This document shows, one piece after another, positions 1 to 54,927 of a stretch of 54,927 bases of DNA. The position numbers and the translations under genes are program-made. The stretch's first letter is position 1. Each line of letters begins with the position of its first letter. The stretch comes from Lachnospiraceae bacterium (GTDB lineage Bacteria; Bacillota; Clostridia; Lachnospirales; Lachnospiraceae), in NCBI GenBank assembly GCA_014803415.1, contig JAAVBZ010000004.1, positions 110,510 to 165,436 on the forward strand, read 5' to 3'. The notes under the pieces were generated by a model that saw only the letters and a list, made by a program, of their open reading frames with translations, was not told the origin of the DNA and did no database searches.

Positions 1-425
1 ATCGTCATATTTTTCACAGCGCCGGTATCAAACTCTGCAGGACAGACCAGATTACCTACATTTTCAAGCACGATCAGCTCCGCATCCTCCATACCGAACT
101 CATACAATCCCTGTCTGGTCATATCCGCATCCAGGTGGCACATTCCTCCTGTATGGATCTGAATGGATTTTATGCCTGCTTCTATCATTTTCTCAGCATC
201 TACAGCGGAATCAATATCTGCCTCCATAACGCCCATATTGATCCGCCCCTTAAGCGCGCGGGCAAGGGCCAGCAATGTAGTCGTTTTTCCTGCTCCCGGA
301 GATGACATCAAATTCAGCAGAAAAACCTTTTTTTCCTTCAATTCGGTCCGTAATCTCTCAGCATCTTTATCGTTATTTTCAAAAATACTTCTTTTTACTT
401 CTATGACACGTACGTCTTTTGCCAT
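1..425 (-). CDS. hypB: Hydrogenase nickel incorporation GTPase HypB (C-terminus outside window)
   Basis: The first 141 residues are visible; the rest lies beyond the window start. The sequence shows a P-loop (SSPGAGKTTT, about residues 41-50), a switch region GVMEADIDSAVDAE, the metal-site motif HTGGMCHLDA with Cys96 and His97, and the family hallmark ENVGNLVCP near residue 125. HypB is a SIMIBI-class GTPase that delivers nickel to NiFe hydrogenase precursors in the cytoplasm. The ATG at 425 is preceded by GGAGTGGAGGATTAT, a good ribosome site. The gene is transcribed away from the GntR regulator at 689 and leads its transcript; no hypA lies directly upstream. No N-terminal His-rich nickel-storage stretch is present. 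The assignment is firm; whether the target hydrogenase is encoded next door cannot be seen. Confidence 0.93.
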   Translation of the reverse strand, partial: MAKDVRVIEVKRSIFENNDKDAERLRTELKEKKVFLLNLMSSPGAGKTTTLLALARALKGRINMGVMEADIDSAVDAEKMIEAGIKSIQIHTGGMCHLDADMTRQGLYEFGMEDAELIVLENVGNLVCPAEFDTGAVKNMT

Positions 426-579
426 ATAATCCTCCACTCCTGTTCATTCTGCAAATTTTGTGCGAATATGGTTCGCTATTCATACGCATAAATTGCCTAC
501 TATACATCTATATTCCGACAAATTTCGCCATTTGTAAATTGACAGAATAACCAAAAAGTATTTCTCATTTTATCTGGTC

Positions 580-592
580 CTGGTCTGACCAG
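580..592. promoter_or_regulatory. Probable FadR/GntR-type operator
   Basis: CTGGTC-T-GACCAG is a perfect palindrome with 6-bp arms. Its core TGGTCTGACCA matches the TNGTNNNACNA pattern known for FadR-subfamily GntR regulators. An additional half-site CTGGTC lies at 574-579. It sits just upstream of the -35 box of the regulator gene, so autoregulation is likely, and it could also affect the divergent hypB. Confidence 0.7.
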
Positions 593-598
593 TTTTTA

Positions 599-628
599 TT
601 GACGTTACCACGCGGTACATGATATATT
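599..628 (+). promoter_or_regulatory. Sigma-A-type promoter of the GntR regulator gene
   Basis: A -35 box TTGACG (599-604) is followed after 18 bp by a -10 box TATATT (623-628). It lies about 60 bp ahead of the TTG start at 689 and directly downstream of the palindrome at 580-592. Confidence 0.55.
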
Positions 629-688
629 TATGAGAGTTGAGCGATAGACATAACAGTTATCTATAAAGACCGGAAAGAGGGTATCTCA

Positions 689-1396
689 TTGAATTTCAGA
701 AAAATTGATGCGCCATCCATCAAAGAATTATTTTTAACTCAGATAGAAGAAATGATCCTGTCCGGAGAATTAAAGCCGGATGACCGCCTGCCCTCCGAAC
801 GGGAATTGGCGGATACTATGGGGATCAGCAAGACCATTGTCCATGAAGGTATCCGTGAACTGACCCGCATGGGCTTTCTGGAAGTGAAATCACGAAAAGG
901 CGTCTATGTTGCGGACTATGCCAGAACCGGCAATCTGGATACGCTGTTTGCCATCATACGCTATCGGGGCGGCATGCCTGATAAAAAGATGCTGATCGAT
1001 CTTCTGAATGTCCGCATCTATCTGGAATGTCCTGCCATTGAAGAGCTTGCGCTCCGGCATGCCCCTGATGATATCCGACAATTGGAGCTTTTGCAGGAAG
1101 ACATGAAAAAAGCCATTTGCTCCGATATTCAAACGTTTGCCTCCACCCTTTTTATGTACCGCAAGACACTGTCCGCGCTGAGCGGAAACTGTATCGTTCC
1201 GCTCATTATGAATGCTTTTTTTACTGCTTCTATTTCAGCATGGACAGATTACTGCGAATATATCGGACGGCAAAATACCTATGAAGTACTGGTGCAGACC
1301 ACGGAGCATATACGAAACGGAGACGCCAGGAGCGCCATCCGTTTATTTACAGAGTGCATTGAGAAATACAAAAAGCATCTTATAAGTCACGCATGA
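689..1396 (+). CDS. GntR family transcriptional regulator, FadR subfamily
   Basis: A 235-residue cytoplasmic DNA-binding regulator. The N-terminal winged helix (about residues 8-75) carries the GntR signature: ILSGELKPDDRLPSERELAD, then a recognition helix MGISKTIVHEGIRELTRMGF and wing KSRKGVYV. The remaining 150 residues form the all-helical FCD-type effector domain, which in this subfamily binds small organic acids, often at a metal site. The start is TTG at 689, with GGAAAGAGGG ahead of it. It is divergent from hypB across about 260 bp that contain a palindrome typical of its own subfamily. The ligand is not evident; the closeness to hypB may be incidental. The recognition helix has VHEGIREL where SVREALREL is typical. 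Confidence 0.9.
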   Translation: MNFRKIDAPSIKELFLTQIEEMILSGELKPDDRLPSERELADTMGISKTIVHEGIRELTRMGFLEVKSRKGVYVADYARTGNLDTLFAIIRYRGGMPDKKMLIDLLNVRIYLECPAIEELALRHAPDDIRQLELLQEDMKKAICSDIQTFASTLFMYRKTLSALSGNCIVPLIMNAFFTASISAWTDYCEYIGRQNTYEVLVQTTEHIRNGDARSAIRLFTECIEKYKKHLISHA

Positions 1397-1439
1397 TGGA
1401 ACCTGCATTCTCCATGCGGTAGTTTGTCTTTGCACATAT

Positions 1440-2231
1440 TTAAATTTCTTTATTATCTTTTCTATATTCTGAAGGTGTTTTTCCTAACACTTGCCGAAAC
1501 ATTTTCGTGAAATGACTTTGGGAACAAAATCCCAAAGTATATGCGATATTGGCGATCGACTGATCCGTTGAATTAAGAAGCTGACAGGCATACCTTAATT
1601 TCTGCTGCATAACATAGGCACTCGGTGTAATTCCCAATTCTTTTTGAAATACAGATTTAAAATAGGATACAGAAAGACTGGCTACTTCGGCCATCTGCGT
1701 CACCGTAATTCCTTTATGAAGATTGTTCAACACATAATTACAGGCCAGTCTAATCTCTGGTCTGACGGACGGACCGGAATGGATTTCTCTCATTCGGATA
1801 ACCAGCTCCCTAAGCTTTCCCAAATAAATATTCCATTGATCCACGCTTAGAATATTCGCCGTTTCGTCCATAGTTCTGACGATACTGTCACAACGGCTAT
1901 AAGCCTCCAGTTGGAGCATACCCCCTTCTACACAATACCTGCACGCAATGGCAGCAGATATTGCAATGGCATACCGAAGTGACTGATCTTCACTGGAAGC
2001 CGTCGGTCCTAAAGAAATTCCACTAATTTGTATCTCTTCTAACAGCTGATCAAATTTCTCAACATTTCCTGTTAGAAAACATGAAAAAATTTCTTTCTCC
2101 TTTTCATAAGGAAAATGTGACAGGCCGGATTCCAATTGATAATTCAGAGTATCCTCCGACGGTAGAAATGTAATCCCTGTCCCATCATGCAATTTATCAA
2201 TTTTATTCAACCTATGCCGATCAGGTAACAT
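1440..2231 (-). CDS. AraC family transcriptional regulator
   Basis: About 264 residues. The last 100 form the double helix-turn-helix of AraC proteins: VTQMAEVASLSVSYFKSVFQ, then SIANIAYTLGFCSQSHFTKM and the closing TPSEYRK. The first 150 residues are a helical sensor region resembling that of the AraC protein at 16686 (a poorly named domain frequent beside GPH-symporter loci). The ATG at 2231 is chosen because AAGGTG lies 9 nt upstream; ATG 2237 and TTG 2270 are in frame but poorer. It is divergent from the beta-helix/GPH operon at 2424 and is its likely activator; repeats at 2312-2339 are its likely site. The inducer is unknown. Confidence 0.88.
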   Translation of the reverse strand: MLPDRHRLNKIDKLHDGTGITFLPSEDTLNYQLESGLSHFPYEKEKEIFSCFLTGNVEKFDQLLEEIQISGISLGPTASSEDQSLRYAIAISAAIACRYCVEGGMLQLEAYSRCDSIVRTMDETANILSVDQWNIYLGKLRELVIRMREIHSGPSVRPEIRLACNYVLNNLHKGITVTQMAEVASLSVSYFKSVFQKELGITPSAYVMQQKLRYACQLLNSTDQSIANIAYTLGFCSQSHFTKMFRQVLGKTPSEYRKDNKEI

Positions 2232-2311
2232 AACCATCTCACCTTTTTCCTTTCTTCCCTCTCCTGCCAATTAATATATAACTCTTGCATGAAAAATTCA
2301 ACCATAAAAGT

Positions 2312-2339
2312 ATGATTACGATAATCATCAGATAATCAT
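2312..2339. promoter_or_regulatory. Operator-like repeats upstream of the beta-helix operon
   Basis: ATGATTA (2312-2318), TAATCAT (2322-2328) and TAATCAT (2333-2339) are three copies of one 7-bp half-site. The first two form a palindrome with 3-bp spacing. The last two are direct repeats 11 bp apart, one helical turn; the longer unit GATAATCAT is also exact at 2320 and 2331. A possible -10 box TATATT is at 2390-2395 with no clear -35, as expected for an activated promoter. Confidence 0.55.
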
Positions 2340-2423
2340 GATAGAATCAGTTACCGCTAAGCAATAAACTAAAAGCACCTGCCAACGGGTATATTCAAAC
2401 ATCTTTACAAAAGGAGGGACTCA

Positions 2424-4013
2424 ATGAAAACATACAACAATCAAATACCTGTCGGATTTCATCTGGACAATCTTGCAGCTTATCTGGATGGAGAAGTCGA
2501 GTTAAAAGCCTTTTCCCAGGAAGAACAATTATTTCTACAAGCTGTGGAAAATGGTATCTGCGAGCTTAGGGCAGAATCCTATACCCTCTCTCGCACTTTG
2601 CATATCTCCAGTAAATTAACTCTTCATGGAAATGGTGCAGTAATCACAGGAAGTCTGCCGCCCGCTTCCGGTCCTTATATTGGTGCGGCCCAAAGCTCCG
2701 GAATTTATATCACAGCTTCAAATGTTTCAATTAGTGACCTTACTTTGCAGGAATTTACCTGTGCGGTAGATTTGGATCCAGCTGGACAGACAGCAGAAAA
2801 CATTTTTTTGGAAAACATTACAGTTCTGCTTAAAAAAGTTGCTTTCCAATTTGGTTCTTCCTATTCGGAAGGGATATTGCGAAATGTCTGTTTTCGCGGC
2901 TGCAATGTAATTTGCCAACCCTCAAATTGGGAAACCAATGAACTGTCAGCCACACTTCCCTTTACAGGCGGAGCTGCATTTGCAAGATCAGAATGCGATG
3001 CTGTCAATAACTGTCTGCTTGAAGATATCTGGTTTGAAAACAACAAAATCAGCGGACAAGTGCGAATCGGTTTCAACCTGGTGGGCAGTGCAACAACTAT
3101 GGAAATGATCGCCTCACATAAGGGACATTTTTCAAAGATGACCATGCGTGGACTTCACTTTATCAATAATACTGTAGAGCAATGCTGGGATGTCCCACTC
3201 AGTATTGTTGCCGCCTGCCACAACACGACTGATGGTCTGGCAGAAAACATAGAAATTATCGGTAATCGCTTTGGACACGGAATTGCGGGAATGTACCTTT
3301 TTGCAGCGGAACCGCTTAACGGAAAGTCTGAAAATGCAATATTACGAAATGTCTCCATACATGACAATCAAATCACTCGGGTAATTCCAGATGTTGGGGA
3401 ACCCTCCCGCAGTCTTTTTATCGGTGCTGCAAGGCAGGATTACTATGAGGGACTTACCATAAAAAATGCACTTCTTGAAAAAATTGATATCAGTGGAAAT
3501 ACTATGGACGGTGCCGGTCCCAGTATTGTCAGTGTATACGCAATGTTGGATGGTAAAACTCTCTGCAGCCACAATGTCACCCGCGATATCAGAATACACA
3601 ACAATATAATTCAAAATGCGGATTATGCATTTATGTTTCGGGCCGTAGAACTGGAAGGCCGCAGATATGACTGGAATTTCGGTTATCCCAGGCATGACAT
3701 GGAATGGCTTCCTCCCATAGAGGATGATAACATACCGCTGGTCACAGTATCTGATAACAGAATCGAAGGACTGTGCTGCGAAAACAATGAAATTGATGGC
3801 TACCGCTATCGTGTACTCGCTGCCGGAGCCGACTGCAGGGGACACGGATTCGCCACAGGCAATCGAATATATGATGGTATTATATTTCGTAATAACACCT
3901 TTCGGACAGGCGAAGGACATTTGCGTGTAGCAGGTTTTATTGGAGAAGATTACTGCGTTGATAATGGAAAAAATTTGGTTGCCTCCTGCTTTATGGACAG
4001 GCAGCTGCAATAG
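2424..4013 (+). CDS. Right-handed parallel beta-helix protein, putative intracellular glycan-active enzyme
   Basis: A 529-residue protein with no signal peptide. From about residue 65 it has the repeating hydrophobic/Asn pattern of parallel beta-helices, with rungs such as TLHGNGAVITG, VSISDLTLQEF, ISGNTMDG, IHNNIIQNADYAF and IIFRNNTFRTG. This fold is shared by pectate lyases, GH28 polygalacturonases and several other polysaccharide enzymes; I see no diagnostic catalytic motif of any one family. A strong AAAGGAGGGA site precedes the ATG. The 17-bp gap to the GPH symporter at 4031 makes a two-gene operon, so the substrate is probably a sugar acid or oligosaccharide imported by that symporter. 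The cytoplasmic location argues against a classical secreted pectinase. Exact reaction unknown. Confidence 0.7.
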   Translation: MKTYNNQIPVGFHLDNLAAYLDGEVELKAFSQEEQLFLQAVENGICELRAESYTLSRTLHISSKLTLHGNGAVITGSLPPASGPYIGAAQSSGIYITASNVSISDLTLQEFTCAVDLDPAGQTAENIFLENITVLLKKVAFQFGSSYSEGILRNVCFRGCNVICQPSNWETNELSATLPFTGGAAFARSECDAVNNCLLEDIWFENNKISGQVRIGFNLVGSATTMEMIASHKGHFSKMTMRGLHFINNTVEQCWDVPLSIVAACHNTTDGLAENIEIIGNRFGHGIAGMYLFAAEPLNGKSENAILRNVSIHDNQITRVIPDVGEPSRSLFIGAARQDYYEGLTIKNALLEKIDISGNTMDGAGPSIVSVYAMLDGKTLCSHNVTRDIRIHNNIIQNADYAFMFRAVELEGRRYDWNFGYPRHDMEWLPPIEDDNIPLVTVSDNRIEGLCCENNEIDGYRYRVLAAGADCRGHGFATGNRIYDGIIFRNNTFRTGEGHLRVAGFIGEDYCVDNGKNLVASCFMDRQLQ

Positions 4014-4030
4014 AAAGAAAGAGGATTACT

Positions 4031-5443
4031 ATGGATAAATTAAAAATTTCATCAAAAATAGGATACGGTGCCGCTGACCTGGGCGGATGCCTTGTAAATA
4101 TGATTATCACATCTTATTATATGTATTATTGTACCAACGTCATCAATATACCGTTGGTAATCGTTGGCATGATTATCTTTGTCAGCAAAATCTGGGACGG
4201 GATAAATGACATCATTGTCGGTGGAATGGTAGACCGCACTTTTACTGAAAAAGGGCAGGCCCGTCCATGGATAGCAAAATTTACAATTCCTTTCGCTGTT
4301 ATCAGCTGTTTTATGTTTGCCATCCCCGCCGGGGCAACCGTCACAGTAAAGGTTATTTGGGCAGTAATTGCATATTCCATATTTACCTGGTGCTATACCG
4401 CTATCAATTTGCCATACAGCTCCCTGATGACCCTGATGACAAATGATAGTGTGGAACGCACCACACTAAATACGGTCCGCATGGTCTGTGCATTGATTGG
4501 CAATATTATCGTTATGGCGTGCTTCCTTCCTCTTGTCGAAATCCTTACGAAAAAAACCGGAAGCAAGCCCGTCTCCTATTTAATCACAGTTATTATTTAT
4601 GCATTTGTTGCTGCCTGTCTGTGGTTCATAACCTATTTTGTATGTCATGAGAAAAAAGTTTATACTCCCGAAGAAATTGCAGAGAAAAAAGCACAAATAA
4701 AATCTGATAACAAAAATTACAGTGTTCTGCAGCATGCCAGATATCTATTTACTCAAAATCTTCCCTGGCTCTGTTCACTGGGCATTTCGCTCTGCTTTTT
4801 TACCAGACAGGCAGTTGACTCGAACTCAGTAGTTTATTACTTTGTTTACGTTCTCCGGCTTCCTGAAGCATCCAGTTCCATGTACTCGACTGCATCCTAT
4901 ATCTGCATGATTGTGTTTCTGCCAATTTCTGCAATTATCCTCGCGAAAATTGGCAATAAAAGAATGATGGCCATATCCAATATTGCTGTTGTAATCTGTC
5001 TTGTTTTGGGATTTCTTTTCTCAAATAATCTAACTATGTCATACATTTTCCACAGCTTGAGTTTTGGTCTGGTCGTAGTCTGTACAATCTCTATTTTAAA
5101 TATGCTTGCTGATTCCATTGATTATGGTGAGGTAAATTACGGTCTTCGTCTGGACGGACTTGGAATGACTGCCTACAGCTTTGCCTCCAAGGTAGGTCCA
5201 GCTATCGGTTCCCTGCTTTGTACTCTGATTTTTGCAGTATCCCAGCTGGATACTTCAATTGAAGCAGGCGGCATCCAAAAGGCAAGTGCTCTAATCGGCA
5301 TAAATATTACCCTCTGGATCATCCCCGCTATTCTGCATTCCATTGTAGCCATTCTCTCTATAATCTATCCGCTTACAGAGAAAAAACGAAATGAAATCAT
5401 GAATACACTCATTGAAAAGAGAAAGACAGATAATGCTGAATAA
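4031..5443 (+). CDS. GPH family (glycoside-pentoside-hexuronide:cation) symporter
   Basis: A 470-residue polytopic membrane protein with about 12 hydrophobic segments. It starts KISSKIGYGAADLGGCLVNM and has the GPH loop signature DGINDIIVGGMVDRT followed by GQARPW near residue 75, the equivalent of MelB/XylP loop 2-3. Members import glycosides, pentosides or hexuronides with H+ or Na+. A GGATTACT site precedes the ATG. It forms an operon with the beta-helix protein and is followed by a strong terminator. The partner enzyme suggests an oligouronide or similar substrate, but transporter sequence alone does not settle this. Confidence 0.9.
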   Translation: MDKLKISSKIGYGAADLGGCLVNMIITSYYMYYCTNVINIPLVIVGMIIFVSKIWDGINDIIVGGMVDRTFTEKGQARPWIAKFTIPFAVISCFMFAIPAGATVTVKVIWAVIAYSIFTWCYTAINLPYSSLMTLMTNDSVERTTLNTVRMVCALIGNIIVMACFLPLVEILTKKTGSKPVSYLITVIIYAFVAACLWFITYFVCHEKKVYTPEEIAEKKAQIKSDNKNYSVLQHARYLFTQNLPWLCSLGISLCFFTRQAVDSNSVVYYFVYVLRLPEASSSMYSTASYICMIVFLPISAIILAKIGNKRMMAISNIAVVICLVLGFLFSNNLTMSYIFHSLSFGLVVVCTISILNMLADSIDYGEVNYGLRLDGLGMTAYSFASKVGPAIGSLLCTLIFAVSQLDTSIEAGGIQKASALIGINITLWIIPAILHSIVAILSIIYPLTEKKRNEIMNTLIEKRKTDNAE

Positions 5444-5468
5444 AAATAAATGCTGAAAACAGTAGCTG

Positions 5469-5515
5469 AAAAAATCCTTGCGTTGTACTATTTAAATTCC
5501 TCGCAAGGATTTTTT
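5469..5515 (+). terminator. Rho-independent terminator of the beta-helix/GPH operon
   Basis: A perfect 14-bp stem, AAAAAATCCTTGCG (5469-5482) with CGCAAGGATTTTTT (5502-5515), closes a 19-nt loop about 25 bp after the symporter stop. The A-tract and T-tract make it usable in both directions. Confidence 0.88.
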
Positions 5516-5556
5516 CCGGCAGCATCTTTGCCGGTATCTGTAGCGTTGTATCATAA

Positions 5557-5733
5557 CTTTTCCGCCCCATCCCTGATACAGATTTGAGAAAATACCAAAA
5601 GCACTTTGACAGGCTGAAGCTGGTTATGGACTATATGAACAGTCATTATAATCGGCCCCTGTCTCTTGATGAAATATCTGGCGTGGCATGCTTTCAGAAG
5701 GAAATCGGAAACAATCATTGCCTTATGCCGTAA
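5557..5733 (+). pseudogene. AraC family regulator remnant
   Basis: An open stretch with no start codon context or ribosome site. It reads RKYQKHFDRLKLVMDYMNSH, then NRPLSLDEISGVACFQK, which is the linker and first helix-turn-helix of an AraC DNA-binding domain (compare the same region in the AraC genes at 1440 and 16686). Homology stops abruptly after FQK (about 5700), before the second half of the recognition helix. The frame then closes at 5731, inside the 3' end of the minus-strand gene at 5723. It is a decayed fragment left by a rearrangement, not a working gene. Confidence 0.72.
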
Positions 5734-6340
5734 CCTCGCTTCCTCCGAATACCTTATCCAGGTAGCGGAATCCGCAGTAGCCGTTTTCATCCAGCAAAGT
5801 ATCCGCCTCATAGCCGGCAGGTATGGTAACAGTGTAATCTACGTTATTATAACGATAATTTGTAACGAGAGTTACATCCGGTCTCTGTAAAAGAGCATCC
5901 ATGACCGCTTTATTATAGCAGATCCAGATTTTTGTTTCGGCGGTAACAGTTCCGTTTTCAGGAGCATTGGCAATATCTCTAATAATGTCTTCAATAAAGA
6001 TATTCAGTGCACTTCCGGGTTCCGTAATCGTTCCATTGGTTATACCGCAGGAGCATCGAATCAGAATGACAGCATCTTGTGTTTCCGACGCCTCCTGTAT
6101 CGTCATATATTGAAAGTTATGGCTGTGAATGGGAATGGTTTCGGGAACCGGAGCGGTTTCCGACTTACTGACGGGAACTTCGCTCTTGTTGTCTGAAGGC
6201 AGCGGTGTTTGAGGTGAATATTCTCTGGTGTTATTATCGGATCCAGCATTTACAATGTTGATACCATTTTGATTTTCAAAAGCTGGCAAAGCCAGAAAAA
6301 CGGCTGCAATTAATGCTGCAGTTTTTATGTTTCTTTTCAT
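5723..6340 (-). CDS. Small secreted protein of unknown function
   Basis: A 205-residue protein with an N-terminal signal sequence: MKRNIKTAALIAAVFLALPA, then a probable cleavage region. There is no lipobox cysteine. Residues about 30-70 are a Ser/Pro/Thr/Glu-rich linker. A compact domain follows with HSHNFQYMTIQEA, the CSCG pair and a final YCGFRYLDKVFGG. I do not recognise the family. AAAAGGAGAAATCAT precedes the ATG. Its promoter region is shared with the divergent LytTR/histidine kinase operon, and the direct repeats at 6424-6453 lie 84-113 bp upstream. It is therefore a candidate target of that system. The 3' end overlaps the broken AraC remnant on the other strand. Confidence 0.72.
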   Translation of the reverse strand: MKRNIKTAALIAAVFLALPAFENQNGINIVNAGSDNNTREYSPQTPLPSDNKSEVPVSKSETAPVPETIPIHSHNFQYMTIQEASETQDAVILIRCSCGITNGTITEPGSALNIFIEDIIRDIANAPENGTVTAETKIWICYNKAVMDALLQRPDVTLVTNYRYNNVDYTVTIPAGYEADTLLDENGYCGFRYLDKVFGGSEVTA

Positions 6341-6423
6341 ATGATTTCTCCTTTTCTACTCTGATACTATAAATCACTTACATCTAAAATATATGTATTT
6401 TTTGCTTTTTTCCATAGCCGTGG

Positions 6424-6453
6424 CACGAATTGTAAAAATCCGTCACGAATTGT
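6424..6453. promoter_or_regulatory. LytTR-like direct repeats
   Basis: CACGAATTGT occurs exactly at 6424-6433 and 6444-6453. Read on the minus strand these are ACAATTCGTG repeats with a 20-bp period. Each 9-mer ACAATTCGT agrees at 8 of 9 positions with the known LytTR half-site pattern (T/A)(A/C)(C/A)GTTN(A/G)(T/G). A hairpin-forming CCGTCATT/AATGACGG pair follows at 6456-6477. The site lies between the secreted-protein gene and the LytTR regulator gene. Confidence 0.6.
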
Positions 6454-6491
6454 GCCCGTCATTTTTGTCAATGACGGTTGTGATTCTCGCT

Positions 6492-6520
6492 TTTTGCATG
6501 ATCTTATGCTATGATATAAT
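6492..6520 (+). promoter_or_regulatory. Promoter of the LytTR/histidine kinase operon
   Basis: A perfect -10 box TATAAT (6515-6520) is preceded by TGA, giving an extended -10 (TGN). A weak -35 TTTTGC (6492-6497) is 17 bp upstream. It lies 108 bp before the regulator start. Confidence 0.6.
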
Positions 6521-6628
6521 GAACGTTAGCGATCAAAGCATGCTTGCATGTTTGACGAGCGGCGAATGGCGATCATGAATCACAGATTCATGACATAACG
6601 TGGATGATTGAGTAAAGGAGACTTTTCC

Positions 6629-7348
6629 ATGCGGATTGCCATAGTAGATGATATTGCTTCGGAGCGGGAAACTTTAAAAAACAGACTGAACATCCGGCTT
6701 GCCCGTCTTTCCCTTGACGCCACAATCTCTGATTTTGATTCCGGAACGGATTTTCTTTCCGTTGCCGAAAAAGAACGGTTTGACCTGGTCTTCCTTGATA
6801 TTTATATGAAAAATGAGAATGGGGTGGATACAGCGAGAGCATTGCGCTTCTTTGATACAGACTGCCTGCTGGTCTTTATCACTGCCTCCACAGACCATGC
6901 CCTTGACGGTTTCCGCGTCCGTGCATTCCATTATCTGGTAAAGCCCTGCACAGATGCAGATCTGGCAGTCCTGTTTGATGAGATCGTAAAGCACTTTCCC
7001 TCTAAAGACAGGTATATTGATGTGAATGTCACAGGCGGCACTGTCCGTCTGCGTTTTCAGGAGATCCTGTATGCCGAGCATTACCAGCACCAGATATACA
7101 TTTATCGGACTGACGGACGGAAAGTTGTCACTCGCCAGACCTTCCGTGAATTTGCCGCCAATCTTACGGACGGGCGTTTCTTCCTGTGCAGCCGGGGCCT
7201 CATCATCAACCTGGAACATACCGGGGATTTTGACGGCACAGATTTTGTGCTTAAGAATGGAAAAAGACTTCCTGTCAGCCGTGATCTTTCCAAAGCTGCC
7301 AGACTGGCTTTCGGCGACTTTCTCTTTGAGAGGAGGATTCAGCCATGA
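6629..7348 (+). CDS. LytTR family response regulator
   Basis: A 239-residue cytoplasmic regulator. The receiver domain starts MRIAIVDDIASERE. Its phosphoacceptor is Asp57 in VFLDIYM, with the conserved Thr in FITAST and Lys in YLVKPC. From about residue 135 a LytTR DNA-binding domain follows (EILYAEHYQHQIYIYRTDG, then FFLCSRGLIINLEHTGDFDG, then LPVSRD). The ATG at 6629 is chosen because AAAGGAG lies 8 nt upstream; an in-frame TTG at 6608 has no such site. The gene overlaps the histidine kinase by 4 bp, a translationally coupled AgrA/AgrC-like pair. No autoinducer peptide gene is visible. The nearest candidate target is the secreted protein gene at 5723. Confidence 0.94.
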   Translation: MRIAIVDDIASERETLKNRLNIRLARLSLDATISDFDSGTDFLSVAEKERFDLVFLDIYMKNENGVDTARALRFFDTDCLLVFITASTDHALDGFRVRAFHYLVKPCTDADLAVLFDEIVKHFPSKDRYIDVNVTGGTVRLRFQEILYAEHYQHQIYIYRTDGRKVVTRQTFREFAANLTDGRFFLCSRGLIINLEHTGDFDGTDFVLKNGKRLPVSRDLSKAARLAFGDFLFERRIQP

Positions 7349-8658
7349 AAGAATTCCTCTGCTCCACACTGGAGCTTATGATCCTCCTTCCAGGTATGCT
7401 GCTCGCTTTCCTGCCTATGAAACAGCATCTGCGGATGCATCTCACAAAACTGATGGCATTAGCAGTCCCTCTTACTCTCTTTCTCTGCCTTGCAGGTGGC
7501 GCTGTAAGCTGCTTTTTCAGCATCCGACTTATCTGGCTGTTTTTCCCTGTTATACTCATTGCTGGCGTTTTTTACGTCCATACACTTAAAATATCACGTT
7601 GGAAATCTATCAGTGTCTTCCTTGCCGTATGTGCTGCTTTTTCCTGCCTGGGCGGTGCGGCAGTAGCAATAAACGGCATCTTAAGTTCCGAAGATCCTGC
7701 TCTGCCATTTTTACCCGGCGTTTCCCTGTCCTGGTTTTTGATGTGCTGTGTCTTTACCCTGGCTGCCTGGCATCCTGCCACTCATGCCGCCAGACGGCTT
7801 TTAGAGGAAGAAGCCTTTGCTCAGACATGGTATGTATTCTGGATCCTGCCTCTTATGTTTATCGGGTTGAACCTGATCATGGTACCCAAAAATCCCGACA
7901 TTTTAGATTGGGGGCGGCTCAGATCCATATATATCCTCATCAGCCTCTCGCTTCTGGCCCTGCTTCTGCTGTTCTATGCGCTATTCTACCTCATGGCATC
8001 CAGCTTAAGCCGTAATGACCGGCTCCGCCGGGAGAATCAGTTTCTCTCCATGCAGCAGGCGCGGTATGACAATCTGCGTACCGCTATTGAGGAAACCCGC
8101 AAGGCGCGCCACGATATGCGCCACCATTTCAATACTATGCAAAGTCTTGCTGCGCGAAAGGAATGGGAAAGTTTAAAAGAATACCTTTCCGATGCACAGG
8201 GCAGCTTTCCGGATATAGAGCTTGGTCTGTGCAGCAACACGGCTGTTGACAGCGTGGCAGGCCATTACGGAATGCTGTACCGCAAGCAGGACATCCCGTT
8301 TTCTTTTGAGTTAGACCTTCCCTGCAAGCTTCCGGTACCTGAGATCGACCTGTGTCTTGTACTGTCTAACCTCCTTGAAAATGCACTGGAGGCAAGCATT
8401 AAGACCGCGCCCGCCAGACGTCAGATCAAAGTGCGGGCACGCCTGCATTCCGATCATATGGCGCTGCTGTCTGTAGAAAATACCTTTGACGGGGATATTC
8501 GGGAAAAAGAGGGTATATTCCTTTCCTCCAAAAGGCGAGGCGAAGGCGTAGGTCTCCAGTCAGTGCGCCATATAGCAGAGAAAAACGGCGGATACAGCCG
8601 TTTCCTTTACGGGAACGGAGTGTTCTGTGCCAATGTTATACTGAGGAGCAGTAAATGA
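7345..8658 (+). CDS. GHKL-type sensor histidine kinase (AgrC/NatK-like)
   Basis: 437 residues. The first about 215 are strongly hydrophobic with six or seven membrane segments and little outside sequence, as in peptide-sensing AgrC-type kinases. The cytoplasmic part has the phosphoacceptor region RKARHDMRHHFNTM, the N box LVLSNLLENALEAS and the G box GEGVGLQSVRHIAEKNGG, so ATP binding looks intact. It partners the LytTR regulator at 6629 and overlaps its stop codon. GAGAGGAGGATTCAGCC supplies the ribosome site. A signal is not identifiable from the sequence. It converges on the GH2 gene, with only 97 bp between the stop codons. Confidence 0.92.
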   Translation: MKEFLCSTLELMILLPGMLLAFLPMKQHLRMHLTKLMALAVPLTLFLCLAGGAVSCFFSIRLIWLFFPVILIAGVFYVHTLKISRWKSISVFLAVCAAFSCLGGAAVAINGILSSEDPALPFLPGVSLSWFLMCCVFTLAAWHPATHAARRLLEEEAFAQTWYVFWILPLMFIGLNLIMVPKNPDILDWGRLRSIYILISLSLLALLLLFYALFYLMASSLSRNDRLRRENQFLSMQQARYDNLRTAIEETRKARHDMRHHFNTMQSLAARKEWESLKEYLSDAQGSFPDIELGLCSNTAVDSVAGHYGMLYRKQDIPFSFELDLPCKLPVPEIDLCLVLSNLLENALEASIKTAPARRQIKVRARLHSDHMALLSVENTFDGDIREKEGIFLSSKRRGEGVGLQSVRHIAEKNGGYSRFLYGNGVFCANVILRSSK

Positions 8659-8755
8659 ATGAGTTCCTTGCTGTATTGGTACAGAATGAGCTAATTTTTC
8701 CGTACGGACTTAAATACTCTGCCCGCGCATTCGTCAGACTTCCTCCGTCTCCTTT

Positions 8756-11101
8756 TTACTTTTCCATGGCAACAAAAGCCTCTGCCTTCTGTATCCCGTC
8801 GGTAACGGTAATGGTAACCGACTCCCGAACCCGGACAACTGCCAGTGCCCGGCCGTAATAGGTAGTAAAGCTTCCGGTATGGTACTGCTCCTTTGTACAG
8901 GGATTAGCACTTCCAAAGGCCAATAACTCCCCGCCCTTGACAGAAACAGTCAGCTTCCGGTCAGCACCAGATTCCACAACGCCGTTCTCTCCTTCCAAAG
9001 CCACAGGGACATAGATGATCCCGCCGGGTTTGGCGGACTTTACCTCCGGCTTAATGACAACAGATATTTTGCCGGATGCGGATCTCAACTCATTTCTGGA
9101 AATCTCCCTGCCGCCCTCATCATAGGCTACGGCAGTAAGAGTGCCGGAAACGTATTTGGTCTTAAACATAGCCTTACACTCCCTAAGCTTCTTTTTCCCA
9201 AGGCTCTTGCCGTTTAACAGTAATTCCACGCTTGCAGCCTGGGCATAAACCTCAATTTGTGCTTTGTTGCCATCGCAGCCATTAAAGGCCCAGCTTTCCA
9301 TGGCGTTGGTGCCGCGCCAGACGGACTTACTTACTCTGACGCCGGGATGATTTACCGGACGCACTCCGATCACCGGTTTTTTCTCAAGCCCCCAGACCGT
9401 GGAAGCATACTTGCAGGAGGCATCCGGATTTCCCAGAATGTCTATCACGCCGGCTCCTGCCAGCACCCATGGGTATGGTCTGTTAAATGGCATTCCGCCG
9501 GTATAGCTCCACGCACCGATACCGGCCTCGCCCAGGTAATCCCATGCCGTCCACATAAAATCACCTATCAGATAAGAGTATTTCTTTACCATCTCCCAGT
9601 TCTTATAAATATCCTGAGGAAAAGTCTCAGAACCAAAGATCACCCTGTCCGGATGCTTCGCTCCCTCTTTTGGGTAACGGCCGGAAGCATAATTATAACC
9701 CGCAATATCCAATATATCCAAAACCGGGCTGACCACAGCATCCACCTTATCGGAATTGGCTGCCTTATTCATGCCGGTTCCCACCACAGAAGCAGCGACG
9801 TTGAACATCAGACTGGCATTTTTCGGTTCTTTGTCATTATCCTTTTTCTTCTCCTCTTTGTCCACATTGTCATACTGACCTTTGCCCTTGGAATAGTTGG
9901 ACATAAGCATCAGGTTCATGCCGCCGGTGACAAGGCGGTTTGAATCAAGTTCATGGATAAAATTCACCATCTGTCCTGCCATTTCCACGCCCTTTTTCTT
10001 GCCCGGTTCAGAGACCTCATTGCCGATGGAATAGAGAATCACGCTGGGGTGGTTAAAGTCCCGGTTCACCATGGCAGAAGTATCTTCCTGCCACCACTGT
10101 TCAAAATCCATTCCATAGTCGTACTTGCTCTTACGCAGATACCACATATCAAAAGTCTCATCCATAAGGTACATCCCGTAATAATCGCAGGCTTCCAGCA
10201 GAGCGCGGCTGGTGGGATTGTGAGAGGAACGCAGGGCGTTGAAACCCATCTCCTTCATGATCCGCACCCGGCGCCACTCACTTTCATCGTAAGTAGCTGC
10301 GCCCAGAATACCGTTATCATGGTGGAAACAGCCGCCCCGCAGCAGGGTTCGCTTATCATTTACATAAAAACCCTTTGGATCACAGTGGACTGTGCGTACC
10401 CCGAATGTTTCTTCTGTACTATCCACGATCTCACCGCCTTTTGTCAGGATTACCCGACAGGTATAAAGATTGGGGGTCTCATCACTCCAAAGTTTTGCAC
10501 CCGGAATCTCCAACTCTAAAGGACTTCCCTCACCAGAGGCAACCACACTGTTCCCATCCAGAATCTCCACTCCGATATCCCCGCCGGTAACCGATGTTTC
10601 CACCCGGATCTTTGCCGGAGCATGAGACAATGTGGAAATTTTCACTCCCTGGTAATTGATGTGTTCTTTCTCTCCCACATACAGCCATACCGGACGATAG
10701 ATTCCCGCTCCCGTATACCAACGGGAGTTAGGTATTTGAGAATTGTCCGCCACCACAGTCAGAGTATTCTCCTCTCCACTGCGAAGTCCTGTCAGTTCCA
10801 GTGCAAAAGTAGTGTAGCCGTAAGGCCGTCCGCCAATCTTCACTCCATTAAGAGAGATTTCGCTGTTCCGGTAAATGCCCTCAAATTCAACCAGAACCGT
10901 CTTGCCCTCCCATTCTGCCGGGGCGCAGAAAGTCTTCTCATAAACATACACTCCGCCGGGAAAATACCCATGTCCGCCATTGGAGGCATCGGCACTGCGC
11001 TGCTCCAGAATCTGTGCGTCATGGGGTAAAGTGACGGGCACACTGTCAGTACTCTCCTGCTTTCTAAATCGCCAATCATTGTTAAATGCAATTTTTTCCA
11101 T
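8756..11101 (-). CDS. Glycoside hydrolase family 2, beta-galactosidase type
   Basis: 781 residues, no signal peptide. It has the GH2 order: sugar-binding jelly roll (about 1-145, with FNNDWRF and SRWYTGAGIYRPVWL), immunoglobulin-like domain, TIM barrel, then C-terminal beta domains of the DUF4982 kind. The acid/base is Glu362 in ILYSIGNEVSEPG and the nucleophile is Glu492 in VIFGSETFP. A Lys/Asp-rich insert around residues 414-427 (EEKKKDNDKEPK) is unusual within the barrel. It is the last gene of the operon beginning at 16467, and its ATG overlaps the GH1 stop by one base (TAATG), so translation is coupled. Galactosidase is the likeliest activity, but GH2 also includes glucuronidases and others. 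Confidence 0.92.
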   Translation of the reverse strand: MEKIAFNNDWRFRKQESTDSVPVTLPHDAQILEQRSADASNGGHGYFPGGVYVYEKTFCAPAEWEGKTVLVEFEGIYRNSEISLNGVKIGGRPYGYTTFALELTGLRSGEENTLTVVADNSQIPNSRWYTGAGIYRPVWLYVGEKEHINYQGVKISTLSHAPAKIRVETSVTGGDIGVEILDGNSVVASGEGSPLELEIPGAKLWSDETPNLYTCRVILTKGGEIVDSTEETFGVRTVHCDPKGFYVNDKRTLLRGGCFHHDNGILGAATYDESEWRRVRIMKEMGFNALRSSHNPTSRALLEACDYYGMYLMDETFDMWYLRKSKYDYGMDFEQWWQEDTSAMVNRDFNHPSVILYSIGNEVSEPGKKKGVEMAGQMVNFIHELDSNRLVTGGMNLMLMSNYSKGKGQYDNVDKEEKKKDNDKEPKNASLMFNVAASVVGTGMNKAANSDKVDAVVSPVLDILDIAGYNYASGRYPKEGAKHPDRVIFGSETFPQDIYKNWEMVKKYSYLIGDFMWTAWDYLGEAGIGAWSYTGGMPFNRPYPWVLAGAGVIDILGNPDASCKYASTVWGLEKKPVIGVRPVNHPGVRVSKSVWRGTNAMESWAFNGCDGNKAQIEVYAQAASVELLLNGKSLGKKKLRECKAMFKTKYVSGTLTAVAYDEGGREISRNELRSASGKISVVIKPEVKSAKPGGIIYVPVALEGENGVVESGADRKLTVSVKGGELLAFGSANPCTKEQYHTGSFTTYYGRALAVVRVRESVTITVTDGIQKAEAFVAMEK

Positions 11102-12369
11102 TATTTTTCTCCTTTTTTCAGTGTGCCGAGAACATGAAGACTCGGCTTCGGCATGCGTTTCTGAGTGGATCTGTCTACGGCAATCAGACCAAAGGTCTTA
11201 GCATAACCCGCCTGCCATTCAAAATTATCCAATAAGCTCCAGTAGAAATACCCCTTCACCGGCAGCCCGTCCTGAATGCATGCTTCGACACTTGCAAAGG
11301 CTTCTTGGATAAATTCGCAGCGCCGTGCGTCATCATCTGTGCCTATGCCATTTTCCGTCACGATCATATCTCCGTGAAAATCCTCCGCAACCTTACGCAG
11401 CACATGACCAATAGAGGCAGGATAATCCTCGTAACCCATCTGTGTAACAGGCGCATCAGCGGCAGGCTCTCTGGCTCCTTTTGCATCTACGATCTTCCGG
11501 GAATAATTCTGCACTCCCAAAAAATCATCCTCCTTGATATAGGGCAGATAGAAACCAAAATCCTCCTGCCACAGTCTATCTGCCGCTTCCCTGCCGTCTC
11601 CGATGGGCTGGTAATCAAAGAGAGACAGCGTAAGTCCCACTTTTGCATTAGGACAAACCTCCTTTATCTCCTTCACAGCCGCACGATGAGCCTCCATAAT
11701 CAGCCGTTCCTTCTCCGGTTTCCGGGGCTTTAAGAAAGTATTAACACCAAAGGGGCCGCAATGGAAGGCTTTACCCTGCTCAAACATCCCAAGGACAATA
11801 GCCTTAAGATCAAGGCCTGTATTGGTGCCGACCTGCACACCACCTTCTTTTTTACCTGCACTCATCATATCCGCCACGATTTTATTGAGCTGACCACCCA
11901 TGTTAGCTTCATTGATGGTACAAATATAAGGCATTTTGCTTCCCAACTCCTGAGCAACATAACGGACGTATCGTGCAAAGGCCTGCACTACATAAGGCTT
12001 TCCCCACCCACCTTTTCCAATAAGCCAGGCCGGACTTGAAAAGTGATGCAGTGTCACCACAGGAGTCACGCCATTTGCAGCACAACAATCCAGCACTTTT
12101 CGGTAATGTTCAACTTCTTCAGGATCAAATTTCCCTTCCTCAGGTTCAATCCTTGCCCATTCAATAGAGAATCGATAGGCATTTAGCCCTGCCTGAACCA
12201 GCAGCCGGATATCCTCCTCATAGCGATGGTAATGATCTACTGCAGTACCGCTGGGCTCCACGAAATCACTGTGTTTGATATGTTCCATAACCCAATAGTC
12301 ACTGTAAATATTATTTCCCTCTACCTGATGGGCGGCCGTGGCAGCCCCCATTAGAAAATCCTTCTTCAT
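11101..12369 (-). CDS. Glycoside hydrolase family 1, beta-glucosidase type
   Basis: 422 residues, cytoplasmic, somewhat shorter than the usual 450. The N-terminus DFLMGAATAAHQVEGNN is the family signature. The acid/base Glu154 lies in TINEANMGG, where the usual motif is T-x-NEP, so Pro is replaced by Ala. The nucleophile is in MIVTENGIGTDDD near residue 345. The sequence DNFEWQAGYAKTFGL near the C-terminus is the aglycone/sugar-binding part of GH1. GGAGGAAGAAAATC precedes the ATG. It sits between GH3 (16 bp upstream) and GH2 (1-bp overlap) in the operon led by a GPH symporter. There are no phospho-sugar-specific features that I can point to, and no PTS genes nearby, so an unphosphorylated substrate is likely. 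Confidence 0.93.
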   Translation of the reverse strand: MKKDFLMGAATAAHQVEGNNIYSDYWVMEHIKHSDFVEPSGTAVDHYHRYEEDIRLLVQAGLNAYRFSIEWARIEPEEGKFDPEEVEHYRKVLDCCAANGVTPVVTLHHFSSPAWLIGKGGWGKPYVVQAFARYVRYVAQELGSKMPYICTINEANMGGQLNKIVADMMSAGKKEGGVQVGTNTGLDLKAIVLGMFEQGKAFHCGPFGVNTFLKPRKPEKERLIMEAHRAAVKEIKEVCPNAKVGLTLSLFDYQPIGDGREAADRLWQEDFGFYLPYIKEDDFLGVQNYSRKIVDAKGAREPAADAPVTQMGYEDYPASIGHVLRKVAEDFHGDMIVTENGIGTDDDARRCEFIQEAFASVEACIQDGLPVKGYFYWSLLDNFEWQAGYAKTFGLIAVDRSTQKRMPKPSLHVLGTLKKGEK

Positions 12370-12384
12370 GATTTTCTTCCTCCT

Positions 12385-14724
12385 TTATTGATTCAGCTCT
12401 GCGATCAGCGCAGTCAATTCTTCCTTTTTCTCCTGAGGAAGGAAATTGTACAACACCGACAACGACTGCCCCATCAAAACCTGCAGACCACTGGCGCCTC
12501 CCGCAGCATTCCCTGCCCGTTTGGCCAGCATATCTATAGCCGCCAGATTGATTCCTCCGGGAATCTGATCCAATGCAAAGAGCAGCTCTTTCGGAATAAA
12601 TCCTACTGCCGCCATTCCCCGAACCATATGACCAACGTTCTCATCCAGGAATTTATGTCCTTTAATGCTCCCCTCAAAATCACCCATAGGCATATCCATG
12701 GTATATCCGCCCAGCGGGGGAACAGGCTCCGCCACGATCCGGACTCCGGCTTCCAGACAGATATCATGAGCACTTTCGCCAATCTGAACAGTGTACATTC
12801 CATTCTCACAGCGCCAGCTGTGGGTAACAGGGTTCCAGTGGGCAAAAGCACGCTGATCCAGGGTAAAAATAACATTCTTACTTTCGCCGGGAGCAAGCGC
12901 CACCTTGTCAAACTCCCTAAGCTCACGCACCGGACGAATCATCTCTACCTTATCAGGAGCAATATATAACTGCACCACTGCCTTGCCAAAACGGCTTCCT
13001 GTGTTAGTTACAGTAACAGATACGGTCAGCGTTTCACCCTCATCTATTTCCTCTTTATCCAGTTTTAAATCGCTGTACTGAAAAGTAGTATAGCTCAGAC
13101 CGTGTCCAAATGGGAACAGCGTCTCCTGCTTCTTACTTTCATAATAGCGATATCCCACAAACAAGCCTTCGTTGTAATTGACAACACCGGCTTCACCAAA
13201 ATAATACAGATAGCTTGGATTGTCCTCTAAATGCCTGGGGAATGTCTCGGGCAAATGACCTGAAGGATTGACATCTCCCCAAAGCACATCCACTGTAGCC
13301 TCTCCCACGGCTTGCCCGCCAAGATAAGCTTCCAGAATGGCCTTTGGCTTTTTCTCCCAGGGCAGTTCCACCGGAGAACCGTTGTGAAGTACTACAACGG
13401 TGTTGGGATTGGCGGCACAAACAGCCTCTACAAGTTCGTTATGTCCATCAGGCAGGCGCATATGACGCCGGTCTACACCTTCAGTCTCCATGGCATCTGT
13501 AAGCCCCACGAATACCACGGCAACCTTCGCGGCCTTCGCAATTGCTGCTGCCTGATCAATGAGTGTTTCATCGGTACTTCCGTCAGCCTTACAGCCAGGA
13601 GCATACTCCACACAGTAACCCGCCATTTTGGCAGCTTCCATGGCGCAGACCACCTTTGAACTGTTGATATGGCTGGATCCGCCGCCCTGATACCGGGGCG
13701 TCTCGGCAAAAAAGCCAATAAAAGCCACTTTGGTCTCTTTTGATATCGGCAAAATATTCTCTTCATTCTTCAGGAGCACCATGGACTGGCCGGCAATCTC
13801 CCGAACCAGGGCATGATCGCCCTCATAATCAAATTCTACACCTGCCTGACGGGTTTCTACAGCCTTAAATGCCAATTTAAGCAATCGTTCGCAGCAGGCA
13901 TCAAGATCCGTCTCCGCCAGTTTTCCTTCCTGAACTGCTTTAACAATTTGCTCATCCGTGTCCTCAGCAGGCATAGTCAGATCGCATCCGGCGGCAACTG
14001 CTGCCGGGCGGTCATGGGTAGCGCCCCAGTCACTGGTCACCAGTCCCTCAAAGCACCATTCCTCTCTTAAAAGCTCCGTCAGATACTTTCTGTTTGCAGT
14101 GGAATAAATACCTCCGATTTTATTATAAGATGCCATAATGGTCCAGGGCTGGGCCTTTTTAACCACAGTCTCAAAAGCGGGCAGATAAATTTCTCTCATC
14201 GTACGCTCATCCATTTCAGAGGAAGCGTCCGTCCTGCGATGCTCCTGACTGTTGGCAAAGAAATGCTTAAGACTGGTACCCCGTCCCTGGCTCTGAACTC
14301 CTTGCACAAAGGCTGCTCCCAGTTCTCCTGCCAGCAGGGGATCTTCAGAAAAATACTCAAAATTCCGTCCACACAGGGGACTGCGCTTTATATTGATACC
14401 AGGTCCTAGCAGCACATCCACGCCCAGTGCCTGGCATTCTTTCCCCAGAGCCTCACCCATGCGCCAGACCAGTTCCCGGTCAAAACTGGCTGCCGTAGCA
14501 CAGGCAGCTGGGAAACACACGGCTTTAACGGTTGCGTCCTCAGCAAGGGAGTTTACCTCCCCCTTCTGTGTGCGCAGGCCATGAGGGCCGTCGCTGGTGC
14601 GGACAGCCGGAATGTTCAGACGTTCCACCGCCTTAGTGAACCAGTTATCTTTACCGGATGTCAGTCCGGCTTTTTCTTCCAGGGTCAGACTTGAAACCAG
14701 CTCCTTAATTTTCTTTAACTCCAT
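12385..14724 (-). CDS. Glycoside hydrolase family 3, beta-glucosidase
   Basis: 779 residues without a signal peptide. The N-terminal TIM barrel starts LTLEEKAGLTSGKDNW and contains RTSDGPHGLR. It has the substrate motif KHFFANSQEHRR and the nucleophile Asp in LVTSDWGATHD (about residue 230). The alpha/beta sandwich with GGGSSHIN follows, then a fibronectin-III-like domain (AVVQLYIAPDK ... RELREFDKV). A final 100-residue helical tail after the Fn3 domain (GHKFLDENVGHMVRGMAAVG to the end) is an add-on also found in some clostridial GH3 enzymes. It is in an operon with the GPH symporter (66 bp upstream), GH1 and GH2. It should cleave terminal beta-glucosyl or related residues of imported glycosides. 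Confidence 0.94.
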   Translation of the reverse strand: MELKKIKELVSSLTLEEKAGLTSGKDNWFTKAVERLNIPAVRTSDGPHGLRTQKGEVNSLAEDATVKAVCFPAACATAASFDRELVWRMGEALGKECQALGVDVLLGPGINIKRSPLCGRNFEYFSEDPLLAGELGAAFVQGVQSQGRGTSLKHFFANSQEHRRTDASSEMDERTMREIYLPAFETVVKKAQPWTIMASYNKIGGIYSTANRKYLTELLREEWCFEGLVTSDWGATHDRPAAVAAGCDLTMPAEDTDEQIVKAVQEGKLAETDLDACCERLLKLAFKAVETRQAGVEFDYEGDHALVREIAGQSMVLLKNEENILPISKETKVAFIGFFAETPRYQGGGSSHINSSKVVCAMEAAKMAGYCVEYAPGCKADGSTDETLIDQAAAIAKAAKVAVVFVGLTDAMETEGVDRRHMRLPDGHNELVEAVCAANPNTVVVLHNGSPVELPWEKKPKAILEAYLGGQAVGEATVDVLWGDVNPSGHLPETFPRHLEDNPSYLYYFGEAGVVNYNEGLFVGYRYYESKKQETLFPFGHGLSYTTFQYSDLKLDKEEIDEGETLTVSVTVTNTGSRFGKAVVQLYIAPDKVEMIRPVRELREFDKVALAPGESKNVIFTLDQRAFAHWNPVTHSWRCENGMYTVQIGESAHDICLEAGVRIVAEPVPPLGGYTMDMPMGDFEGSIKGHKFLDENVGHMVRGMAAVGFIPKELLFALDQIPGGINLAAIDMLAKRAGNAAGGASGLQVLMGQSLSVLYNFLPQEKKEELTALIAELNQ

Positions 14725-14790
14725 AATAATATCTCCTTTTTCAAAAATATACAGTTATGGGGCAGCAGCCTCAGCCACCACCCCACTTTT

Positions 14791-16467
14791 CTATTTCTTC
14801 TTAGCAGCCTTGGCTTCTTCCTTAGCTTTCTTAGCAGCCAGCTTCGCCTGATACTTTGCTTCTTCCTCCTCAAAGCTCATCCCTTTTCTGGCACACTTTG
14901 CCTTCAATTCCTCAATACGCTTTTCCTCAGCGATCCGGTCATTCTCCTCCTGTTCCATGGCCGCCTTCTCTTCTGCAGAATAGTAAACCTCGCCGCGTGC
15001 TTCAGCCTCAGCACGGTGACGGGCAGTAATATCGGCGGAAATCTTCGGAATCTTCTTTTCCACATCAAAGAAGATCATCAATATTACACCGATAATATAG
15101 CCAATCATGGGTGCGCCTGCAAAACACCAGACAAAGAAACTCTTCATGGCATCCGGCTGTTGAATAATCTGTGTGGCAGCCTCGGGAGAAATATAACCCC
15201 GGCTGGCAATTCCGGATAGAATGATACTCTGACCAATACCGGCACCGACCACCAGACAAATACTGCGGATAGCAGCGGTAAAACCATCAGCGCGGTAGTG
15301 GTTCTTCCATTCAATATGATCCAGAGCCTCCGCCATCATCGCTGCCATGACCATGGTAGGAATAGCGCCGATGGACTTAAGCATCATACACCCCAGCACC
15401 ATACCCATGTTACTCCCTGCCAGCATGACGCCAAGACTCCCTACTGCAGCGATAACAAAGCCAACCTGCATGACACGGCGCTTGCCAAATTTTCTGACAA
15501 GAGGCCAGAGAACGAATACGCCGATCCCCAGAGGCGCCTGCCCCAGCATATTAAGCAGTGCCTGCTTGGCCGCACCGCCCTCCACAGAGGAATCCAATAC
15601 CCAGTTACAATAATAGAGCATGGAGTTGGTCTGCAAAATATTGAAAATCTCATACATAGCGATAAAGCCCATGATGATCAGCCAGTATTTATCTTTAAAG
15701 CAGGCCGTGATCTGACGAGAGAAAGGCACATTGTTCGTCTCTCCACTTTCAGCAGCCGCCATCTCATCTTCCGTGACACGCTCTTTGGTAAAGTAATACT
15801 CAACTATAGTGGCCGGCAGCGCCAGAATAGACAAAATACTCATAAACATCATCCAGTTGCCTTGGGCCTCAATTCCCACGCCGAATTTAGCCACCAGGAA
15901 AGGCATAATAACCGCAGAAAGCATACCGGGCAGCATATTCATACCAGCATTCTGTACCAGAGCCAGCGTATCCCTCTGCTTGGTGTTACGAGTAGACAAG
16001 GGCACCATCAGGGTGTGGCTCATATTGTAAATCGTAAATGCAAAGGAGAAGAACAGGTTATAGCTGATAGTAATCCAAATAATCTGCACCTGATAAGATG
16101 CTTTTGGTACGGCATAGAGAAGACTGCCTGTAACAGCAAAAAGCACACCGGCAATCAGAACCCACGGACGTGCCTTACCCTGTTTCGTCCGTGTCCGGTC
16201 GATGATGCGGCCCATGATAATATTGGTGATTGCATCAATGACCTTTGAAATTACAGGCATCAAGGTCAGAAAGCCGCCAGCCAGCCCCAGAACATCTGTG
16301 TAAAACTGAGTCAGATATGTACCCGCAACGGAGTAATAGGCCATGAACAGCAGCATCGGACCGCCGAAATAGCCCAGCCAGATTTCACTGGCCTGTGTGT
16401 TTGCAGATTTGATCCTTGAGTCAAAGATTTTGGACTCAAACAAACCTCGTTTTTGTTTTGTTGCCAT
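14791..16467 (-). CDS. GPH family sugar:cation symporter with charged C-terminal tail
   Basis: 558 residues, about 90 more than the symporters at 4031 and 17897. The membrane part has around 12 segments and the GPH signature DAITNIIMGRIIDRTRTKQG followed by KARPW. The extra C-terminal tail (about residues 475-558) is almost all Ala/Glu/Lys, for example AKLAAKKAKEEAKAAKKK, and should form a long helix or coiled coil in the cytoplasm. It does not resemble the IIA domain of LacS. It is the first gene of the operon symporter-GH3-GH1-GH2 and is divergent from the AraC gene at 16686. Substrate is probably a beta-glucoside or beta-galactoside, judged only from the enzymes that follow. Confidence 0.92.
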   Translation of the reverse strand: MATKQKRGLFESKIFDSRIKSANTQASEIWLGYFGGPMLLFMAYYSVAGTYLTQFYTDVLGLAGGFLTLMPVISKVIDAITNIIMGRIIDRTRTKQGKARPWVLIAGVLFAVTGSLLYAVPKASYQVQIIWITISYNLFFSFAFTIYNMSHTLMVPLSTRNTKQRDTLALVQNAGMNMLPGMLSAVIMPFLVAKFGVGIEAQGNWMMFMSILSILALPATIVEYYFTKERVTEDEMAAAESGETNNVPFSRQITACFKDKYWLIIMGFIAMYEIFNILQTNSMLYYCNWVLDSSVEGGAAKQALLNMLGQAPLGIGVFVLWPLVRKFGKRRVMQVGFVIAAVGSLGVMLAGSNMGMVLGCMMLKSIGAIPTMVMAAMMAEALDHIEWKNHYRADGFTAAIRSICLVVGAGIGQSIILSGIASRGYISPEAATQIIQQPDAMKSFFVWCFAGAPMIGYIIGVILMIFFDVEKKIPKISADITARHRAEAEARGEVYYSAEEKAAMEQEENDRIAEEKRIEELKAKCARKGMSFEEEEAKYQAKLAAKKAKEEAKAAKKK

Positions 16468-16551
16468 CTTGTTTTCCTCCTGCTTTTTCGTATGATTTAT
16501 TCTATGTTACATTTTTCATGATAGCAAAAGCAGTGAAAAATCAGTTATAAT

Positions 16552-16581
16552 AATTCGGCTTTATACAAAACAATTCGGCTT
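16552..16581. promoter_or_regulatory. AATTCGGCTT direct repeats, probable AraC activator site
   Basis: AATTCGGCTT is exact at 16552-16561 and 16572-16581, a 20-bp period that puts both on one DNA face, as AraC monomers bind. It lies in the 218-bp interval between the AraC gene (16686) and the GPH operon (16467). Seen from the operon it is upstream of a poor -35 and a possible -10 TATCAT, as expected for an activator site. Confidence 0.62.
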
Positions 16582-16685
16582 CATTTTTAAAATATAATTG
16601 AATTATTTTCAAAAAAGCTGATTTATGATAAAATGAATTAAAATTCCGTCGGTAATCATTGTATTCATGAAGCAGGAGGCGCACT

Positions 16686-17885
16686 ATGGACATAGATGTC
16701 AGATTGGCTTTATTCCGCGATATGATCGGCTGCTGTCACAACCTTTATCTTTGGGTATATGACAGTGCATTTCACCCTATTACCAGTAACTGTCCGGAAC
16801 AGCCAGCTGTGAACGACCTGTTTGGCATGAGTCATCGGCAGGAAGATTTTGACCGGCAGATCACAGCATACCATACACCTGTTATCTTCACAAATGAGCT
16901 GGGACTGATGTGGGTAATGATGCCACACTTTGCATCCGGTGAACTGATCCGCTTTTATGTATTGGGACCATTCTTTATTGATGATATTCCTCCTCAAAAC
17001 ATTAAATCGCAGCTGAACAAATATGGCCTGAGTATTCTTCTGCGCCAGGAGTTTTTGCACTTTTTACGCAAATTACCGATCATCAGCCTGAACCGTATTT
17101 TTGAGTATGCGATCATGCTGCATTTTTGTGTTACCGGTGAAAAAATCACTGTAAGTGATCTGCGATATTATGAAAACAAACAGCAGCCCCCGGAACCATA
17201 TATCCAATGGGGTGAGATGGATGCACACGGTTCCTACGAAGGCGAACAGGAAATGCTGCGGATGGTTCGAAACGGCGACCTGAACTATCAGACACAGATG
17301 GACAAAATGGCGATAACGGGGCGCCTGGGCAAGTTAAGCAATGGCGACTCACTGCGGCAAATGAAAAATGCAGTGTTGGTGTGCATTACCTTATTCTCCC
17401 GCGCTGCCATCGAAGGCGGCCTGACACCGGAGGTTTCCTATACTCTGACAGACCACTATTTCCAAAGTGTGGAAGCTTGCAGCGCCATTACAGATCTGGT
17501 GGAAATCTCACACACAATGCAGGCAGATTTTATCCGGCGGGTACATCAGTGCCGTACCAGCTCCCTCTCCAGACCTATACAGGATTGCTGCGAATATATC
17601 AACCTGCATTTGGAGGATAAACTGACACTTGCCACGCTCGCACATCAGACAGGCTATACCGAAAATTACCTTAGCAAAAAATTTAAACGGGAACTAAACT
17701 TAACCCCCATCGAATACATTCGCAAAGAACGGCTGGAACGGGCAGCTTTTTTACTCCGCACAACGCAAAGTGATGTGCAGGATATCAGCGACCGTCTGCA
17801 ATTTTGCTCCCAGAGCTATTTCGCAGATAATTTCCGTAAACTCTTTGGCTGTAGTCCGACTAAATACCGGCAGCAAAAAAATTAA
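16686..17885 (+). CDS. AraC family regulator of the divergent GPH/GH operon
   Basis: 399 residues. The C-terminal 100 form the AraC double helix-turn-helix: TLATLAHQTGYTENYLSKKF and DISDRLQFCSQSYFADNFRK, ending SPTKYRQ. The N-terminal 290 residues are a cytoplasmic sensor of a type common beside carbohydrate loci in Lachnospiraceae, with a conserved block GEQEMLRMVRNGDL and a helical stretch containing FSRAAIEGGLTPEVSYTL. GAAGCAGGAGGCGCACT precedes the ATG. The position, back to back with the symporter-GH3-GH1-GH2 operon with a repeat pair between, makes it the likely activator of that operon. Inducer not known; it converges with the symporter at 17897, only 11 bp apart. Confidence 0.92.
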   Translation: MDIDVRLALFRDMIGCCHNLYLWVYDSAFHPITSNCPEQPAVNDLFGMSHRQEDFDRQITAYHTPVIFTNELGLMWVMMPHFASGELIRFYVLGPFFIDDIPPQNIKSQLNKYGLSILLRQEFLHFLRKLPIISLNRIFEYAIMLHFCVTGEKITVSDLRYYENKQQPPEPYIQWGEMDAHGSYEGEQEMLRMVRNGDLNYQTQMDKMAITGRLGKLSNGDSLRQMKNAVLVCITLFSRAAIEGGLTPEVSYTLTDHYFQSVEACSAITDLVEISHTMQADFIRRVHQCRTSSLSRPIQDCCEYINLHLEDKLTLATLAHQTGYTENYLSKKFKRELNLTPIEYIRKERLERAAFLLRTTQSDVQDISDRLQFCSQSYFADNFRKLFGCSPTKYRQQKN

Positions 17886-17896
17886 ATTCTTTACTT

Positions 17897-19279
17897 TCAG
17901 TTCTTTTTTATTGATACCAGCTGCAGCAGTGCGATCACCGGATACGCTGCTGCCTGAACGCCGATCACACAAAAGATGATAAAGTTCTGCACTGCCCCAT
18001 TCTGTACGGGAATGAATGTCTCGGTCGGTGCCTGATAGCCCAGCCGGGATATTCCAAAGTTGAAAATACAAAGCGCAATGCCTCCCATCAAAGTTGTGAT
18101 ACAGTTCATCACCGAGGAAGAGAATCCGTCACAGCGTCTCCCACTGACCTGCTCTACCTCATCCAGCGCATCGCCCAGCATACTGGAGATCATGAAAGTT
18201 GAAGGGATCAATCCTATTGTCCGCACCACCTGTCCTGTCAATACTAATACCAGATTTCCGGGATTGATCAGGCAAATCAAAACACCGACAAAGGCCAGCA
18301 CAAAGCCTCCTACCATCGCTTTCCCTTTTCCAAGCTTATTGCATACCGGGCGGCACAGCACAATTCCGATTCCCAGCGGAGCCTGCCCCAGTGCATAAAA
18401 CAGTGCCTGTGTATATCCGTCATTATAGCTTCCCAATACCCAGTTACAATAGTAGAAGGTACTTGCACTAAACATGGCATTCACAGTCTGGATCAGAATC
18501 AAATAGATCATCAAAATGACCCATTGGCGGCTCTTCAGACAGCAACTGAACTGCTCTCTTAAAGAAATTTTCTCACTTTCTGTCTCTTCCTGCATGATGC
18601 TTTGTTCGGTCACCCGTTCTCTGGTAAAAAAATATTCCAGCAGGATCATCGGCAAAGCCGCTGCCGCCACTCCCAGCATAACACTCACCCACAGCCTCCT
18701 GTTGACTCCGATCAAAGGCACCACAATGCAGGGAAACAGAATCGCGATCAGGGAACCGGCAACCATATTCGGCGTATTTGTGATCAGTGACAGCTTACTT
18801 CTTTCGTCTTCACTGTGGGTAGAAAGAGGCACCATCAGCGTATGCGCCGTGCTGTACATCGTATATGCTACAGCATAAAACACAGTATAACTGACAAAAA
18901 TCCATATCGCAGTCAGATTGTCATTTCCTTTCGGCACTACAAACAGTAATATCATACAGATTGTCAAAAGAGGCGCCGAAAACAAAATCCATGGCCTTGC
19001 CTTTCCCTGCCTGGACCTTGTTCTGTCCACAATGATCCCCATATAGATAAATGTCAGTACGTCCAGCGTTTTTGCCACAATGGGAAAGGCGCTTATAAAC
19101 AGACCGCCCCAGATACCACTGATATCCAACACATCTGTATAATATACATTCAAATAATTTGACAGAATCGAATTCATTAAAATTACACTGATCGGTCCGA
19201 TAAAATACCCAAGCCACTTTTCTTTATTTTCCACCTTCTCAGATTTGATCCGGGTATCAAATAGTTTCGCCGATAACAT
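17897..19279 (-). CDS. GPH family sugar:cation symporter
   Basis: 460 residues with about 12 membrane segments. It starts with the same block as the symporter at 14791 (LFDTRIKSEKVENKEKWLGY against IFDSRIKSANTQASEIWLGY), so the two are paralogues. The GPH signature is intact: IYMGIIVDRTRSRQGKARPW. Unlike its paralogue it has no charged C-terminal tail. It appears to be a single-gene transcript divergent from the TetR gene at 19406. The GH3 gene at 19999 lies on the same strand but upstream of the TetR gene, and is the closest enzyme that could use its substrate. Confidence 0.92.
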   Translation of the reverse strand: MLSAKLFDTRIKSEKVENKEKWLGYFIGPISVILMNSILSNYLNVYYTDVLDISGIWGGLFISAFPIVAKTLDVLTFIYMGIIVDRTRSRQGKARPWILFSAPLLTICMILLFVVPKGNDNLTAIWIFVSYTVFYAVAYTMYSTAHTLMVPLSTHSEDERSKLSLITNTPNMVAGSLIAILFPCIVVPLIGVNRRLWVSVMLGVAAAALPMILLEYFFTRERVTEQSIMQEETESEKISLREQFSCCLKSRQWVILMIYLILIQTVNAMFSASTFYYCNWVLGSYNDGYTQALFYALGQAPLGIGIVLCRPVCNKLGKGKAMVGGFVLAFVGVLICLINPGNLVLVLTGQVVRTIGLIPSTFMISSMLGDALDEVEQVSGRRCDGFSSSVMNCITTLMGGIALCIFNFGISRLGYQAPTETFIPVQNGAVQNFIIFCVIGVQAAAYPVIALLQLVSIKKN

Positions 19280-19371
19280 TTCTGACCTTTCCTCCTTTTA
19301 AACCAACACTTGTTTTGTTTATCTGATATGATTATAATAAGGATAAAAGAAAATGTCAGCCATCATTTTAG

Positions 19372-19383
19372 CAACATGTGTTG
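19372..19383. promoter_or_regulatory. Palindrome CAACA-TG-TGTTG, possible TetR operator
   Basis: A 5-bp inverted repeat with a 2-bp centre lies 22 bp before the TetR start (19406). A similar but imperfect copy, CAACACTTGTTTTG, is at 19304-19317 next to the divergent symporter. The motif resembles the palindrome at 22059 near the second TetR gene. Confidence 0.42.
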
Positions 19384-19405
19384 TTTTAATAAAAATGGAG
19401 GTCCT

Positions 19406-19960
19406 ATGAATACGAAAAATAACCAGCGGTATCAGGATACCGAAAAACTGATCCAGAATACCCTTCTTTCATTAGCACAGGAAAAGGATATCCATAAAGT
19501 GACCGTACGGGCTATCTGTGAAACAGCCCATATCAATCGTTCCTCCTTCTACCTGCACTATCTGGATATCCATGATCTGATCTATAAAATGGGATTGGAA
19601 ATGATGAATGATGTAGGAACGATGATGAGACGTTCTGAAAGTGTCATTGATTTTTTTCTTACGCCGGAAAGTATGGCACAAATGATCAGTTATGTCAAAG
19701 AACACCGTGCTTTCTTTGATATTTACTTAACCCATTATGCAGCCGCAGCAAGTGAAAGCTTCTCGTTGCTGTGGGAGAACGCCGCCAAGCCCTACATGCA
19801 GGATCACTACAACATAATCGACGAGGAGGAGATGTGGTACCATTTTTCTTTTTTCAAAGCCGGTTTCATCTCCGTCCTTGGCGAATGGATTCACCGCGGC
19901 TGCCCGGAAACACCAGAGAAGCTGGCTGAAATCATTTTGCGTAGTCTTCCGACTGTGTAG
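19406..19960 (+). CDS. TetR/AcrR family regulator
   Basis: 184 residues from the ATG at 19406, which has GGAGG 5 nt upstream; an in-frame TTG at 19310 would add 32 residues unlike the family and has no ribosome site. The N-terminal helix-turn-helix reads VTVRAICETAHINRSSFYLH with the typical YLHYLDIHDL after it. The remaining helices form the ligand and dimer domain. It is divergent from the GPH symporter at 17897 and is likely its regulator. It is related in design to the TetR gene at 22185 (NRSSFYLHY against NRGTFYLHY), so the two may derive from one ancestor. Confidence 0.87.
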   Translation: MNTKNNQRYQDTEKLIQNTLLSLAQEKDIHKVTVRAICETAHINRSSFYLHYLDIHDLIYKMGLEMMNDVGTMMRRSESVIDFFLTPESMAQMISYVKEHRAFFDIYLTHYAAAASESFSLLWENAAKPYMQDHYNIIDEEEMWYHFSFFKAGFISVLGEWIHRGCPETPEKLAEIILRSLPTV

Positions 19961-19968
19961 CCGGAAGA
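19945..19968 (+). terminator. Possible terminator after the TetR gene
   Basis: TCTTCCG (19945-19951) pairs with CGGAAGA (19962-19968) around the TetR stop codon, followed by a T-rich stretch TTTGTCCTTTGTCTATT. The stem is short and the T-tract interrupted, so efficiency is uncertain. It separates this gene from the convergent GH3 gene. Confidence 0.4.
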
Positions 19969-19998
19969 TTTGTCCTTTGTCTATTATTTCTTATTCGT

Positions 19999-22020
19999 TC
20001 AGCTGCATACAATCCGTGTTTCACGGCAGTTACTTCCCACATAAAACGTATATGCCTCATCCAGCACCCATCCATTGGGTGTCCAGAATTTTAATTCCTC
20101 TTTGGGAATTTCTATTCTAACCTCTTTTTCCTCCCCAGTACCCAACTCCACACGCTGGAATCCTTTCAGGAGTTTCATTGGACGGTCTTCGCCGCCGGCA
20201 GCACCCTGAGAACCGGCATAAACCTGTACAACCTCCACTCCATCACGACCGCCGGTATTCTTCACCTGCACAGTAACAACGAACCGATCATCTTCCTCTT
20301 GAAGTTTCTGCTTTGTCATCTCAAAGCTGGTGTAACTGAGTCCATATCCGAAAGGATAGGCGGGCTCTTTGTTTTCCTTATCCAGCTTAGTATAGCCATG
20401 ATAATAGCCGTATTCAATGACATAAGGCTTTTCTCCTACCCCGATTATGGATGGATAATCTTCTTCCGCCTTTGCCACGGTAAAGGGCAGTTTTCCGCTA
20501 AAATTCTTATTACCGCAAAGGAGATTTGCCAACGCCGTACCGCCCTCGCATCCGGAATAGTAGTTCATCAGGATCGCATCGGCATACTCTTTCCACTCTT
20601 CCACGATAATGGCACAACCGCTGTAAAGAACTACCACTACCTTTTTCCCTTGTTTTTTTATCTTCTTAATAAGAGCAACTTCTTCACTCGACAGCCGCAA
20701 TCTTTCCCTGTCGCCGCCGACATTCTTTGGTTTTTCTGTCATAGAATACTTAGTGTTTGCGAAGTATTCTCCCTCTTTTTCACGGTTGCTGCCCACGCAA
20801 ATAACAGCCACATCGCCTTCTGCCAGGGAAGCATTTGCAAATACCTTCCGGATGCCCTGATACGGTGTTACTACATTTTTGTCATACACCCGGCTGGAAC
20901 CGTGGTCGCCCACATTGACATCATCCGCATAGGGACCTGCTACCAGAACCTTTGCATCTTTGGAAAGGGGCAGCACGCCGTTATTTTCTAACAGCACCAT
21001 GCCTTTCTCTGCAATCTCCAAAGCCAGTCCGCGGTGCTCCATGCTTCCCACGGTATCCATAGAACGGGGCTTGATCTTAGGTATTTGGCGGATCAGGACT
21101 CCTAAAATATTCCGCACAGCCCTATCAATATGCCTCTCATCTATGCTGCCCTTTTTTAAGCATTTTTTGATCTTGCCCGCACTATACTGCATAGTGAACA
21201 TCATTTCCACATCCAGCCCTGCCCGCAGACACTGCTCAGTATCACGGCATCCCCAGACAAAATCGCTCATGACAAAGCCATCAAATCCCCACTCCTTTCG
21301 AAGAATATCTGTCAGAAGTTTTTTGTTGGAACAACAGTAAAACTCGTCATACCTGTTATAGGCTCCCATGATCGACAATGCCCCGGCATCAATACACTTT
21401 TTAAAATGAGGAAGATAAACCTCATAAAGGGTACGGTCATCACAATGGACATCCACATAGAACCGCAAGTCCTCGATACTATTCAAAGCAAAGTGCTTAG
21501 GACAGGCAATCATGCCCTCTTCCTGAACGCTCTTTGTCAGCGCAGCACCAAACTCACCCAGCAAATAAGGGTCCTCACCATAGGTCTCCTGTGTCCGTCC
21601 CCATCTGGGATTACGTACCAGATTGATACAGATACCGGCATAATAGTTTGCACCTTGGGCAATAGCTTCTTCAGCCACTGCCTTACCGAACCGGTATTCC
21701 AATTCTGTATCGAAAGTGGATGCCCTTAACATGGATACCGGAAAACAGGTAGAATTTCCCATGACCACACCCCGGGGCCCATCGGTGAACAAAATGGGGG
21801 GGATCCCCAGACGTTTACAGCCGCCTGCGGGTAATGCATGAACATTATAATTGCGCCCTGTTTTAATCATGTCTTTCTGAATTTGTGCAATGGGATGACC
21901 GGAAAGCATATGAATTTTTTCCTTAAGTGTCATTTCCGCAATCAGCAGGTTACATTGTTCTTGCAGAGTTTCCTTTTTTGGATTTTTCTGGTAAACGGCT
22001 ACCGCATCCTGATAACGCAT
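19999..22020 (-). CDS. Glycoside hydrolase family 3, beta-glucosidase type
   Basis: 673 residues without a signal peptide, shorter than the 779-residue GH3 at 12385. The barrel contains PPILFTDGPRGV, the motif CPKHFALNSIEDLR and the nucleophile Asp in GFVMSDFVWGCRD. The second domain has DHGSSRVYDKN. A fibronectin-III-like domain (VEVVQVYAGSQ ... KLLKGFQRVELG) ends the protein, with no extra helical tail. The motif RNPRWGRTQETYGEDP is the conserved GH3 loop. AGGAGGAAATTAAA precedes the ATG. It is transcribed alone and divergently from the TetR gene at 22185. Cytoplasmic hydrolysis of a beta-linked glucoside or xyloside is expected; the sugar cannot be told from sequence. Confidence 0.93.
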   Translation of the reverse strand: MRYQDAVAVYQKNPKKETLQEQCNLLIAEMTLKEKIHMLSGHPIAQIQKDMIKTGRNYNVHALPAGGCKRLGIPPILFTDGPRGVVMGNSTCFPVSMLRASTFDTELEYRFGKAVAEEAIAQGANYYAGICINLVRNPRWGRTQETYGEDPYLLGEFGAALTKSVQEEGMIACPKHFALNSIEDLRFYVDVHCDDRTLYEVYLPHFKKCIDAGALSIMGAYNRYDEFYCCSNKKLLTDILRKEWGFDGFVMSDFVWGCRDTEQCLRAGLDVEMMFTMQYSAGKIKKCLKKGSIDERHIDRAVRNILGVLIRQIPKIKPRSMDTVGSMEHRGLALEIAEKGMVLLENNGVLPLSKDAKVLVAGPYADDVNVGDHGSSRVYDKNVVTPYQGIRKVFANASLAEGDVAVICVGSNREKEGEYFANTKYSMTEKPKNVGGDRERLRLSSEEVALIKKIKKQGKKVVVVLYSGCAIIVEEWKEYADAILMNYYSGCEGGTALANLLCGNKNFSGKLPFTVAKAEEDYPSIIGVGEKPYVIEYGYYHGYTKLDKENKEPAYPFGYGLSYTSFEMTKQKLQEEDDRFVVTVQVKNTGGRDGVEVVQVYAGSQGAAGGEDRPMKLLKGFQRVELGTGEEKEVRIEIPKEELKFWTPNGWVLDEAYTFYVGSNCRETRIVCS

Positions 22021-22058
22021 TTTAATTTCCTCCTTGATAAACTTTACAACATTTTATA

Positions 22059-22069
22059 AACACCGTGTT
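22059..22069. promoter_or_regulatory. Palindrome AACAC-C-GTGTT, possible TetR operator
   Basis: Perfect 5-bp arms lie 39 bp upstream of the GH3 start at 22020, next to an A/T-rich possible -10 region on the minus strand. A wider CAACA...TGTTG frame spans 22047-22070. A further AACAT (22047-independent copy at 22147-22151) and ATGTT (22163-22167) pair lies just ahead of the TetR start at 22185. Confidence 0.42.
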
Positions 22070-22184
22070 GATTTTCTCTTATTTCAAGCGTAATATAAAT
22101 GTTGTGAATAAACAATGCGCAGATTTTTTCGTTATGAAAGTACATGAACATATTTCGATTTTATGTTGATTTAGGGGTAAAAAA

Positions 22185-22766
22185 ATGAAAAAAACTGATA
22201 CAAGAGTACAATATACCAAATCCGTTCTGCGAAAGGCAATGCTGACATTGCTGGAGCAGACTCCCATTGGCAAGATAACCATCAAAGATTTGTGCGAAGA
22301 GGCAGGTTTAAACCGTGGTACATTTTACCTGCATTACAACAGTCCCTATGACCTGCTTAAGGAGATTGAAGACCAGTTTATTGATGACAACATGACCTTC
22401 TTCTCCTCCTATTGGAACAGCCAGCGCGATTTTGATCGGATGGCAGGTTTATTCGCCTGTATTTTGAATAATAAAGAGGTATGCCGCGTACTTATGGGAT
22501 GTAACGGCGACCCGCAGTTCATGTTAAGTCTGAAATCCCTGGCAAAAGATGGTGTCCTGGATGAGTGGCAAAAAGAATTCCCCACCCATGACAGGCAGGA
22601 ATTAGATTTGCTGTTCGATTTTGTATTTGCCGGTTCTATGGAATTGATCTTGAGTTGGAGTGCGAATGATCACGGACTGTCCGCTGCGGAATTTGCCGAG
22701 CGCCTTGAACGGCTGGGACACTACTGCCTTTTGGCTGTGGGCAAATTCAGCAGCCGCAATGACTAA
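22185..22766 (+). CDS. TetR/AcrR family regulator
   Basis: 193 residues. The N-terminal domain has the typical order: helix 1 TKSVLRKAMLTLLEQTP, then ITIKDLCEEAGLNRGTFYLH as the DNA-reading helix-turn-helix. The rest is a helical effector domain with the common block AGSMELILSW near residue 150. The ribosome site is weak (AGGGGTAAAAAA). It is divergent from the GH3 gene at 19999 and convergent with the ribokinase-like gene. It is probably a repressor of the GH3 gene, acting at the AACAC-type palindromes between them. The effector is unknown. Confidence 0.88.
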   Translation: MKKTDTRVQYTKSVLRKAMLTLLEQTPIGKITIKDLCEEAGLNRGTFYLHYNSPYDLLKEIEDQFIDDNMTFFSSYWNSQRDFDRMAGLFACILNNKEVCRVLMGCNGDPQFMLSLKSLAKDGVLDEWQKEFPTHDRQELDLLFDFVFAGSMELILSWSANDHGLSAAEFAERLERLGHYCLLAVGKFSSRND

Positions 22767-22801
22767 TCGATCTGCATCGCCATTTCCATATGCACGAAAG
22801 A

Positions 22802-23701
22802 CTAATCCTTTAATCCAGCACACTTAGAATTTTCCACTTCATCCCGCATTGGAATTGCGATTGCAGCACCTTCTCTTGAGACACAAATCGCAGACGCCTT
22901 CGCTGCCTGTTCCATACACTCCTTTAGTGGAAGCCCTCTGGTCACTCCATGCAGAAAATATCCTGTAAAAGTATCTCCTGCTGCCGTAGTATCCACTGTC
23001 TCAACAGGAAAAATCTCCTGATATATCTTTTCCTGCGATGTAAAACAATAAGAACCGTTTGCCCCCATGGTCAAGATCAGACATAATTGGGGATATTTCT
23101 CATGCAAAGTCTTCCAGACTGCATCCGCCTCTGTTTCTCCGGAAAGCTGCTGTGCCTCAACTTCATTGATCAAAAGCCACGATATCTTGTCATAATCCAG
23201 CTTTTCAAGAAACGCTTCAAAAGGTGACGGATTTAGTACCACCGTCATTCCCTTCTCCGCTGCCTTTTCAATCATATATTCCAAATTGTTGACCTCATTT
23301 TGCAGTACCAGCCAATCCTCCGCCGAAAAATGCTCCAGAGTTTCATTGATCTGCTCCTTTGTGATCATTCGGTTAGAACCGCCGTAGAGTATGATACAGT
23401 TTTCACCTGTGCTGTCTACCTGAATCACGGCATTTCCTTGTAGTTTCTCTACTCTGCACAAATACTCCGTGTGTACACCATTTTCTTCCAGCAAAGTCCG
23501 GAGCATGTCTCCGCCGGTTCCGATACAACCTGCATGAAAAACCTTCGCTCCTGCTCTTGCCAGAGCAACGGACTGATTCAGTCCCTTGCCGCCGGGAGCC
23601 ATCTTCTGCTCTCTAGCCGCAAGCGTTTCTCCCGGCTGCACAAAATGTTTCACTTGATAAATATAGTCCAGATTCAGTGATCCAAAATTCAATATCTTCA
23701 T
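22802..23701 (-). CDS. Ribokinase-like PfkB family sugar kinase
   Basis: 299 residues, cytoplasmic. The N-terminus ILNFGSLNLDYIYQVKHFVQ and the glycine motif MAPGGKGLNQSVALARAG are typical of ribokinase. The C-terminal signature VDTTAAGDTFTGYFLHGV contains the anion hole and the catalytic Asp. It should phosphorylate a sugar released by the enzymes nearby, using ATP. It starts 50 bp after the GH78 rhamnosidase gene in the same direction and is likely co-transcribed. Rhamnose itself is normally phosphorylated by rhamnulokinase (a different fold), so the pairing suggests ribose, another released pentose, or a sugar not yet assigned. The substrate is uncertain within PfkB. Confidence 0.88.
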   Translation of the reverse strand: MKILNFGSLNLDYIYQVKHFVQPGETLAAREQKMAPGGKGLNQSVALARAGAKVFHAGCIGTGGDMLRTLLEENGVHTEYLCRVEKLQGNAVIQVDSTGENCIILYGGSNRMITKEQINETLEHFSAEDWLVLQNEVNNLEYMIEKAAEKGMTVVLNPSPFEAFLEKLDYDKISWLLINEVEAQQLSGETEADAVWKTLHEKYPQLCLILTMGANGSYCFTSQEKIYQEIFPVETVDTTAAGDTFTGYFLHGVTRGLPLKECMEQAAKASAICVSREGAAIAIPMRDEVENSKCAGLKD

Positions 23702-23751
23702 TTAAATCCTCTCTCCTTTGCATAGAATGCTCCGCCAATAACACATTTGAT

Positions 23752-26331
23752 TTAGACCAATATGTTATTCTTCCCTACCCGAAGTTTCTGTTCTTTTCCG
23801 TCCATCCTAATAAATTTTGCCTTGGTATTAGCGGGTATCTCCATCGTATATTTTACTTGATTTCCCTGATATTCCCAGCGGCTCCTTACCATCCCCACGG
23901 GAGAATCAAAGCTGCTCTCCGCATATTTCATCAGCCTGCATGGTTTCGGCTGAATCGTAATTTCCTGCCCCTGTACATGAATGCCGCAGATTCCTTCTAT
24001 CAACCAGGAAACCACCGCTCCCTTGGAATAATGGTTCAGGGAGGCAAATCCAATATCACCGAAGTATCCCTCCCAGGACTCCCAAATGGTCGTAGCCCCA
24101 TTCTTTACTGCAAAAAGCCAGCCCGGCGTATCCTCCTGAAGGAGTACTTTGTAAGCAGTCTCCACATAGCCATAATCTGCCAGTACCTGACAGAGATAAG
24201 GTGTGGTAAGAAATCCCGTATTCAGATGGTAATTGTTCCTGACCACCAGATCATTCAGATCCTTTGCTGCTGTCTTTGCATCCTCCCCGGATAAAAGCCC
24301 CATGTATAGAGGACGTACATATCTGCACTGCCTGTCAGAAGAAATATGTCCATCCTTTACTTCCAGATAATCATATGCCTTTGTGGCGTTTTCTGCCAAC
24401 TGTTTATAATGCTTTGCATCTTCCATTCTACCCAACACTCTGGCTATTTCCGTCATCATTTTGCTGCTAGATGCATAATATGCTGTGGCAATATCCGGTA
24501 CTCCATGAAATATCATCGCCTTGGTGGCCTCTGCTGCAGAAATATCAGGTTCCAGCCATTCTCCCCAGTGGATTCCCGTATCGATCACATAATTCTTATA
24601 AGGATTTTTCCGGAATCGATTGAGAAAGCGGTGTTTATGTCCTTTCTTCTCCACATATTCCAGCCAGCGACGCATCATATCGTAATTTTCTTCTAATATT
24701 TCCTTGTCTCCATACAATTTGTATATGGTATAAGGAATGATGATGACTGCATCTCCCCATGCACAGGAACCATCATAAGCCTCATCAAATTTATTCTTCG
24801 AAGGATTCCTACGGGGTGCAAAATTATAAACCTTACCATCCTCATACTGGTCTACTTTCATCTCGTCCAGCCATCGTCTGAATATCGGATAGCCGTCCAT
24901 CAGTGTTATACCAGTATTGGCAAACACCCCTGCGTCCCCGGCCCAGCCGCTTCTCTCCCTCTGTGGGCAGTCCATGGGAATATCCACAAAATTGGATTTC
25001 TGACTCCAAACAGTGTTTTGTACCAACTTGTTTACCAGTTCATTATCACAGGTAAATTCTGCTGTCTGCCGCATGTCAGAGTATACTGCATGGGCAGTGA
25101 ACTCGCTCCCGTCAATCTCTATATCTGTCTCCACCTTTACCATCTGAAAACCAAAGATACATAAGGTAGGGCAATACACATTTTCCCCCTCTCTACAGAT
25201 ATACTCTACAACCTGATGCAGCTCCTCTTTCCTTCCAATGGTTTTCAAATTCTCATCAGAGAAGTTGCCCTCTGCATCCAGATATTCCCCGTGAGTTAAA
25301 CGAATCTTCTGACCAGCCCTTGCGTTTAACTTAAAGGAAACATAGCCGGACATGTTCTGTCCAAAATCAAGCACCTTCCCGCCATCCGGCGTCTTTATCA
25401 GTTTTGCCTTGAATTGCTCCTTCTCCAGAACCGGAACAGAATTAGTGCAAAGCATATTATCGCATTCAATGTTCTCAACTTTCACAGGATGGAAAGCGGC
25501 GGGCACCTTCCTGGCATCCACTTTTTCTCCCAGTTGAATATCATTGAAATAAACAGGACCATCCTGAGCAGCCTGCCAGCTTTCATTTGTCATGACCACT
25601 GTCTTTTTACCAACTTCCATCTGCATCCAGAAAGCCAGCGTCTTTCCGAATACATTTCTGGTTCCTGTATTTCCGTTACATCCCCGGTACCAACCATCAC
25701 CAAGAATTACCTCAATCTTATTCTTTCCACTCATCAGATATCCTGTGATATCAAAGGTTTGGTAAGGCATACGGAACCAATACTCACTGGTTCCCGGACT
25801 TAAAATATTGCCTGTTACCTGCTTTCCATTGATATACAGACTGTACACACCATGAGCGGAAGCATATACACGTGCATTTGCCTTGGCAGCGCCGTCACTC
25901 TTTCCTTCTTCTACAGCTTTAATATCCAGAAAATCAAATTCCTTTACCAGATAAGAGGCAGGCTGTCTTTCCTGTGAATTAATTTCTGTTGTCTCCGGGT
26001 TTATCCATGCAGCCCTGAAATCTGATTTTTCCAAAAGTGCATACTCGAAATAAGTGCTCTCGCTCTCCTCACCCTGAACGTCCTTTTCATCCCAGACGGT
26101 TACTGTCCAGACAATTCTGTCACGGCTCCTTGCCGGTCCTTCATACCTTACCTGCATCTGTGAATTAACCACTTTTCCTGTAGACCATACCTCTTCGTCT
26201 TCACAAAATGCCGTTACCTGATAGGCACTCTGACTGATTCCCCCAACAACGTTCCATGACAATACAGGTTGTCTGATATCTATTCCCAATGGATTTTTCA
26301 AATGTGATGTCATTAAATTAATTGCTTTCAT
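23752..26331 (-). CDS. Alpha-L-rhamnosidase, glycoside hydrolase family 78
   Basis: 859 residues without a signal peptide. Domain order is that of GH78: N-terminal fibronectin-like strands (GIDIRQPVLSWNV), beta-sandwich domains with ARVYASAHGVYSLYINGKQV and EVILGDGWYRGCNG, an (alpha/alpha)6 barrel, and a C-terminal beta domain. The catalytic-site signature MDCPQRERSGWAGDAG is intact, and HWGEWLEPD carries a further acidic residue near the active site. The enzyme removes terminal alpha-L-rhamnose from oligosaccharides or plant glycosides. It is likely the first gene of a pair with the ribokinase-like gene. It is divergent from the cupin-type AraC gene at 26497, the probable regulator. Confidence 0.95.
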   Translation of the reverse strand: MKAINLMTSHLKNPLGIDIRQPVLSWNVVGGISQSAYQVTAFCEDEEVWSTGKVVNSQMQVRYEGPARSRDRIVWTVTVWDEKDVQGEESESTYFEYALLEKSDFRAAWINPETTEINSQERQPASYLVKEFDFLDIKAVEEGKSDGAAKANARVYASAHGVYSLYINGKQVTGNILSPGTSEYWFRMPYQTFDITGYLMSGKNKIEVILGDGWYRGCNGNTGTRNVFGKTLAFWMQMEVGKKTVVMTNESWQAAQDGPVYFNDIQLGEKVDARKVPAAFHPVKVENIECDNMLCTNSVPVLEKEQFKAKLIKTPDGGKVLDFGQNMSGYVSFKLNARAGQKIRLTHGEYLDAEGNFSDENLKTIGRKEELHQVVEYICREGENVYCPTLCIFGFQMVKVETDIEIDGSEFTAHAVYSDMRQTAEFTCDNELVNKLVQNTVWSQKSNFVDIPMDCPQRERSGWAGDAGVFANTGITLMDGYPIFRRWLDEMKVDQYEDGKVYNFAPRRNPSKNKFDEAYDGSCAWGDAVIIIPYTIYKLYGDKEILEENYDMMRRWLEYVEKKGHKHRFLNRFRKNPYKNYVIDTGIHWGEWLEPDISAAEATKAMIFHGVPDIATAYYASSSKMMTEIARVLGRMEDAKHYKQLAENATKAYDYLEVKDGHISSDRQCRYVRPLYMGLLSGEDAKTAAKDLNDLVVRNNYHLNTGFLTTPYLCQVLADYGYVETAYKVLLQEDTPGWLFAVKNGATTIWESWEGYFGDIGFASLNHYSKGAVVSWLIEGICGIHVQGQEITIQPKPCRLMKYAESSFDSPVGMVRSRWEYQGNQVKYTMEIPANTKAKFIRMDGKEQKLRVGKNNILV

Positions 26332-26496
26332 ATTGATCTTCCCGCACCTTTCCGGACATACTTCTGTTTTCTAGTTCTATTTCACAATCGCTTATATTCT
26401 TTAATTATAAAATACTTGAAAATCAGGAAATATTATAGTACCATAAGTGACAGATTATTATCTTTAAATGACATTATTTCCTATGGAGAAATATTT

Positions 26497-27663
26497 ATGG
26501 AAAACTCAGACGAACGGTTACATTACTTTTCCATTACCAAACTGGAAAAGGCCTTAAAATATTACTATAACCTCGGAAAAATAGATCCTGCCCATGTATT
26601 GACCTCAGAAGAAATGGGCCGGTATATGTCCTGGTTGATGGAACAGCACGAAAAAAGTCCCCTTATCGAAATATCTTTTAAAGACATTCCATCTCTTCTC
26701 AACAGTGCTGAAGTTGTTTCTATCAGCAAGGAACTGACCGGACAGAAAACAGTCAACTCCAATACCCGGAACAGACTTTTTTCCCTGTTCGATTCTCCCA
26801 TGGAGTCAAAATTTTTTGAGTATCAGCAGGACATCACAGCAGGACGCATTTTCCGCTATCTTCCTGCTTATTGGAATACAGATGACCATTTCCTGATCTA
26901 CTATGTTTTTACTGGACAAATGCTGGTTATGTTTGAACAGGAAACGTTTTTTCTGAAAGCCGGTTCTGTACTTTTTATTCCACCCGGCATCAAAAAGGCC
27001 TGCACCTGCCCGGCTGATGATACCAACGCATTCTTTTTCATGATCCGCCAGAGCACTTTCTCACAGGTGTTCTGGGCGCACCTGTCCGCACAGAATCTTA
27101 TGTCCTTTTTCTTTAGGCGGGCCTTGTCCGGGGAACACAGCACCTCTTACCTATTGTTTGACACAGATGGCGATACAGCTCTGGAATCCTTGCTCTATAC
27201 AATTTTCAAAGAATACAACCGCAATGGAGTATACAGCTCGCAGATTGTCAATTCCCTGATGAGCACCTTTTTCCTGTTCCTGCTTCAGGGATACGAAAAC
27301 ACCGCCCGAATATCCCGGCATAACAGTTTCCACTGGGATAATCAATTCGCCAATATCCTGCGCTTTCTGGAAACCCATTACGAAAAGCTGACAGTCGCGG
27401 AACTTGCAGTGCGGTTCGGGTACAGCACACGCCAGATTATCCGCATCATCTACTCTGTAACGGGTAAAAGCTTCTCTCAGATTCAAACAGAACTCCGGAT
27501 GCAAAAAGCAGCCCGGATGCTCACATCCGGAACTGCAAGTATGGAAGATATTTCCGCGGAAACCGGCTTTGCAAATCTGAGTAGCTTTTACCGGGCTTTT
27601 AAAAATTTTTATAATTGTACGCCGAAGGAATATGCCTCTCTTCCTTTATCTCCACGCCAATAA
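26497..27663 (+). CDS. AraC family regulator with cupin sensor domain
   Basis: 388 residues from the ATG at 26497, chosen because GGAG lies 8 nt upstream; a TTG at 26416 would add 27 residues with no ribosome site. A middle segment (about residues 140-215) has the cupin pattern FLIYYVFTGQMLVMFEQETF, then FIPPGIKKACTC, which in this family binds the sugar inducer. The C-terminal double helix-turn-helix is LTVAELAVRFGYSTRQIIRI and DISAETGFANLSSFYRAFK. It is back to back with the GH78 gene at 23752 and is its probable activator, with rhamnose or a rhamnoside as a plausible signal (inference). Confidence 0.9.
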   Translation: MENSDERLHYFSITKLEKALKYYYNLGKIDPAHVLTSEEMGRYMSWLMEQHEKSPLIEISFKDIPSLLNSAEVVSISKELTGQKTVNSNTRNRLFSLFDSPMESKFFEYQQDITAGRIFRYLPAYWNTDDHFLIYYVFTGQMLVMFEQETFFLKAGSVLFIPPGIKKACTCPADDTNAFFFMIRQSTFSQVFWAHLSAQNLMSFFFRRALSGEHSTSYLLFDTDGDTALESLLYTIFKEYNRNGVYSSQIVNSLMSTFFLFLLQGYENTARISRHNSFHWDNQFANILRFLETHYEKLTVAELAVRFGYSTRQIIRIIYSVTGKSFSQIQTELRMQKAARMLTSGTASMEDISAETGFANLSSFYRAFKNFYNCTPKEYASLPLSPRQ

Positions 27664-27696
27664 CAACAGCTATTGGTATGGCTGTTACTTACTACC

Positions 27697-28338
27697 TTAA
27701 GTAAAAGAACCAGGAAACAGGATCTTCTCCAAATCTTCCGCCTGCCGGGACTTTCCATCTGCCGCAAAAACATCAATCCTGTGTATGTCGCTGCTCCTGT
27801 CTTTGAAGGCCGGAAAAAGGAATCCGCATTCCGGTTCACCCGGCTCATAATCGCCATCTACCGGACAGACCGCACAGATCAGGAACTGATACACCTCTTC
27901 CGATTCCCACAGGCTTTCTTTGTCACCGGCTTTCAGCGGCACATCATAACTGCCATGAAAAAAGTACACGGCATAGCTGCCATCCGCCCGGTATTTCTGT
28001 CCAAATTCTTCATAAAATACATCCAGCATCGCATCATTTTTCAACCCGCATTCTTTCAGTGCCATAAGGAGCTGCCATGTACTCCCGGGTTTTCTGTCTG
28101 CTTCTCTGAATGTATGCTCCTTTAACTGCACATTTGTATCGGAAAAAGGAATTGCCTTCGCTATATCAAGGTTTGCCTGTTGATCTTTGGGTGACAGCTT
28201 CTGAAAATGTTTGTTAAAGGTTCCGTCCACAAATCCCTCTTCATCCATATATGCCCCGGCAATCCTGTCAAAGCAATTTCGTTTCAAAGTCATGCGCCTG
28301 GTCAATTCCAGCATATCTTCACGGTTAATTTTTTCCAT
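27697..28338 (-). CDS. DUF4317 family protein
   Basis: 213 residues, cytoplasmic, function unknown. Recognisable DUF4317 features are the opening MLELTRRMTLKRNCFDRIAG, the block YAVYFFHGSYDVPLKAGD, the dipeptide run ICAVCPVDGDY and the motif CGFLFPAFKDRSSDIHRIDV. My recollection is that many members are longer, so this may be a short version; I see no internal frame break. The upstream sequence contains AGAAACTGATATGG with only a weak ribosome site (GGGAGCAGAAACTGAT). It is convergent with the AraC gene. It has no obvious link to glycan use and probably belongs to an older backbone of the chromosome. Confidence 0.75.
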   Translation of the reverse strand: MEKINREDMLELTRRMTLKRNCFDRIAGAYMDEEGFVDGTFNKHFQKLSPKDQQANLDIAKAIPFSDTNVQLKEHTFREADRKPGSTWQLLMALKECGLKNDAMLDVFYEEFGQKYRADGSYAVYFFHGSYDVPLKAGDKESLWESEEVYQFLICAVCPVDGDYEPGEPECGFLFPAFKDRSSDIHRIDVFAADGKSRQAEDLEKILFPGSFT

Positions 28339-28408
28339 ATCAGTTTCTGCTCCCTTTCTAATTTACTTTCCATAAGGCTTTTCATAAGCTCCTCCAAATG
28401 CCTGTGCT

Positions 28409-29161
28409 TTAATCCGAATCTGCCATCAGCTCCGCTATGTATTGCGCGGTAACTTTCCTCTGCTCCTCACTGCTGATTCCAGGCTCTCCATCCCCTTCCT
28501 GCTTTCCATAACTTCCAAACTGTGCATGACATCCGCCTTCTATAATATGTTCCTCCATATCCACCGGAAGATTTGCCCGGCTACCATTATATTTCTCTAT
28601 ATCCAGCACACCGTCCTCAGAACCATAAACAGAAAGCACCTGTAAACCTGATTTACTTATATCCTTCGTGGAGTAAAAAGTCAAAAGGATAAGCCCTTTA
28701 TTTTCGTCCACATGCTCTGCTACATAACCGGCTGCCATAGCTCCCCCAAGGGAATGACTGCCTATATACCAGTCTTCTATTTCTGGAAATCTTTCCTGTA
28801 TTCCCTCTGCCGCATCCATATCAAGAACTGCCAGATTACAGGGCATCTTAATCAATACGCAAAGGATTCCTTCTTCCGCCAGACCGCGCAACAACGGCGC
28901 ATATGCCGTAAACTCAACCTTACCGCCCGGATAAAATATCAGTCCGGCTTCAGGCTCCGTTGGCAAAAAAACAATTCCATTATCATCAATCCATTCTACT
29001 TCCACCGCATCATCAGACTTAAGAGCCTCCGAGGCTGCTGCATCAGCACGATAGTAATCATTTAAATAAATCACACAGACCGCAGAGAATATTGCCCCAA
29101 CAGCAATCAAGACCGTCAGCGCAATCTTCCACCCTTTAGTCTTCTGTCTGCTCTTATTCAT
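28409..29161 (-). CDS. Membrane-anchored alpha/beta hydrolase
   Basis: 250 residues from the ATG at 29161 (GGGAGG upstream). One N-terminal transmembrane helix, WKIALTVLIAVGAIFSAVCV, anchors the protein with the catalytic domain outside. The nucleophile elbow is GSHSLGGAMAAGYVAE (Ser in S-L-G-G). An acid candidate lies in YGSEDGVLD and the catalytic His in GGCHAQFGSYGKQEGDG. The arrangement corresponds to the alpha/beta hydrolase family often annotated as Abhydrolase_5. It is probably an esterase or lipase-like enzyme at the cell surface; substrate unknown. It stands alone on the minus strand, 70 bp ahead of the DUF4317 gene. Start sites farther upstream (29227) lack a ribosome site. Confidence 0.82.
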   Translation of the reverse strand: MNKSRQKTKGWKIALTVLIAVGAIFSAVCVIYLNDYYRADAAASEALKSDDAVEVEWIDDNGIVFLPTEPEAGLIFYPGGKVEFTAYAPLLRGLAEEGILCVLIKMPCNLAVLDMDAAEGIQERFPEIEDWYIGSHSLGGAMAAGYVAEHVDENKGLILLTFYSTKDISKSGLQVLSVYGSEDGVLDIEKYNGSRANLPVDMEEHIIEGGCHAQFGSYGKQEGDGEPGISSEEQRKVTAQYIAELMADSD

Positions 29162-29369
29162 AAAAATTCTATCCTCCCATACTGTTCTTATTCTATCATT
29201 TGGACCACATTCTACGCAACACTTCACTTTCTAACCATCCAGGTTTGCCCATTATAAACGGAATCATATGTATGAAACCTGACCAAAATAAATTCGTGAA
29301 ATAATTTAAAACTTTATTCCCAATGTGTTATAATCAAAAGCAGTGATGATTAGGAGGTATTGATCTGAT

Positions 29370-29810
29370 ATGAGTATGAAAAAGAAGGCCATTCTTTCAT
29401 GGTGTGCTTTTGTGGTATGCCTGATCGCCACAGTTGTCATGTGGTTTGTCGTGGACGCGCAGAAAATAGAATACGAGGAAGTTAAAGTGAGTGTTGTAAG
29501 CGCAAAGACAACGCGGCTTAGAAACAAATCCACAGGTACGCATTATAATTTTTATGAAGTTATGGTAGAGTACAACGGCGAAACATATAAGCTTGAAAAT
29601 CCACACAATACATACCAATATCCAGAAGGTACAACAGTCAAGGCGTATTTGGCGAACAATGGCAGACTGTTTGCAAATATAGAGGGTATATCTTCCTCTA
29701 CGCCCCTTGCAAAAGTTTATTTCGTGTGCCTGTTCGGAAGTTTTGGTTTATTGATTGTGGCTGCATTTTATTCAGGAAAAGCAAAAGAGGAAAACAGTAA
29801 TACAAGATAG
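29370..29810 (+). CDS. Small membrane protein, DUF3592-like
   Basis: 146 residues with two transmembrane helices: ILSWCAFVVCLIATVVMWFV near the N-terminus and AKVYFVCLFGSFGLLIVAAF near the C-terminus. Between them is an extracytoplasmic beta-rich domain of about 75 residues (VKVSVVSAKTTRLRNKSTGT, then YNFYEVMVEYNGETYKLENP). This arrangement resembles DUF3592 proteins. No enzymatic motif is visible. AGGAGGT lies 11 nt ahead of the ATG. It is followed 37 bp later by the RmlC-like gene on the same strand, so the two may be co-transcribed. Confidence 0.68.
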   Translation: MSMKKKAILSWCAFVVCLIATVVMWFVVDAQKIEYEEVKVSVVSAKTTRLRNKSTGTHYNFYEVMVEYNGETYKLENPHNTYQYPEGTTVKAYLANNGRLFANIEGISSSTPLAKVYFVCLFGSFGLLIVAAFYSGKAKEENSNTR

Positions 29811-29847
29811 TAAACAACAAATATTAAATATGCAGGAGAGGTAGAAA

Positions 29848-30423
29848 ATGAGTTTACATATCAAGCCTTTTTCGGCTAATGATTCTAACATTGAAGGACT
29901 TAAAATAATTAGTGCTAAAATGGCAACCGATGACCGTGGAACTGTTCGTGAATTGTTTCGTGGCAGCGTATATTCTGACATTCTTCCGGATACAGTAACC
30001 GGATGGAAGCAAATTAATTTAACCAGAACTAAGAGGGGCGCTGTTCGTGGACTTCATGGCGAGGCAATGTCCAAGCTGGTTACTGTAGCTTTTGGCTCTG
30101 TTCTCGGTGCGTATGTTGATACAAGACCGGACAGTAAGACTTTCGGTGCTGTTCAGACTGTACATATAACACCTGGTATTCAAGTATTTGTTCCCCAGGG
30201 CGTATGTAATGGTTTTCAGGCACTGGAAGATACAGAATATCTATATTTCTTTGACAATGAATGGACCCCTGGAATGCCCGGTACAGCACTTTGCCCGTTG
30301 GATCCTGAACTTGGTATCAAGTGGCCGATCTCTATTGATACCAGCGATCTTAATCAGATTTCTGAGAAGGATTCTAAGGCTCCAACTTTTAAGGAACTTC
30401 GTAAGCTTCTAAGGATGAATTAA
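29848..30423 (+). CDS. RmlC-like dTDP-sugar epimerase family cupin
   Basis: 191 residues. The RmlC pattern is clear: DRGTVRELFRGSVYSDI, WKQINLTRTKRGAVRGLHGE with the catalytic His, KLVTVAFGSVLGAYVDTRPD, and ITPGIQVFVPQGVCNGFQAL. Normal RmlC enzymes have RGLH-x-Q and a Y-K-x-T-x-x-Y motif. Here the first reads RGLHGE and the second region reads EYLYFFDNEWTPG, so the active site differs from rhamnose-pathway RmlC. There are no rmlA, rmlB or rmlD genes nearby. It may act on a different nucleotide sugar or be a non-catalytic relative. AGGAGAGGTAGAAA precedes the ATG. Confidence 0.82.
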   Translation: MSLHIKPFSANDSNIEGLKIISAKMATDDRGTVRELFRGSVYSDILPDTVTGWKQINLTRTKRGAVRGLHGEAMSKLVTVAFGSVLGAYVDTRPDSKTFGAVQTVHITPGIQVFVPQGVCNGFQALEDTEYLYFFDNEWTPGMPGTALCPLDPELGIKWPISIDTSDLNQISEKDSKAPTFKELRKLLRMN

Positions 30424-30425
30424 TA

Positions 30426-30451
30426 AAAGGGACGATTTATCTCGCCCCTTT
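30426..30451. terminator. Bidirectional terminator between convergent genes
   Basis: AAAGGGACGA (30426-30435) pairs with TCGCCCCTTT (30442-30451) with one mismatch around a 6-nt loop. A-rich and T-rich flanks sit on each side. It lies between the convergent stops of the RmlC-like gene (30423) and the AlkZ-related gene (30456). Confidence 0.72.
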
Positions 30452-30455
30452 ATCT

Positions 30456-31223
30456 TTACTCCTCCGGTTCTTTGCCAAGCAAATGAATGATACTTTGTTC
30501 CTCCGCATCCGGGTATAATTCCTTAACACGGTTTATCTGACGCTCCCAAGATTTCTTTGGGCTTTCGGCATATGCTGCCGTTACGGTGTCATAGCCCCAA
30601 ATGCTCTCCGGCGGAAGCGGGATGGATACCGCCATCCCGTATTCCTCACCACGCTTATTCTTCCTGCGCCTGAAATCAGAGATCACAAGGTAAGTCTCCA
30701 TCTGCAGCTGCGTAATGATTCCCTGATAATTTTTCTCTCCGCCTTTGCCAAAACCAGCCTGCTTTTTCAGGTCAGTCGAAAGAATCTGTATTTCCTTAAA
30801 AAGGCTGTCGCCGTCTTCATCTTCACCAATAAAAAAATCCATGATCTTTTTCTCACGTCGGCTTGCCTTGCCGTCCTCCCAACGGGCGTCAAAGTCATAG
30901 CCGCTCCGTCTGCTGTTTGCGAAATAGGGCAGCCACTGGGGACTGATGAATCCGGCTTTTCCGCCAAAAAACTTTCCATAGGCAACCTCATGGCTTGCTG
31001 CGATGATCTCACGCCATTCCCATGGATCCTGCTCCCGCTCGCCCGTCCACCAGAAATTTGGGGACACATGCTCCTCCACCGAAAATCCCTTCACTTCATT
31101 GGCAAATAGCGGCAAAAATCCCACTTCCTTTATCCACTTTACAAGTTCTTTCCATGTACGGATCCTGCCAGGATCGTTCCAATCCATCCCGCGCATGATC
31201 CATTCTCCGTTTTCATTCGCCAT
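30456..31223 (-). CDS. AlkZ-related protein
   Basis: 255 residues, cytoplasmic. It matches my memory of the Firmicute family named AlkZ-related: RTWKELVKWIKEVGFLPLFA, then WWTGEREQDPWEWREIIAAS, YGKFFGGKAGFISPQWLPYF, and KNYQGIITQLQMETYLVISD. AlkZ and its relative YcaQ are winged-helix DNA glycosylases acting on interstrand crosslinks. Whether this relative has glycosylase activity is not known, and I cannot point to the catalytic Gln-x-Asp/Gln motif with certainty. Its start overlaps the end of the J-domain gene by 11 bp, so the two are coupled. Confidence 0.62.
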   Translation of the reverse strand: MANENGEWIMRGMDWNDPGRIRTWKELVKWIKEVGFLPLFANEVKGFSVEEHVSPNFWWTGEREQDPWEWREIIAASHEVAYGKFFGGKAGFISPQWLPYFANSRRSGYDFDARWEDGKASRREKKIMDFFIGEDEDGDSLFKEIQILSTDLKKQAGFGKGGEKNYQGIITQLQMETYLVISDFRRRKNKRGEEYGMAVSIPLPPESIWGYDTVTAAYAESPKKSWERQINRVKELYPDAEEQSIIHLLGKEPEE

Positions 31224-32190
31224 ACTGCTGCTTCCTCACATAATTTTTCAGTAATTCTTCAATCTGCAGATTCAGATTTTCAGGCATATGGTTTGTATTT
31301 GTCCTAAGCAGTTTGACCCATAAATCAAGGTTTTGATATCCGGCTGTCCTTTTCCGCCTTTTTTCTTCCCTGACCTGCGCCGCCTGTATTTTGACCTGAA
31401 CCCTTTTCTGCTCAAAAAGTGGAATGACAATATAATACAATCGGTCATCCCAAAAAGAAAGATAGCCCAGCTCACGCCCGGCCCGATCTTTTAAGTATAA
31501 TTTATGGTTTCTGATCCCGGATGGATAAATCGCTTCTCCTTCTTTAACGGGCTCTGCCCCTGCCCTTAATTCCAGCATGGAAGAAAAGTGAAATACACGA
31601 TCCCCATCCGAAGTGATCTCTTCTTTTTTCACAAGTTCTGCTAGTATAGCCGAACCGTCTATAAATTGCTGTGCAAGCAGGTAGGTAAGTTCTGCCTGAA
31701 TCTGCTGGCGCTTTGGCAGAACTTCCTCCCTTTCTAATTTCTCATCTATTCTATCCAGCAATTCCTTGCTGCATTGGTAGAGACTGAGCAAAAACAACGG
31801 AAAATCTTCCTCTATTTTCCACAGATATTTTCCTTTTGCCACACAGTAATTTCCTAAAACGGTACCATCATGATCTTCCACATACTGCAGGACTTCACGC
31901 TCCGTAAATGCATTTACATTTACAGGTGCATCCCATGCGGCTTTCTTTTTCCCTTTCGCAGTACGACGCCTTTTACCTGAAGAGCCATCTTCTTCAGCAG
32001 AAGACTTTTCCTGCATCAAAACTGCATATGCACTGTTTATTTCCTGTGCGCTGTACCTGTAGTTTTCCTGTGATGCCGGCCCTGTATCCGGATGAACCTG
32101 CCGCATCAGCTTCCTGTAATTCTTCTTGATCTCGGCCTTATCGGCTCCCGGCATCATTCCAAGGATCTGATATGCTTCCTGCTTCGTCAC
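31213..32190 (-). CDS. J-domain (DnaJ-like) protein
   Basis: 325 residues. The N-terminal 65 residues form a J domain (EAYQILGMMPGADKAEIKKN, then YRKLMRQVHPDTG with the HPD triad that stimulates Hsp70 ATPase). There is no Gly/Phe-rich region or zinc-finger domain, so this is a class C co-chaperone. After a Lys/Arg-rich linker (SGKRRRTAKGKKKAAW) comes a domain of about 220 residues that I do not recognise, with VEDHDGTVLGNYCVAKGKYL and YLSFWDDRLYYIVIPLFEQK. It is coupled to the AlkZ-related gene by overlap and lies 15 bp after the small helical protein gene, likely one transcript. Confidence 0.83.
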   Translation of the reverse strand: MTKQEAYQILGMMPGADKAEIKKNYRKLMRQVHPDTGPASQENYRYSAQEINSAYAVLMQEKSSAEEDGSSGKRRRTAKGKKKAAWDAPVNVNAFTEREVLQYVEDHDGTVLGNYCVAKGKYLWKIEEDFPLFLLSLYQCSKELLDRIDEKLEREEVLPKRQQIQAELTYLLAQQFIDGSAILAELVKKEEITSDGDRVFHFSSMLELRAGAEPVKEGEAIYPSGIRNHKLYLKDRAGRELGYLSFWDDRLYYIVIPLFEQKRVQVKIQAAQVREEKRRKRTAGYQNLDLWVKLLRTNTNHMPENLNLQIEELLKNYVRKQQYGE

Positions 32191-32205
32191 AATGATTCCT
32201 TATCC

Positions 32206-32430
32206 TTACTTTTTAATAAATCCCTTCAGGGAATCCATAGCACCGGAAACCTTATCTGTCATAAGTTTTGCTTTAACTCCCTGGATCACCTGTTCCACCA
32301 CACTGTCAGGCAGATTCACACCAAGCACACTCTCCAGAGCTTTCACCGGATCCTTTTGAAACTGCTCCTGTAATTTCTTGTCCTTGGAAATCTTATCTAC
32401 CGCCTTCGTTATCTGCTCTTTTACATCCAT
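32206..32430 (-). CDS. Small helical protein of unknown function
   Basis: 74 residues from the ATG at 32430 (AGAGG 9 nt upstream); a longer form starting at 32472 has no ribosome site. The sequence is Lys-rich and predicted helical, with KLQEQFQKDPVKALESVLGV, then NLPDSVVEQVIQGVKAKL. Similar short proteins are widespread in clostridia without assigned function. The D-P-x-x-A-L-x-x-x-L-G segment superficially resembles Nif11/NHLP leader peptides, but there is no core peptide region and no modifying enzyme nearby. It is probably co-transcribed with the J-domain gene. Confidence 0.65.
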   Translation of the reverse strand: MDVKEQITKAVDKISKDKKLQEQFQKDPVKALESVLGVNLPDSVVEQVIQGVKAKLMTDKVSGAMDSLKGFIKK

Positions 32431-32564
32431 CTTTGTATCCTCTCTTTCTCTTTTATCCCTGCTCTTTGACAAACAGGAACACTTATCTCCAAATCTGCCC
32501 TTAGCCGGAACATCTGTTTTCTTATTTTAACCTTTTCATGAGGGACGTGTAAAGGAAAACTTTC

Positions 32565-35237
32565 TTACATTTCCTCGTAAACTTTTACCTCACCTGTAAT
32601 TCCGACAGGTGCAAGCACCTTATTCTGCATCAGTTTCTCTGCCGTTGTCCGATTCTTAGCTGCAGCCCGTTCCCGCTCCAATGTGGTAGATACCTCTATG
32701 ACAATCTCATTATCCCCTGCTTTTACCAGCCCGGAAATATCAAACCGATAGGTGGGCACCACCTGCACCCCGGCGCTTACGCCGTTTACGAAAACCTCCA
32801 CGCCTTCATAAGCGTCACTGATCGTCAGAATTGTCCTTGCAGCGCCGCTTAGCCGGATTCTGTTTTCATAACGCACCCAGCCGGAAAACTTGGGTTCTTC
32901 CTCTGCCAGATGATCCGGAAGATCGACTGTTTTTTCCTGCCTAAAATTGGGATAAGCAACACTTTCACAGATGCGGCGCTTCCATGCATCGGCAAAGGCA
33001 GCTTCCTTTCCTGCTTTTTCAGTAACAGCAAGCGGCTTTCTGAGCGTCCTGTCCCCTGCTTCATCAAAGACCAGGATCAGGCTCTGGAAGGGTTCTAATT
33101 CTACTGCTACATGGCTTTTATCCTCAGCTTCTGTTTTTTCTGCTTCTTCCAGTACATTATCCCATGCATGATATGCATAAAGCGCTCCTGTCTGCGGCAG
33201 CTCTACAGTCCCTTTATACACTTTAGTCCCTTCGTTGATAAAATAATAAATATCCGTTTCTTTTCTGTAATGAAGATAGCGAATGCGGTCATTGGAAGGC
33301 GCAAGCATGATTTCCGGTATATTCTTCTGTTCCAATACTTCTACCAGTTTATCAAGAGAAGCTGTCAGGCATTCCTCTTTTATGGAATCAATATTTCCTT
33401 TTCCTTCATAAAATCCTTTTGGCAGTCCGTCTACAAAAACAACCGGTACCCCGATCTTCAACAGTTGTTCAATTGCCGATACCAGTGATCTGGAAATAAA
33501 CTGTGCATAAGGAATCACCAAAGCCCGGTAAACTTGCGTATTCACCCGGAATTCCGTTTCCAGATCGGTATGATAATATTCCATATCCCTGAATACATCT
33601 GTAGGGATGATGTCAAAATCAATCTGAGCATCCAGCAACTTCCTTGCCGGTTTCTGCATCAGCATAGCTTCGCCGGTCCATTCCGCTTCCCCATGATACA
33701 ACATTGCCACCGGCGCCACATGGCTTCCCCCGCTTATCAGTTCGCAGACACGGTTCATATATCCTATCAAACTTCCAAAATGTTTATACTGGGGATTATG
33801 CCCGTGTGCATAAAAATGAGGCGGACAATCGGGATCGGGAAAATCCTTTGCACTGAAGGCATGGGGAACAAAATGGTTTACCCCGTTTACCATAAAATGA
33901 TCCGCCAGAAATCGTTCCAAGCGAAGACCTTCCGCCCACCCATAATTGCCGAAAATCTCACACATGGTACGCCCCTGCTTTTTTGCATCGATGGCCGAAA
34001 GCGACGGTCCCAGTTTTCCCAAAATATAGTGATAAAACTCCCCGTCACGGGTCTGAAAACGCATAAACTTATCCGGCCCGTCTTCGCCCTGAGGCATGAC
34101 CTGACCGCCGATATCGTCGATCCCTGCCATATCCTGTCCGGCAAGACCCCGGAAATAATGTCCCAGAGAACCGCCTGTCCGTGCATGGTTGTTATTATCT
34201 TCCACCACATGCCCGATATATTCTACGCCATGGCTTCTGCACCAATCTCCCATCTGCTCAGAAAAAGCGCTCTTTACTGATCTGGTCACCGCATCCATAT
34301 AGGCAAAGCGCACACGGGCAGTCCACGCAGGATCTAAATCAGATTCCCACAAACAGGGCATACAGGTTTTCCAGTCCGCCCCTAAAGCCTTCTCCAGTTC
34401 CGGTACCAAGGTATGTGACCAGGGCAGATCCTGGTCTGCACCCAGCTTTTCATTGGAATACATCCTGCCGTTTCCAAGCTCCGGTTCGTCGGAGAAAAAT
34501 CCTGCGATCGTCTTGCCAAATTCTTCCTTATAGTGTTCATAATGAGGCTCGTATACGCTGTCTAACAGAATGCGGCAGGAGGCCGGATTCATCATATTGA
34601 TATAAGTACGGTGTGCACCGCAGTTTCTTGACAGCTTACACAACCCTATTTTCCAGTTTCCTTCCGGTGCATCCCAGATCAGTCTGCCCTCTTGTACCAT
34701 GGTCGTCAGATCGATACTTTCCTGTATTCCACGACCTTCTCCCAGCCTGACAGCAGTTACACTTAAGATCGTATCCGGTGAAAATACTCTTTTCTTTTTC
34801 CCAAGGCTGGCAAGCAGATCAAAGACAGAAAGCTTATTATTCTTCTTTTTCAGGAATTTTTCTATATTTACAGATATCTTCCTGCCGCCTTTTATCTTTT
34901 TACCTTCATAACAGATTCCCTGACGGCACAATTCCTCCGGTGCATTCTCCAAAGCGCCATTGGCATATCCGGTAGGGAAATGACTGTCATCCAGGATCCA
35001 TACTTTCATATCAAGCTTTTTGGCCTCTTCCAGAATGACATCCATATCTCTCCACCATTTCTCTCCGCAAAAATCGGGATGCGGACGGCTTTCAACACAA
35101 ACCGCTCCGATCCCGCAGTCATGGATCACTCCCATGTACTCACGCAGCACCTTTTCTTCTTCCCCATGCTGCCAGAAAAACGGCATAATATAATTTCCAT
35201 AGTTTCCATCCAGTAAATTGTTTATTGATGCATTCAT
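32565..35237 (-). CDS. GH106-like glycoside hydrolase (alpha-L-rhamnosidase-like)
   Basis: 890 residues without a signal peptide. The N-terminal third resembles GH106: YIMPFFWQHGEEEKVLREYM, GIGAVCVESRPHPDF, then AKKLDMKVWILDDSHFPTGY, equivalent to the GH106 block ending in D-x-x-W-P-S-G. A candidate acidic pair lies in AGFFSDEPELGNG (about residue 248). The last 150 residues are a galactose-binding-like beta-sandwich (FSGWVRYENRIRLSG ... GVEVFVNGVSAGVQVVPTY). Similarity to GH106 is partial, so rhamnosidase activity is a guess and a separate family is possible. AAAAAGGAGCAGGGAAG precedes the ATG. A vestige of another glycosidase sits 15 bp upstream. Confidence 0.66.
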   Translation of the reverse strand: MNASINNLLDGNYGNYIMPFFWQHGEEEKVLREYMGVIHDCGIGAVCVESRPHPDFCGEKWWRDMDVILEEAKKLDMKVWILDDSHFPTGYANGALENAPEELCRQGICYEGKKIKGGRKISVNIEKFLKKKNNKLSVFDLLASLGKKKRVFSPDTILSVTAVRLGEGRGIQESIDLTTMVQEGRLIWDAPEGNWKIGLCKLSRNCGAHRTYINMMNPASCRILLDSVYEPHYEHYKEEFGKTIAGFFSDEPELGNGRMYSNEKLGADQDLPWSHTLVPELEKALGADWKTCMPCLWESDLDPAWTARVRFAYMDAVTRSVKSAFSEQMGDWCRSHGVEYIGHVVEDNNNHARTGGSLGHYFRGLAGQDMAGIDDIGGQVMPQGEDGPDKFMRFQTRDGEFYHYILGKLGPSLSAIDAKKQGRTMCEIFGNYGWAEGLRLERFLADHFMVNGVNHFVPHAFSAKDFPDPDCPPHFYAHGHNPQYKHFGSLIGYMNRVCELISGGSHVAPVAMLYHGEAEWTGEAMLMQKPARKLLDAQIDFDIIPTDVFRDMEYYHTDLETEFRVNTQVYRALVIPYAQFISRSLVSAIEQLLKIGVPVVFVDGLPKGFYEGKGNIDSIKEECLTASLDKLVEVLEQKNIPEIMLAPSNDRIRYLHYRKETDIYYFINEGTKVYKGTVELPQTGALYAYHAWDNVLEEAEKTEAEDKSHVAVELEPFQSLILVFDEAGDRTLRKPLAVTEKAGKEAAFADAWKRRICESVAYPNFRQEKTVDLPDHLAEEEPKFSGWVRYENRIRLSGAARTILTISDAYEGVEVFVNGVSAGVQVVPTYRFDISGLVKAGDNEIVIEVSTTLERERAAAKNRTTAEKLMQNKVLAPVGITGEVKVYEEM

Positions 35238-35252
35238 CTTCCCTGCTCCTTT

Positions 35253-35339
35253 TTAATAGTCTTCCAGCTTCCATTCATCTCTCCAGCGAATAACGGGCTT
35301 TTCTCCCTCCCACTCTATGGGCAGCCAGACATAAGTGGA
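35253..35339 (-). pseudogene. C-terminal remnant of a GH43-like glycosidase
   Basis: A 28-codon open stretch, bounded upstream by an in-frame TAG, reads TYVWLPIEWEGEKPVIRWRD, then EWKLEDY and stop. The W-L-P-I-E-x-x-x-x-x-P-x-I-R-W-R-D-E-W ending is, from memory, the terminal strand of Firmicute family-43-type glycosidases. It has no start codon. The stop lies 15 bp ahead of the GH106-like gene, so the lost gene was probably its operon partner. The remainder seems to have been deleted up to the terminator at 35378-35415. Confidence 0.6.
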
Positions 35340-35377
35340 CTATTTTCTAATTTCTCCTATTATCTTCATACTAACAT

Positions 35378-35415
35378 AAAAAGCAGAAACCCTATTATCA
35401 GATTTCTGCCTTTTT
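35378..35415 (-). terminator. Terminator downstream of the GH140-like gene
   Basis: AAAAAGCAGAAA (35378-35389) pairs with TTTCTGCCTTTTT (35403-35415) with one bulged base around a 13-nt loop. A and T tracts on both sides suit either direction. It lies about 110 bp after the stop at 35522 and ahead of the GH43-like remnant. Confidence 0.75.
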
Positions 35416-35443
35416 TTCAGATTTTTCGCTTTTTTCAGATTTT
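35399..35443. repeat. Three CAGATTT direct repeats
   Basis: CAGATTT occurs at 35399-35405, 35418-35424 and 35436-35442, with periods of 19 and 18 bp. The last two lie in the exact 14-mer TTTTTTCAGATTTT (35412-35425 and 35430-35443). The block overlaps the terminator and lies about 160 bp upstream of the GH106-like gene, so it could be a regulator site. Confidence 0.4.
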
Positions 35444-35521
35444 ATTTCCTACTTTATCCCACACATTTTTCAACAGCTTCATCTCAGATCATCACATTAT
35501 TTTCCAAATCCAGTCAGAGAA

Positions 35522-36823
35522 TCAATGCGACGCCGTACTGATGGCAAGTACCGCCATATATGGTCTTCCCGGCAAATGAATTTCCGTTTCGCCCAAAGCT
35601 CCTTCGGCAATGATCTGTCTCGTCATATTCCATGTGTCGATCAATTCAATCCGATAAGTCTTATCTTTCGGAAGCACTATCGTGTCTTTCACAGAACATC
35701 TCTGATCATAATAATTGAGATACACTTCCTCCCCACAATGACCGGCATAGCAGTGTTCAAGCGCAAAATGAATATGCTTATCTTCTTCTGTCATCATCGC
35801 TATTGCTTTTTGGAATCCTGCGAACATCGGCTGGCTCTCCAGATCCTGCCGTACTTCTTCCGGAAGATTGTCAAATGTCCCGGCCTCAGTCAATATCGGT
35901 TCGATGGGAGACGGCAGTTCATATACAATATCCTTAAGGAACTGAATACGCGCCGGACTATTTCCCTTCAGCACACCGCCCTTTGCCCACCATACGATCT
36001 CATGTTCATTGTCCATAAAGGTTTCTCCATGGGTACAATAGGCTCCGCTTGTGATCACCTTCCAGAACCGTGCAGTCATCTCTTCTCCAGACAAGCATCC
36101 CCAGAATTCCGGAAGATCGCCCTCGTAACAGCACTCATCCACCATGATCGGCTTTCCAAATTTACTAACAACATCGGGAATATCTGCAAAGCGTTTGGTC
36201 TGGTAAGAGCCATGAGTGATATTTGGTCGTGACACATCCCATGGCACGAAACAGTTATGGTTTGATATCAGATGATTATTCGGATTGTGAGATGCCACAA
36301 ACTCCTCGATCTCCTTCCAATCCTCCATTGATTTGTTTCCCAGACATAGGTCATATTCATTTGCAAGACTCCACCAGATATTTTTCAAATGTCCCAGCCG
36401 ACTGATACAATAATCCAGATATTTTATATTATCTGCCTGGCTAAACTGAGAGAATCCCCAGTTGTCATACGGGTGAAATAGGATCAGATCACACTCAATT
36501 TCCATATCATCCAGCCTTTTGATGATATCCTCCAGATGGTTCCAAAACCCTTCGCAAGGCCTTTCAACATCCCACGAACCGTCCCCATTTCTCTCAAACG
36601 GATAGAACTGCGGTTCATTGTTGTTATATTGATAATGCTTTGGAAAGACACACATACGCACTTTATTAAATGGGGATTTTTCCAATGTATGCAGTGTCTC
36701 ATCGATCAGGCTTTCCTCCTGATGAGCCAACGCATATACTGTCGTTCCGAAAGGATAAAAATATGTTCCATCCTCATACTCAAAATGTGTCCCAACCGCT
36801 CTTACCATTCCATGTCTGCCCAT
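35522..36823 (-). CDS. DUF4038/DUF5605 TIM-barrel glycosidase, GH140-like
   Basis: 433 residues without a signal peptide. The start at 36823 has AAGGAGGAG 5 nt upstream; 36844 is an in-frame alternative without it. The N-terminal block YFYPFGTTVYALAHQEESLI and FNKVRMCVFPKHY is that of DUF4038 barrels, the fold of GH140 apiosidases. Candidate catalytic Glu residues are in IWWSLANEYDLCLG (acid/base) and IMVDECCYEGDLP (nucleophile). The last 90 residues (VYLNYYDQRCSVKDTIVLPK ... LPGRPYMAVLAI) form a DUF5605-type beta domain. The substrate is unproven. Neighbours are the esterase upstream and the GH106-like gene downstream. Confidence 0.8.
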   Translation of the reverse strand: MGRHGMVRAVGTHFEYEDGTYFYPFGTTVYALAHQEESLIDETLHTLEKSPFNKVRMCVFPKHYQYNNNEPQFYPFERNGDGSWDVERPCEGFWNHLEDIIKRLDDMEIECDLILFHPYDNWGFSQFSQADNIKYLDYCISRLGHLKNIWWSLANEYDLCLGNKSMEDWKEIEEFVASHNPNNHLISNHNCFVPWDVSRPNITHGSYQTKRFADIPDVVSKFGKPIMVDECCYEGDLPEFWGCLSGEEMTARFWKVITSGAYCTHGETFMDNEHEIVWWAKGGVLKGNSPARIQFLKDIVYELPSPIEPILTEAGTFDNLPEEVRQDLESQPMFAGFQKAIAMMTEEDKHIHFALEHCYAGHCGEEVYLNYYDQRCSVKDTIVLPKDKTYRIELIDTWNMTRQIIAEGALGETEIHLPGRPYMAVLAISTASH

Positions 36824-37069
36824 AAAGTCTCCTCCTTCAAACATCAGTGATCTTTGCCTCTGGTATATATTAATAATATACTTTTTTTCTTTCCATTTCT
36901 ACTCCGGATTCTCACTCTATTTTCACTTACAAGAAACAGCAGCCAGAATTTCACAGATATTTCCCCTCATTTTACGTTATTACTGTTTACTCTGCCAGGC
37001 TGCAACCATTTCAGTAAATCTGTCATCTTTTCTAAAGATCGAAATTGCAGCATATATCCATTCTAAATA

Positions 37070-38566
37070 TCAATCTTCGTAAAAATGCAAATTTTCCCAA
37101 AGTTTCATCAGTTCTCTACGTTCAGGCAGCGACCGTGTCACAATTTCTCTGTCATAGATTCGGACAGGAGAATCATATCCAGTATACTCAGGCCATTCTT
37201 CCCCATCAGGAATACCATATTTTACAAAATTTACCCAGCCCATATGCACACTGTTCACCAGATTTTCTACCACGTCCTCCGGTTCTCCCTCAAACTGCAT
37301 TTTGGGGAAACCTTCCTTATAGTAATTAAAATCACAGGGCAGATCCATGGCATGACTGCAAAGCATGCCTGTTTTCCTGCCAAATTCCGTGATATACTCA
37401 TAGCGGTACATCCACACAGAACCATGCTCTTTCTGCGCCTGTGCTGTCTTGATGGCGGGTACCTGAAAAGGCAGATCTGTACCGAAGTTAATAAATGCTT
37501 CGTCCACACCATTGACCTCGCCATGGCTACCAGACTCATAATAAGCCTTCGCCTCCTCGAAACAGTTCTCCAGGCTGTTATTCTTGAACAATTCCTGAAT
37601 CATCTCCCAGGAATTGGGGAAGAAAGTATTCTCCTTACGGACAAAGAAGGTTCCTTCATTCAAATTATTCCCAATCATCAGCCGGATGCCTTTAGCGCAT
37701 CCCTTTTTTATGGCTTCAATGGGACGCTCCGGCAACAAATCATCCACCACGGGAGATGGAAGATTAATGCCCGGATAGCGGTATTGATGCATTTTCGCAA
37801 TAAAATCATTACCCTTTAGTACCTCGAAAGGATCAATATCCGCAAGCTTATACAGATCCGCTTCTGTCCAGCCCATACCTTCCATGAACAGCTCAATATG
37901 CTTTTTGTTCATTTCATGGGAGAATACACCGTTCGGCAGCCCGCTGGAAGCAATCACCTGCTGGAAAGTTCCTTTCAGGTCAGGAACCGCCATCAGCATA
38001 ACTGCTGATGTGCCACCCGCAGACTCTCCCGAAATGGTCACCCGATCCGGATCCCCGCCGAAAGCCGAAATGTTCTTATGTATCCACTGCATAGCTGCAA
38101 TATGGTCAGAAAGTCCGCAGTTGCTTTCAAATCCATCACATCCGGGATAGCCCGTAAAATCATAAAAGCCCCAGACATTCAGACGATACTGGAAGCTGAC
38201 ATAGACAATCCCATTACGCACAAAGGAATCCCCCACAATCAATGGGTCTGATGCGCTTCCCGTATTATAGCCGCCCCCATGGATAAAGACCAGAACCGGC
38301 AGATTCTCGCCCTCCAGCGGTCTGCGGATGTTAAGTGTCAGGCAGTCTTCGCTTCCCATAATCTGGTCTCCCATTTTCTGCACTGCCGGGGAGCCATACT
38401 CCTTCGCGTCCAGGACTCCCTCCCAAGGTTCAATGGGCACTGCCCTCTTTAGGCGCAGCTTACCCACAGGAGGCTTGGCATAGGGAATTCCCAGAAATGC
38501 AATCTGCCCCTCTTTTTCATATCCTCTTATTTTTCCAGTGGTAGTTTCTACAATATGCTGTTCCAT
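37070..38566 (-). CDS. Type-B carboxylesterase (para-nitrobenzyl esterase family)
   Basis: 498 residues from the ATG at 38566, which has AAGGAG 6 nt upstream; an ATG at 38614 is in frame but has no ribosome site. The family order is complete: GKIRGYEKEGQIAFLGIPYA, EDCLTLNIRRP, the oxyanion stretch VFIHGGGYNTGSA, and nucleophile Ser in TISGESAGGTSA. The acid lies in GNNLNEGTFFV and the catalytic His in CSHAMDLPCDF. There is no signal peptide, so it acts in the cytoplasm. Among glycosidase genes it may remove acetyl, feruloyl or other acyl groups from imported glycosides (inference). It lies between the GH140-like gene and the REC-less regulator, all on the minus strand. Confidence 0.92.
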   Translation of the reverse strand: MEQHIVETTTGKIRGYEKEGQIAFLGIPYAKPPVGKLRLKRAVPIEPWEGVLDAKEYGSPAVQKMGDQIMGSEDCLTLNIRRPLEGENLPVLVFIHGGGYNTGSASDPLIVGDSFVRNGIVYVSFQYRLNVWGFYDFTGYPGCDGFESNCGLSDHIAAMQWIHKNISAFGGDPDRVTISGESAGGTSAVMLMAVPDLKGTFQQVIASSGLPNGVFSHEMNKKHIELFMEGMGWTEADLYKLADIDPFEVLKGNDFIAKMHQYRYPGINLPSPVVDDLLPERPIEAIKKGCAKGIRLMIGNNLNEGTFFVRKENTFFPNSWEMIQELFKNNSLENCFEEAKAYYESGSHGEVNGVDEAFINFGTDLPFQVPAIKTAQAQKEHGSVWMYRYEYITEFGRKTGMLCSHAMDLPCDFNYYKEGFPKMQFEGEPEDVVENLVNSVHMGWVNFVKYGIPDGEEWPEYTGYDSPVRIYDREIVTRSLPERRELMKLWENLHFYED

Positions 38567-38665
38567 CTCCATCTCCTTTTCGATTTCTGCAATTTTCTGT
38601 TTATCCTCTCTCATTTTTATTGTTTCAAAAGCTAGTATACCGCATTTTCTGCTTCATCAAGCGTT

Positions 38666-39781
38666 TCAGTTTGACTGCCCTTCCCGAAATGCATTTGGGG
38701 TCAGTCCTGTCTTAGCCCGAAAAAAGCGCCCAAAATACCCCTGACTGGTAAAACCAAGCTGATCTGCAATTTCCTTCATCGACAGTTTCTTTTCTGCCAG
38801 AAGCTGCTTCGCAGCCGACAACTTCAAATCATTGATATATTGCAGAATCGTGACACCTTCCTTCTTTTTGAATATTCTCAACAGATACTCCTGGCTAAAA
38901 TGCACCTGCTCCGCAAGATTGTACAGGGAAGTATCCCCACCGAGATTGTCCACAATATATTTTTTAATCTGATTTACCACATCTTCTGTCTGCTTCTCCA
39001 CATTCTGGTTTCTAAGATCAAAAATATTTTCTGCCACATGGCGCAAATACCCGAAGGCATCCTGCCAGTTCGTATGAAGAGAAACATTGTACAGGTTCAT
39101 AATACCAACCCGTAATGCCAATTCCTCATACAGCCCCAATCGTTTAATCCAACCAATCAGCTTAGAACTAATCGTGCAATATATTTCCAGTGCAAATAAG
39201 TCATGCATACTCCGAATGCTCTGCAAATCCATTTGCAGTTCCCTCAGCAGTGACAGCGTATTTTCCTCATCCCTGCCCTCCAGCCAATACTCCAGTTTCC
39301 AGACTTTTTGCAAAAGTTCCTGCTTCCTGCTTTCCGGCAGGCTGTCGCCGGCACTATCCCCCTTATGCAATTTCTTCAACACCAATTCTTCCTCATCCAT
39401 CCATATTGTCTGGTCACAGATTCCCTTAAATTCCTGCAATAGCTGGTTAAATGTGATGGAACTGGCGCCAATCAGAATAGATGTGGTTTGAGAAAGATTT
39501 TTTTTCAGAGCCTTCTGAAACAGTTCTCCTGCCCCTATCAGCATCTGGATGATACTTGCCTCCCTTAAAAGCTTCCTTGGCTGCAGCAAGATTACAACAT
39601 AATTCATACTATACTCGAAAAAGGTTCCCTGCATGAAATCCAGAAAATGTCGCTCCACCAGCTTGTAGATATCCTGTATGCGCCCAAATTGCTCCTGATA
39701 GCTTTCACAATACCACGTTTCATGTCTCAATAGTACATAATACAGCGGTTTCTCTGGATTTAACGGAATATTAAGCTTCAT
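38666..39781 (-). CDS. YesN-type AraC response regulator lacking its receiver domain
   Basis: 371 residues. The C-terminal AraC domain is intact (SLYNLAEQVHFSQEYLLRIF; SMKEIADQLGFTSQGYFGRF; LTPNAFREG), and the 270 residues before it match the linker region of YesN-type regulators of about 530 residues. The receiver domain with its phosphoacceptor Asp is missing. Coding potential continues upstream in frame, without a start, as LFNGYRGLSQLTEELAMKL, up to a junction near 39842 where it meets the permease stub in another frame. GAGGAG happens to lie 6 nt before the ATG at 39781, and translation may be coupled to the permease stop at 39796. It may be inactive or phosphorylation-independent. It is the likely reader of the promoter modules at 41921, 47514 and 51793. 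Confidence 0.82.
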   Translation of the reverse strand: MKLNIPLNPEKPLYYVLLRHETWYCESYQEQFGRIQDIYKLVERHFLDFMQGTFFEYSMNYVVILLQPRKLLREASIIQMLIGAGELFQKALKKNLSQTTSILIGASSITFNQLLQEFKGICDQTIWMDEEELVLKKLHKGDSAGDSLPESRKQELLQKVWKLEYWLEGRDEENTLSLLRELQMDLQSIRSMHDLFALEIYCTISSKLIGWIKRLGLYEELALRVGIMNLYNVSLHTNWQDAFGYLRHVAENIFDLRNQNVEKQTEDVVNQIKKYIVDNLGGDTSLYNLAEQVHFSQEYLLRIFKKKEGVTILQYINDLKLSAAKQLLAEKKLSMKEIADQLGFTSQGYFGRFFRAKTGLTPNAFREGQSN

Positions 39782-39795
39782 TGCCAGCTCCTCTG

Positions 39796-40062
39796 TCAGC
39801 TGTGAAAGCCCACGATATCCATTGAATAAATCTGCCAGAAACCCTTCATACCAAAGATGTATTTAAAATTATCCAACCCTACCCACTGGGAAGTAAAAAA
39901 TCCTTTCATTCCCCCAGATGGCACAAAGTCCTGGAAGGAAATGACGATACCCACCATAGGAAGATAAGAGAAAACAATTAATAATATGATTGCAGGGAGC
40001 AGCATCACATGCAATGGCCACTCACGCTTTAACATTGCGCCCCAACTCATTTTCTTTTTCAT
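39796..40062 (-). pseudogene. Truncated LplB/YteP-type ABC sugar permease
   Basis: Only 88 codons remain of a permease of about 300. The N-terminus is typical: WPLHVMLLPAIILLIVFSYL, then PMVGIVISFQDF and TSQWVGLDNFKYIFGMKGFW. After GFWQI the sequence shifts to YSMDIVGFHS and stop, unlike any permease. In another frame the same DNA encodes the linker of the YesN-type regulator. The rest of this permease, the second permease (LplC/YtcP type) normally next to it and the regulator's receiver domain are all absent. AAAGGAGAAGG gives a good ribosome site. One membrane helix remains, so no transport function is expected. Confidence 0.85.
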
Positions 40063-40108
40063 AGTAACCTTCTCCTTTTATGACAATATCGTTATGATTC
40101 ATTAAGGC

Positions 40109-40146
40109 TTAGTGAGCAGAACGAAGTATCTCGCTCCACTCACTAA
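40109..40146 (-). promoter_or_regulatory. Strong mRNA hairpin between binding protein and permease
   Basis: In the minus-strand transcript TTAGTGAGTGGAGCGA pairs fully with TCGTTCTGCTCACTAA (13 Watson-Crick and 3 G-U pairs) around a 6-nt loop. No T-tract follows, so it is unlikely to be a full terminator. Such hairpins after binding-protein genes usually stabilise or attenuate the message so that the binding protein is made in excess. Confidence 0.72.
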
Positions 40147-40154
40147 AAGATTGC

Positions 40155-41864
40155 TTACTTGCTGGTATACCACTCATTCAGTTCCTCTGTAATCTTGTCA
40201 AGTCCCAGAGTATTCAATTCCTGAAGGAAATCGTCAAAGCTATCTGTAGACTCGATTCCCATGATTACCTTTGTGTAGTACTCCATTACTTTATCTGTCA
40301 CTGTGGACATCTTCTGTCCCATAGTTTGAGTAGGACCAGTAGTGAACTCATCCATCACATACAGTTGATTATCATAGTAGTAATTAATCGTCTGGAATGC
40401 GGACATGTCATTGCCAAAGGTCTTCATACTACCGTAACCGCCAATGATATCGCCGCTTAAATACTTCTGAATATCATCGTAGTATACCATCTGCTCTTCA
40501 TTCAGAATAGAACTGTCATTTGTCTCTAACGCTTTCGCAACCTGATTGGAGTTATTCAGATTCATCAACGGATCTCCTGTCTTTAACATTACCCAGTGTC
40601 TGGGGAAACTCATTATGCCAGAAGAATCCTCTACCATATATTCGTTACGTTCTTCACCTGAGAATGCAAACTTATCAACCCAGAAATTCAGCATTCTGAC
40701 TACGGCTTCCGGATGCTCACAGTTTTTGCTGACTACCACATAACCACCACCATCTTCCAGCGAAAGAGCTGTTTGTGTCTTTGCCGGAGAACCAGTTGCA
40801 GAAGGGATGGGAATTGTAACCCAATCCGCATTAATGTCATTTTCGACAGTAGCGTTTAACGGCCAATTCGCATTCCACATCAGACCATATTGAATACCTG
40901 CACGTCCTGAAGCCGCTGCTTCTGAGGCCTTTACTTCATCATTTGAGGAAAAATCTGTATCAATCAACCCCTCCTGATACATCTTGGCAATGTAGTCCAA
41001 AGCCGCTTTACTTTCTTCCATGGCAGAACCATACTGCAACTTGCCAGTTCCATCATCCACCCATATTGTAGGATACGCTCCGAAGCCGTTAAAAAGCCCC
41101 ACTGCATCCCCAAGTCCTTTCGAAAGGAAATTGTTGTGGAACACCATGCCAATGGTATCGTCCTTCCCGTTTCCATCGGGATCCTGATCCCTAAATGCAA
41201 TCATCACGCTGTACAAATCCTCCATGGTCTCAGGCATCTCCAGATTCAGCTTCTCCATCCAGTCTCTCCTGATCCACAGCACCGGCAATTGGTCAAGAGA
41301 GGATGTCAGTAATGGAATCGCTATGACGTCTCCGCCATATGTAGCAGATTCCAGCGCTGCTGTTCCTTCACTGGTAGTCCAGCCCCACAGTTCTTCGGAA
41401 GCATACTTTTCAAATATCTTGCCAATATCCCGATTAATCAGGTCACTCTTTGCCAGCAGGGACAATTGAGCACTGTTCACCAACATAAAATCAGGAATCT
41501 CGCCGGAAGCAATTGCCACACTCTTTTTCTGCTGGGAATCATCCGCCGTATTAGCTGCATACCATAACCAGTCAATAGAAATATTGGTTTCTTCTTTCAT
41601 TCTATTGTAGTAAACACTGTTCATAGCCTCCTCCTGATCCCAGTCGTCCATGATAGCAGGAGAGATTTCAAAGTAAGATGTCAGAGTCACGGGCTCATCA
41701 TATTTAAATCTCGGATCCACCTCTTCGTCCATGTTGATGCTACTGTTACCTGTCGCCTCCCCGCTATTTCCACTGTCATTATTTCTGCTGCCACTGTTGC
41801 CGCAACCTGCCAGACTTCCTATAACCATCGCTGCTGCCAACATAAGAACCAGTTTTCTTTTCAT
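40155..41864 (-). CDS. LplA/YtcQ-type sugar-binding lipoprotein of an ABC importer
   Basis: 569 residues. The signal sequence KRKLVLMLAAAMVIGSLAGC ends in a lipobox (LAGC), followed by a Ser/Asn/Gly linker, so the protein is a lipoprotein on the outer face of the membrane. Length and pattern (DWLWYAANTADDSQQKKSVA, then RDQDPDGNGKDDTIGMVF and GYVVVSKNCEHPEAVVRM) match the large oligosaccharide-binding proteins paired with LplB/LplC permeases. CAAGGAGGAAGAAGT precedes the ATG. It is the first gene of a transcript that continues into a permease stub and the REC-less regulator, so no membrane channel for it is encoded here. Its promoter carries the shared module at 41921-41984. Confidence 0.92.
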   Translation of the reverse strand: MKRKLVLMLAAAMVIGSLAGCGNSGSRNNDSGNSGEATGNSSINMDEEVDPRFKYDEPVTLTSYFEISPAIMDDWDQEEAMNSVYYNRMKEETNISIDWLWYAANTADDSQQKKSVAIASGEIPDFMLVNSAQLSLLAKSDLINRDIGKIFEKYASEELWGWTTSEGTAALESATYGGDVIAIPLLTSSLDQLPVLWIRRDWMEKLNLEMPETMEDLYSVMIAFRDQDPDGNGKDDTIGMVFHNNFLSKGLGDAVGLFNGFGAYPTIWVDDGTGKLQYGSAMEESKAALDYIAKMYQEGLIDTDFSSNDEVKASEAAASGRAGIQYGLMWNANWPLNATVENDINADWVTIPIPSATGSPAKTQTALSLEDGGGYVVVSKNCEHPEAVVRMLNFWVDKFAFSGEERNEYMVEDSSGIMSFPRHWVMLKTGDPLMNLNNSNQVAKALETNDSSILNEEQMVYYDDIQKYLSGDIIGGYGSMKTFGNDMSAFQTINYYYDNQLYVMDEFTTGPTQTMGQKMSTVTDKVMEYYTKVIMGIESTDSFDDFLQELNTLGLDKITEELNEWYTSK

Positions 41865-41920
41865 ACTTCTTCCTCCTTGTAATTTTACCGCCCTGCGGTA
41901 TTATTTTTCTTTATGAAAAT

Positions 41921-41984
41921 ATCATAATAGGAAACCGGGATATCAACAATGTGACTTTCTTGATATCCCGGTTCAAAAATTGAC
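41921..41984 (-). promoter_or_regulatory. Shared promoter module, copy A (binding-protein operon)
   Basis: Minus strand: box GTCAATTTTTG (41974-41984), 24 bp containing ATCAAGAAAGT, -35 TTGTTG (41944-41949), 17 bp, -10 TATGAT (41921-41926). TCAA repeats 20 bp apart fit an AraC-type activator touching the -35. Start of transcription would be about 50 nt before the ATG at 41864. The same spacings recur at 47514-47577 and 51793-51856. Confidence 0.75.
41933..41973. repeat. Perfect 14-bp inverted repeat across the copy-A promoter
   Basis: AACCGGGATATCAA (41933-41946) and TTGATATCCCGGTT (41960-41973) are exact inverse copies around 13 bp. One arm covers part of the -35 box and spacer; the other is just upstream. 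Comparable arms of different sequence occur at 47528-47564 (12 bp, one inserted base) and, less well, at 51806-51844. Confidence 0.8.
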
Positions 41985-42026
41985 CTATTCCAAGGCTTTA
42001 TCTTCTGTATGCAATAAGTTTCTCAA

Positions 42027-42539
42027 CTATCCTTTCGAAATCTCTCTTCCCACCTTTTGCATAGCTGTCCGACCATACTCGTGCACCTCAATTTTATTTC
42101 CATCTGGATCATGAAACCACATTACTTTATTACGGTCAAGGCTAGGCTGTGGAAAAATATCAATATTTCTCTCCGCTCCCTTGTCCACCAGTTCCTGGCA
42201 AAACGCTTCGATATCATCCACCACTATAGCAAAATGAGTATATCCGTATTTTGTGGAATCTGAAAGATTTTCCAGACTTGCGTTTACTTCATTGAACAGC
42301 TCAATAAAATATCCATCTAACCATTCCAGATATACAATCCATCTTACATCCTTAATTTTTTCCAGGCTCTTCAATTCGTCAGGCTTCATTTTCTCCAGTC
42401 TTTCCTGTTCCTTCGGAATCATATCGCCGTAATACAGAGAAAATTTTTCCTTGCATCCTAGAATGTTCTCATAAAATCTGACACTCTCATCCAAATTCCT
42501 GCAGTTAAATCCAATATGTGCGTTCGCCTGTATAATCAT
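42027..42539 (-). CDS. VOC (glyoxalase/dioxygenase superfamily) protein
   Basis: 170 residues from the ATG at 42539; a TTG at 42554 is in frame but has a poorer ribosome site. Two betaalphabetabetabeta units of the vicinal oxygen chelate fold are visible: ANAHIGFNCRNLDESVRFYE, FIELFNEV, YTHFAIVVDDIEAFCQELVD and MWFHDPDGNKIEVHEYG. The His/Glu positions expected for metal binding (AHIGF, IELF, THFAI, IEVHE) are present. The reaction is unknown; it could be an epimerase, lyase or dioxygenase acting on a sugar derivative. It is the last gene of the GH1-Gfo/Idh-GH36-VOC operon, 40 bp after GH36. Confidence 0.85.
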   Translation of the reverse strand: MIIQANAHIGFNCRNLDESVRFYENILGCKEKFSLYYGDMIPKEQERLEKMKPDELKSLEKIKDVRWIVYLEWLDGYFIELFNEVNASLENLSDSTKYGYTHFAIVVDDIEAFCQELVDKGAERNIDIFPQPSLDRNKVMWFHDPDGNKIEVHEYGRTAMQKVGREISKG

Positions 42540-42579
42540 CTTCTTTCTCTCCAATTCTACTGTATCTTTATAAATTTAT

Positions 42580-44847
42580 TTACACTTCCACAATGTGAAT
42601 CTGCCATGCCTGATAGTTTTCCAATGCTTCCGGGATTACCAGTCCGCATTGCTGCAGTGCTGCCCCAGTGATCGTTTCCTCATTTTTATAACCATATGGC
42701 ATATGTTCTTCAAACCACTTTCTTCTCCAGCCTTGTATGTTTCCCATATCGTCCATATTTAAGGACATCCGGTAACTTGCCCCTGCATTTAATCCCTGCA
42801 CTTTTACAATAACAGGAGCTACATTTGCTTCCACATGATGGTATACTGCGCTTACCAGCACTTCCCTTCCTTCCGGGTCTGCCATTTCCCATACAGTACA
42901 TTGACTATCCGTAGGCGCCTGCAGCCGATAATATTCACCGTACTGAATTAAATCATAATACTCTTTAAACCTGCCAATCTGCTGCCTTACCATTTTCTTC
43001 TCTTCCTCAGACAATTTCGTAACATCCAGTTCATAGCCAAAGGTTCCTGCCATGGCCACGCAACTTCTGGTCGAAAAAGGAGTAATGCGACTGGTTTGAT
43101 GATTGGGCACTGCTGAAACATGGGATCCCATCGCAGACACCGGATATCCAAAAGAAGTCCCATACTGGATCCCTAACCTTGCTATGGCATCTGTATTATC
43201 ACTGCACCATATCTGGGGAGTATAGTACAGCATCCCTGCATCAAACCGTCCGCCTCCGCCACTGCATCCCTCAAACAAAATGTGAGGAAACTCCACAGTC
43301 AACGTCTCTAATACACGGTAGAGCCCTAACACATACCGATGGGCAAATTCCCTCTGACTCAACATGTCAAGCGCCATACTGTATTTATCGCAGATACTTC
43401 TGTTAAAATCCCACTTCACATAGCCGATTGGCGTTTCTTCAAAAATAGAGGACAGCCGTCCAATAATATAATCCTGCACATCCTCTCTTGAAAAATCAAG
43501 AATCAGCTGGTTTCTGCTAAGATCAGGCTTTCTTCCCGGTATCATGACTGCCCATTCCGGATGCTTACGGTACAAATCACTATCCTCTGAGATGCATTCC
43601 GGCTCAAACCAGAGACCAAACTTCATTCCGCAACCCACGATTTTTTCCGCCAGTTCTTTCAATGTGCACTCAAGCTTCTTTTCATTAGGAAACCAGTCAC
43701 CAAGCCCCGAATTACCATCATCCCGCTTTCCAAACCAGCCATCATCAAGCACAAAAAGTTCAATTCCTAATTCCGCAGCACTCTTTGCTATTGTCACTAA
43801 CTGTTCCCCTGTAAAATTAAAATAGGTAGCTTCCCAGTTGTTGATAAGTACAGGACGCCGTTTCTCTTTCCATTCTCCACGGCAGATGTTTTGTCGTATG
43901 GTCTTATGCAGATTCCTGCTAAGTGCGCCAAACCCTCTGGAACTGTAAGTCATCATGACTTCCGGTGTATCAAATTGCCCGCCCGGCTGTAGGTTCCACT
44001 CAAAATTATCCGGATGAATACCGCAAATCAGCCTTGTCTGGTTTATCTGATCCTTTTCAGCCTCCATCAGAAATTCCCCACTGTAAAGAAATGAAAAACC
44101 ATAGCACGCTCCTTTATTTTCGTCTGTATTTCTTTCACAGACAATGGCAAAAGGATTGTAATGATGGCTGGAAGCCCCACGCACACTGCCTATGGCATGA
44201 ATGCCATGCCCCAACGCATCTCTTTGTATATTTCTCTCCCTGGCGTGCCCACCATAAAAAGTAAGCCACTCATAGTCACCATTTATCCAATCCATATTTA
44301 TACTGGCTGCTTTCTGCAAAACAATCCTGTCTGCCCCTCGATTAATAATCTTCACTGCTCGTGTAATGATGTCGTTCTCAAAAAGCACTCCGTACAGAAG
44401 TTGTACTTCCACTTCTGAAACCAAATCTTCCAAAATAATCTCAAGTGTATCTGCTTCCTCTTCCTTTGCATAGACTGCCGGAAGCCCTGGTATTGCATAT
44501 TTGCCCCTGCTGATCTGATACTCCTTAAACTGGAGCGAAGCCGCAAAACTTCCATCCGAATTTTGTATCTTCAATGCACTGATACGATAGTCACCTGTTC
44601 CATAGCAACTATATTCCTGTGGAAGAACATCTAACGAATAATCGCTATGATCCCTCCCCATCTCATAGGGATTACCTGAAAACCCTCTGCTTTTCATGCA
44701 AATAGCATAGGACTTATCGCTTTCATCCGTCCGTTCCCCATAATATATATGGAGGAGACTTCCAAGACTGTCTGCCTTCATTTGATATGTTGTATTTCTC
44801 GTATGCAGAGTAAAAAGTCTCTTTTCTGCGTCTATTATAACCGACAT
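42580..44847 (-). CDS. Alpha-galactosidase, glycoside hydrolase family 36
   Basis: 755 residues from the ATG at 44847, where GGGGTGA lies about 7 nt upstream; an ATG six bases earlier almost touches that site. No signal peptide. The N-terminal beta-supersandwich (YEMGRDHSDYSLDVLPQEYS) is followed by the TIM barrel. The substrate motif is LFVLDDGWFGKRDD, the nucleophile Asp is in YVKWDFNRSICD and the acid/base Asp is in IWCSDNTDAIARL. The C-S-G-G-G-G-R-F-D-x-G-M block is typical of GH36. It should remove alpha-galactose from raffinose-type or galactomannan-type oligosaccharides or alpha-galactosides. It is the third gene of the operon led by GH1 at 47438. Confidence 0.94.
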   Translation of the reverse strand: MSVIIDAEKRLFTLHTRNTTYQMKADSLGSLLHIYYGERTDESDKSYAICMKSRGFSGNPYEMGRDHSDYSLDVLPQEYSCYGTGDYRISALKIQNSDGSFAASLQFKEYQISRGKYAIPGLPAVYAKEEEADTLEIILEDLVSEVEVQLLYGVLFENDIITRAVKIINRGADRIVLQKAASINMDWINGDYEWLTFYGGHARERNIQRDALGHGIHAIGSVRGASSHHYNPFAIVCERNTDENKGACYGFSFLYSGEFLMEAEKDQINQTRLICGIHPDNFEWNLQPGGQFDTPEVMMTYSSRGFGALSRNLHKTIRQNICRGEWKEKRRPVLINNWEATYFNFTGEQLVTIAKSAAELGIELFVLDDGWFGKRDDGNSGLGDWFPNEKKLECTLKELAEKIVGCGMKFGLWFEPECISEDSDLYRKHPEWAVMIPGRKPDLSRNQLILDFSREDVQDYIIGRLSSIFEETPIGYVKWDFNRSICDKYSMALDMLSQREFAHRYVLGLYRVLETLTVEFPHILFEGCSGGGGRFDAGMLYYTPQIWCSDNTDAIARLGIQYGTSFGYPVSAMGSHVSAVPNHQTSRITPFSTRSCVAMAGTFGYELDVTKLSEEEKKMVRQQIGRFKEYYDLIQYGEYYRLQAPTDSQCTVWEMADPEGREVLVSAVYHHVEANVAPVIVKVQGLNAGASYRMSLNMDDMGNIQGWRRKWFEEHMPYGYKNEETITGAALQQCGLVIPEALENYQAWQIHIVEV

Positions 44848-44868
44848 GATCATTCACCCCATGTTACT

Positions 44869-46038
44869 TTATCTTATTTCTCCACCTACGGTAATAAGGC
44901 TGGTTTCATCTTTGCCCGTGAGAACTGCCAACGGCAATGCACGTTTACAAGTAGAAAGCACCTCTATAAAGGAGCCATTCCTTTCATGGCTTTTTACCAT
45001 ACACTCCTGAATATCCATCACATGGTAAGCACGCTCCTTAGAAGCCCTCGCTTCACGTCCTTCCTGTATCGCCAGCGCCATGTCAGCCACACCTACGCCG
45101 CGGGAATCCGTATTGAATCCATATGGATTATCGGGTATAATCCGTTTTGGTGTTTCCGCCAAAGAAAAATCGGCAGTATTTTCATATATGCTTATCTGCC
45201 CAGTGAACCAGTCAGGACATCCTAAATACATAATGCCTCTATTTCCATATATTGCAAAATACGTCTGGTCAAAAAAAACGCTGTCCGCATTGATTGACAG
45301 GGTACCCGTGATTCCATTCTCTAATTCAAGGATTGCATAAAACTGGCTTTCATTGGGAGATGAGAAGGTTTCCCCATAATGCGGTGACGGCTCAAACTGA
45401 TTAACATGGGTAGGATACGGTGCCTTGATATTTGCGCTCACCCGATGCACTGGCCCCAACAAATTGATGAGCATCGTCAGATAATAAACTGAATAATCCA
45501 AAATAATCCCTCCACCCGGACGATTCAGATAGTCCATCGCTGAAAGCAACCTGTCATTATCGCGGTTTCCTACCATAGCGAAAGATGTAATCGTTCCGAG
45601 AACCCCTGAATCAATCAAATGTCTGGCATTCTGCGCCCATCCGGCGAAAAACGTATCTGGTGCGCATCCTAGACACTTTCCTTTCTCATCTGCCAATTTA
45701 CACAATTTCGAAGCAGACGCCGTATCAAGTGCAAAGCATTTCTCTGTATATGCATGCTTTCCCGCATTCAGAGCCTTCGTAATAATTTCTTCATGGGCAC
45801 CGGGCGGTGTCAGATTCAGTACAATGTCAATATTCTCATCTTCCAGAATCTGGTCAATCGTTGTAGCCCGAATGCCATATTTCTCAGCCAGTGCCTTCGC
45901 CCCTTTCCCGCTTCTGTCTGCAATGGCATCCACTTTTAAAATATCGAATTTTGTCATCAGGGAATCCATATACGTCCTGCTAATCATACCAGCACCAATG
46001 ATTCCAACATGTACAGGTAGAATTTGATTGTTTTCCAT
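44869..46038 (-). CDS. Gfo/Idh/MocA family oxidoreductase
   Basis: 389 residues, cytoplasmic. The Rossmann fold starts with HVGIIGAGMISRTYMDSLMT (GxGxxS-like). The family motif EKP appears as EKCFALDTASA, keeping the catalytic Lys. NRPGGGIILDYSVYYLTMLI carries the D-x-x-x-Y/H region of the active site. Members oxidise or reduce sugar hydroxyls with NAD(P), sometimes as the first step of a glycosidase-like oxidation/elimination route. The gene lies between GH1 (38 bp upstream) and GH36, so it probably acts on the released sugar or on the glycoside itself. TAAGGAGGCAAT precedes the ATG. The substrate is not readable from sequence. Confidence 0.9.
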   Translation of the reverse strand: MENNQILPVHVGIIGAGMISRTYMDSLMTKFDILKVDAIADRSGKGAKALAEKYGIRATTIDQILEDENIDIVLNLTPPGAHEEIITKALNAGKHAYTEKCFALDTASASKLCKLADEKGKCLGCAPDTFFAGWAQNARHLIDSGVLGTITSFAMVGNRDNDRLLSAMDYLNRPGGGIILDYSVYYLTMLINLLGPVHRVSANIKAPYPTHVNQFEPSPHYGETFSSPNESQFYAILELENGITGTLSINADSVFFDQTYFAIYGNRGIMYLGCPDWFTGQISIYENTADFSLAETPKRIIPDNPYGFNTDSRGVGVADMALAIQEGREARASKERAYHVMDIQECMVKSHERNGSFIEVLSTCKRALPLAVLTGKDETSLITVGGEIR

Positions 46039-46076
46039 ATTGCCTCCTTAAAATCTCTATCATGCTGAGTTGTAAG

Positions 46077-47438
46077 CTATGCCTGCGGCACTGCATCAAT
46101 CAGTAACCCATTTTCACGGGTTACCTGCGCATACCATTTTGCGCTTTTCTTGGGAATCCTCTCCAATGTTTCGTAATCCGTATAGTAAAGCCCGTACCGT
46201 GCGGCATAGCCTGCAGACCATTCAAAGTTATCCATCAGGGACCACAAATAGTAACCTCGCACATCAATCCCTTCTTCAATTGCCTTATGCAACCAGATAA
46301 GAACATTTTTCACATACTCAATTCTTGACTGGTCATCCAAGTTTGCCTCCCTGCCATCCGCATCATCAATGGGCACACCATTTTCAGTAATATAAATCGG
46401 AATATCCACATGATACTTTTCCACCAGCATATGTAACACATCCTTCAGTGCCTCCGGATGGTTTTCTGGCCTATCCTGATAGTTTCCTCCCGCTTTTCTT
46501 GTCTTTTCCATTTCACGTATTTCATCAGCATTGTCATATAGCCCATTGTAGAAATTCAGCCCATAAAAATCCAACGGCTGGCAAATAGTCTCAAAATCAC
46601 CGTCCTGTATATCAGGCGTCAGATGGTTAATTTCAAAATAATTCATCAGCTCTTTTGAATATCCTCCCAGAAAGAGTGGATGGAGGAACATCCCATATCC
46701 GCGGATTTCATTGCTTGTGACGGCAATGGACTGGTCTTCCGCATTACCTTCTCTCGCCGGATAATGCTTCCATACATCTACCACAATACCAATACTGGCA
46801 TGTGTAAACATATGTTCCCTGAAAAGCTTCACACATTCCCCATGGCACAGCAGGAGATGGTGCAGAGCCTGCCTCGCATATTTTTCATCCTGAAGCCCCG
46901 GTGCAAAAAATCCCTGCGCATAGCCTACATAAGTTGCGATGGGTTCATTAAATGTCGCCCACATATCTATATCTTCGCCAAAGTTATCCAAGAGGACAGA
47001 CGCATATTCGCAAAACCATTTAACTATTTCCCTGTTTCCAAATCCTCCTTTCATTTGCAGAGCATAAGGCAAATCCCAGTGATACATCGTTGCATTAGCC
47101 CGAATTCCATTTTCTTTTAACAAAGCAAGGAGTTTTTTGTAATAGATAATCCCTTTCTCATTGACTTTTCCCGTCCCTTCAGGTAAAATTCTGGACCATG
47201 AAAAAGAAAATCGGTAAGATTTTACTCCCAGTTCTTTCAGCATTTCCACATCGCGCTCCACCTTATGGTAGGAGTCACAGGCAATATCCGGTAGATATCC
47301 ATTTTTTATTTTTCCGGGCAGTCTCGAAAACACATCCCAAATAGAAGGTCCCCGCCCATCTTCAAATACTGCTCCTTCAACCTGGGCTGCGGCGGTTGCT
47401 ACTCCCCATGTAAAGCTTTCAGGAAATTTAATTTGCAT
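46077..47438 (-). CDS. Glycoside hydrolase family 1, beta-glucosidase type
   Basis: 453 residues, the usual GH1 length, without a signal peptide. N-terminal signature FPESFTWGVATAAAQVEGAV; acid/base Glu in WATFNEPIATYVGYAQG; nucleophile Glu in IPIYITENGVPIDDADG; YLWSLMDNFEWSAGYAARYG near the C-terminus is the sugar-binding Trp region. All catalytic motifs are canonical, unlike the shorter GH1 at 11101, whose NEP reads NEA. AAGGAGGATTATAAAT precedes the ATG. It is the first gene of the GH1-Gfo/Idh-GH36-VOC operon, driven by the shared promoter module at 47514. It should hydrolyse a beta-glucoside or beta-galactoside taken up by the local or another importer. Confidence 0.94.
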   Translation of the reverse strand: MQIKFPESFTWGVATAAAQVEGAVFEDGRGPSIWDVFSRLPGKIKNGYLPDIACDSYHKVERDVEMLKELGVKSYRFSFSWSRILPEGTGKVNEKGIIYYKKLLALLKENGIRANATMYHWDLPYALQMKGGFGNREIVKWFCEYASVLLDNFGEDIDMWATFNEPIATYVGYAQGFFAPGLQDEKYARQALHHLLLCHGECVKLFREHMFTHASIGIVVDVWKHYPAREGNAEDQSIAVTSNEIRGYGMFLHPLFLGGYSKELMNYFEINHLTPDIQDGDFETICQPLDFYGLNFYNGLYDNADEIREMEKTRKAGGNYQDRPENHPEALKDVLHMLVEKYHVDIPIYITENGVPIDDADGREANLDDQSRIEYVKNVLIWLHKAIEEGIDVRGYYLWSLMDNFEWSAGYAARYGLYYTDYETLERIPKKSAKWYAQVTRENGLLIDAVPQA

Positions 47439-47513
47439 ATTTATAATCCTCCTTATTTATTCTGCAACAATCCGTCCGGCAAAATACGGAGCCAGGCGGA
47501 TGATTTTATGGGT

Positions 47514-47577
47514 ATCATAAAATAATAGGAGGAAACAAGCAATGTGACATTCTTGATTTCCTCCGACAAAAATTGAC
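47514..47577 (-). promoter_or_regulatory. Shared promoter module, copy B (GH1 operon)
   Basis: Minus strand: box GTCAATTTTTG (47567-47577), 24 bp containing ATCAAGAATGT, -35 TTGCTT (47537-47542), 17 bp, -10 TATGAT (47514-47519). An inverted repeat GGAGGAAACAAG (47528-47539) / CTTGATTTCCTCC (47552-47564) spans the -35. The ATG is at 47438. Confidence 0.75.
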
Positions 47578-47611
47578 TTCTTTACAAACCCACAGCTATG
47601 CCCAGATTCTT

Positions 47612-49345
47612 TTACAGCACCACAGACATATCCAGTCTTAATACTACCTTAAGTCCTCCAAAATCACTGTTCTCAAGCAATATCCCACTGTCCTCTCCGT
47701 AAGCAAGCTTCAAGCGCCTCTCAATATTTGACAGGGCATGACCTGCTGCACGCCCCTGATAATCCCTGATGTACTCTCGCATTTGCTCCAGCTTCTCTTC
47801 CTCTACACTGCTGCCGTTATCCTCTATTATAATGTTCAGAAAGTCCTCGTCCATCTCATAACCGATACGAATACATCCATCTTTCAGGATTGATGACATA
47901 CCATAATTATATGCATTCTCTACAACAGGCTGCAGGATCAACTTAGGCACCCGAAAAGAAACTGCATTCTCCGGAAGTTCCCCTATGCTGACGGAAATTT
48001 TATCCCCGAAACGCATCTGTTGGATGTCAATATAGTTCATCATATGCTCTACCTCTTTGGAAAGCGAAATGTTCTGATCCACTTCCTTATTCAGGAAACG
48101 ATAGTATTTCGCCAGAGAAGTAACAAACTGCACAATCTGCTCATAGGACTCGTTCTTCGCCATGATGCGGATAAGGTAGAAACTATTATAGAGAAAATGA
48201 GGATTAATTTGAGACTGGAGCTGCATTAGCTCCGCGTTTTGCAAAAGTCGGCTCTGCTCCTTCACATTTTCTATCAGCTCCTGAATACGTTCCACAGTCC
48301 TGTTGAAAGAAGAATAGATGTACTGGAACTCATCCTGATATTTATGGGAAATACGGATGCTCAAATCCCCATCTTGCAACTTTTCAAATGCCTGCACAAC
48401 CTTCTGCAATGGCTTATTCACAGTGGTGTTTGTCTGAAACAACATCAGGAAGAACATGACGCTGACCAACAGTATAACACCCCCCATCACCAAAAGTGCA
48501 ATTATTGTGGAAGTGTCAAGCCAACTACCATTACGATATGCTACTAACGTGATACCGTACTCTGGAATCGTTTCTGAAATGAACAAATACTTCTTTCCCT
48601 GGCACCTGCCATTTCTCAGAAAGCTGTCAGGGCACCCGGCCTTCTTCCAAGCCTGACGCCAGCACTCCATGAGTTTATCGCATCCCTCCGGAATCTGTAT
48701 CAACCCCTCGCCAGTGCTAAGCATGAAAAATCCTCCCGACTGCTTTTCTACAGACAAAGGTTCCAGAAGTTCACTCAGATAGTTTTCTGACAATGTAACC
48801 CGCACACCATAATCAGGCACATAATCCTCCACAATAGAACGGATCAGGGGATACCACAGTTCCATCCGAATCTGCCTCTGAACATAAATTAATTGGCGCG
48901 CAGTTTCAGTCTCCCTCCGTCTGGCGGGAACGCATTCCTTCCTGCTAAGCTCTGTGAGCGTACTTAACTCCATCTTCTGTTCTGGAAACAGTAGCTCAAT
49001 TTCTTCAATGATGTTATTCATAGATTGAAAGCTTCGCATACTCTCAACCAATCCCCGTCCCAGCTGCGATCTTGTGTAAACATCCAAATTATTTCCCTGA
49101 CTAAGGTTCATAGTTCGGCTGTCACTGATCAGATTCCTCTCCATATCGGACACGATGTCCAACTGCGTCTTTAAACTCTCTCTCCCCTGTCGCATGGTAG
49201 CCGCCATGGCATTAATCCTCACATTCCTCTGTGAAGCGGCATAGGTCAGGAAAATTGCGATGGTGCATGCATAGAGAACTATCATGGCAGCAACAAACAA
49301 AAGGTACAGTTTTTTAAATACACTTACCATCTTCGTCTTTCCCAT
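47612..49345 (-). CDS. YesM-type sensor histidine kinase with degenerate ATP-binding motifs
   Basis: 577 residues. A transmembrane helix (LYLLFVAAMIVLYACTIAIF) and a second (IIALLVMGGVILLVSVMFFL, about residue 290) flank an extracellular sensor. A HAMP domain follows (KVVQAFEKLQDGDLSIRIS), then the phosphoacceptor box LQSQINPHFLYNSFYLIRIM. The N box is QPVVENAYNYG. The G1 box reads DNGSSVEE (normally DNGxG) and the G2 box GHALSNIERRL (normally GxGLxN), so ATP binding may be weakened. Kinases of this type sense oligosaccharides with YesN-type partners. The gene probably shares a transcript with the GH78-like gene 72 bp upstream. Its expected partner is the REC-less regulator at 38666. Confidence 0.9.
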   Translation of the reverse strand: MGKTKMVSVFKKLYLLFVAAMIVLYACTIAIFLTYAASQRNVRINAMAATMRQGRESLKTQLDIVSDMERNLISDSRTMNLSQGNNLDVYTRSQLGRGLVESMRSFQSMNNIIEEIELLFPEQKMELSTLTELSRKECVPARRRETETARQLIYVQRQIRMELWYPLIRSIVEDYVPDYGVRVTLSENYLSELLEPLSVEKQSGGFFMLSTGEGLIQIPEGCDKLMECWRQAWKKAGCPDSFLRNGRCQGKKYLFISETIPEYGITLVAYRNGSWLDTSTIIALLVMGGVILLVSVMFFLMLFQTNTTVNKPLQKVVQAFEKLQDGDLSIRISHKYQDEFQYIYSSFNRTVERIQELIENVKEQSRLLQNAELMQLQSQINPHFLYNSFYLIRIMAKNESYEQIVQFVTSLAKYYRFLNKEVDQNISLSKEVEHMMNYIDIQQMRFGDKISVSIGELPENAVSFRVPKLILQPVVENAYNYGMSSILKDGCIRIGYEMDEDFLNIIIEDNGSSVEEEKLEQMREYIRDYQGRAAGHALSNIERRLKLAYGEDSGILLENSDFGGLKVVLRLDMSVVL

Positions 49346-49417
49346 ATCCCATCCTCCAGACTTTTACATAACATATGCTGCCTCTTCATGATTCCGCTAT
49401 TCCGCATCCCGTAATTA

Positions 49418-51757
49418 CTATTCCAATACTGTATTATCTCCGGCTTTCAACGCAACACCAACTCCGTCAGCCTTCAGGAATCTCCCACTCATTCCTTCCG
49501 GAAGCGTCAGCTCATACCTCATTCTATCCTCATCATGTGTGTAGCAAAATCCAATCTCGCCATACTCAGTAAGCATTTTCCCCTCCAGATCAGGCACATA
49601 CTCCATGTGAGGGCAAACTTCTATATAAGAAGGCCTTCCAGACTCCCTGCGGATACCGGCAATAACGCTGAGTAATTCATACATAGGAAGTGCGCTCCAC
49701 GCATGGCATTCGCTTCTGGCATTAAATGGCGTCTCGGGACATGTGGTACAGTGTTCGTCCAATAACTTAATCCACCAGTTCATCTGCTGACTGGTCAAAT
49801 CATAACATCCTGCCTTTTCGCAGGCACGGAACAGTTCATAGCAGGTAGAAAAATAGCAGCGCAGGACATCCTTTTCCTCAAAGGTTCTACGCAATACTTC
49901 TCTGGCCACTTCTCCGGATAGCATACCGTTCAGTACCGCCCAACTCTGGGCATGCTGTGAAAATTCCTGATAGGAGGGTCCCTCCCGGTACATCCCCCTC
50001 TCAGTATCCCAGCACAACTCCTGAATCCGATCCGTGATAGCTTTCTGTCTGGTTCTATACTCCTCCGCCAGCCCTGTCCGTCCCGTTACCTCGTTGATTT
50101 CAGCTCCATTCAAAAGCGCTATCCCATACATCAGGTTGATAATCGTAGAAGGTCCTTCGGAAACCGCACCCGGACGTCCGGCCGATTCCTGCCAGCTCTC
50201 CTGCCAATCCACAAAATCCCAATACCCCAGATTCTCCACCAGCCCTTGCGCACCGATGTGCCGGTCATAATATTCCAGGATCATGTCCACATCTGCACGG
50301 TACTGCTTCAGAATCTCCCTGTTCCCAGTACGCCGATAGTACTCTAAGAGCATAAAGATATAGTGCAACGAAAATGTGGAAATTATCTGCTTCGGATTAC
50401 TTGGCGCCCTCCCCTGAATCAGCCCCACCGGAAGCATGGAATCATGAAAATCCTGAAGTGCTTTGCGGGCCAGCTTTGTGTCCACACTGCACACGTAGGT
50501 GAAGAGAGCCTGCAGCCTGGTATCCATAGGATATTGCATCTGCTCCCAGAAAGGACAGTCCATATAAGTCTCCATCATACAATTTTGCAGGGTGCGGACG
50601 CACATCCCATAGAGCTGTTCCACCCAAAGAGCACTGGATTTTACATAGGAATCCGGATTTAACGGATAACCTGTCTCCAAAAACTGAGGACGATAGAAAC
50701 ACACTGCATCGTCCGCAGCTTCTATCTCTATCTGTAAAAAGCGCATGGTTCGATAAAGGAAGGGCTCATAAATCAATTCTTCTCCATTTAAAATGATACT
50801 GTCCACCTGACCATTCTTTCCAATCTCTCCATTGATGTAATCATCCCGTTTTACGCCATCAATGCCTTTCGAAAATTTTTCAAAATAGATAAAGATGATC
50901 CGGGCGCCATTTCCACCTTCTATCCGGTAGCGCATGAAAGCATTGAACAGATTTACGCCATCAAACAGCAGTTTGCAGCGTTCCCTCGGCTTCACCACAA
51001 TAAAATCAGACATTCCCATGACCGGCTTCCCCAACTCCCTGCGCAACATATTCGGACATTCATACATGAGCGGAATCGGTCTTTCCTCCATCATGAAAGT
51101 TTTGAGTACGCCAAAGTGCATCTCAAATCCGCTCTTCACCAGCTCTATCTTCTCTCCCTCCTGCCAGAACGTATCATCGAAATCGACTTGTTTCCAGTCA
51201 CAAGGAGTGCGCCTATAATCAATTTTCTCCGTGAATGCCCCCATATTTCCATTCACTACCGGCTCCTTTGTCAAATGATAAGTATTGTCCAGCCAAACCT
51301 TCCAAGAAGCCTTTCCGGTAGTCACATCCGCCAGTACATTGCCAGATGCATCCTTTATAATGCCCTCTATTGCCAGTCTGTGCCCCGCAGGCAATGTCGC
51401 AACGCTGTTAAGTGGCGCCCTGTTATCACTCGGACCTTCCTTTACATACATACTGTCGCATAAAAGCACCTGAACTGCCATCACGTTTTTACCTGACTTC
51501 AGATATTTTCCCACGTTCACCGTCTCGTAATACTGCCTATATCTATTGCTACGGCAAGGACCAGACAGTACCGGCTCCCCGTTGACCCAAAAGCGGTATT
51601 TAGAGTTAGCCGAGATGTCCACCGTAAGTTCCGCTTCCTGCTCCAGTTCCAGATTTAAGCGGTAATAAACGAATCTTCCATTCATATCGCCCTGATAAAT
51701 TTTCTTTTCCTCAATTTCGGCTCTCGGTACTCCAAGCCACAATGCTTCGTTCCACAT
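49418..51757 (-). CDS. GH78-like alpha-L-rhamnosidase family protein with divergent active site
   Basis: 779 residues from the ATG at 51757 (GGAGG 7 nt upstream); a GTG at 51763 is too close to that site. No signal peptide. It opens with a jelly-roll sugar-binding domain (AELTVDISANSKYRFWVNGE) and continues with an (alpha/alpha)6 barrel like that of GH78. Where GH78 has D-C-P-x-R-x-E-R-x-G-W, this protein reads MDCPFWEQMQYPMDTR, and a later acidic block is FVDWQESWQESAGRPG. The fold assignment is good, but the specificity may not be rhamnose. It has its own shared promoter module (51793-51856) and is probably followed on the transcript by the YesM-type kinase. Confidence 0.8.
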   Translation of the reverse strand: MWNEALWLGVPRAEIEEKKIYQGDMNGRFVYYRLNLELEQEAELTVDISANSKYRFWVNGEPVLSGPCRSNRYRQYYETVNVGKYLKSGKNVMAVQVLLCDSMYVKEGPSDNRAPLNSVATLPAGHRLAIEGIIKDASGNVLADVTTGKASWKVWLDNTYHLTKEPVVNGNMGAFTEKIDYRRTPCDWKQVDFDDTFWQEGEKIELVKSGFEMHFGVLKTFMMEERPIPLMYECPNMLRRELGKPVMGMSDFIVVKPRERCKLLFDGVNLFNAFMRYRIEGGNGARIIFIYFEKFSKGIDGVKRDDYINGEIGKNGQVDSIILNGEELIYEPFLYRTMRFLQIEIEAADDAVCFYRPQFLETGYPLNPDSYVKSSALWVEQLYGMCVRTLQNCMMETYMDCPFWEQMQYPMDTRLQALFTYVCSVDTKLARKALQDFHDSMLPVGLIQGRAPSNPKQIISTFSLHYIFMLLEYYRRTGNREILKQYRADVDMILEYYDRHIGAQGLVENLGYWDFVDWQESWQESAGRPGAVSEGPSTIINLMYGIALLNGAEINEVTGRTGLAEEYRTRQKAITDRIQELCWDTERGMYREGPSYQEFSQHAQSWAVLNGMLSGEVAREVLRRTFEEKDVLRCYFSTCYELFRACEKAGCYDLTSQQMNWWIKLLDEHCTTCPETPFNARSECHAWSALPMYELLSVIAGIRRESGRPSYIEVCPHMEYVPDLEGKMLTEYGEIGFCYTHDEDRMRYELTLPEGMSGRFLKADGVGVALKAGDNTVLE

Positions 51758-51792
51758 ATCCACACCTCCCAGAATCTATTATTCATAACTCC

Positions 51793-51856
51793 AGCATACA
51801 AACAGACCAGGATATAATCAATAAAACTTTCTTGATACCCCAGTTCAAAAATTGAC
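51793..51856 (-). promoter_or_regulatory. Shared promoter module, copy C (GH78-like gene)
   Basis: Minus strand: box GTCAATTTTTG (51846-51856), 24 bp containing ATCAAGAAAGT, -35 TTGATT (51816-51821), 17 bp, -10 TATGCT (51793-51798). The predicted leader to the ATG at 51757 is about 30 nt. Confidence 0.72.
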
Positions 51857-51977
51857 CTGTTCGGCTTTTTACATTTTTGGATGTCTACGATATGATTTCT
51901 TCTATTTCCAACTGAAATCACCTAGAAATAATTTTTAACTTTCCGCCTAGTTTTCGATTAAGTGTGGCAAAGCTGTT

Positions 51978-52709
51978 TTAATGTCCATGAGGCACTCTCT
52001 CAAGTTCTCCTTTTTCCTTTTTTAAATCAGCATATAGCAGATCAACAGCAAGTATTATGAGCGGAATAATTGTTATAAAAATGGCTTTCCCCAAAAAATA
52101 TTTTGTTGATATGCCAGCAATACACACCCCGCAGACAAACACACATATCATCATAAAATGAGGCAAGATATGTTTATAACAATTTTTATCCTTATGTCTA
52201 AAACCTTTACTGAATAAAATCCCCATCATGCGAAGATGATTCGTGCAAAATGTGGTTGCCATTGGTATGCCTTGTGCCTGTCTGAATGTATTAAACTGCA
52301 TGGCAGCAAGAAAAGTGATCATTATGTGTGAAATCTGGTAAGGTGCAGATTCAGGAACAAATCCAAGAACAACCACAAAAATAATCTCTATAAATATAAA
52401 CAAGGTATCCCAACGTATAAATTTAAATCGTTTTATTGATATTGGAACAAGCTCAGAAATGATGATACCAAAAAGATAAGAACTCATTGGTATAAAATAA
52501 TAAACCGCCTTTTTCCAGTTTCCATTGCTTACAGATAATGCCAAAAGGAGAAAATTGGCTGTCTGCGCATTAGCAAACACCCCGCCTCTTATGGAATATG
52601 TATATCCTCCAAAGAAAGCGCCAACAAACATCAGCAAACCATATACCCACCATCTTTCACATTCAAGATATTCTTCCTCTTGAAAATTATTAGAAGCATT
52701 TTGTTTCAT
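51978..52709 (-). CDS. DUF1275 (YoaK family) membrane protein
   Basis: 243 residues with about six hydrophobic segments, for example WVYGLLMFVGAFFGGYTYSI and ILPHFMMICVFVCGVCIAGI. The DUF1275 pattern is clear: G-G-V-F-A-N-A-Q-T-A-N near residue 45 and FLAAMQFNTFRQAQGIPMAT, then TTFCTNHLRMMG. The family is widespread, with no firm function; some members have been suggested to be transporters. The ribosome site is modest (AAAGGATATGATAACAG). It follows the aldo/keto reductase fusion gene by 37 bp on the same strand and may be co-transcribed with it. Confidence 0.88.
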   Translation of the reverse strand: MKQNASNNFQEEEYLECERWWVYGLLMFVGAFFGGYTYSIRGGVFANAQTANFLLLALSVSNGNWKKAVYYFIPMSSYLFGIIISELVPISIKRFKFIRWDTLFIFIEIIFVVVLGFVPESAPYQISHIMITFLAAMQFNTFRQAQGIPMATTFCTNHLRMMGILFSKGFRHKDKNCYKHILPHFMMICVFVCGVCIAGISTKYFLGKAIFITIIPLIILAVDLLYADLKKEKGELERVPHGH

Positions 52710-52746
52710 CTGTTATCATATCCTTTTAAATGTTTTACTGCTCTCA

Positions 52747-54114
52747 TCAATACCAATCATGTTTTTCATTGCGGTCAAGAGATTTTATTAAATCCATTTC
52801 TTTGTCTGTAAGTTCAAAATCAAATAGTTCCGTATTTTCTTTGATATGTTCGGGATTGCTTGAACCCGGTATTACAACTACACCCTTTTGTAAATTCCAT
52901 CGCAAAATTACTTGTGCTGATGATTTACCGTGAGACGAAGCTATTTCAGAGATCACTTCATTGTTTAGAAGTTCTGCTGTATGCCCCCTGCCGCCTAAAG
53001 GATACCACCCCTGCACTACAATACCAAGACTTTGAATATATGGGATAACATCATTTTCCTGATAATATGGGTGTATTTCGTTTTGTACCAGTGCAGGCGT
53101 GATAGTAACCTGTGGTAAAAATTCTTCCAATTCTTCAACATACCAGTTGGATAAACCTATGGAACGGATTTTTCCCTCTGATACTGCCGCTTCCATTGCA
53201 TGATAAGCGTCTACATCATTATTGCCGGGGTGGTGGAGAAGCATAAGGTCAATGTATTCTATATCCAGTTTCTCTAACGCTTCATCAATAGCAGCTTCGG
53301 CATTTGCAAACTGATTGGGATATAATTTCGTAATCACGAATATCTCTTCCCTTGGAATACCGGAATTTCTAACCGCTTCCCCAACGCTTTCCTCATTATG
53401 ATACATATAGGCGGTATCAATTAGACGGACACCATTTTCTAATGCTGCCTGAACAGAGTTTACACATTCCTCATCCAAAAGGCTGTAAGTGCCTATCCCG
53501 TAAATCGGCATTTCATAACCGCTGTTCAATGTTACAGTCTTTGTTTCAAAATTGAAAGAAACATCATTCACGGAAGTCTGTGCTGTGTCCGTCATATCAT
53601 TTATATTAAATGAAACGGATACCGTTCCTGCTCCAAGAGCTTCTTTCAAACCTGCCGTATCAGAGATTTTTCCTAAAGGCGTGTATTTGTACCTTGTTTC
53701 AAGATTTTCATAGAAAAGTACAAGGCATTTGCTGTCATAAATCAGCAAGTCGCCCTCATGGATTTCTTTCATTTCCTGATCGGCGGTGTTGAAACTATCA
53801 GAAAAGTAAAAAAACTTTTCATTATCATGCAAATCATCCATGTCTAATTGTAAAGGAAGCATTTCCCTAAATTGCTGCGCAGCTTCATTATCATACAATT
53901 CTGCTTCAAATTCTTGCCCGTTAATAATAATCTGTATTGTTGTCATTTTGCTTGTTTCCTTAGTATCTGTTGATAAAGAAGTTTCTGTTTGTTCTGTCCG
54001 GCTTTCTGATACATTGTTTTCTGAAATAGGAGTTTCACTTTTTGGGGTATTACCGCAGGCAGAAATTCCCAGCGCAAGTGCCAATATCAGAAAAGCAGTT
54101 GTAAATTTCCGCAT
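52747..54114 (-). CDS. Lipoprotein with cyclophilin-like domain fused to an aldo/keto reductase
   Basis: 455 residues in one frame. Residues 1-20 are a lipoprotein signal (FLILALALGISAC lipobox), followed by a Ser/Thr/Glu linker. Residues about 58-165 form a cyclophilin-like domain (IQIIINGQEFEAELYDNEAA ... EIHEGDLLIYDSKCLVLFYE). From about 185 a complete aldo/keto reductase follows, with the catalytic tetrad visible as LIDTAYMYHNE (Asp, Tyr), VITKLY (Lys) and MLLHHPG (His), and the cofactor site IPGSSNPEHIKENTE. AKRs use cytoplasmic NADPH, so an anchored outside form is odd. It lies 15 bp after the FMN reductase gene. The order of domains is certain; the cellular location is inferred from the signal. 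Confidence 0.86.
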   Translation of the reverse strand: MRKFTTAFLILALALGISACGNTPKSETPISENNVSESRTEQTETSLSTDTKETSKMTTIQIIINGQEFEAELYDNEAAQQFREMLPLQLDMDDLHDNEKFFYFSDSFNTADQEMKEIHEGDLLIYDSKCLVLFYENLETRYKYTPLGKISDTAGLKEALGAGTVSVSFNINDMTDTAQTSVNDVSFNFETKTVTLNSGYEMPIYGIGTYSLLDEECVNSVQAALENGVRLIDTAYMYHNEESVGEAVRNSGIPREEIFVITKLYPNQFANAEAAIDEALEKLDIEYIDLMLLHHPGNNDVDAYHAMEAAVSEGKIRSIGLSNWYVEELEEFLPQVTITPALVQNEIHPYYQENDVIPYIQSLGIVVQGWYPLGGRGHTAELLNNEVISEIASSHGKSSAQVILRWNLQKGVVVIPGSSNPEHIKENTELFDFELTDKEMDLIKSLDRNEKHDWY

Positions 54115-54129
54115 TGTGTTACCTCCCGG

Positions 54130-54645
54130 TCAGATTTTTTTAACAATTTCCCGGACTTCATTCTGCTTTGCTGCGGATTTTGACTGGTTTCCGACAGCTT
54201 TCACAATTCCCAAATCTTTTGCGCCCATATGTCCGATAACTGCATCTTTATAAGTCTGGATTGCTGATGTAAAACCACCACCGCCAGCAGTGAGCAGTAA
54301 TGCAGCTTTTTTGATTTTGGGAAGCCTTTCAAACGCATATATTCTTTCGATTGCACAATGGATCTGCCCTGTTAATGAATAGTAATAAATTGGAGAAGCG
54401 ATTACCAACATTTCACACTCCCGCATAACAGGGTAAATCTCCTGCATAGAGTCTTTCTGGACACAATTCCCGTTCAGTGTGGCACGGCAGGCATCACAAT
54501 TTTTACAGCCACGGATATCCATATTTCCTATCTGAAAGACCGATACATGATGACCGGCTTTCTGTGCTTCATCAACAAATGCGTCCACTAATGCGGCAGT
54601 ATTACCGTTCGGGCGTGGACTTCCATTTAATACAAGGATCTTCAT
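54130..54645 (-). CDS. NAD(P)H-dependent FMN reductase / flavodoxin-like oxidoreductase
   Basis: 171 residues from the ATG at 54645 (GGAGG about 7 nt upstream); a TTG at 54660 is a poorer start. The flavodoxin fold starts KILVLNGSPRPNGNTAALVD with the FMN phosphate loop. A cysteine cluster, CKNCDACRATLNGNC, is typical of the iron-sulfur-flavoprotein-like branch. IASPIYYYSLTGQIHCAIER is the second FMN-binding segment. It probably reduces quinones, flavins or other electron acceptors in the cytoplasm. It is followed by the aldo/keto reductase fusion gene (15 bp), suggesting a small redox operon. Confidence 0.9.
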   Translation of the reverse strand: MKILVLNGSPRPNGNTAALVDAFVDEAQKAGHHVSVFQIGNMDIRGCKNCDACRATLNGNCVQKDSMQEIYPVMRECEMLVIASPIYYYSLTGQIHCAIERIYAFERLPKIKKAALLLTAGGGGFTSAIQTYKDAVIGHMGAKDLGIVKAVGNQSKSAAKQNEVREIVKKI

Positions 54646-54736
54646 ATTCCTAACCTCCAAAATTTAATATAACTATCCAGATTGCATAATATTTCTTATC
54701 TGTCCGCTTATGCAGAGCAGGACTTGATATGACAGA

Positions 54737-54768
54737 GACGCATACAGCCGCGAAAGGCTGTATACGTC
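54737..54768 (-). terminator. Hairpin after the iron-type alcohol dehydrogenase gene
   Basis: GACGCATACAGCC (54737-54749) pairs with GGCTGTATACGTC (54756-54768) with one non-Watson-Crick position, a 13-bp stem with a GCGAAA loop. It lies just after the stop at 54778. The T-tract on the minus strand is poor, better on the plus strand (CTCTTTT). Confidence 0.62.
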
Positions 54769-54777
54769 CTCTTTTCA

Positions 54778-54927
54778 TTAACGGTAAGACTTCTCAAAAA
54801 TTCCTGCAACATCCTCATCCGTCATTTCACAGGGATTAGCGGTATATAAAACCCCCTGCATGGAACGGGCGCCTTCGGCAAGCGTCATTGCTTCTTCTTT
54901 TTTAAAACCGTAATCACTCATTCTCAA
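54778..54927 (-). CDS. Iron-containing alcohol dehydrogenase, C-terminal end (gene runs off window)
   Basis: The last 49 codons of a gene entering from beyond the window end. The visible part reads SDYGFKKEEAMTLAEGARSM, then YTANPCEMTDEDVAGIFEKS and YR, matching the C-terminal helices of group III (iron-type) alcohol dehydrogenases, in which N-P-x-x-M/L-T-x-E-D-V/I precedes the final helix. Such enzymes are NAD(P)-dependent and reduce aldehydes or ketones, including lactaldehyde and butyraldehyde. The metal-binding residues lie outside the window, so the subgroup cannot be set. A hairpin follows the stop. Confidence 0.8.
   Translation of the reverse strand: MRMSDYGFKKEEAMTLAEGARSMQGVLYTANPCEMTDEDVAGIFEKSYR

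Follow-up and report, generated by a model that had tools for sequence, protein, structure and literature searches.

A stretch of 54,927 nt from Lachnospiraceae bacterium GCA_014803415.1 (contig JAAVBZ010000004.1, 110,510-165,436 of the forward strand; "the window" hereafter) carries three 64-bp modules of fixed geometry, all on the minus strand, each in front of a different one of three adjacent operons for sugar use in this gut bacterium. We consider it probable that they are promoters that depend on an activator and together form a regulon limited to one locus, under the control of the linked YesM/YesN pair. Apart from a mirror symmetry and a deletion that shortens the regulator, the three promoter modules are ordinary in kind.

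Every module has GTCAATTTTTG in columns 1-11, ATCAAGAA-N-GT in columns 21-31, TTGNNN in columns 36-41 and, after a further 17 bp, a -10 box in columns 59-64. Module c1 (41921..41984) stands before the operon of an extracellular solute-binding lipoprotein (SBP), with its distal element at 41974-41984, proximal element at 41954-41964, -35-like TTG box at 41944-41949 and -10 box TATGAT at 41921-41926. Module c2 (47514..47577), with the corresponding parts at 47567-47577, 47547-47557, 47537-47542 and 47514-47519 (again TATGAT), precedes an operon encoding GH1, Gfo/Idh, GH36 and VOC proteins, and module c3 (51793..51856; 51846-51856, 51826-51836, 51816-51821 and TATGCT at 51793-51798) precedes an operon of a GH78-like glycosidase and a histidine kinase. 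The original prediction had proposed these three copies, and both their strand and their geometry proved exact at all three places, while its assignment of operons agrees with the domain annotation. Over the 64 bp, c1 and c2 share 46 bases, c1 and c3 50, and c2 and c3 43. None of the three proposed pairs of TTGNNN and -10 box was listed by a generic sigma-70 scan, since TTGNNN fits only about three of the six bases of TTGACA.

The genes behind the modules, all on the minus strand, begin with the GH78-like glycosidase (49418..51757; the reading frame is listed from a GTG at 51763, although orthologues suggest the ATG at 51757) and a YesM-type sensor histidine kinase (47612..49345) with HAMP, His_kinase (PF06580, 4.1e-22) and HATPase_c domains. 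Behind c2 are a GH1 beta-glucosidase (46077..47438), a Gfo/Idh/MocA-type oxidoreductase (44869..46038), a GH36 protein of the melibiase family (42580..44853) and a VOC/glyoxalase-family protein (42027..42554). Behind c1, the SBP (40155..41864), which matches no Pfam family above the cut-off and is named from the ABC permeases adjoining its orthologues, is followed by a broken ABC permease gene (39796..40062), of which residues 1-78 match a 307-aa permease of Eisenbergiella porci at 83% identity before a deletion, and by a YesN-type regulator (38666..39781; 371 aa). A carboxylesterase (37070..38614), found downstream of YesN in E. porci as well, comes next, and then an apiosidase-like/DUF5605 protein (35522..36844), of which E. 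porci has a homologue (50% identity) placed first behind a module.

Within this genome, the module occurs only at this locus. With up to three mismatches allowed, the pattern GTCAATTTTTG-N9-ATCAAGAA-N-GT matches three times in the window (never in 100 shuffles) and three times in the whole 4.26-Mb genome, each time without a mismatch, while the reversed control pattern finds nothing. A genome search with a sequence-only profile built from 10 sites returned the same three modules alone, c2 at 63.2 bits, c1 at 60.4 and c3 at 51.4, the next-best match reaching 13.2 bits among the 150 of 4474 preliminary candidates that were scored. The hundreds of unrelated genome matches named beforehand as the outcome adverse to a local regulon did not occur. 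All three modules lie inside the YesMN locus. There is good support for a local regulon with a single type of promoter, both in this confinement and in the homologous modules elsewhere.

Seven further genomes, with Lachnospiraceae, Acetatifactor or Eisenbergiella porci in their titles, have a module at the same locus, intact or decayed. The profile search found 11 modules, 10 of them distinct, scoring 50.4-63.2 bits in the eight genomes including this one; the best non-module match in those genomes reaches 15.9 bits. They belong to one locus type with YesM, SBP, permeases and YesN, and the first gene behind them encodes SBP, the GH1 or GH78-like enzyme, or DUF5605. TCAA occupies columns 2-5 and 22-25 in all ten distinct sites, but part of the invariance in columns 1-11 and 21-28 reflects ascertainment, since those columns made up the scan pattern. 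T31 and ATTG at columns 35-38 lie outside that pattern and are likewise fixed in all ten, and the 14 other pattern matches of the collection scan lack ATTG at 35-38. The position of the TATRNT -10 box is kept in nine of the ten. Between genomes with a protein identity of about 64-78%, only the motif columns are conserved, and the flanks and most columns of the spacers look nearly random. Our literature searches recognised no publication describing the module.

A wider regulon was considered and rejected: 98 relatives, searched with up to three mismatches allowed, gave 17 pattern matches outside this genome, every one of them at three mismatches, and the reversed control gave 16, which is the chance level. 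Among 116 relatives of E. porci there was one additional pattern match, with two mismatches, in genome G538. In the genus of G476 (138 genomes), the search recovered five sites already known and, beyond these, only a gapped match of 20.7 bits in G655. Paralogues of the GH78-like gene at 46-49% identity, in G253, G647, G638 and on contig 29 of G471, have neither a module nor a close YesN.

The -35 boxes of c1, c2 and c3 are weak (TTG only) and their -10 boxes fair (TATRNT), so RNA polymerase should need help, suggesting activation rather than repression. Two TCAA-bearing elements lie 20 bp apart, one far upstream and the other abutting the -35. These are the most likely binding sites of the local YesN-type response regulator, which its partner kinase YesM would activate and which would then recruit polymerase. 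Transcription would then start near 41914, 47507 and 51786. The regulon would serve uptake of sugar oligomers through the ABC transporter and their cleavage by the GH78-like, GH1, GH36, esterase and GH106 enzymes.

The gene at 38666 had been put forward as a YesN-type regulator, and this stands as far as its DNA-binding end is concerned: a C-terminal AraC-type helix-turn-helix is kept (HTH_18, 8.1e-23, residues 289-367), and the partner sensor kinase of the His_kinase family is present at the locus. Its receiver domain, however, is lost, and the permease gene upstream is broken. The protein matches E. porci YesN only from about residue 169 of 538, whereas the orthologues in E. porci and G472 have a Response_reg domain at residues 4-114. 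Relative to E. porci, about 2.1 kb are absent here, taking with them the greater part of permease 1, the whole of permease 2 and the YesN receiver domain, so the 38666 regulator appears, unless the assembly is wrong, to be a truncated member of the YesN-type response regulators. The deletion also appears to leave no complete local transporter in this genome. The YesN proteins of E. porci and G472 are full length, and those of this genome and G470 lack the receiver; the orthologues are 81-89% identical in the helix-turn-helix region, against 57-83% in the middle region.

A dyad symmetry about column 32, unnoticed in the original prediction, runs through the modules. A repeat search gives c1 (41932..41974, minus strand, columns 11-31/33-53, centre 41953) 20-nt arms that are 90% complementary, and c2 (47525..47567, minus strand, centre 47546) 18-nt arms that are 78% complementary and unlike those of c1 in sequence; c3 (51804..51846, minus strand, centre 51825) is weaker, with 8 Watson-Crick and 4 G-T pairs among 15 in columns 11-25/39-53. 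At its core, AAWGT-N-AYATT, the sequence is symmetric, with A-T pairs at columns 27/37 and 28/36 in 10 of 10 sites, and a scan for the best dyad centre returned 32.0 (60/100 inner and 60/110 outer cells). In five of the ten sites, chosen after inspection, the outer arms differ between sites and yet are complementary, with 43 of 45 cells paired as compared with 17 of 45 in the remaining five, which lack dyad arms and include the site of G472 with its full-length YesN. The mismatches in the first five are G-T rather than A-C by 6 to 1, and in the others A-C rather than G-T by 6 to 3. As c1 and c3, and c2 and G476, share their arms by descent, there are about three independent cases. The TCAA half-sites 20 bp apart beside the -35, as originally described, are present in 10 of 10 sites, but the direct repeat alone, in which 4-6 of 11 columns agree between columns 1-11 and 21-31, leaves the dyad unexplained; at six of the ten sites, the inverted columns 33-43 match columns 21-31 better (6-9 of 11) than columns 1-11 do.

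The explanation of the arms that fares best, and that has a real though not preponderant chance of being correct, is that they arose as a by-product of mutation. Template switching at a quasi-palindrome imposed by the bound protein would overwrite one arm with a copy of the other, and this would do no harm, since both lie in unconstrained spacers. Such a process can hold together with promoters run by YesM/YesN. The symmetric core is fixed at the dyad centre, c1 and the SBP site of E. porci share the left arm while only c1 has the matching right arm, and template switching is known both to form and to repair hairpins (PMC8794818). On the other hand, the direction of change cannot be told from ten sites, and copying alone does not predict the G-T excess in the five sites.

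That excess is expected of RNA from the coding strand, and a functional hairpin, formed in read-through RNA or as a DNA cruciform, might reduce read-through from the operon upstream or adjust promoter activity, although we think this unlikely. The arms occupy two free stretches, one between the activator elements and the other between the -35 and the -10. Five sites with different arms keep the same register, with a covariation score of 0.347 (shuffled mean 0.190, 0 of 500 shuffles reaching it, and at most 0.201 when slid), and pairing over all ten sites is 60, against a best of 58 in 20,000 shuffles. But half of the sites have no such hairpin, the combined p of the contiguous-run test is only 0.02, and pairs changed on both sides are unexceptional (42 of 500 shuffles reach 8). 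The low shuffle p of G473 (0.0025) comes from a different hairpin outside the common register. We dropped fold energy as evidence, because the energies of c2 and c3 are common in the window (393 of 3429 scanned segments reach -17.5). An intrinsic terminator was rejected, its score being negative at all ten sites, at best -11.5, and a minus-strand scan restricted to loops of 3-8 reported no terminator at any module. A known cis-regulatory RNA family was rejected as well, Rfam giving no match at gathering score over the window.

It is unlikely that the modules are promoters bound by another regulator, either an unlinked AraC-type protein or a dimeric one using the dyad at column 32. The symmetric core would suit the latter, and a YesN orthologue goes undetected in four of the eight module genomes (none in G471, G473 and G475, and only a 28% relative in G476). 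All four keep a module, and their loci are visibly decayed, an explanation of the missing YesN that comes after the fact. YesN is nevertheless the AraC-type gene common to the four better preserved loci, and all three modules here sit inside the YesMN locus. Control by the second AraC gene of the window (26416-27663) was rejected, as six of the seven other module genomes lack a counterpart and G472 has one at only 39%. The AraC/YesN-type regulator originally suggested is still the best candidate, its weak points being those four genomes, the shortness of the direct repeat and, in this genome, the lost receiver domain.

We regard as improbable a promoter with a built-in structural switch, combining a dyad core for the regulator with arms kept complementary by selection in both spacers. 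If true, the same 43 bp would be bound as a direct repeat for activation or closed as an inverted structure over the -35/-10 spacer, for silencing or to stop read-through, and the receiver-less YesN of this genome and G470 would be selected, signal-independent versions of the regulator. That c1-c3 are recent duplicates without function is hardly credible, for although c1 and c3 share many bases, partly in the arms, only the motif columns are conserved across genomes with such divergent proteins.

With YesM/YesN-driven promoters as the preferred reading, the locus lends itself to direct testing, having a sharply defined site, three target operons, a candidate for the regulator, and orthologous loci in other genomes. 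Gut Clostridia commonly carry YesMN-type pairs, few of whose binding sites are, to our knowledge, known. Promoter spacers are usually regarded as free of arm-pairing constraint, and for that reason the covarying arms, if functional, would matter all the more.

Among known systems, pneumococcal TCS07 (YesMN) and YesNM are likewise YesMN-type pairs tied to carbohydrate metabolism, but the candidate RR07 motif, CTWWWWWWAG, does not resemble the module, and the available part of that report gives no clear YesN repeat that would (PMC11034029). The AraC-family rhamnose regulators of the Bacillales, Bacteroides and Enterococcus groups have predicted direct repeats about two helical turns apart before sugar operons, as here, although with other sequences and a 21-bp period rather than 20 bp, and they are not stated in the portion of the source at hand to be response regulators (PMC3870299). 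In XydS/XydR of Clostridium cellulolyticum, the common sequences of the XydR targets (Table 3) differ from the present module, with the targets bound and yet no consensus fixed, and the pair's genes are not self-controlled, whereas here the kinase and yesN genes sit behind modules, all as far as the accessible text of that paper goes (PMC3572039). Like the present pair, XydS/XydR is of the YesMN type and has an AraC-type response regulator; it controls linked glycosidase genes beside ABC transporter genes, and a form of XydR that lacks the receiver binds target promoters and needs no inducer to act (PMC3572039). By analogy with XydR, the receiver-less YesN of this genome may act without a kinase signal.

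In the window, we found the three 64-bp modules at 41921-41984 (c1), 47514-47577 (c2) and 51793-51856 (c3), all on the minus strand, with the positions and spacing of the original prediction. Allowing up to three mismatches, the core pattern matches the window three times, and 0 of 100 shuffles give any match; across the whole genome it again has three matches, each with no mismatches, and a reversed control pattern has none. A profile using sequence only, built from ten sites, scores c2, c1 and c3 at 63.2, 60.4 and 51.4 bits. The proposed local regulon also held up in the genome scan with this matrix: among the 150 of 4474 first-look candidates scored, the next-best match reached 13.2 bits. 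The modules far exceed a chance origin and are restricted to one locus.

Scanning the GTDB collection exactly with GTCAATTTTTG-N9-ATCAAGAA gave 21 stretches, seven of which (L021, L022, L024, L031, L036, L039 and L040, titled Lachnospiraceae, Acetatifactor or Eisenbergiella porci) extend as the same module. Read by eye, the remaining 14 do not have ATTG at module columns 35-38 and were set aside. When the genomes behind these seven stretches were searched, one more E. porci site turned up, with two mismatches, bringing the total to 11 modules in eight genomes, ten distinct over 64 bp (those of genomes G471 and G475 are identical). All score at least 50.4 bits, and the best other match in the same eight genomes scores 15.9. 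We found no further modules in a core-pattern scan of 36 same-genus genomes, and a wider scan including them gave 17 three-mismatch matches outside the window's genome against 16 for the control. The locus is rare, since among 397 family genomes a match of more than 50% identity to the GH78-like glycosidase is limited to the window's own. A gapped 20.7-bit profile match to columns 6-63 lies in another genome, G655 (stretch L111, 1501-1556).

The module travels with the locus and precedes varied first genes, and therefore a promoter is favoured over part of one gene. In the window, c3 precedes the GH78-like gene and the sensor kinase YesM; c2 precedes GH1, Gfo/Idh, GH36 and VOC genes; and c1 precedes a solute-binding lipoprotein (SBP) gene, a broken permease 1, a receiver-less YesN (the AraC-type response regulator), a carboxylesterase, the apiosidase-like DUF5605 gene and GH106. 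In E. porci, one module precedes DUF5605, YesM and GH78-like, and the other, further along, precedes SBP, permease 1, permease 2, YesN and carboxylesterase. The order in G472 is YesM, GH78-like, module (overlapping the GH78-like gene end), SBP, both permeases and YesN. The remaining module loci are decayed: G476 retains YesM and GH78-like, with only residues 332-558 of SBP; G471 and G475 retain GH78-like minus its first 157 residues; in G470 a separate deletion (stretch L066, 4445-5300) fuses GH78-like, which runs to residue 581, with the last part of a receiver-less YesN; and G473 has first codons only, its contig ending 388 bp on. Stretches L062, L064, L066 and L076 carry the orthologous locus, decayed differently among genomes of one genus, in which 5 of 138 genomes have a full-scoring module; this varied decay suggests that the sugar system has been lost repeatedly.

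In an alignment to E. porci, the SBP operon of the window stops within permease 1 and restarts within YesN (junction region 39744-40062, minus strand). About 2.1 kb are missing, because 2174 bp of E. porci match 88 bp. An apparent deletion has removed permease 2 together with the receiver domain of YesN, leaving 78 matching residues of permease 1 and a YesN that begins at about E. porci residue 169; permease 2 has not been relocated, as the closest relative that this genome offers is 47% identical. Misassembly is a possible source of the gap, the assembly having 48 contigs and 9% estimated contamination. The regulator proposed to bind the modules (38666-39781) has retained its AraC-type HTH, but in the sequence as assembled the receiver domain is gone and the protein is truncated. 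If the deletion is real, the local YesN could not receive phosphate; a receiver-less form of XydR is described as active without inducer (PMC3572039). Both this deletion and that of G470 leave the HTH frame open. Between the SBP and permease genes, a stem-loop at 40109-40146 (16-nt arms, 81% complementary) may lower permease expression relative to SBP. Elsewhere, a gap between listed ORFs holds a perfect 15-nt inverted repeat with arms 19 nt apart (5468-5516).

The YesN orthologues of E. porci and G472 are complete, with a receiver at 4-114 and a C-terminal HTH, and those of the window's genome and G470 are receiver-less; the HTH region is 81-89% identical among the four, and the middle region 57-83%. 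At E 1e-40 no orthologue was found in G471, G473 or G475, and the closest relative in G476 is only 28% identical. The window's second AraC-type gene has, at E 1e-30, no counterpart in six of the seven other module genomes, and a 39% counterpart in G472. GH78-like paralogues (46-49%) in G253, G647, G638 and on contig 29 of G471 have neither a module nor a close YesN. Sequence comparison supports YesN as the module's regulator but does not prove it, since half of the module genomes lack the orthologue.

Columns 11-31 and 33-53 of the module are dyad-related, column 32 being the best centre in the scan, with Watson-Crick pairs in 60 of 100 inner cells and 60 of 110 outer ones; the next best inner value is 47 of 100 and the next best outer value 50 of 100. 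The inner part does not vary (A-T pairs at 27/37 and 28/36 in all ten sites), and the outer part differs from site to site. Columns 12-20 pair in 43 of 45 cells (37 Watson-Crick, 6 G-T) in c1, c2, c3, the E. porci DUF5605 site and G476, and the remaining five sites reach 17 of 45, a grouping chosen after the folds had been seen. Ungrouped, the ten sites have a pairing of 60, where the best of 20,000 right-spacer shuffles has 58. Their covariation score is 0.347; shuffling gives 0.190, and sliding no more than 0.201. On the other side, a test of contiguous runs gives a weak result (combined p 0.02), pairs changed on both sides are unexceptional (42 of 500 shuffles match), and paired outer arms are absent from five sites. 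Since the c1/c3 and c2/G476 arms are common by descent, there are about three independent cases.

This covarying dyad is unexplained. In our view, template switching at a protein-imposed core is the likeliest reading of the arms (PMC8794818), followed by a functional hairpin. The ratio of G-T to A-C mismatches is 6 to 1 in the five paired sites and 3 to 6 among the unpaired ones, and the fold energy of the module hairpins, taken alone, is common in the window. Terminator scoring does not support a canonical terminator at the modules.

Twenty-three columns are invariant in the ten sites, although the invariance of columns 1-11 and 21-28 is partly ascertainment, because those columns are the scan pattern. 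Outside it, T31 and ATTG at 35-38 occur in all ten sites and TATRNT at 59-64 in nine. A generic sigma-70 scan left out all three of the proposed hexamer pairs, as fits a promoter needing an activator over a weak -35. The predicted SBP leader contains a small hairpin, TACCGC...GCGGTA (41886-41900), and inspection by eye shows a similar one in the leader of G472. We regard the module as an ordinary, well-defined promoter of a one-locus regulon, its motif new and its kind already known. The TCAA motif is indeed repeated 20 bp apart, as originally predicted, near the 21-bp period that PMC3870299 gives for other AraC-type sugar regulators.
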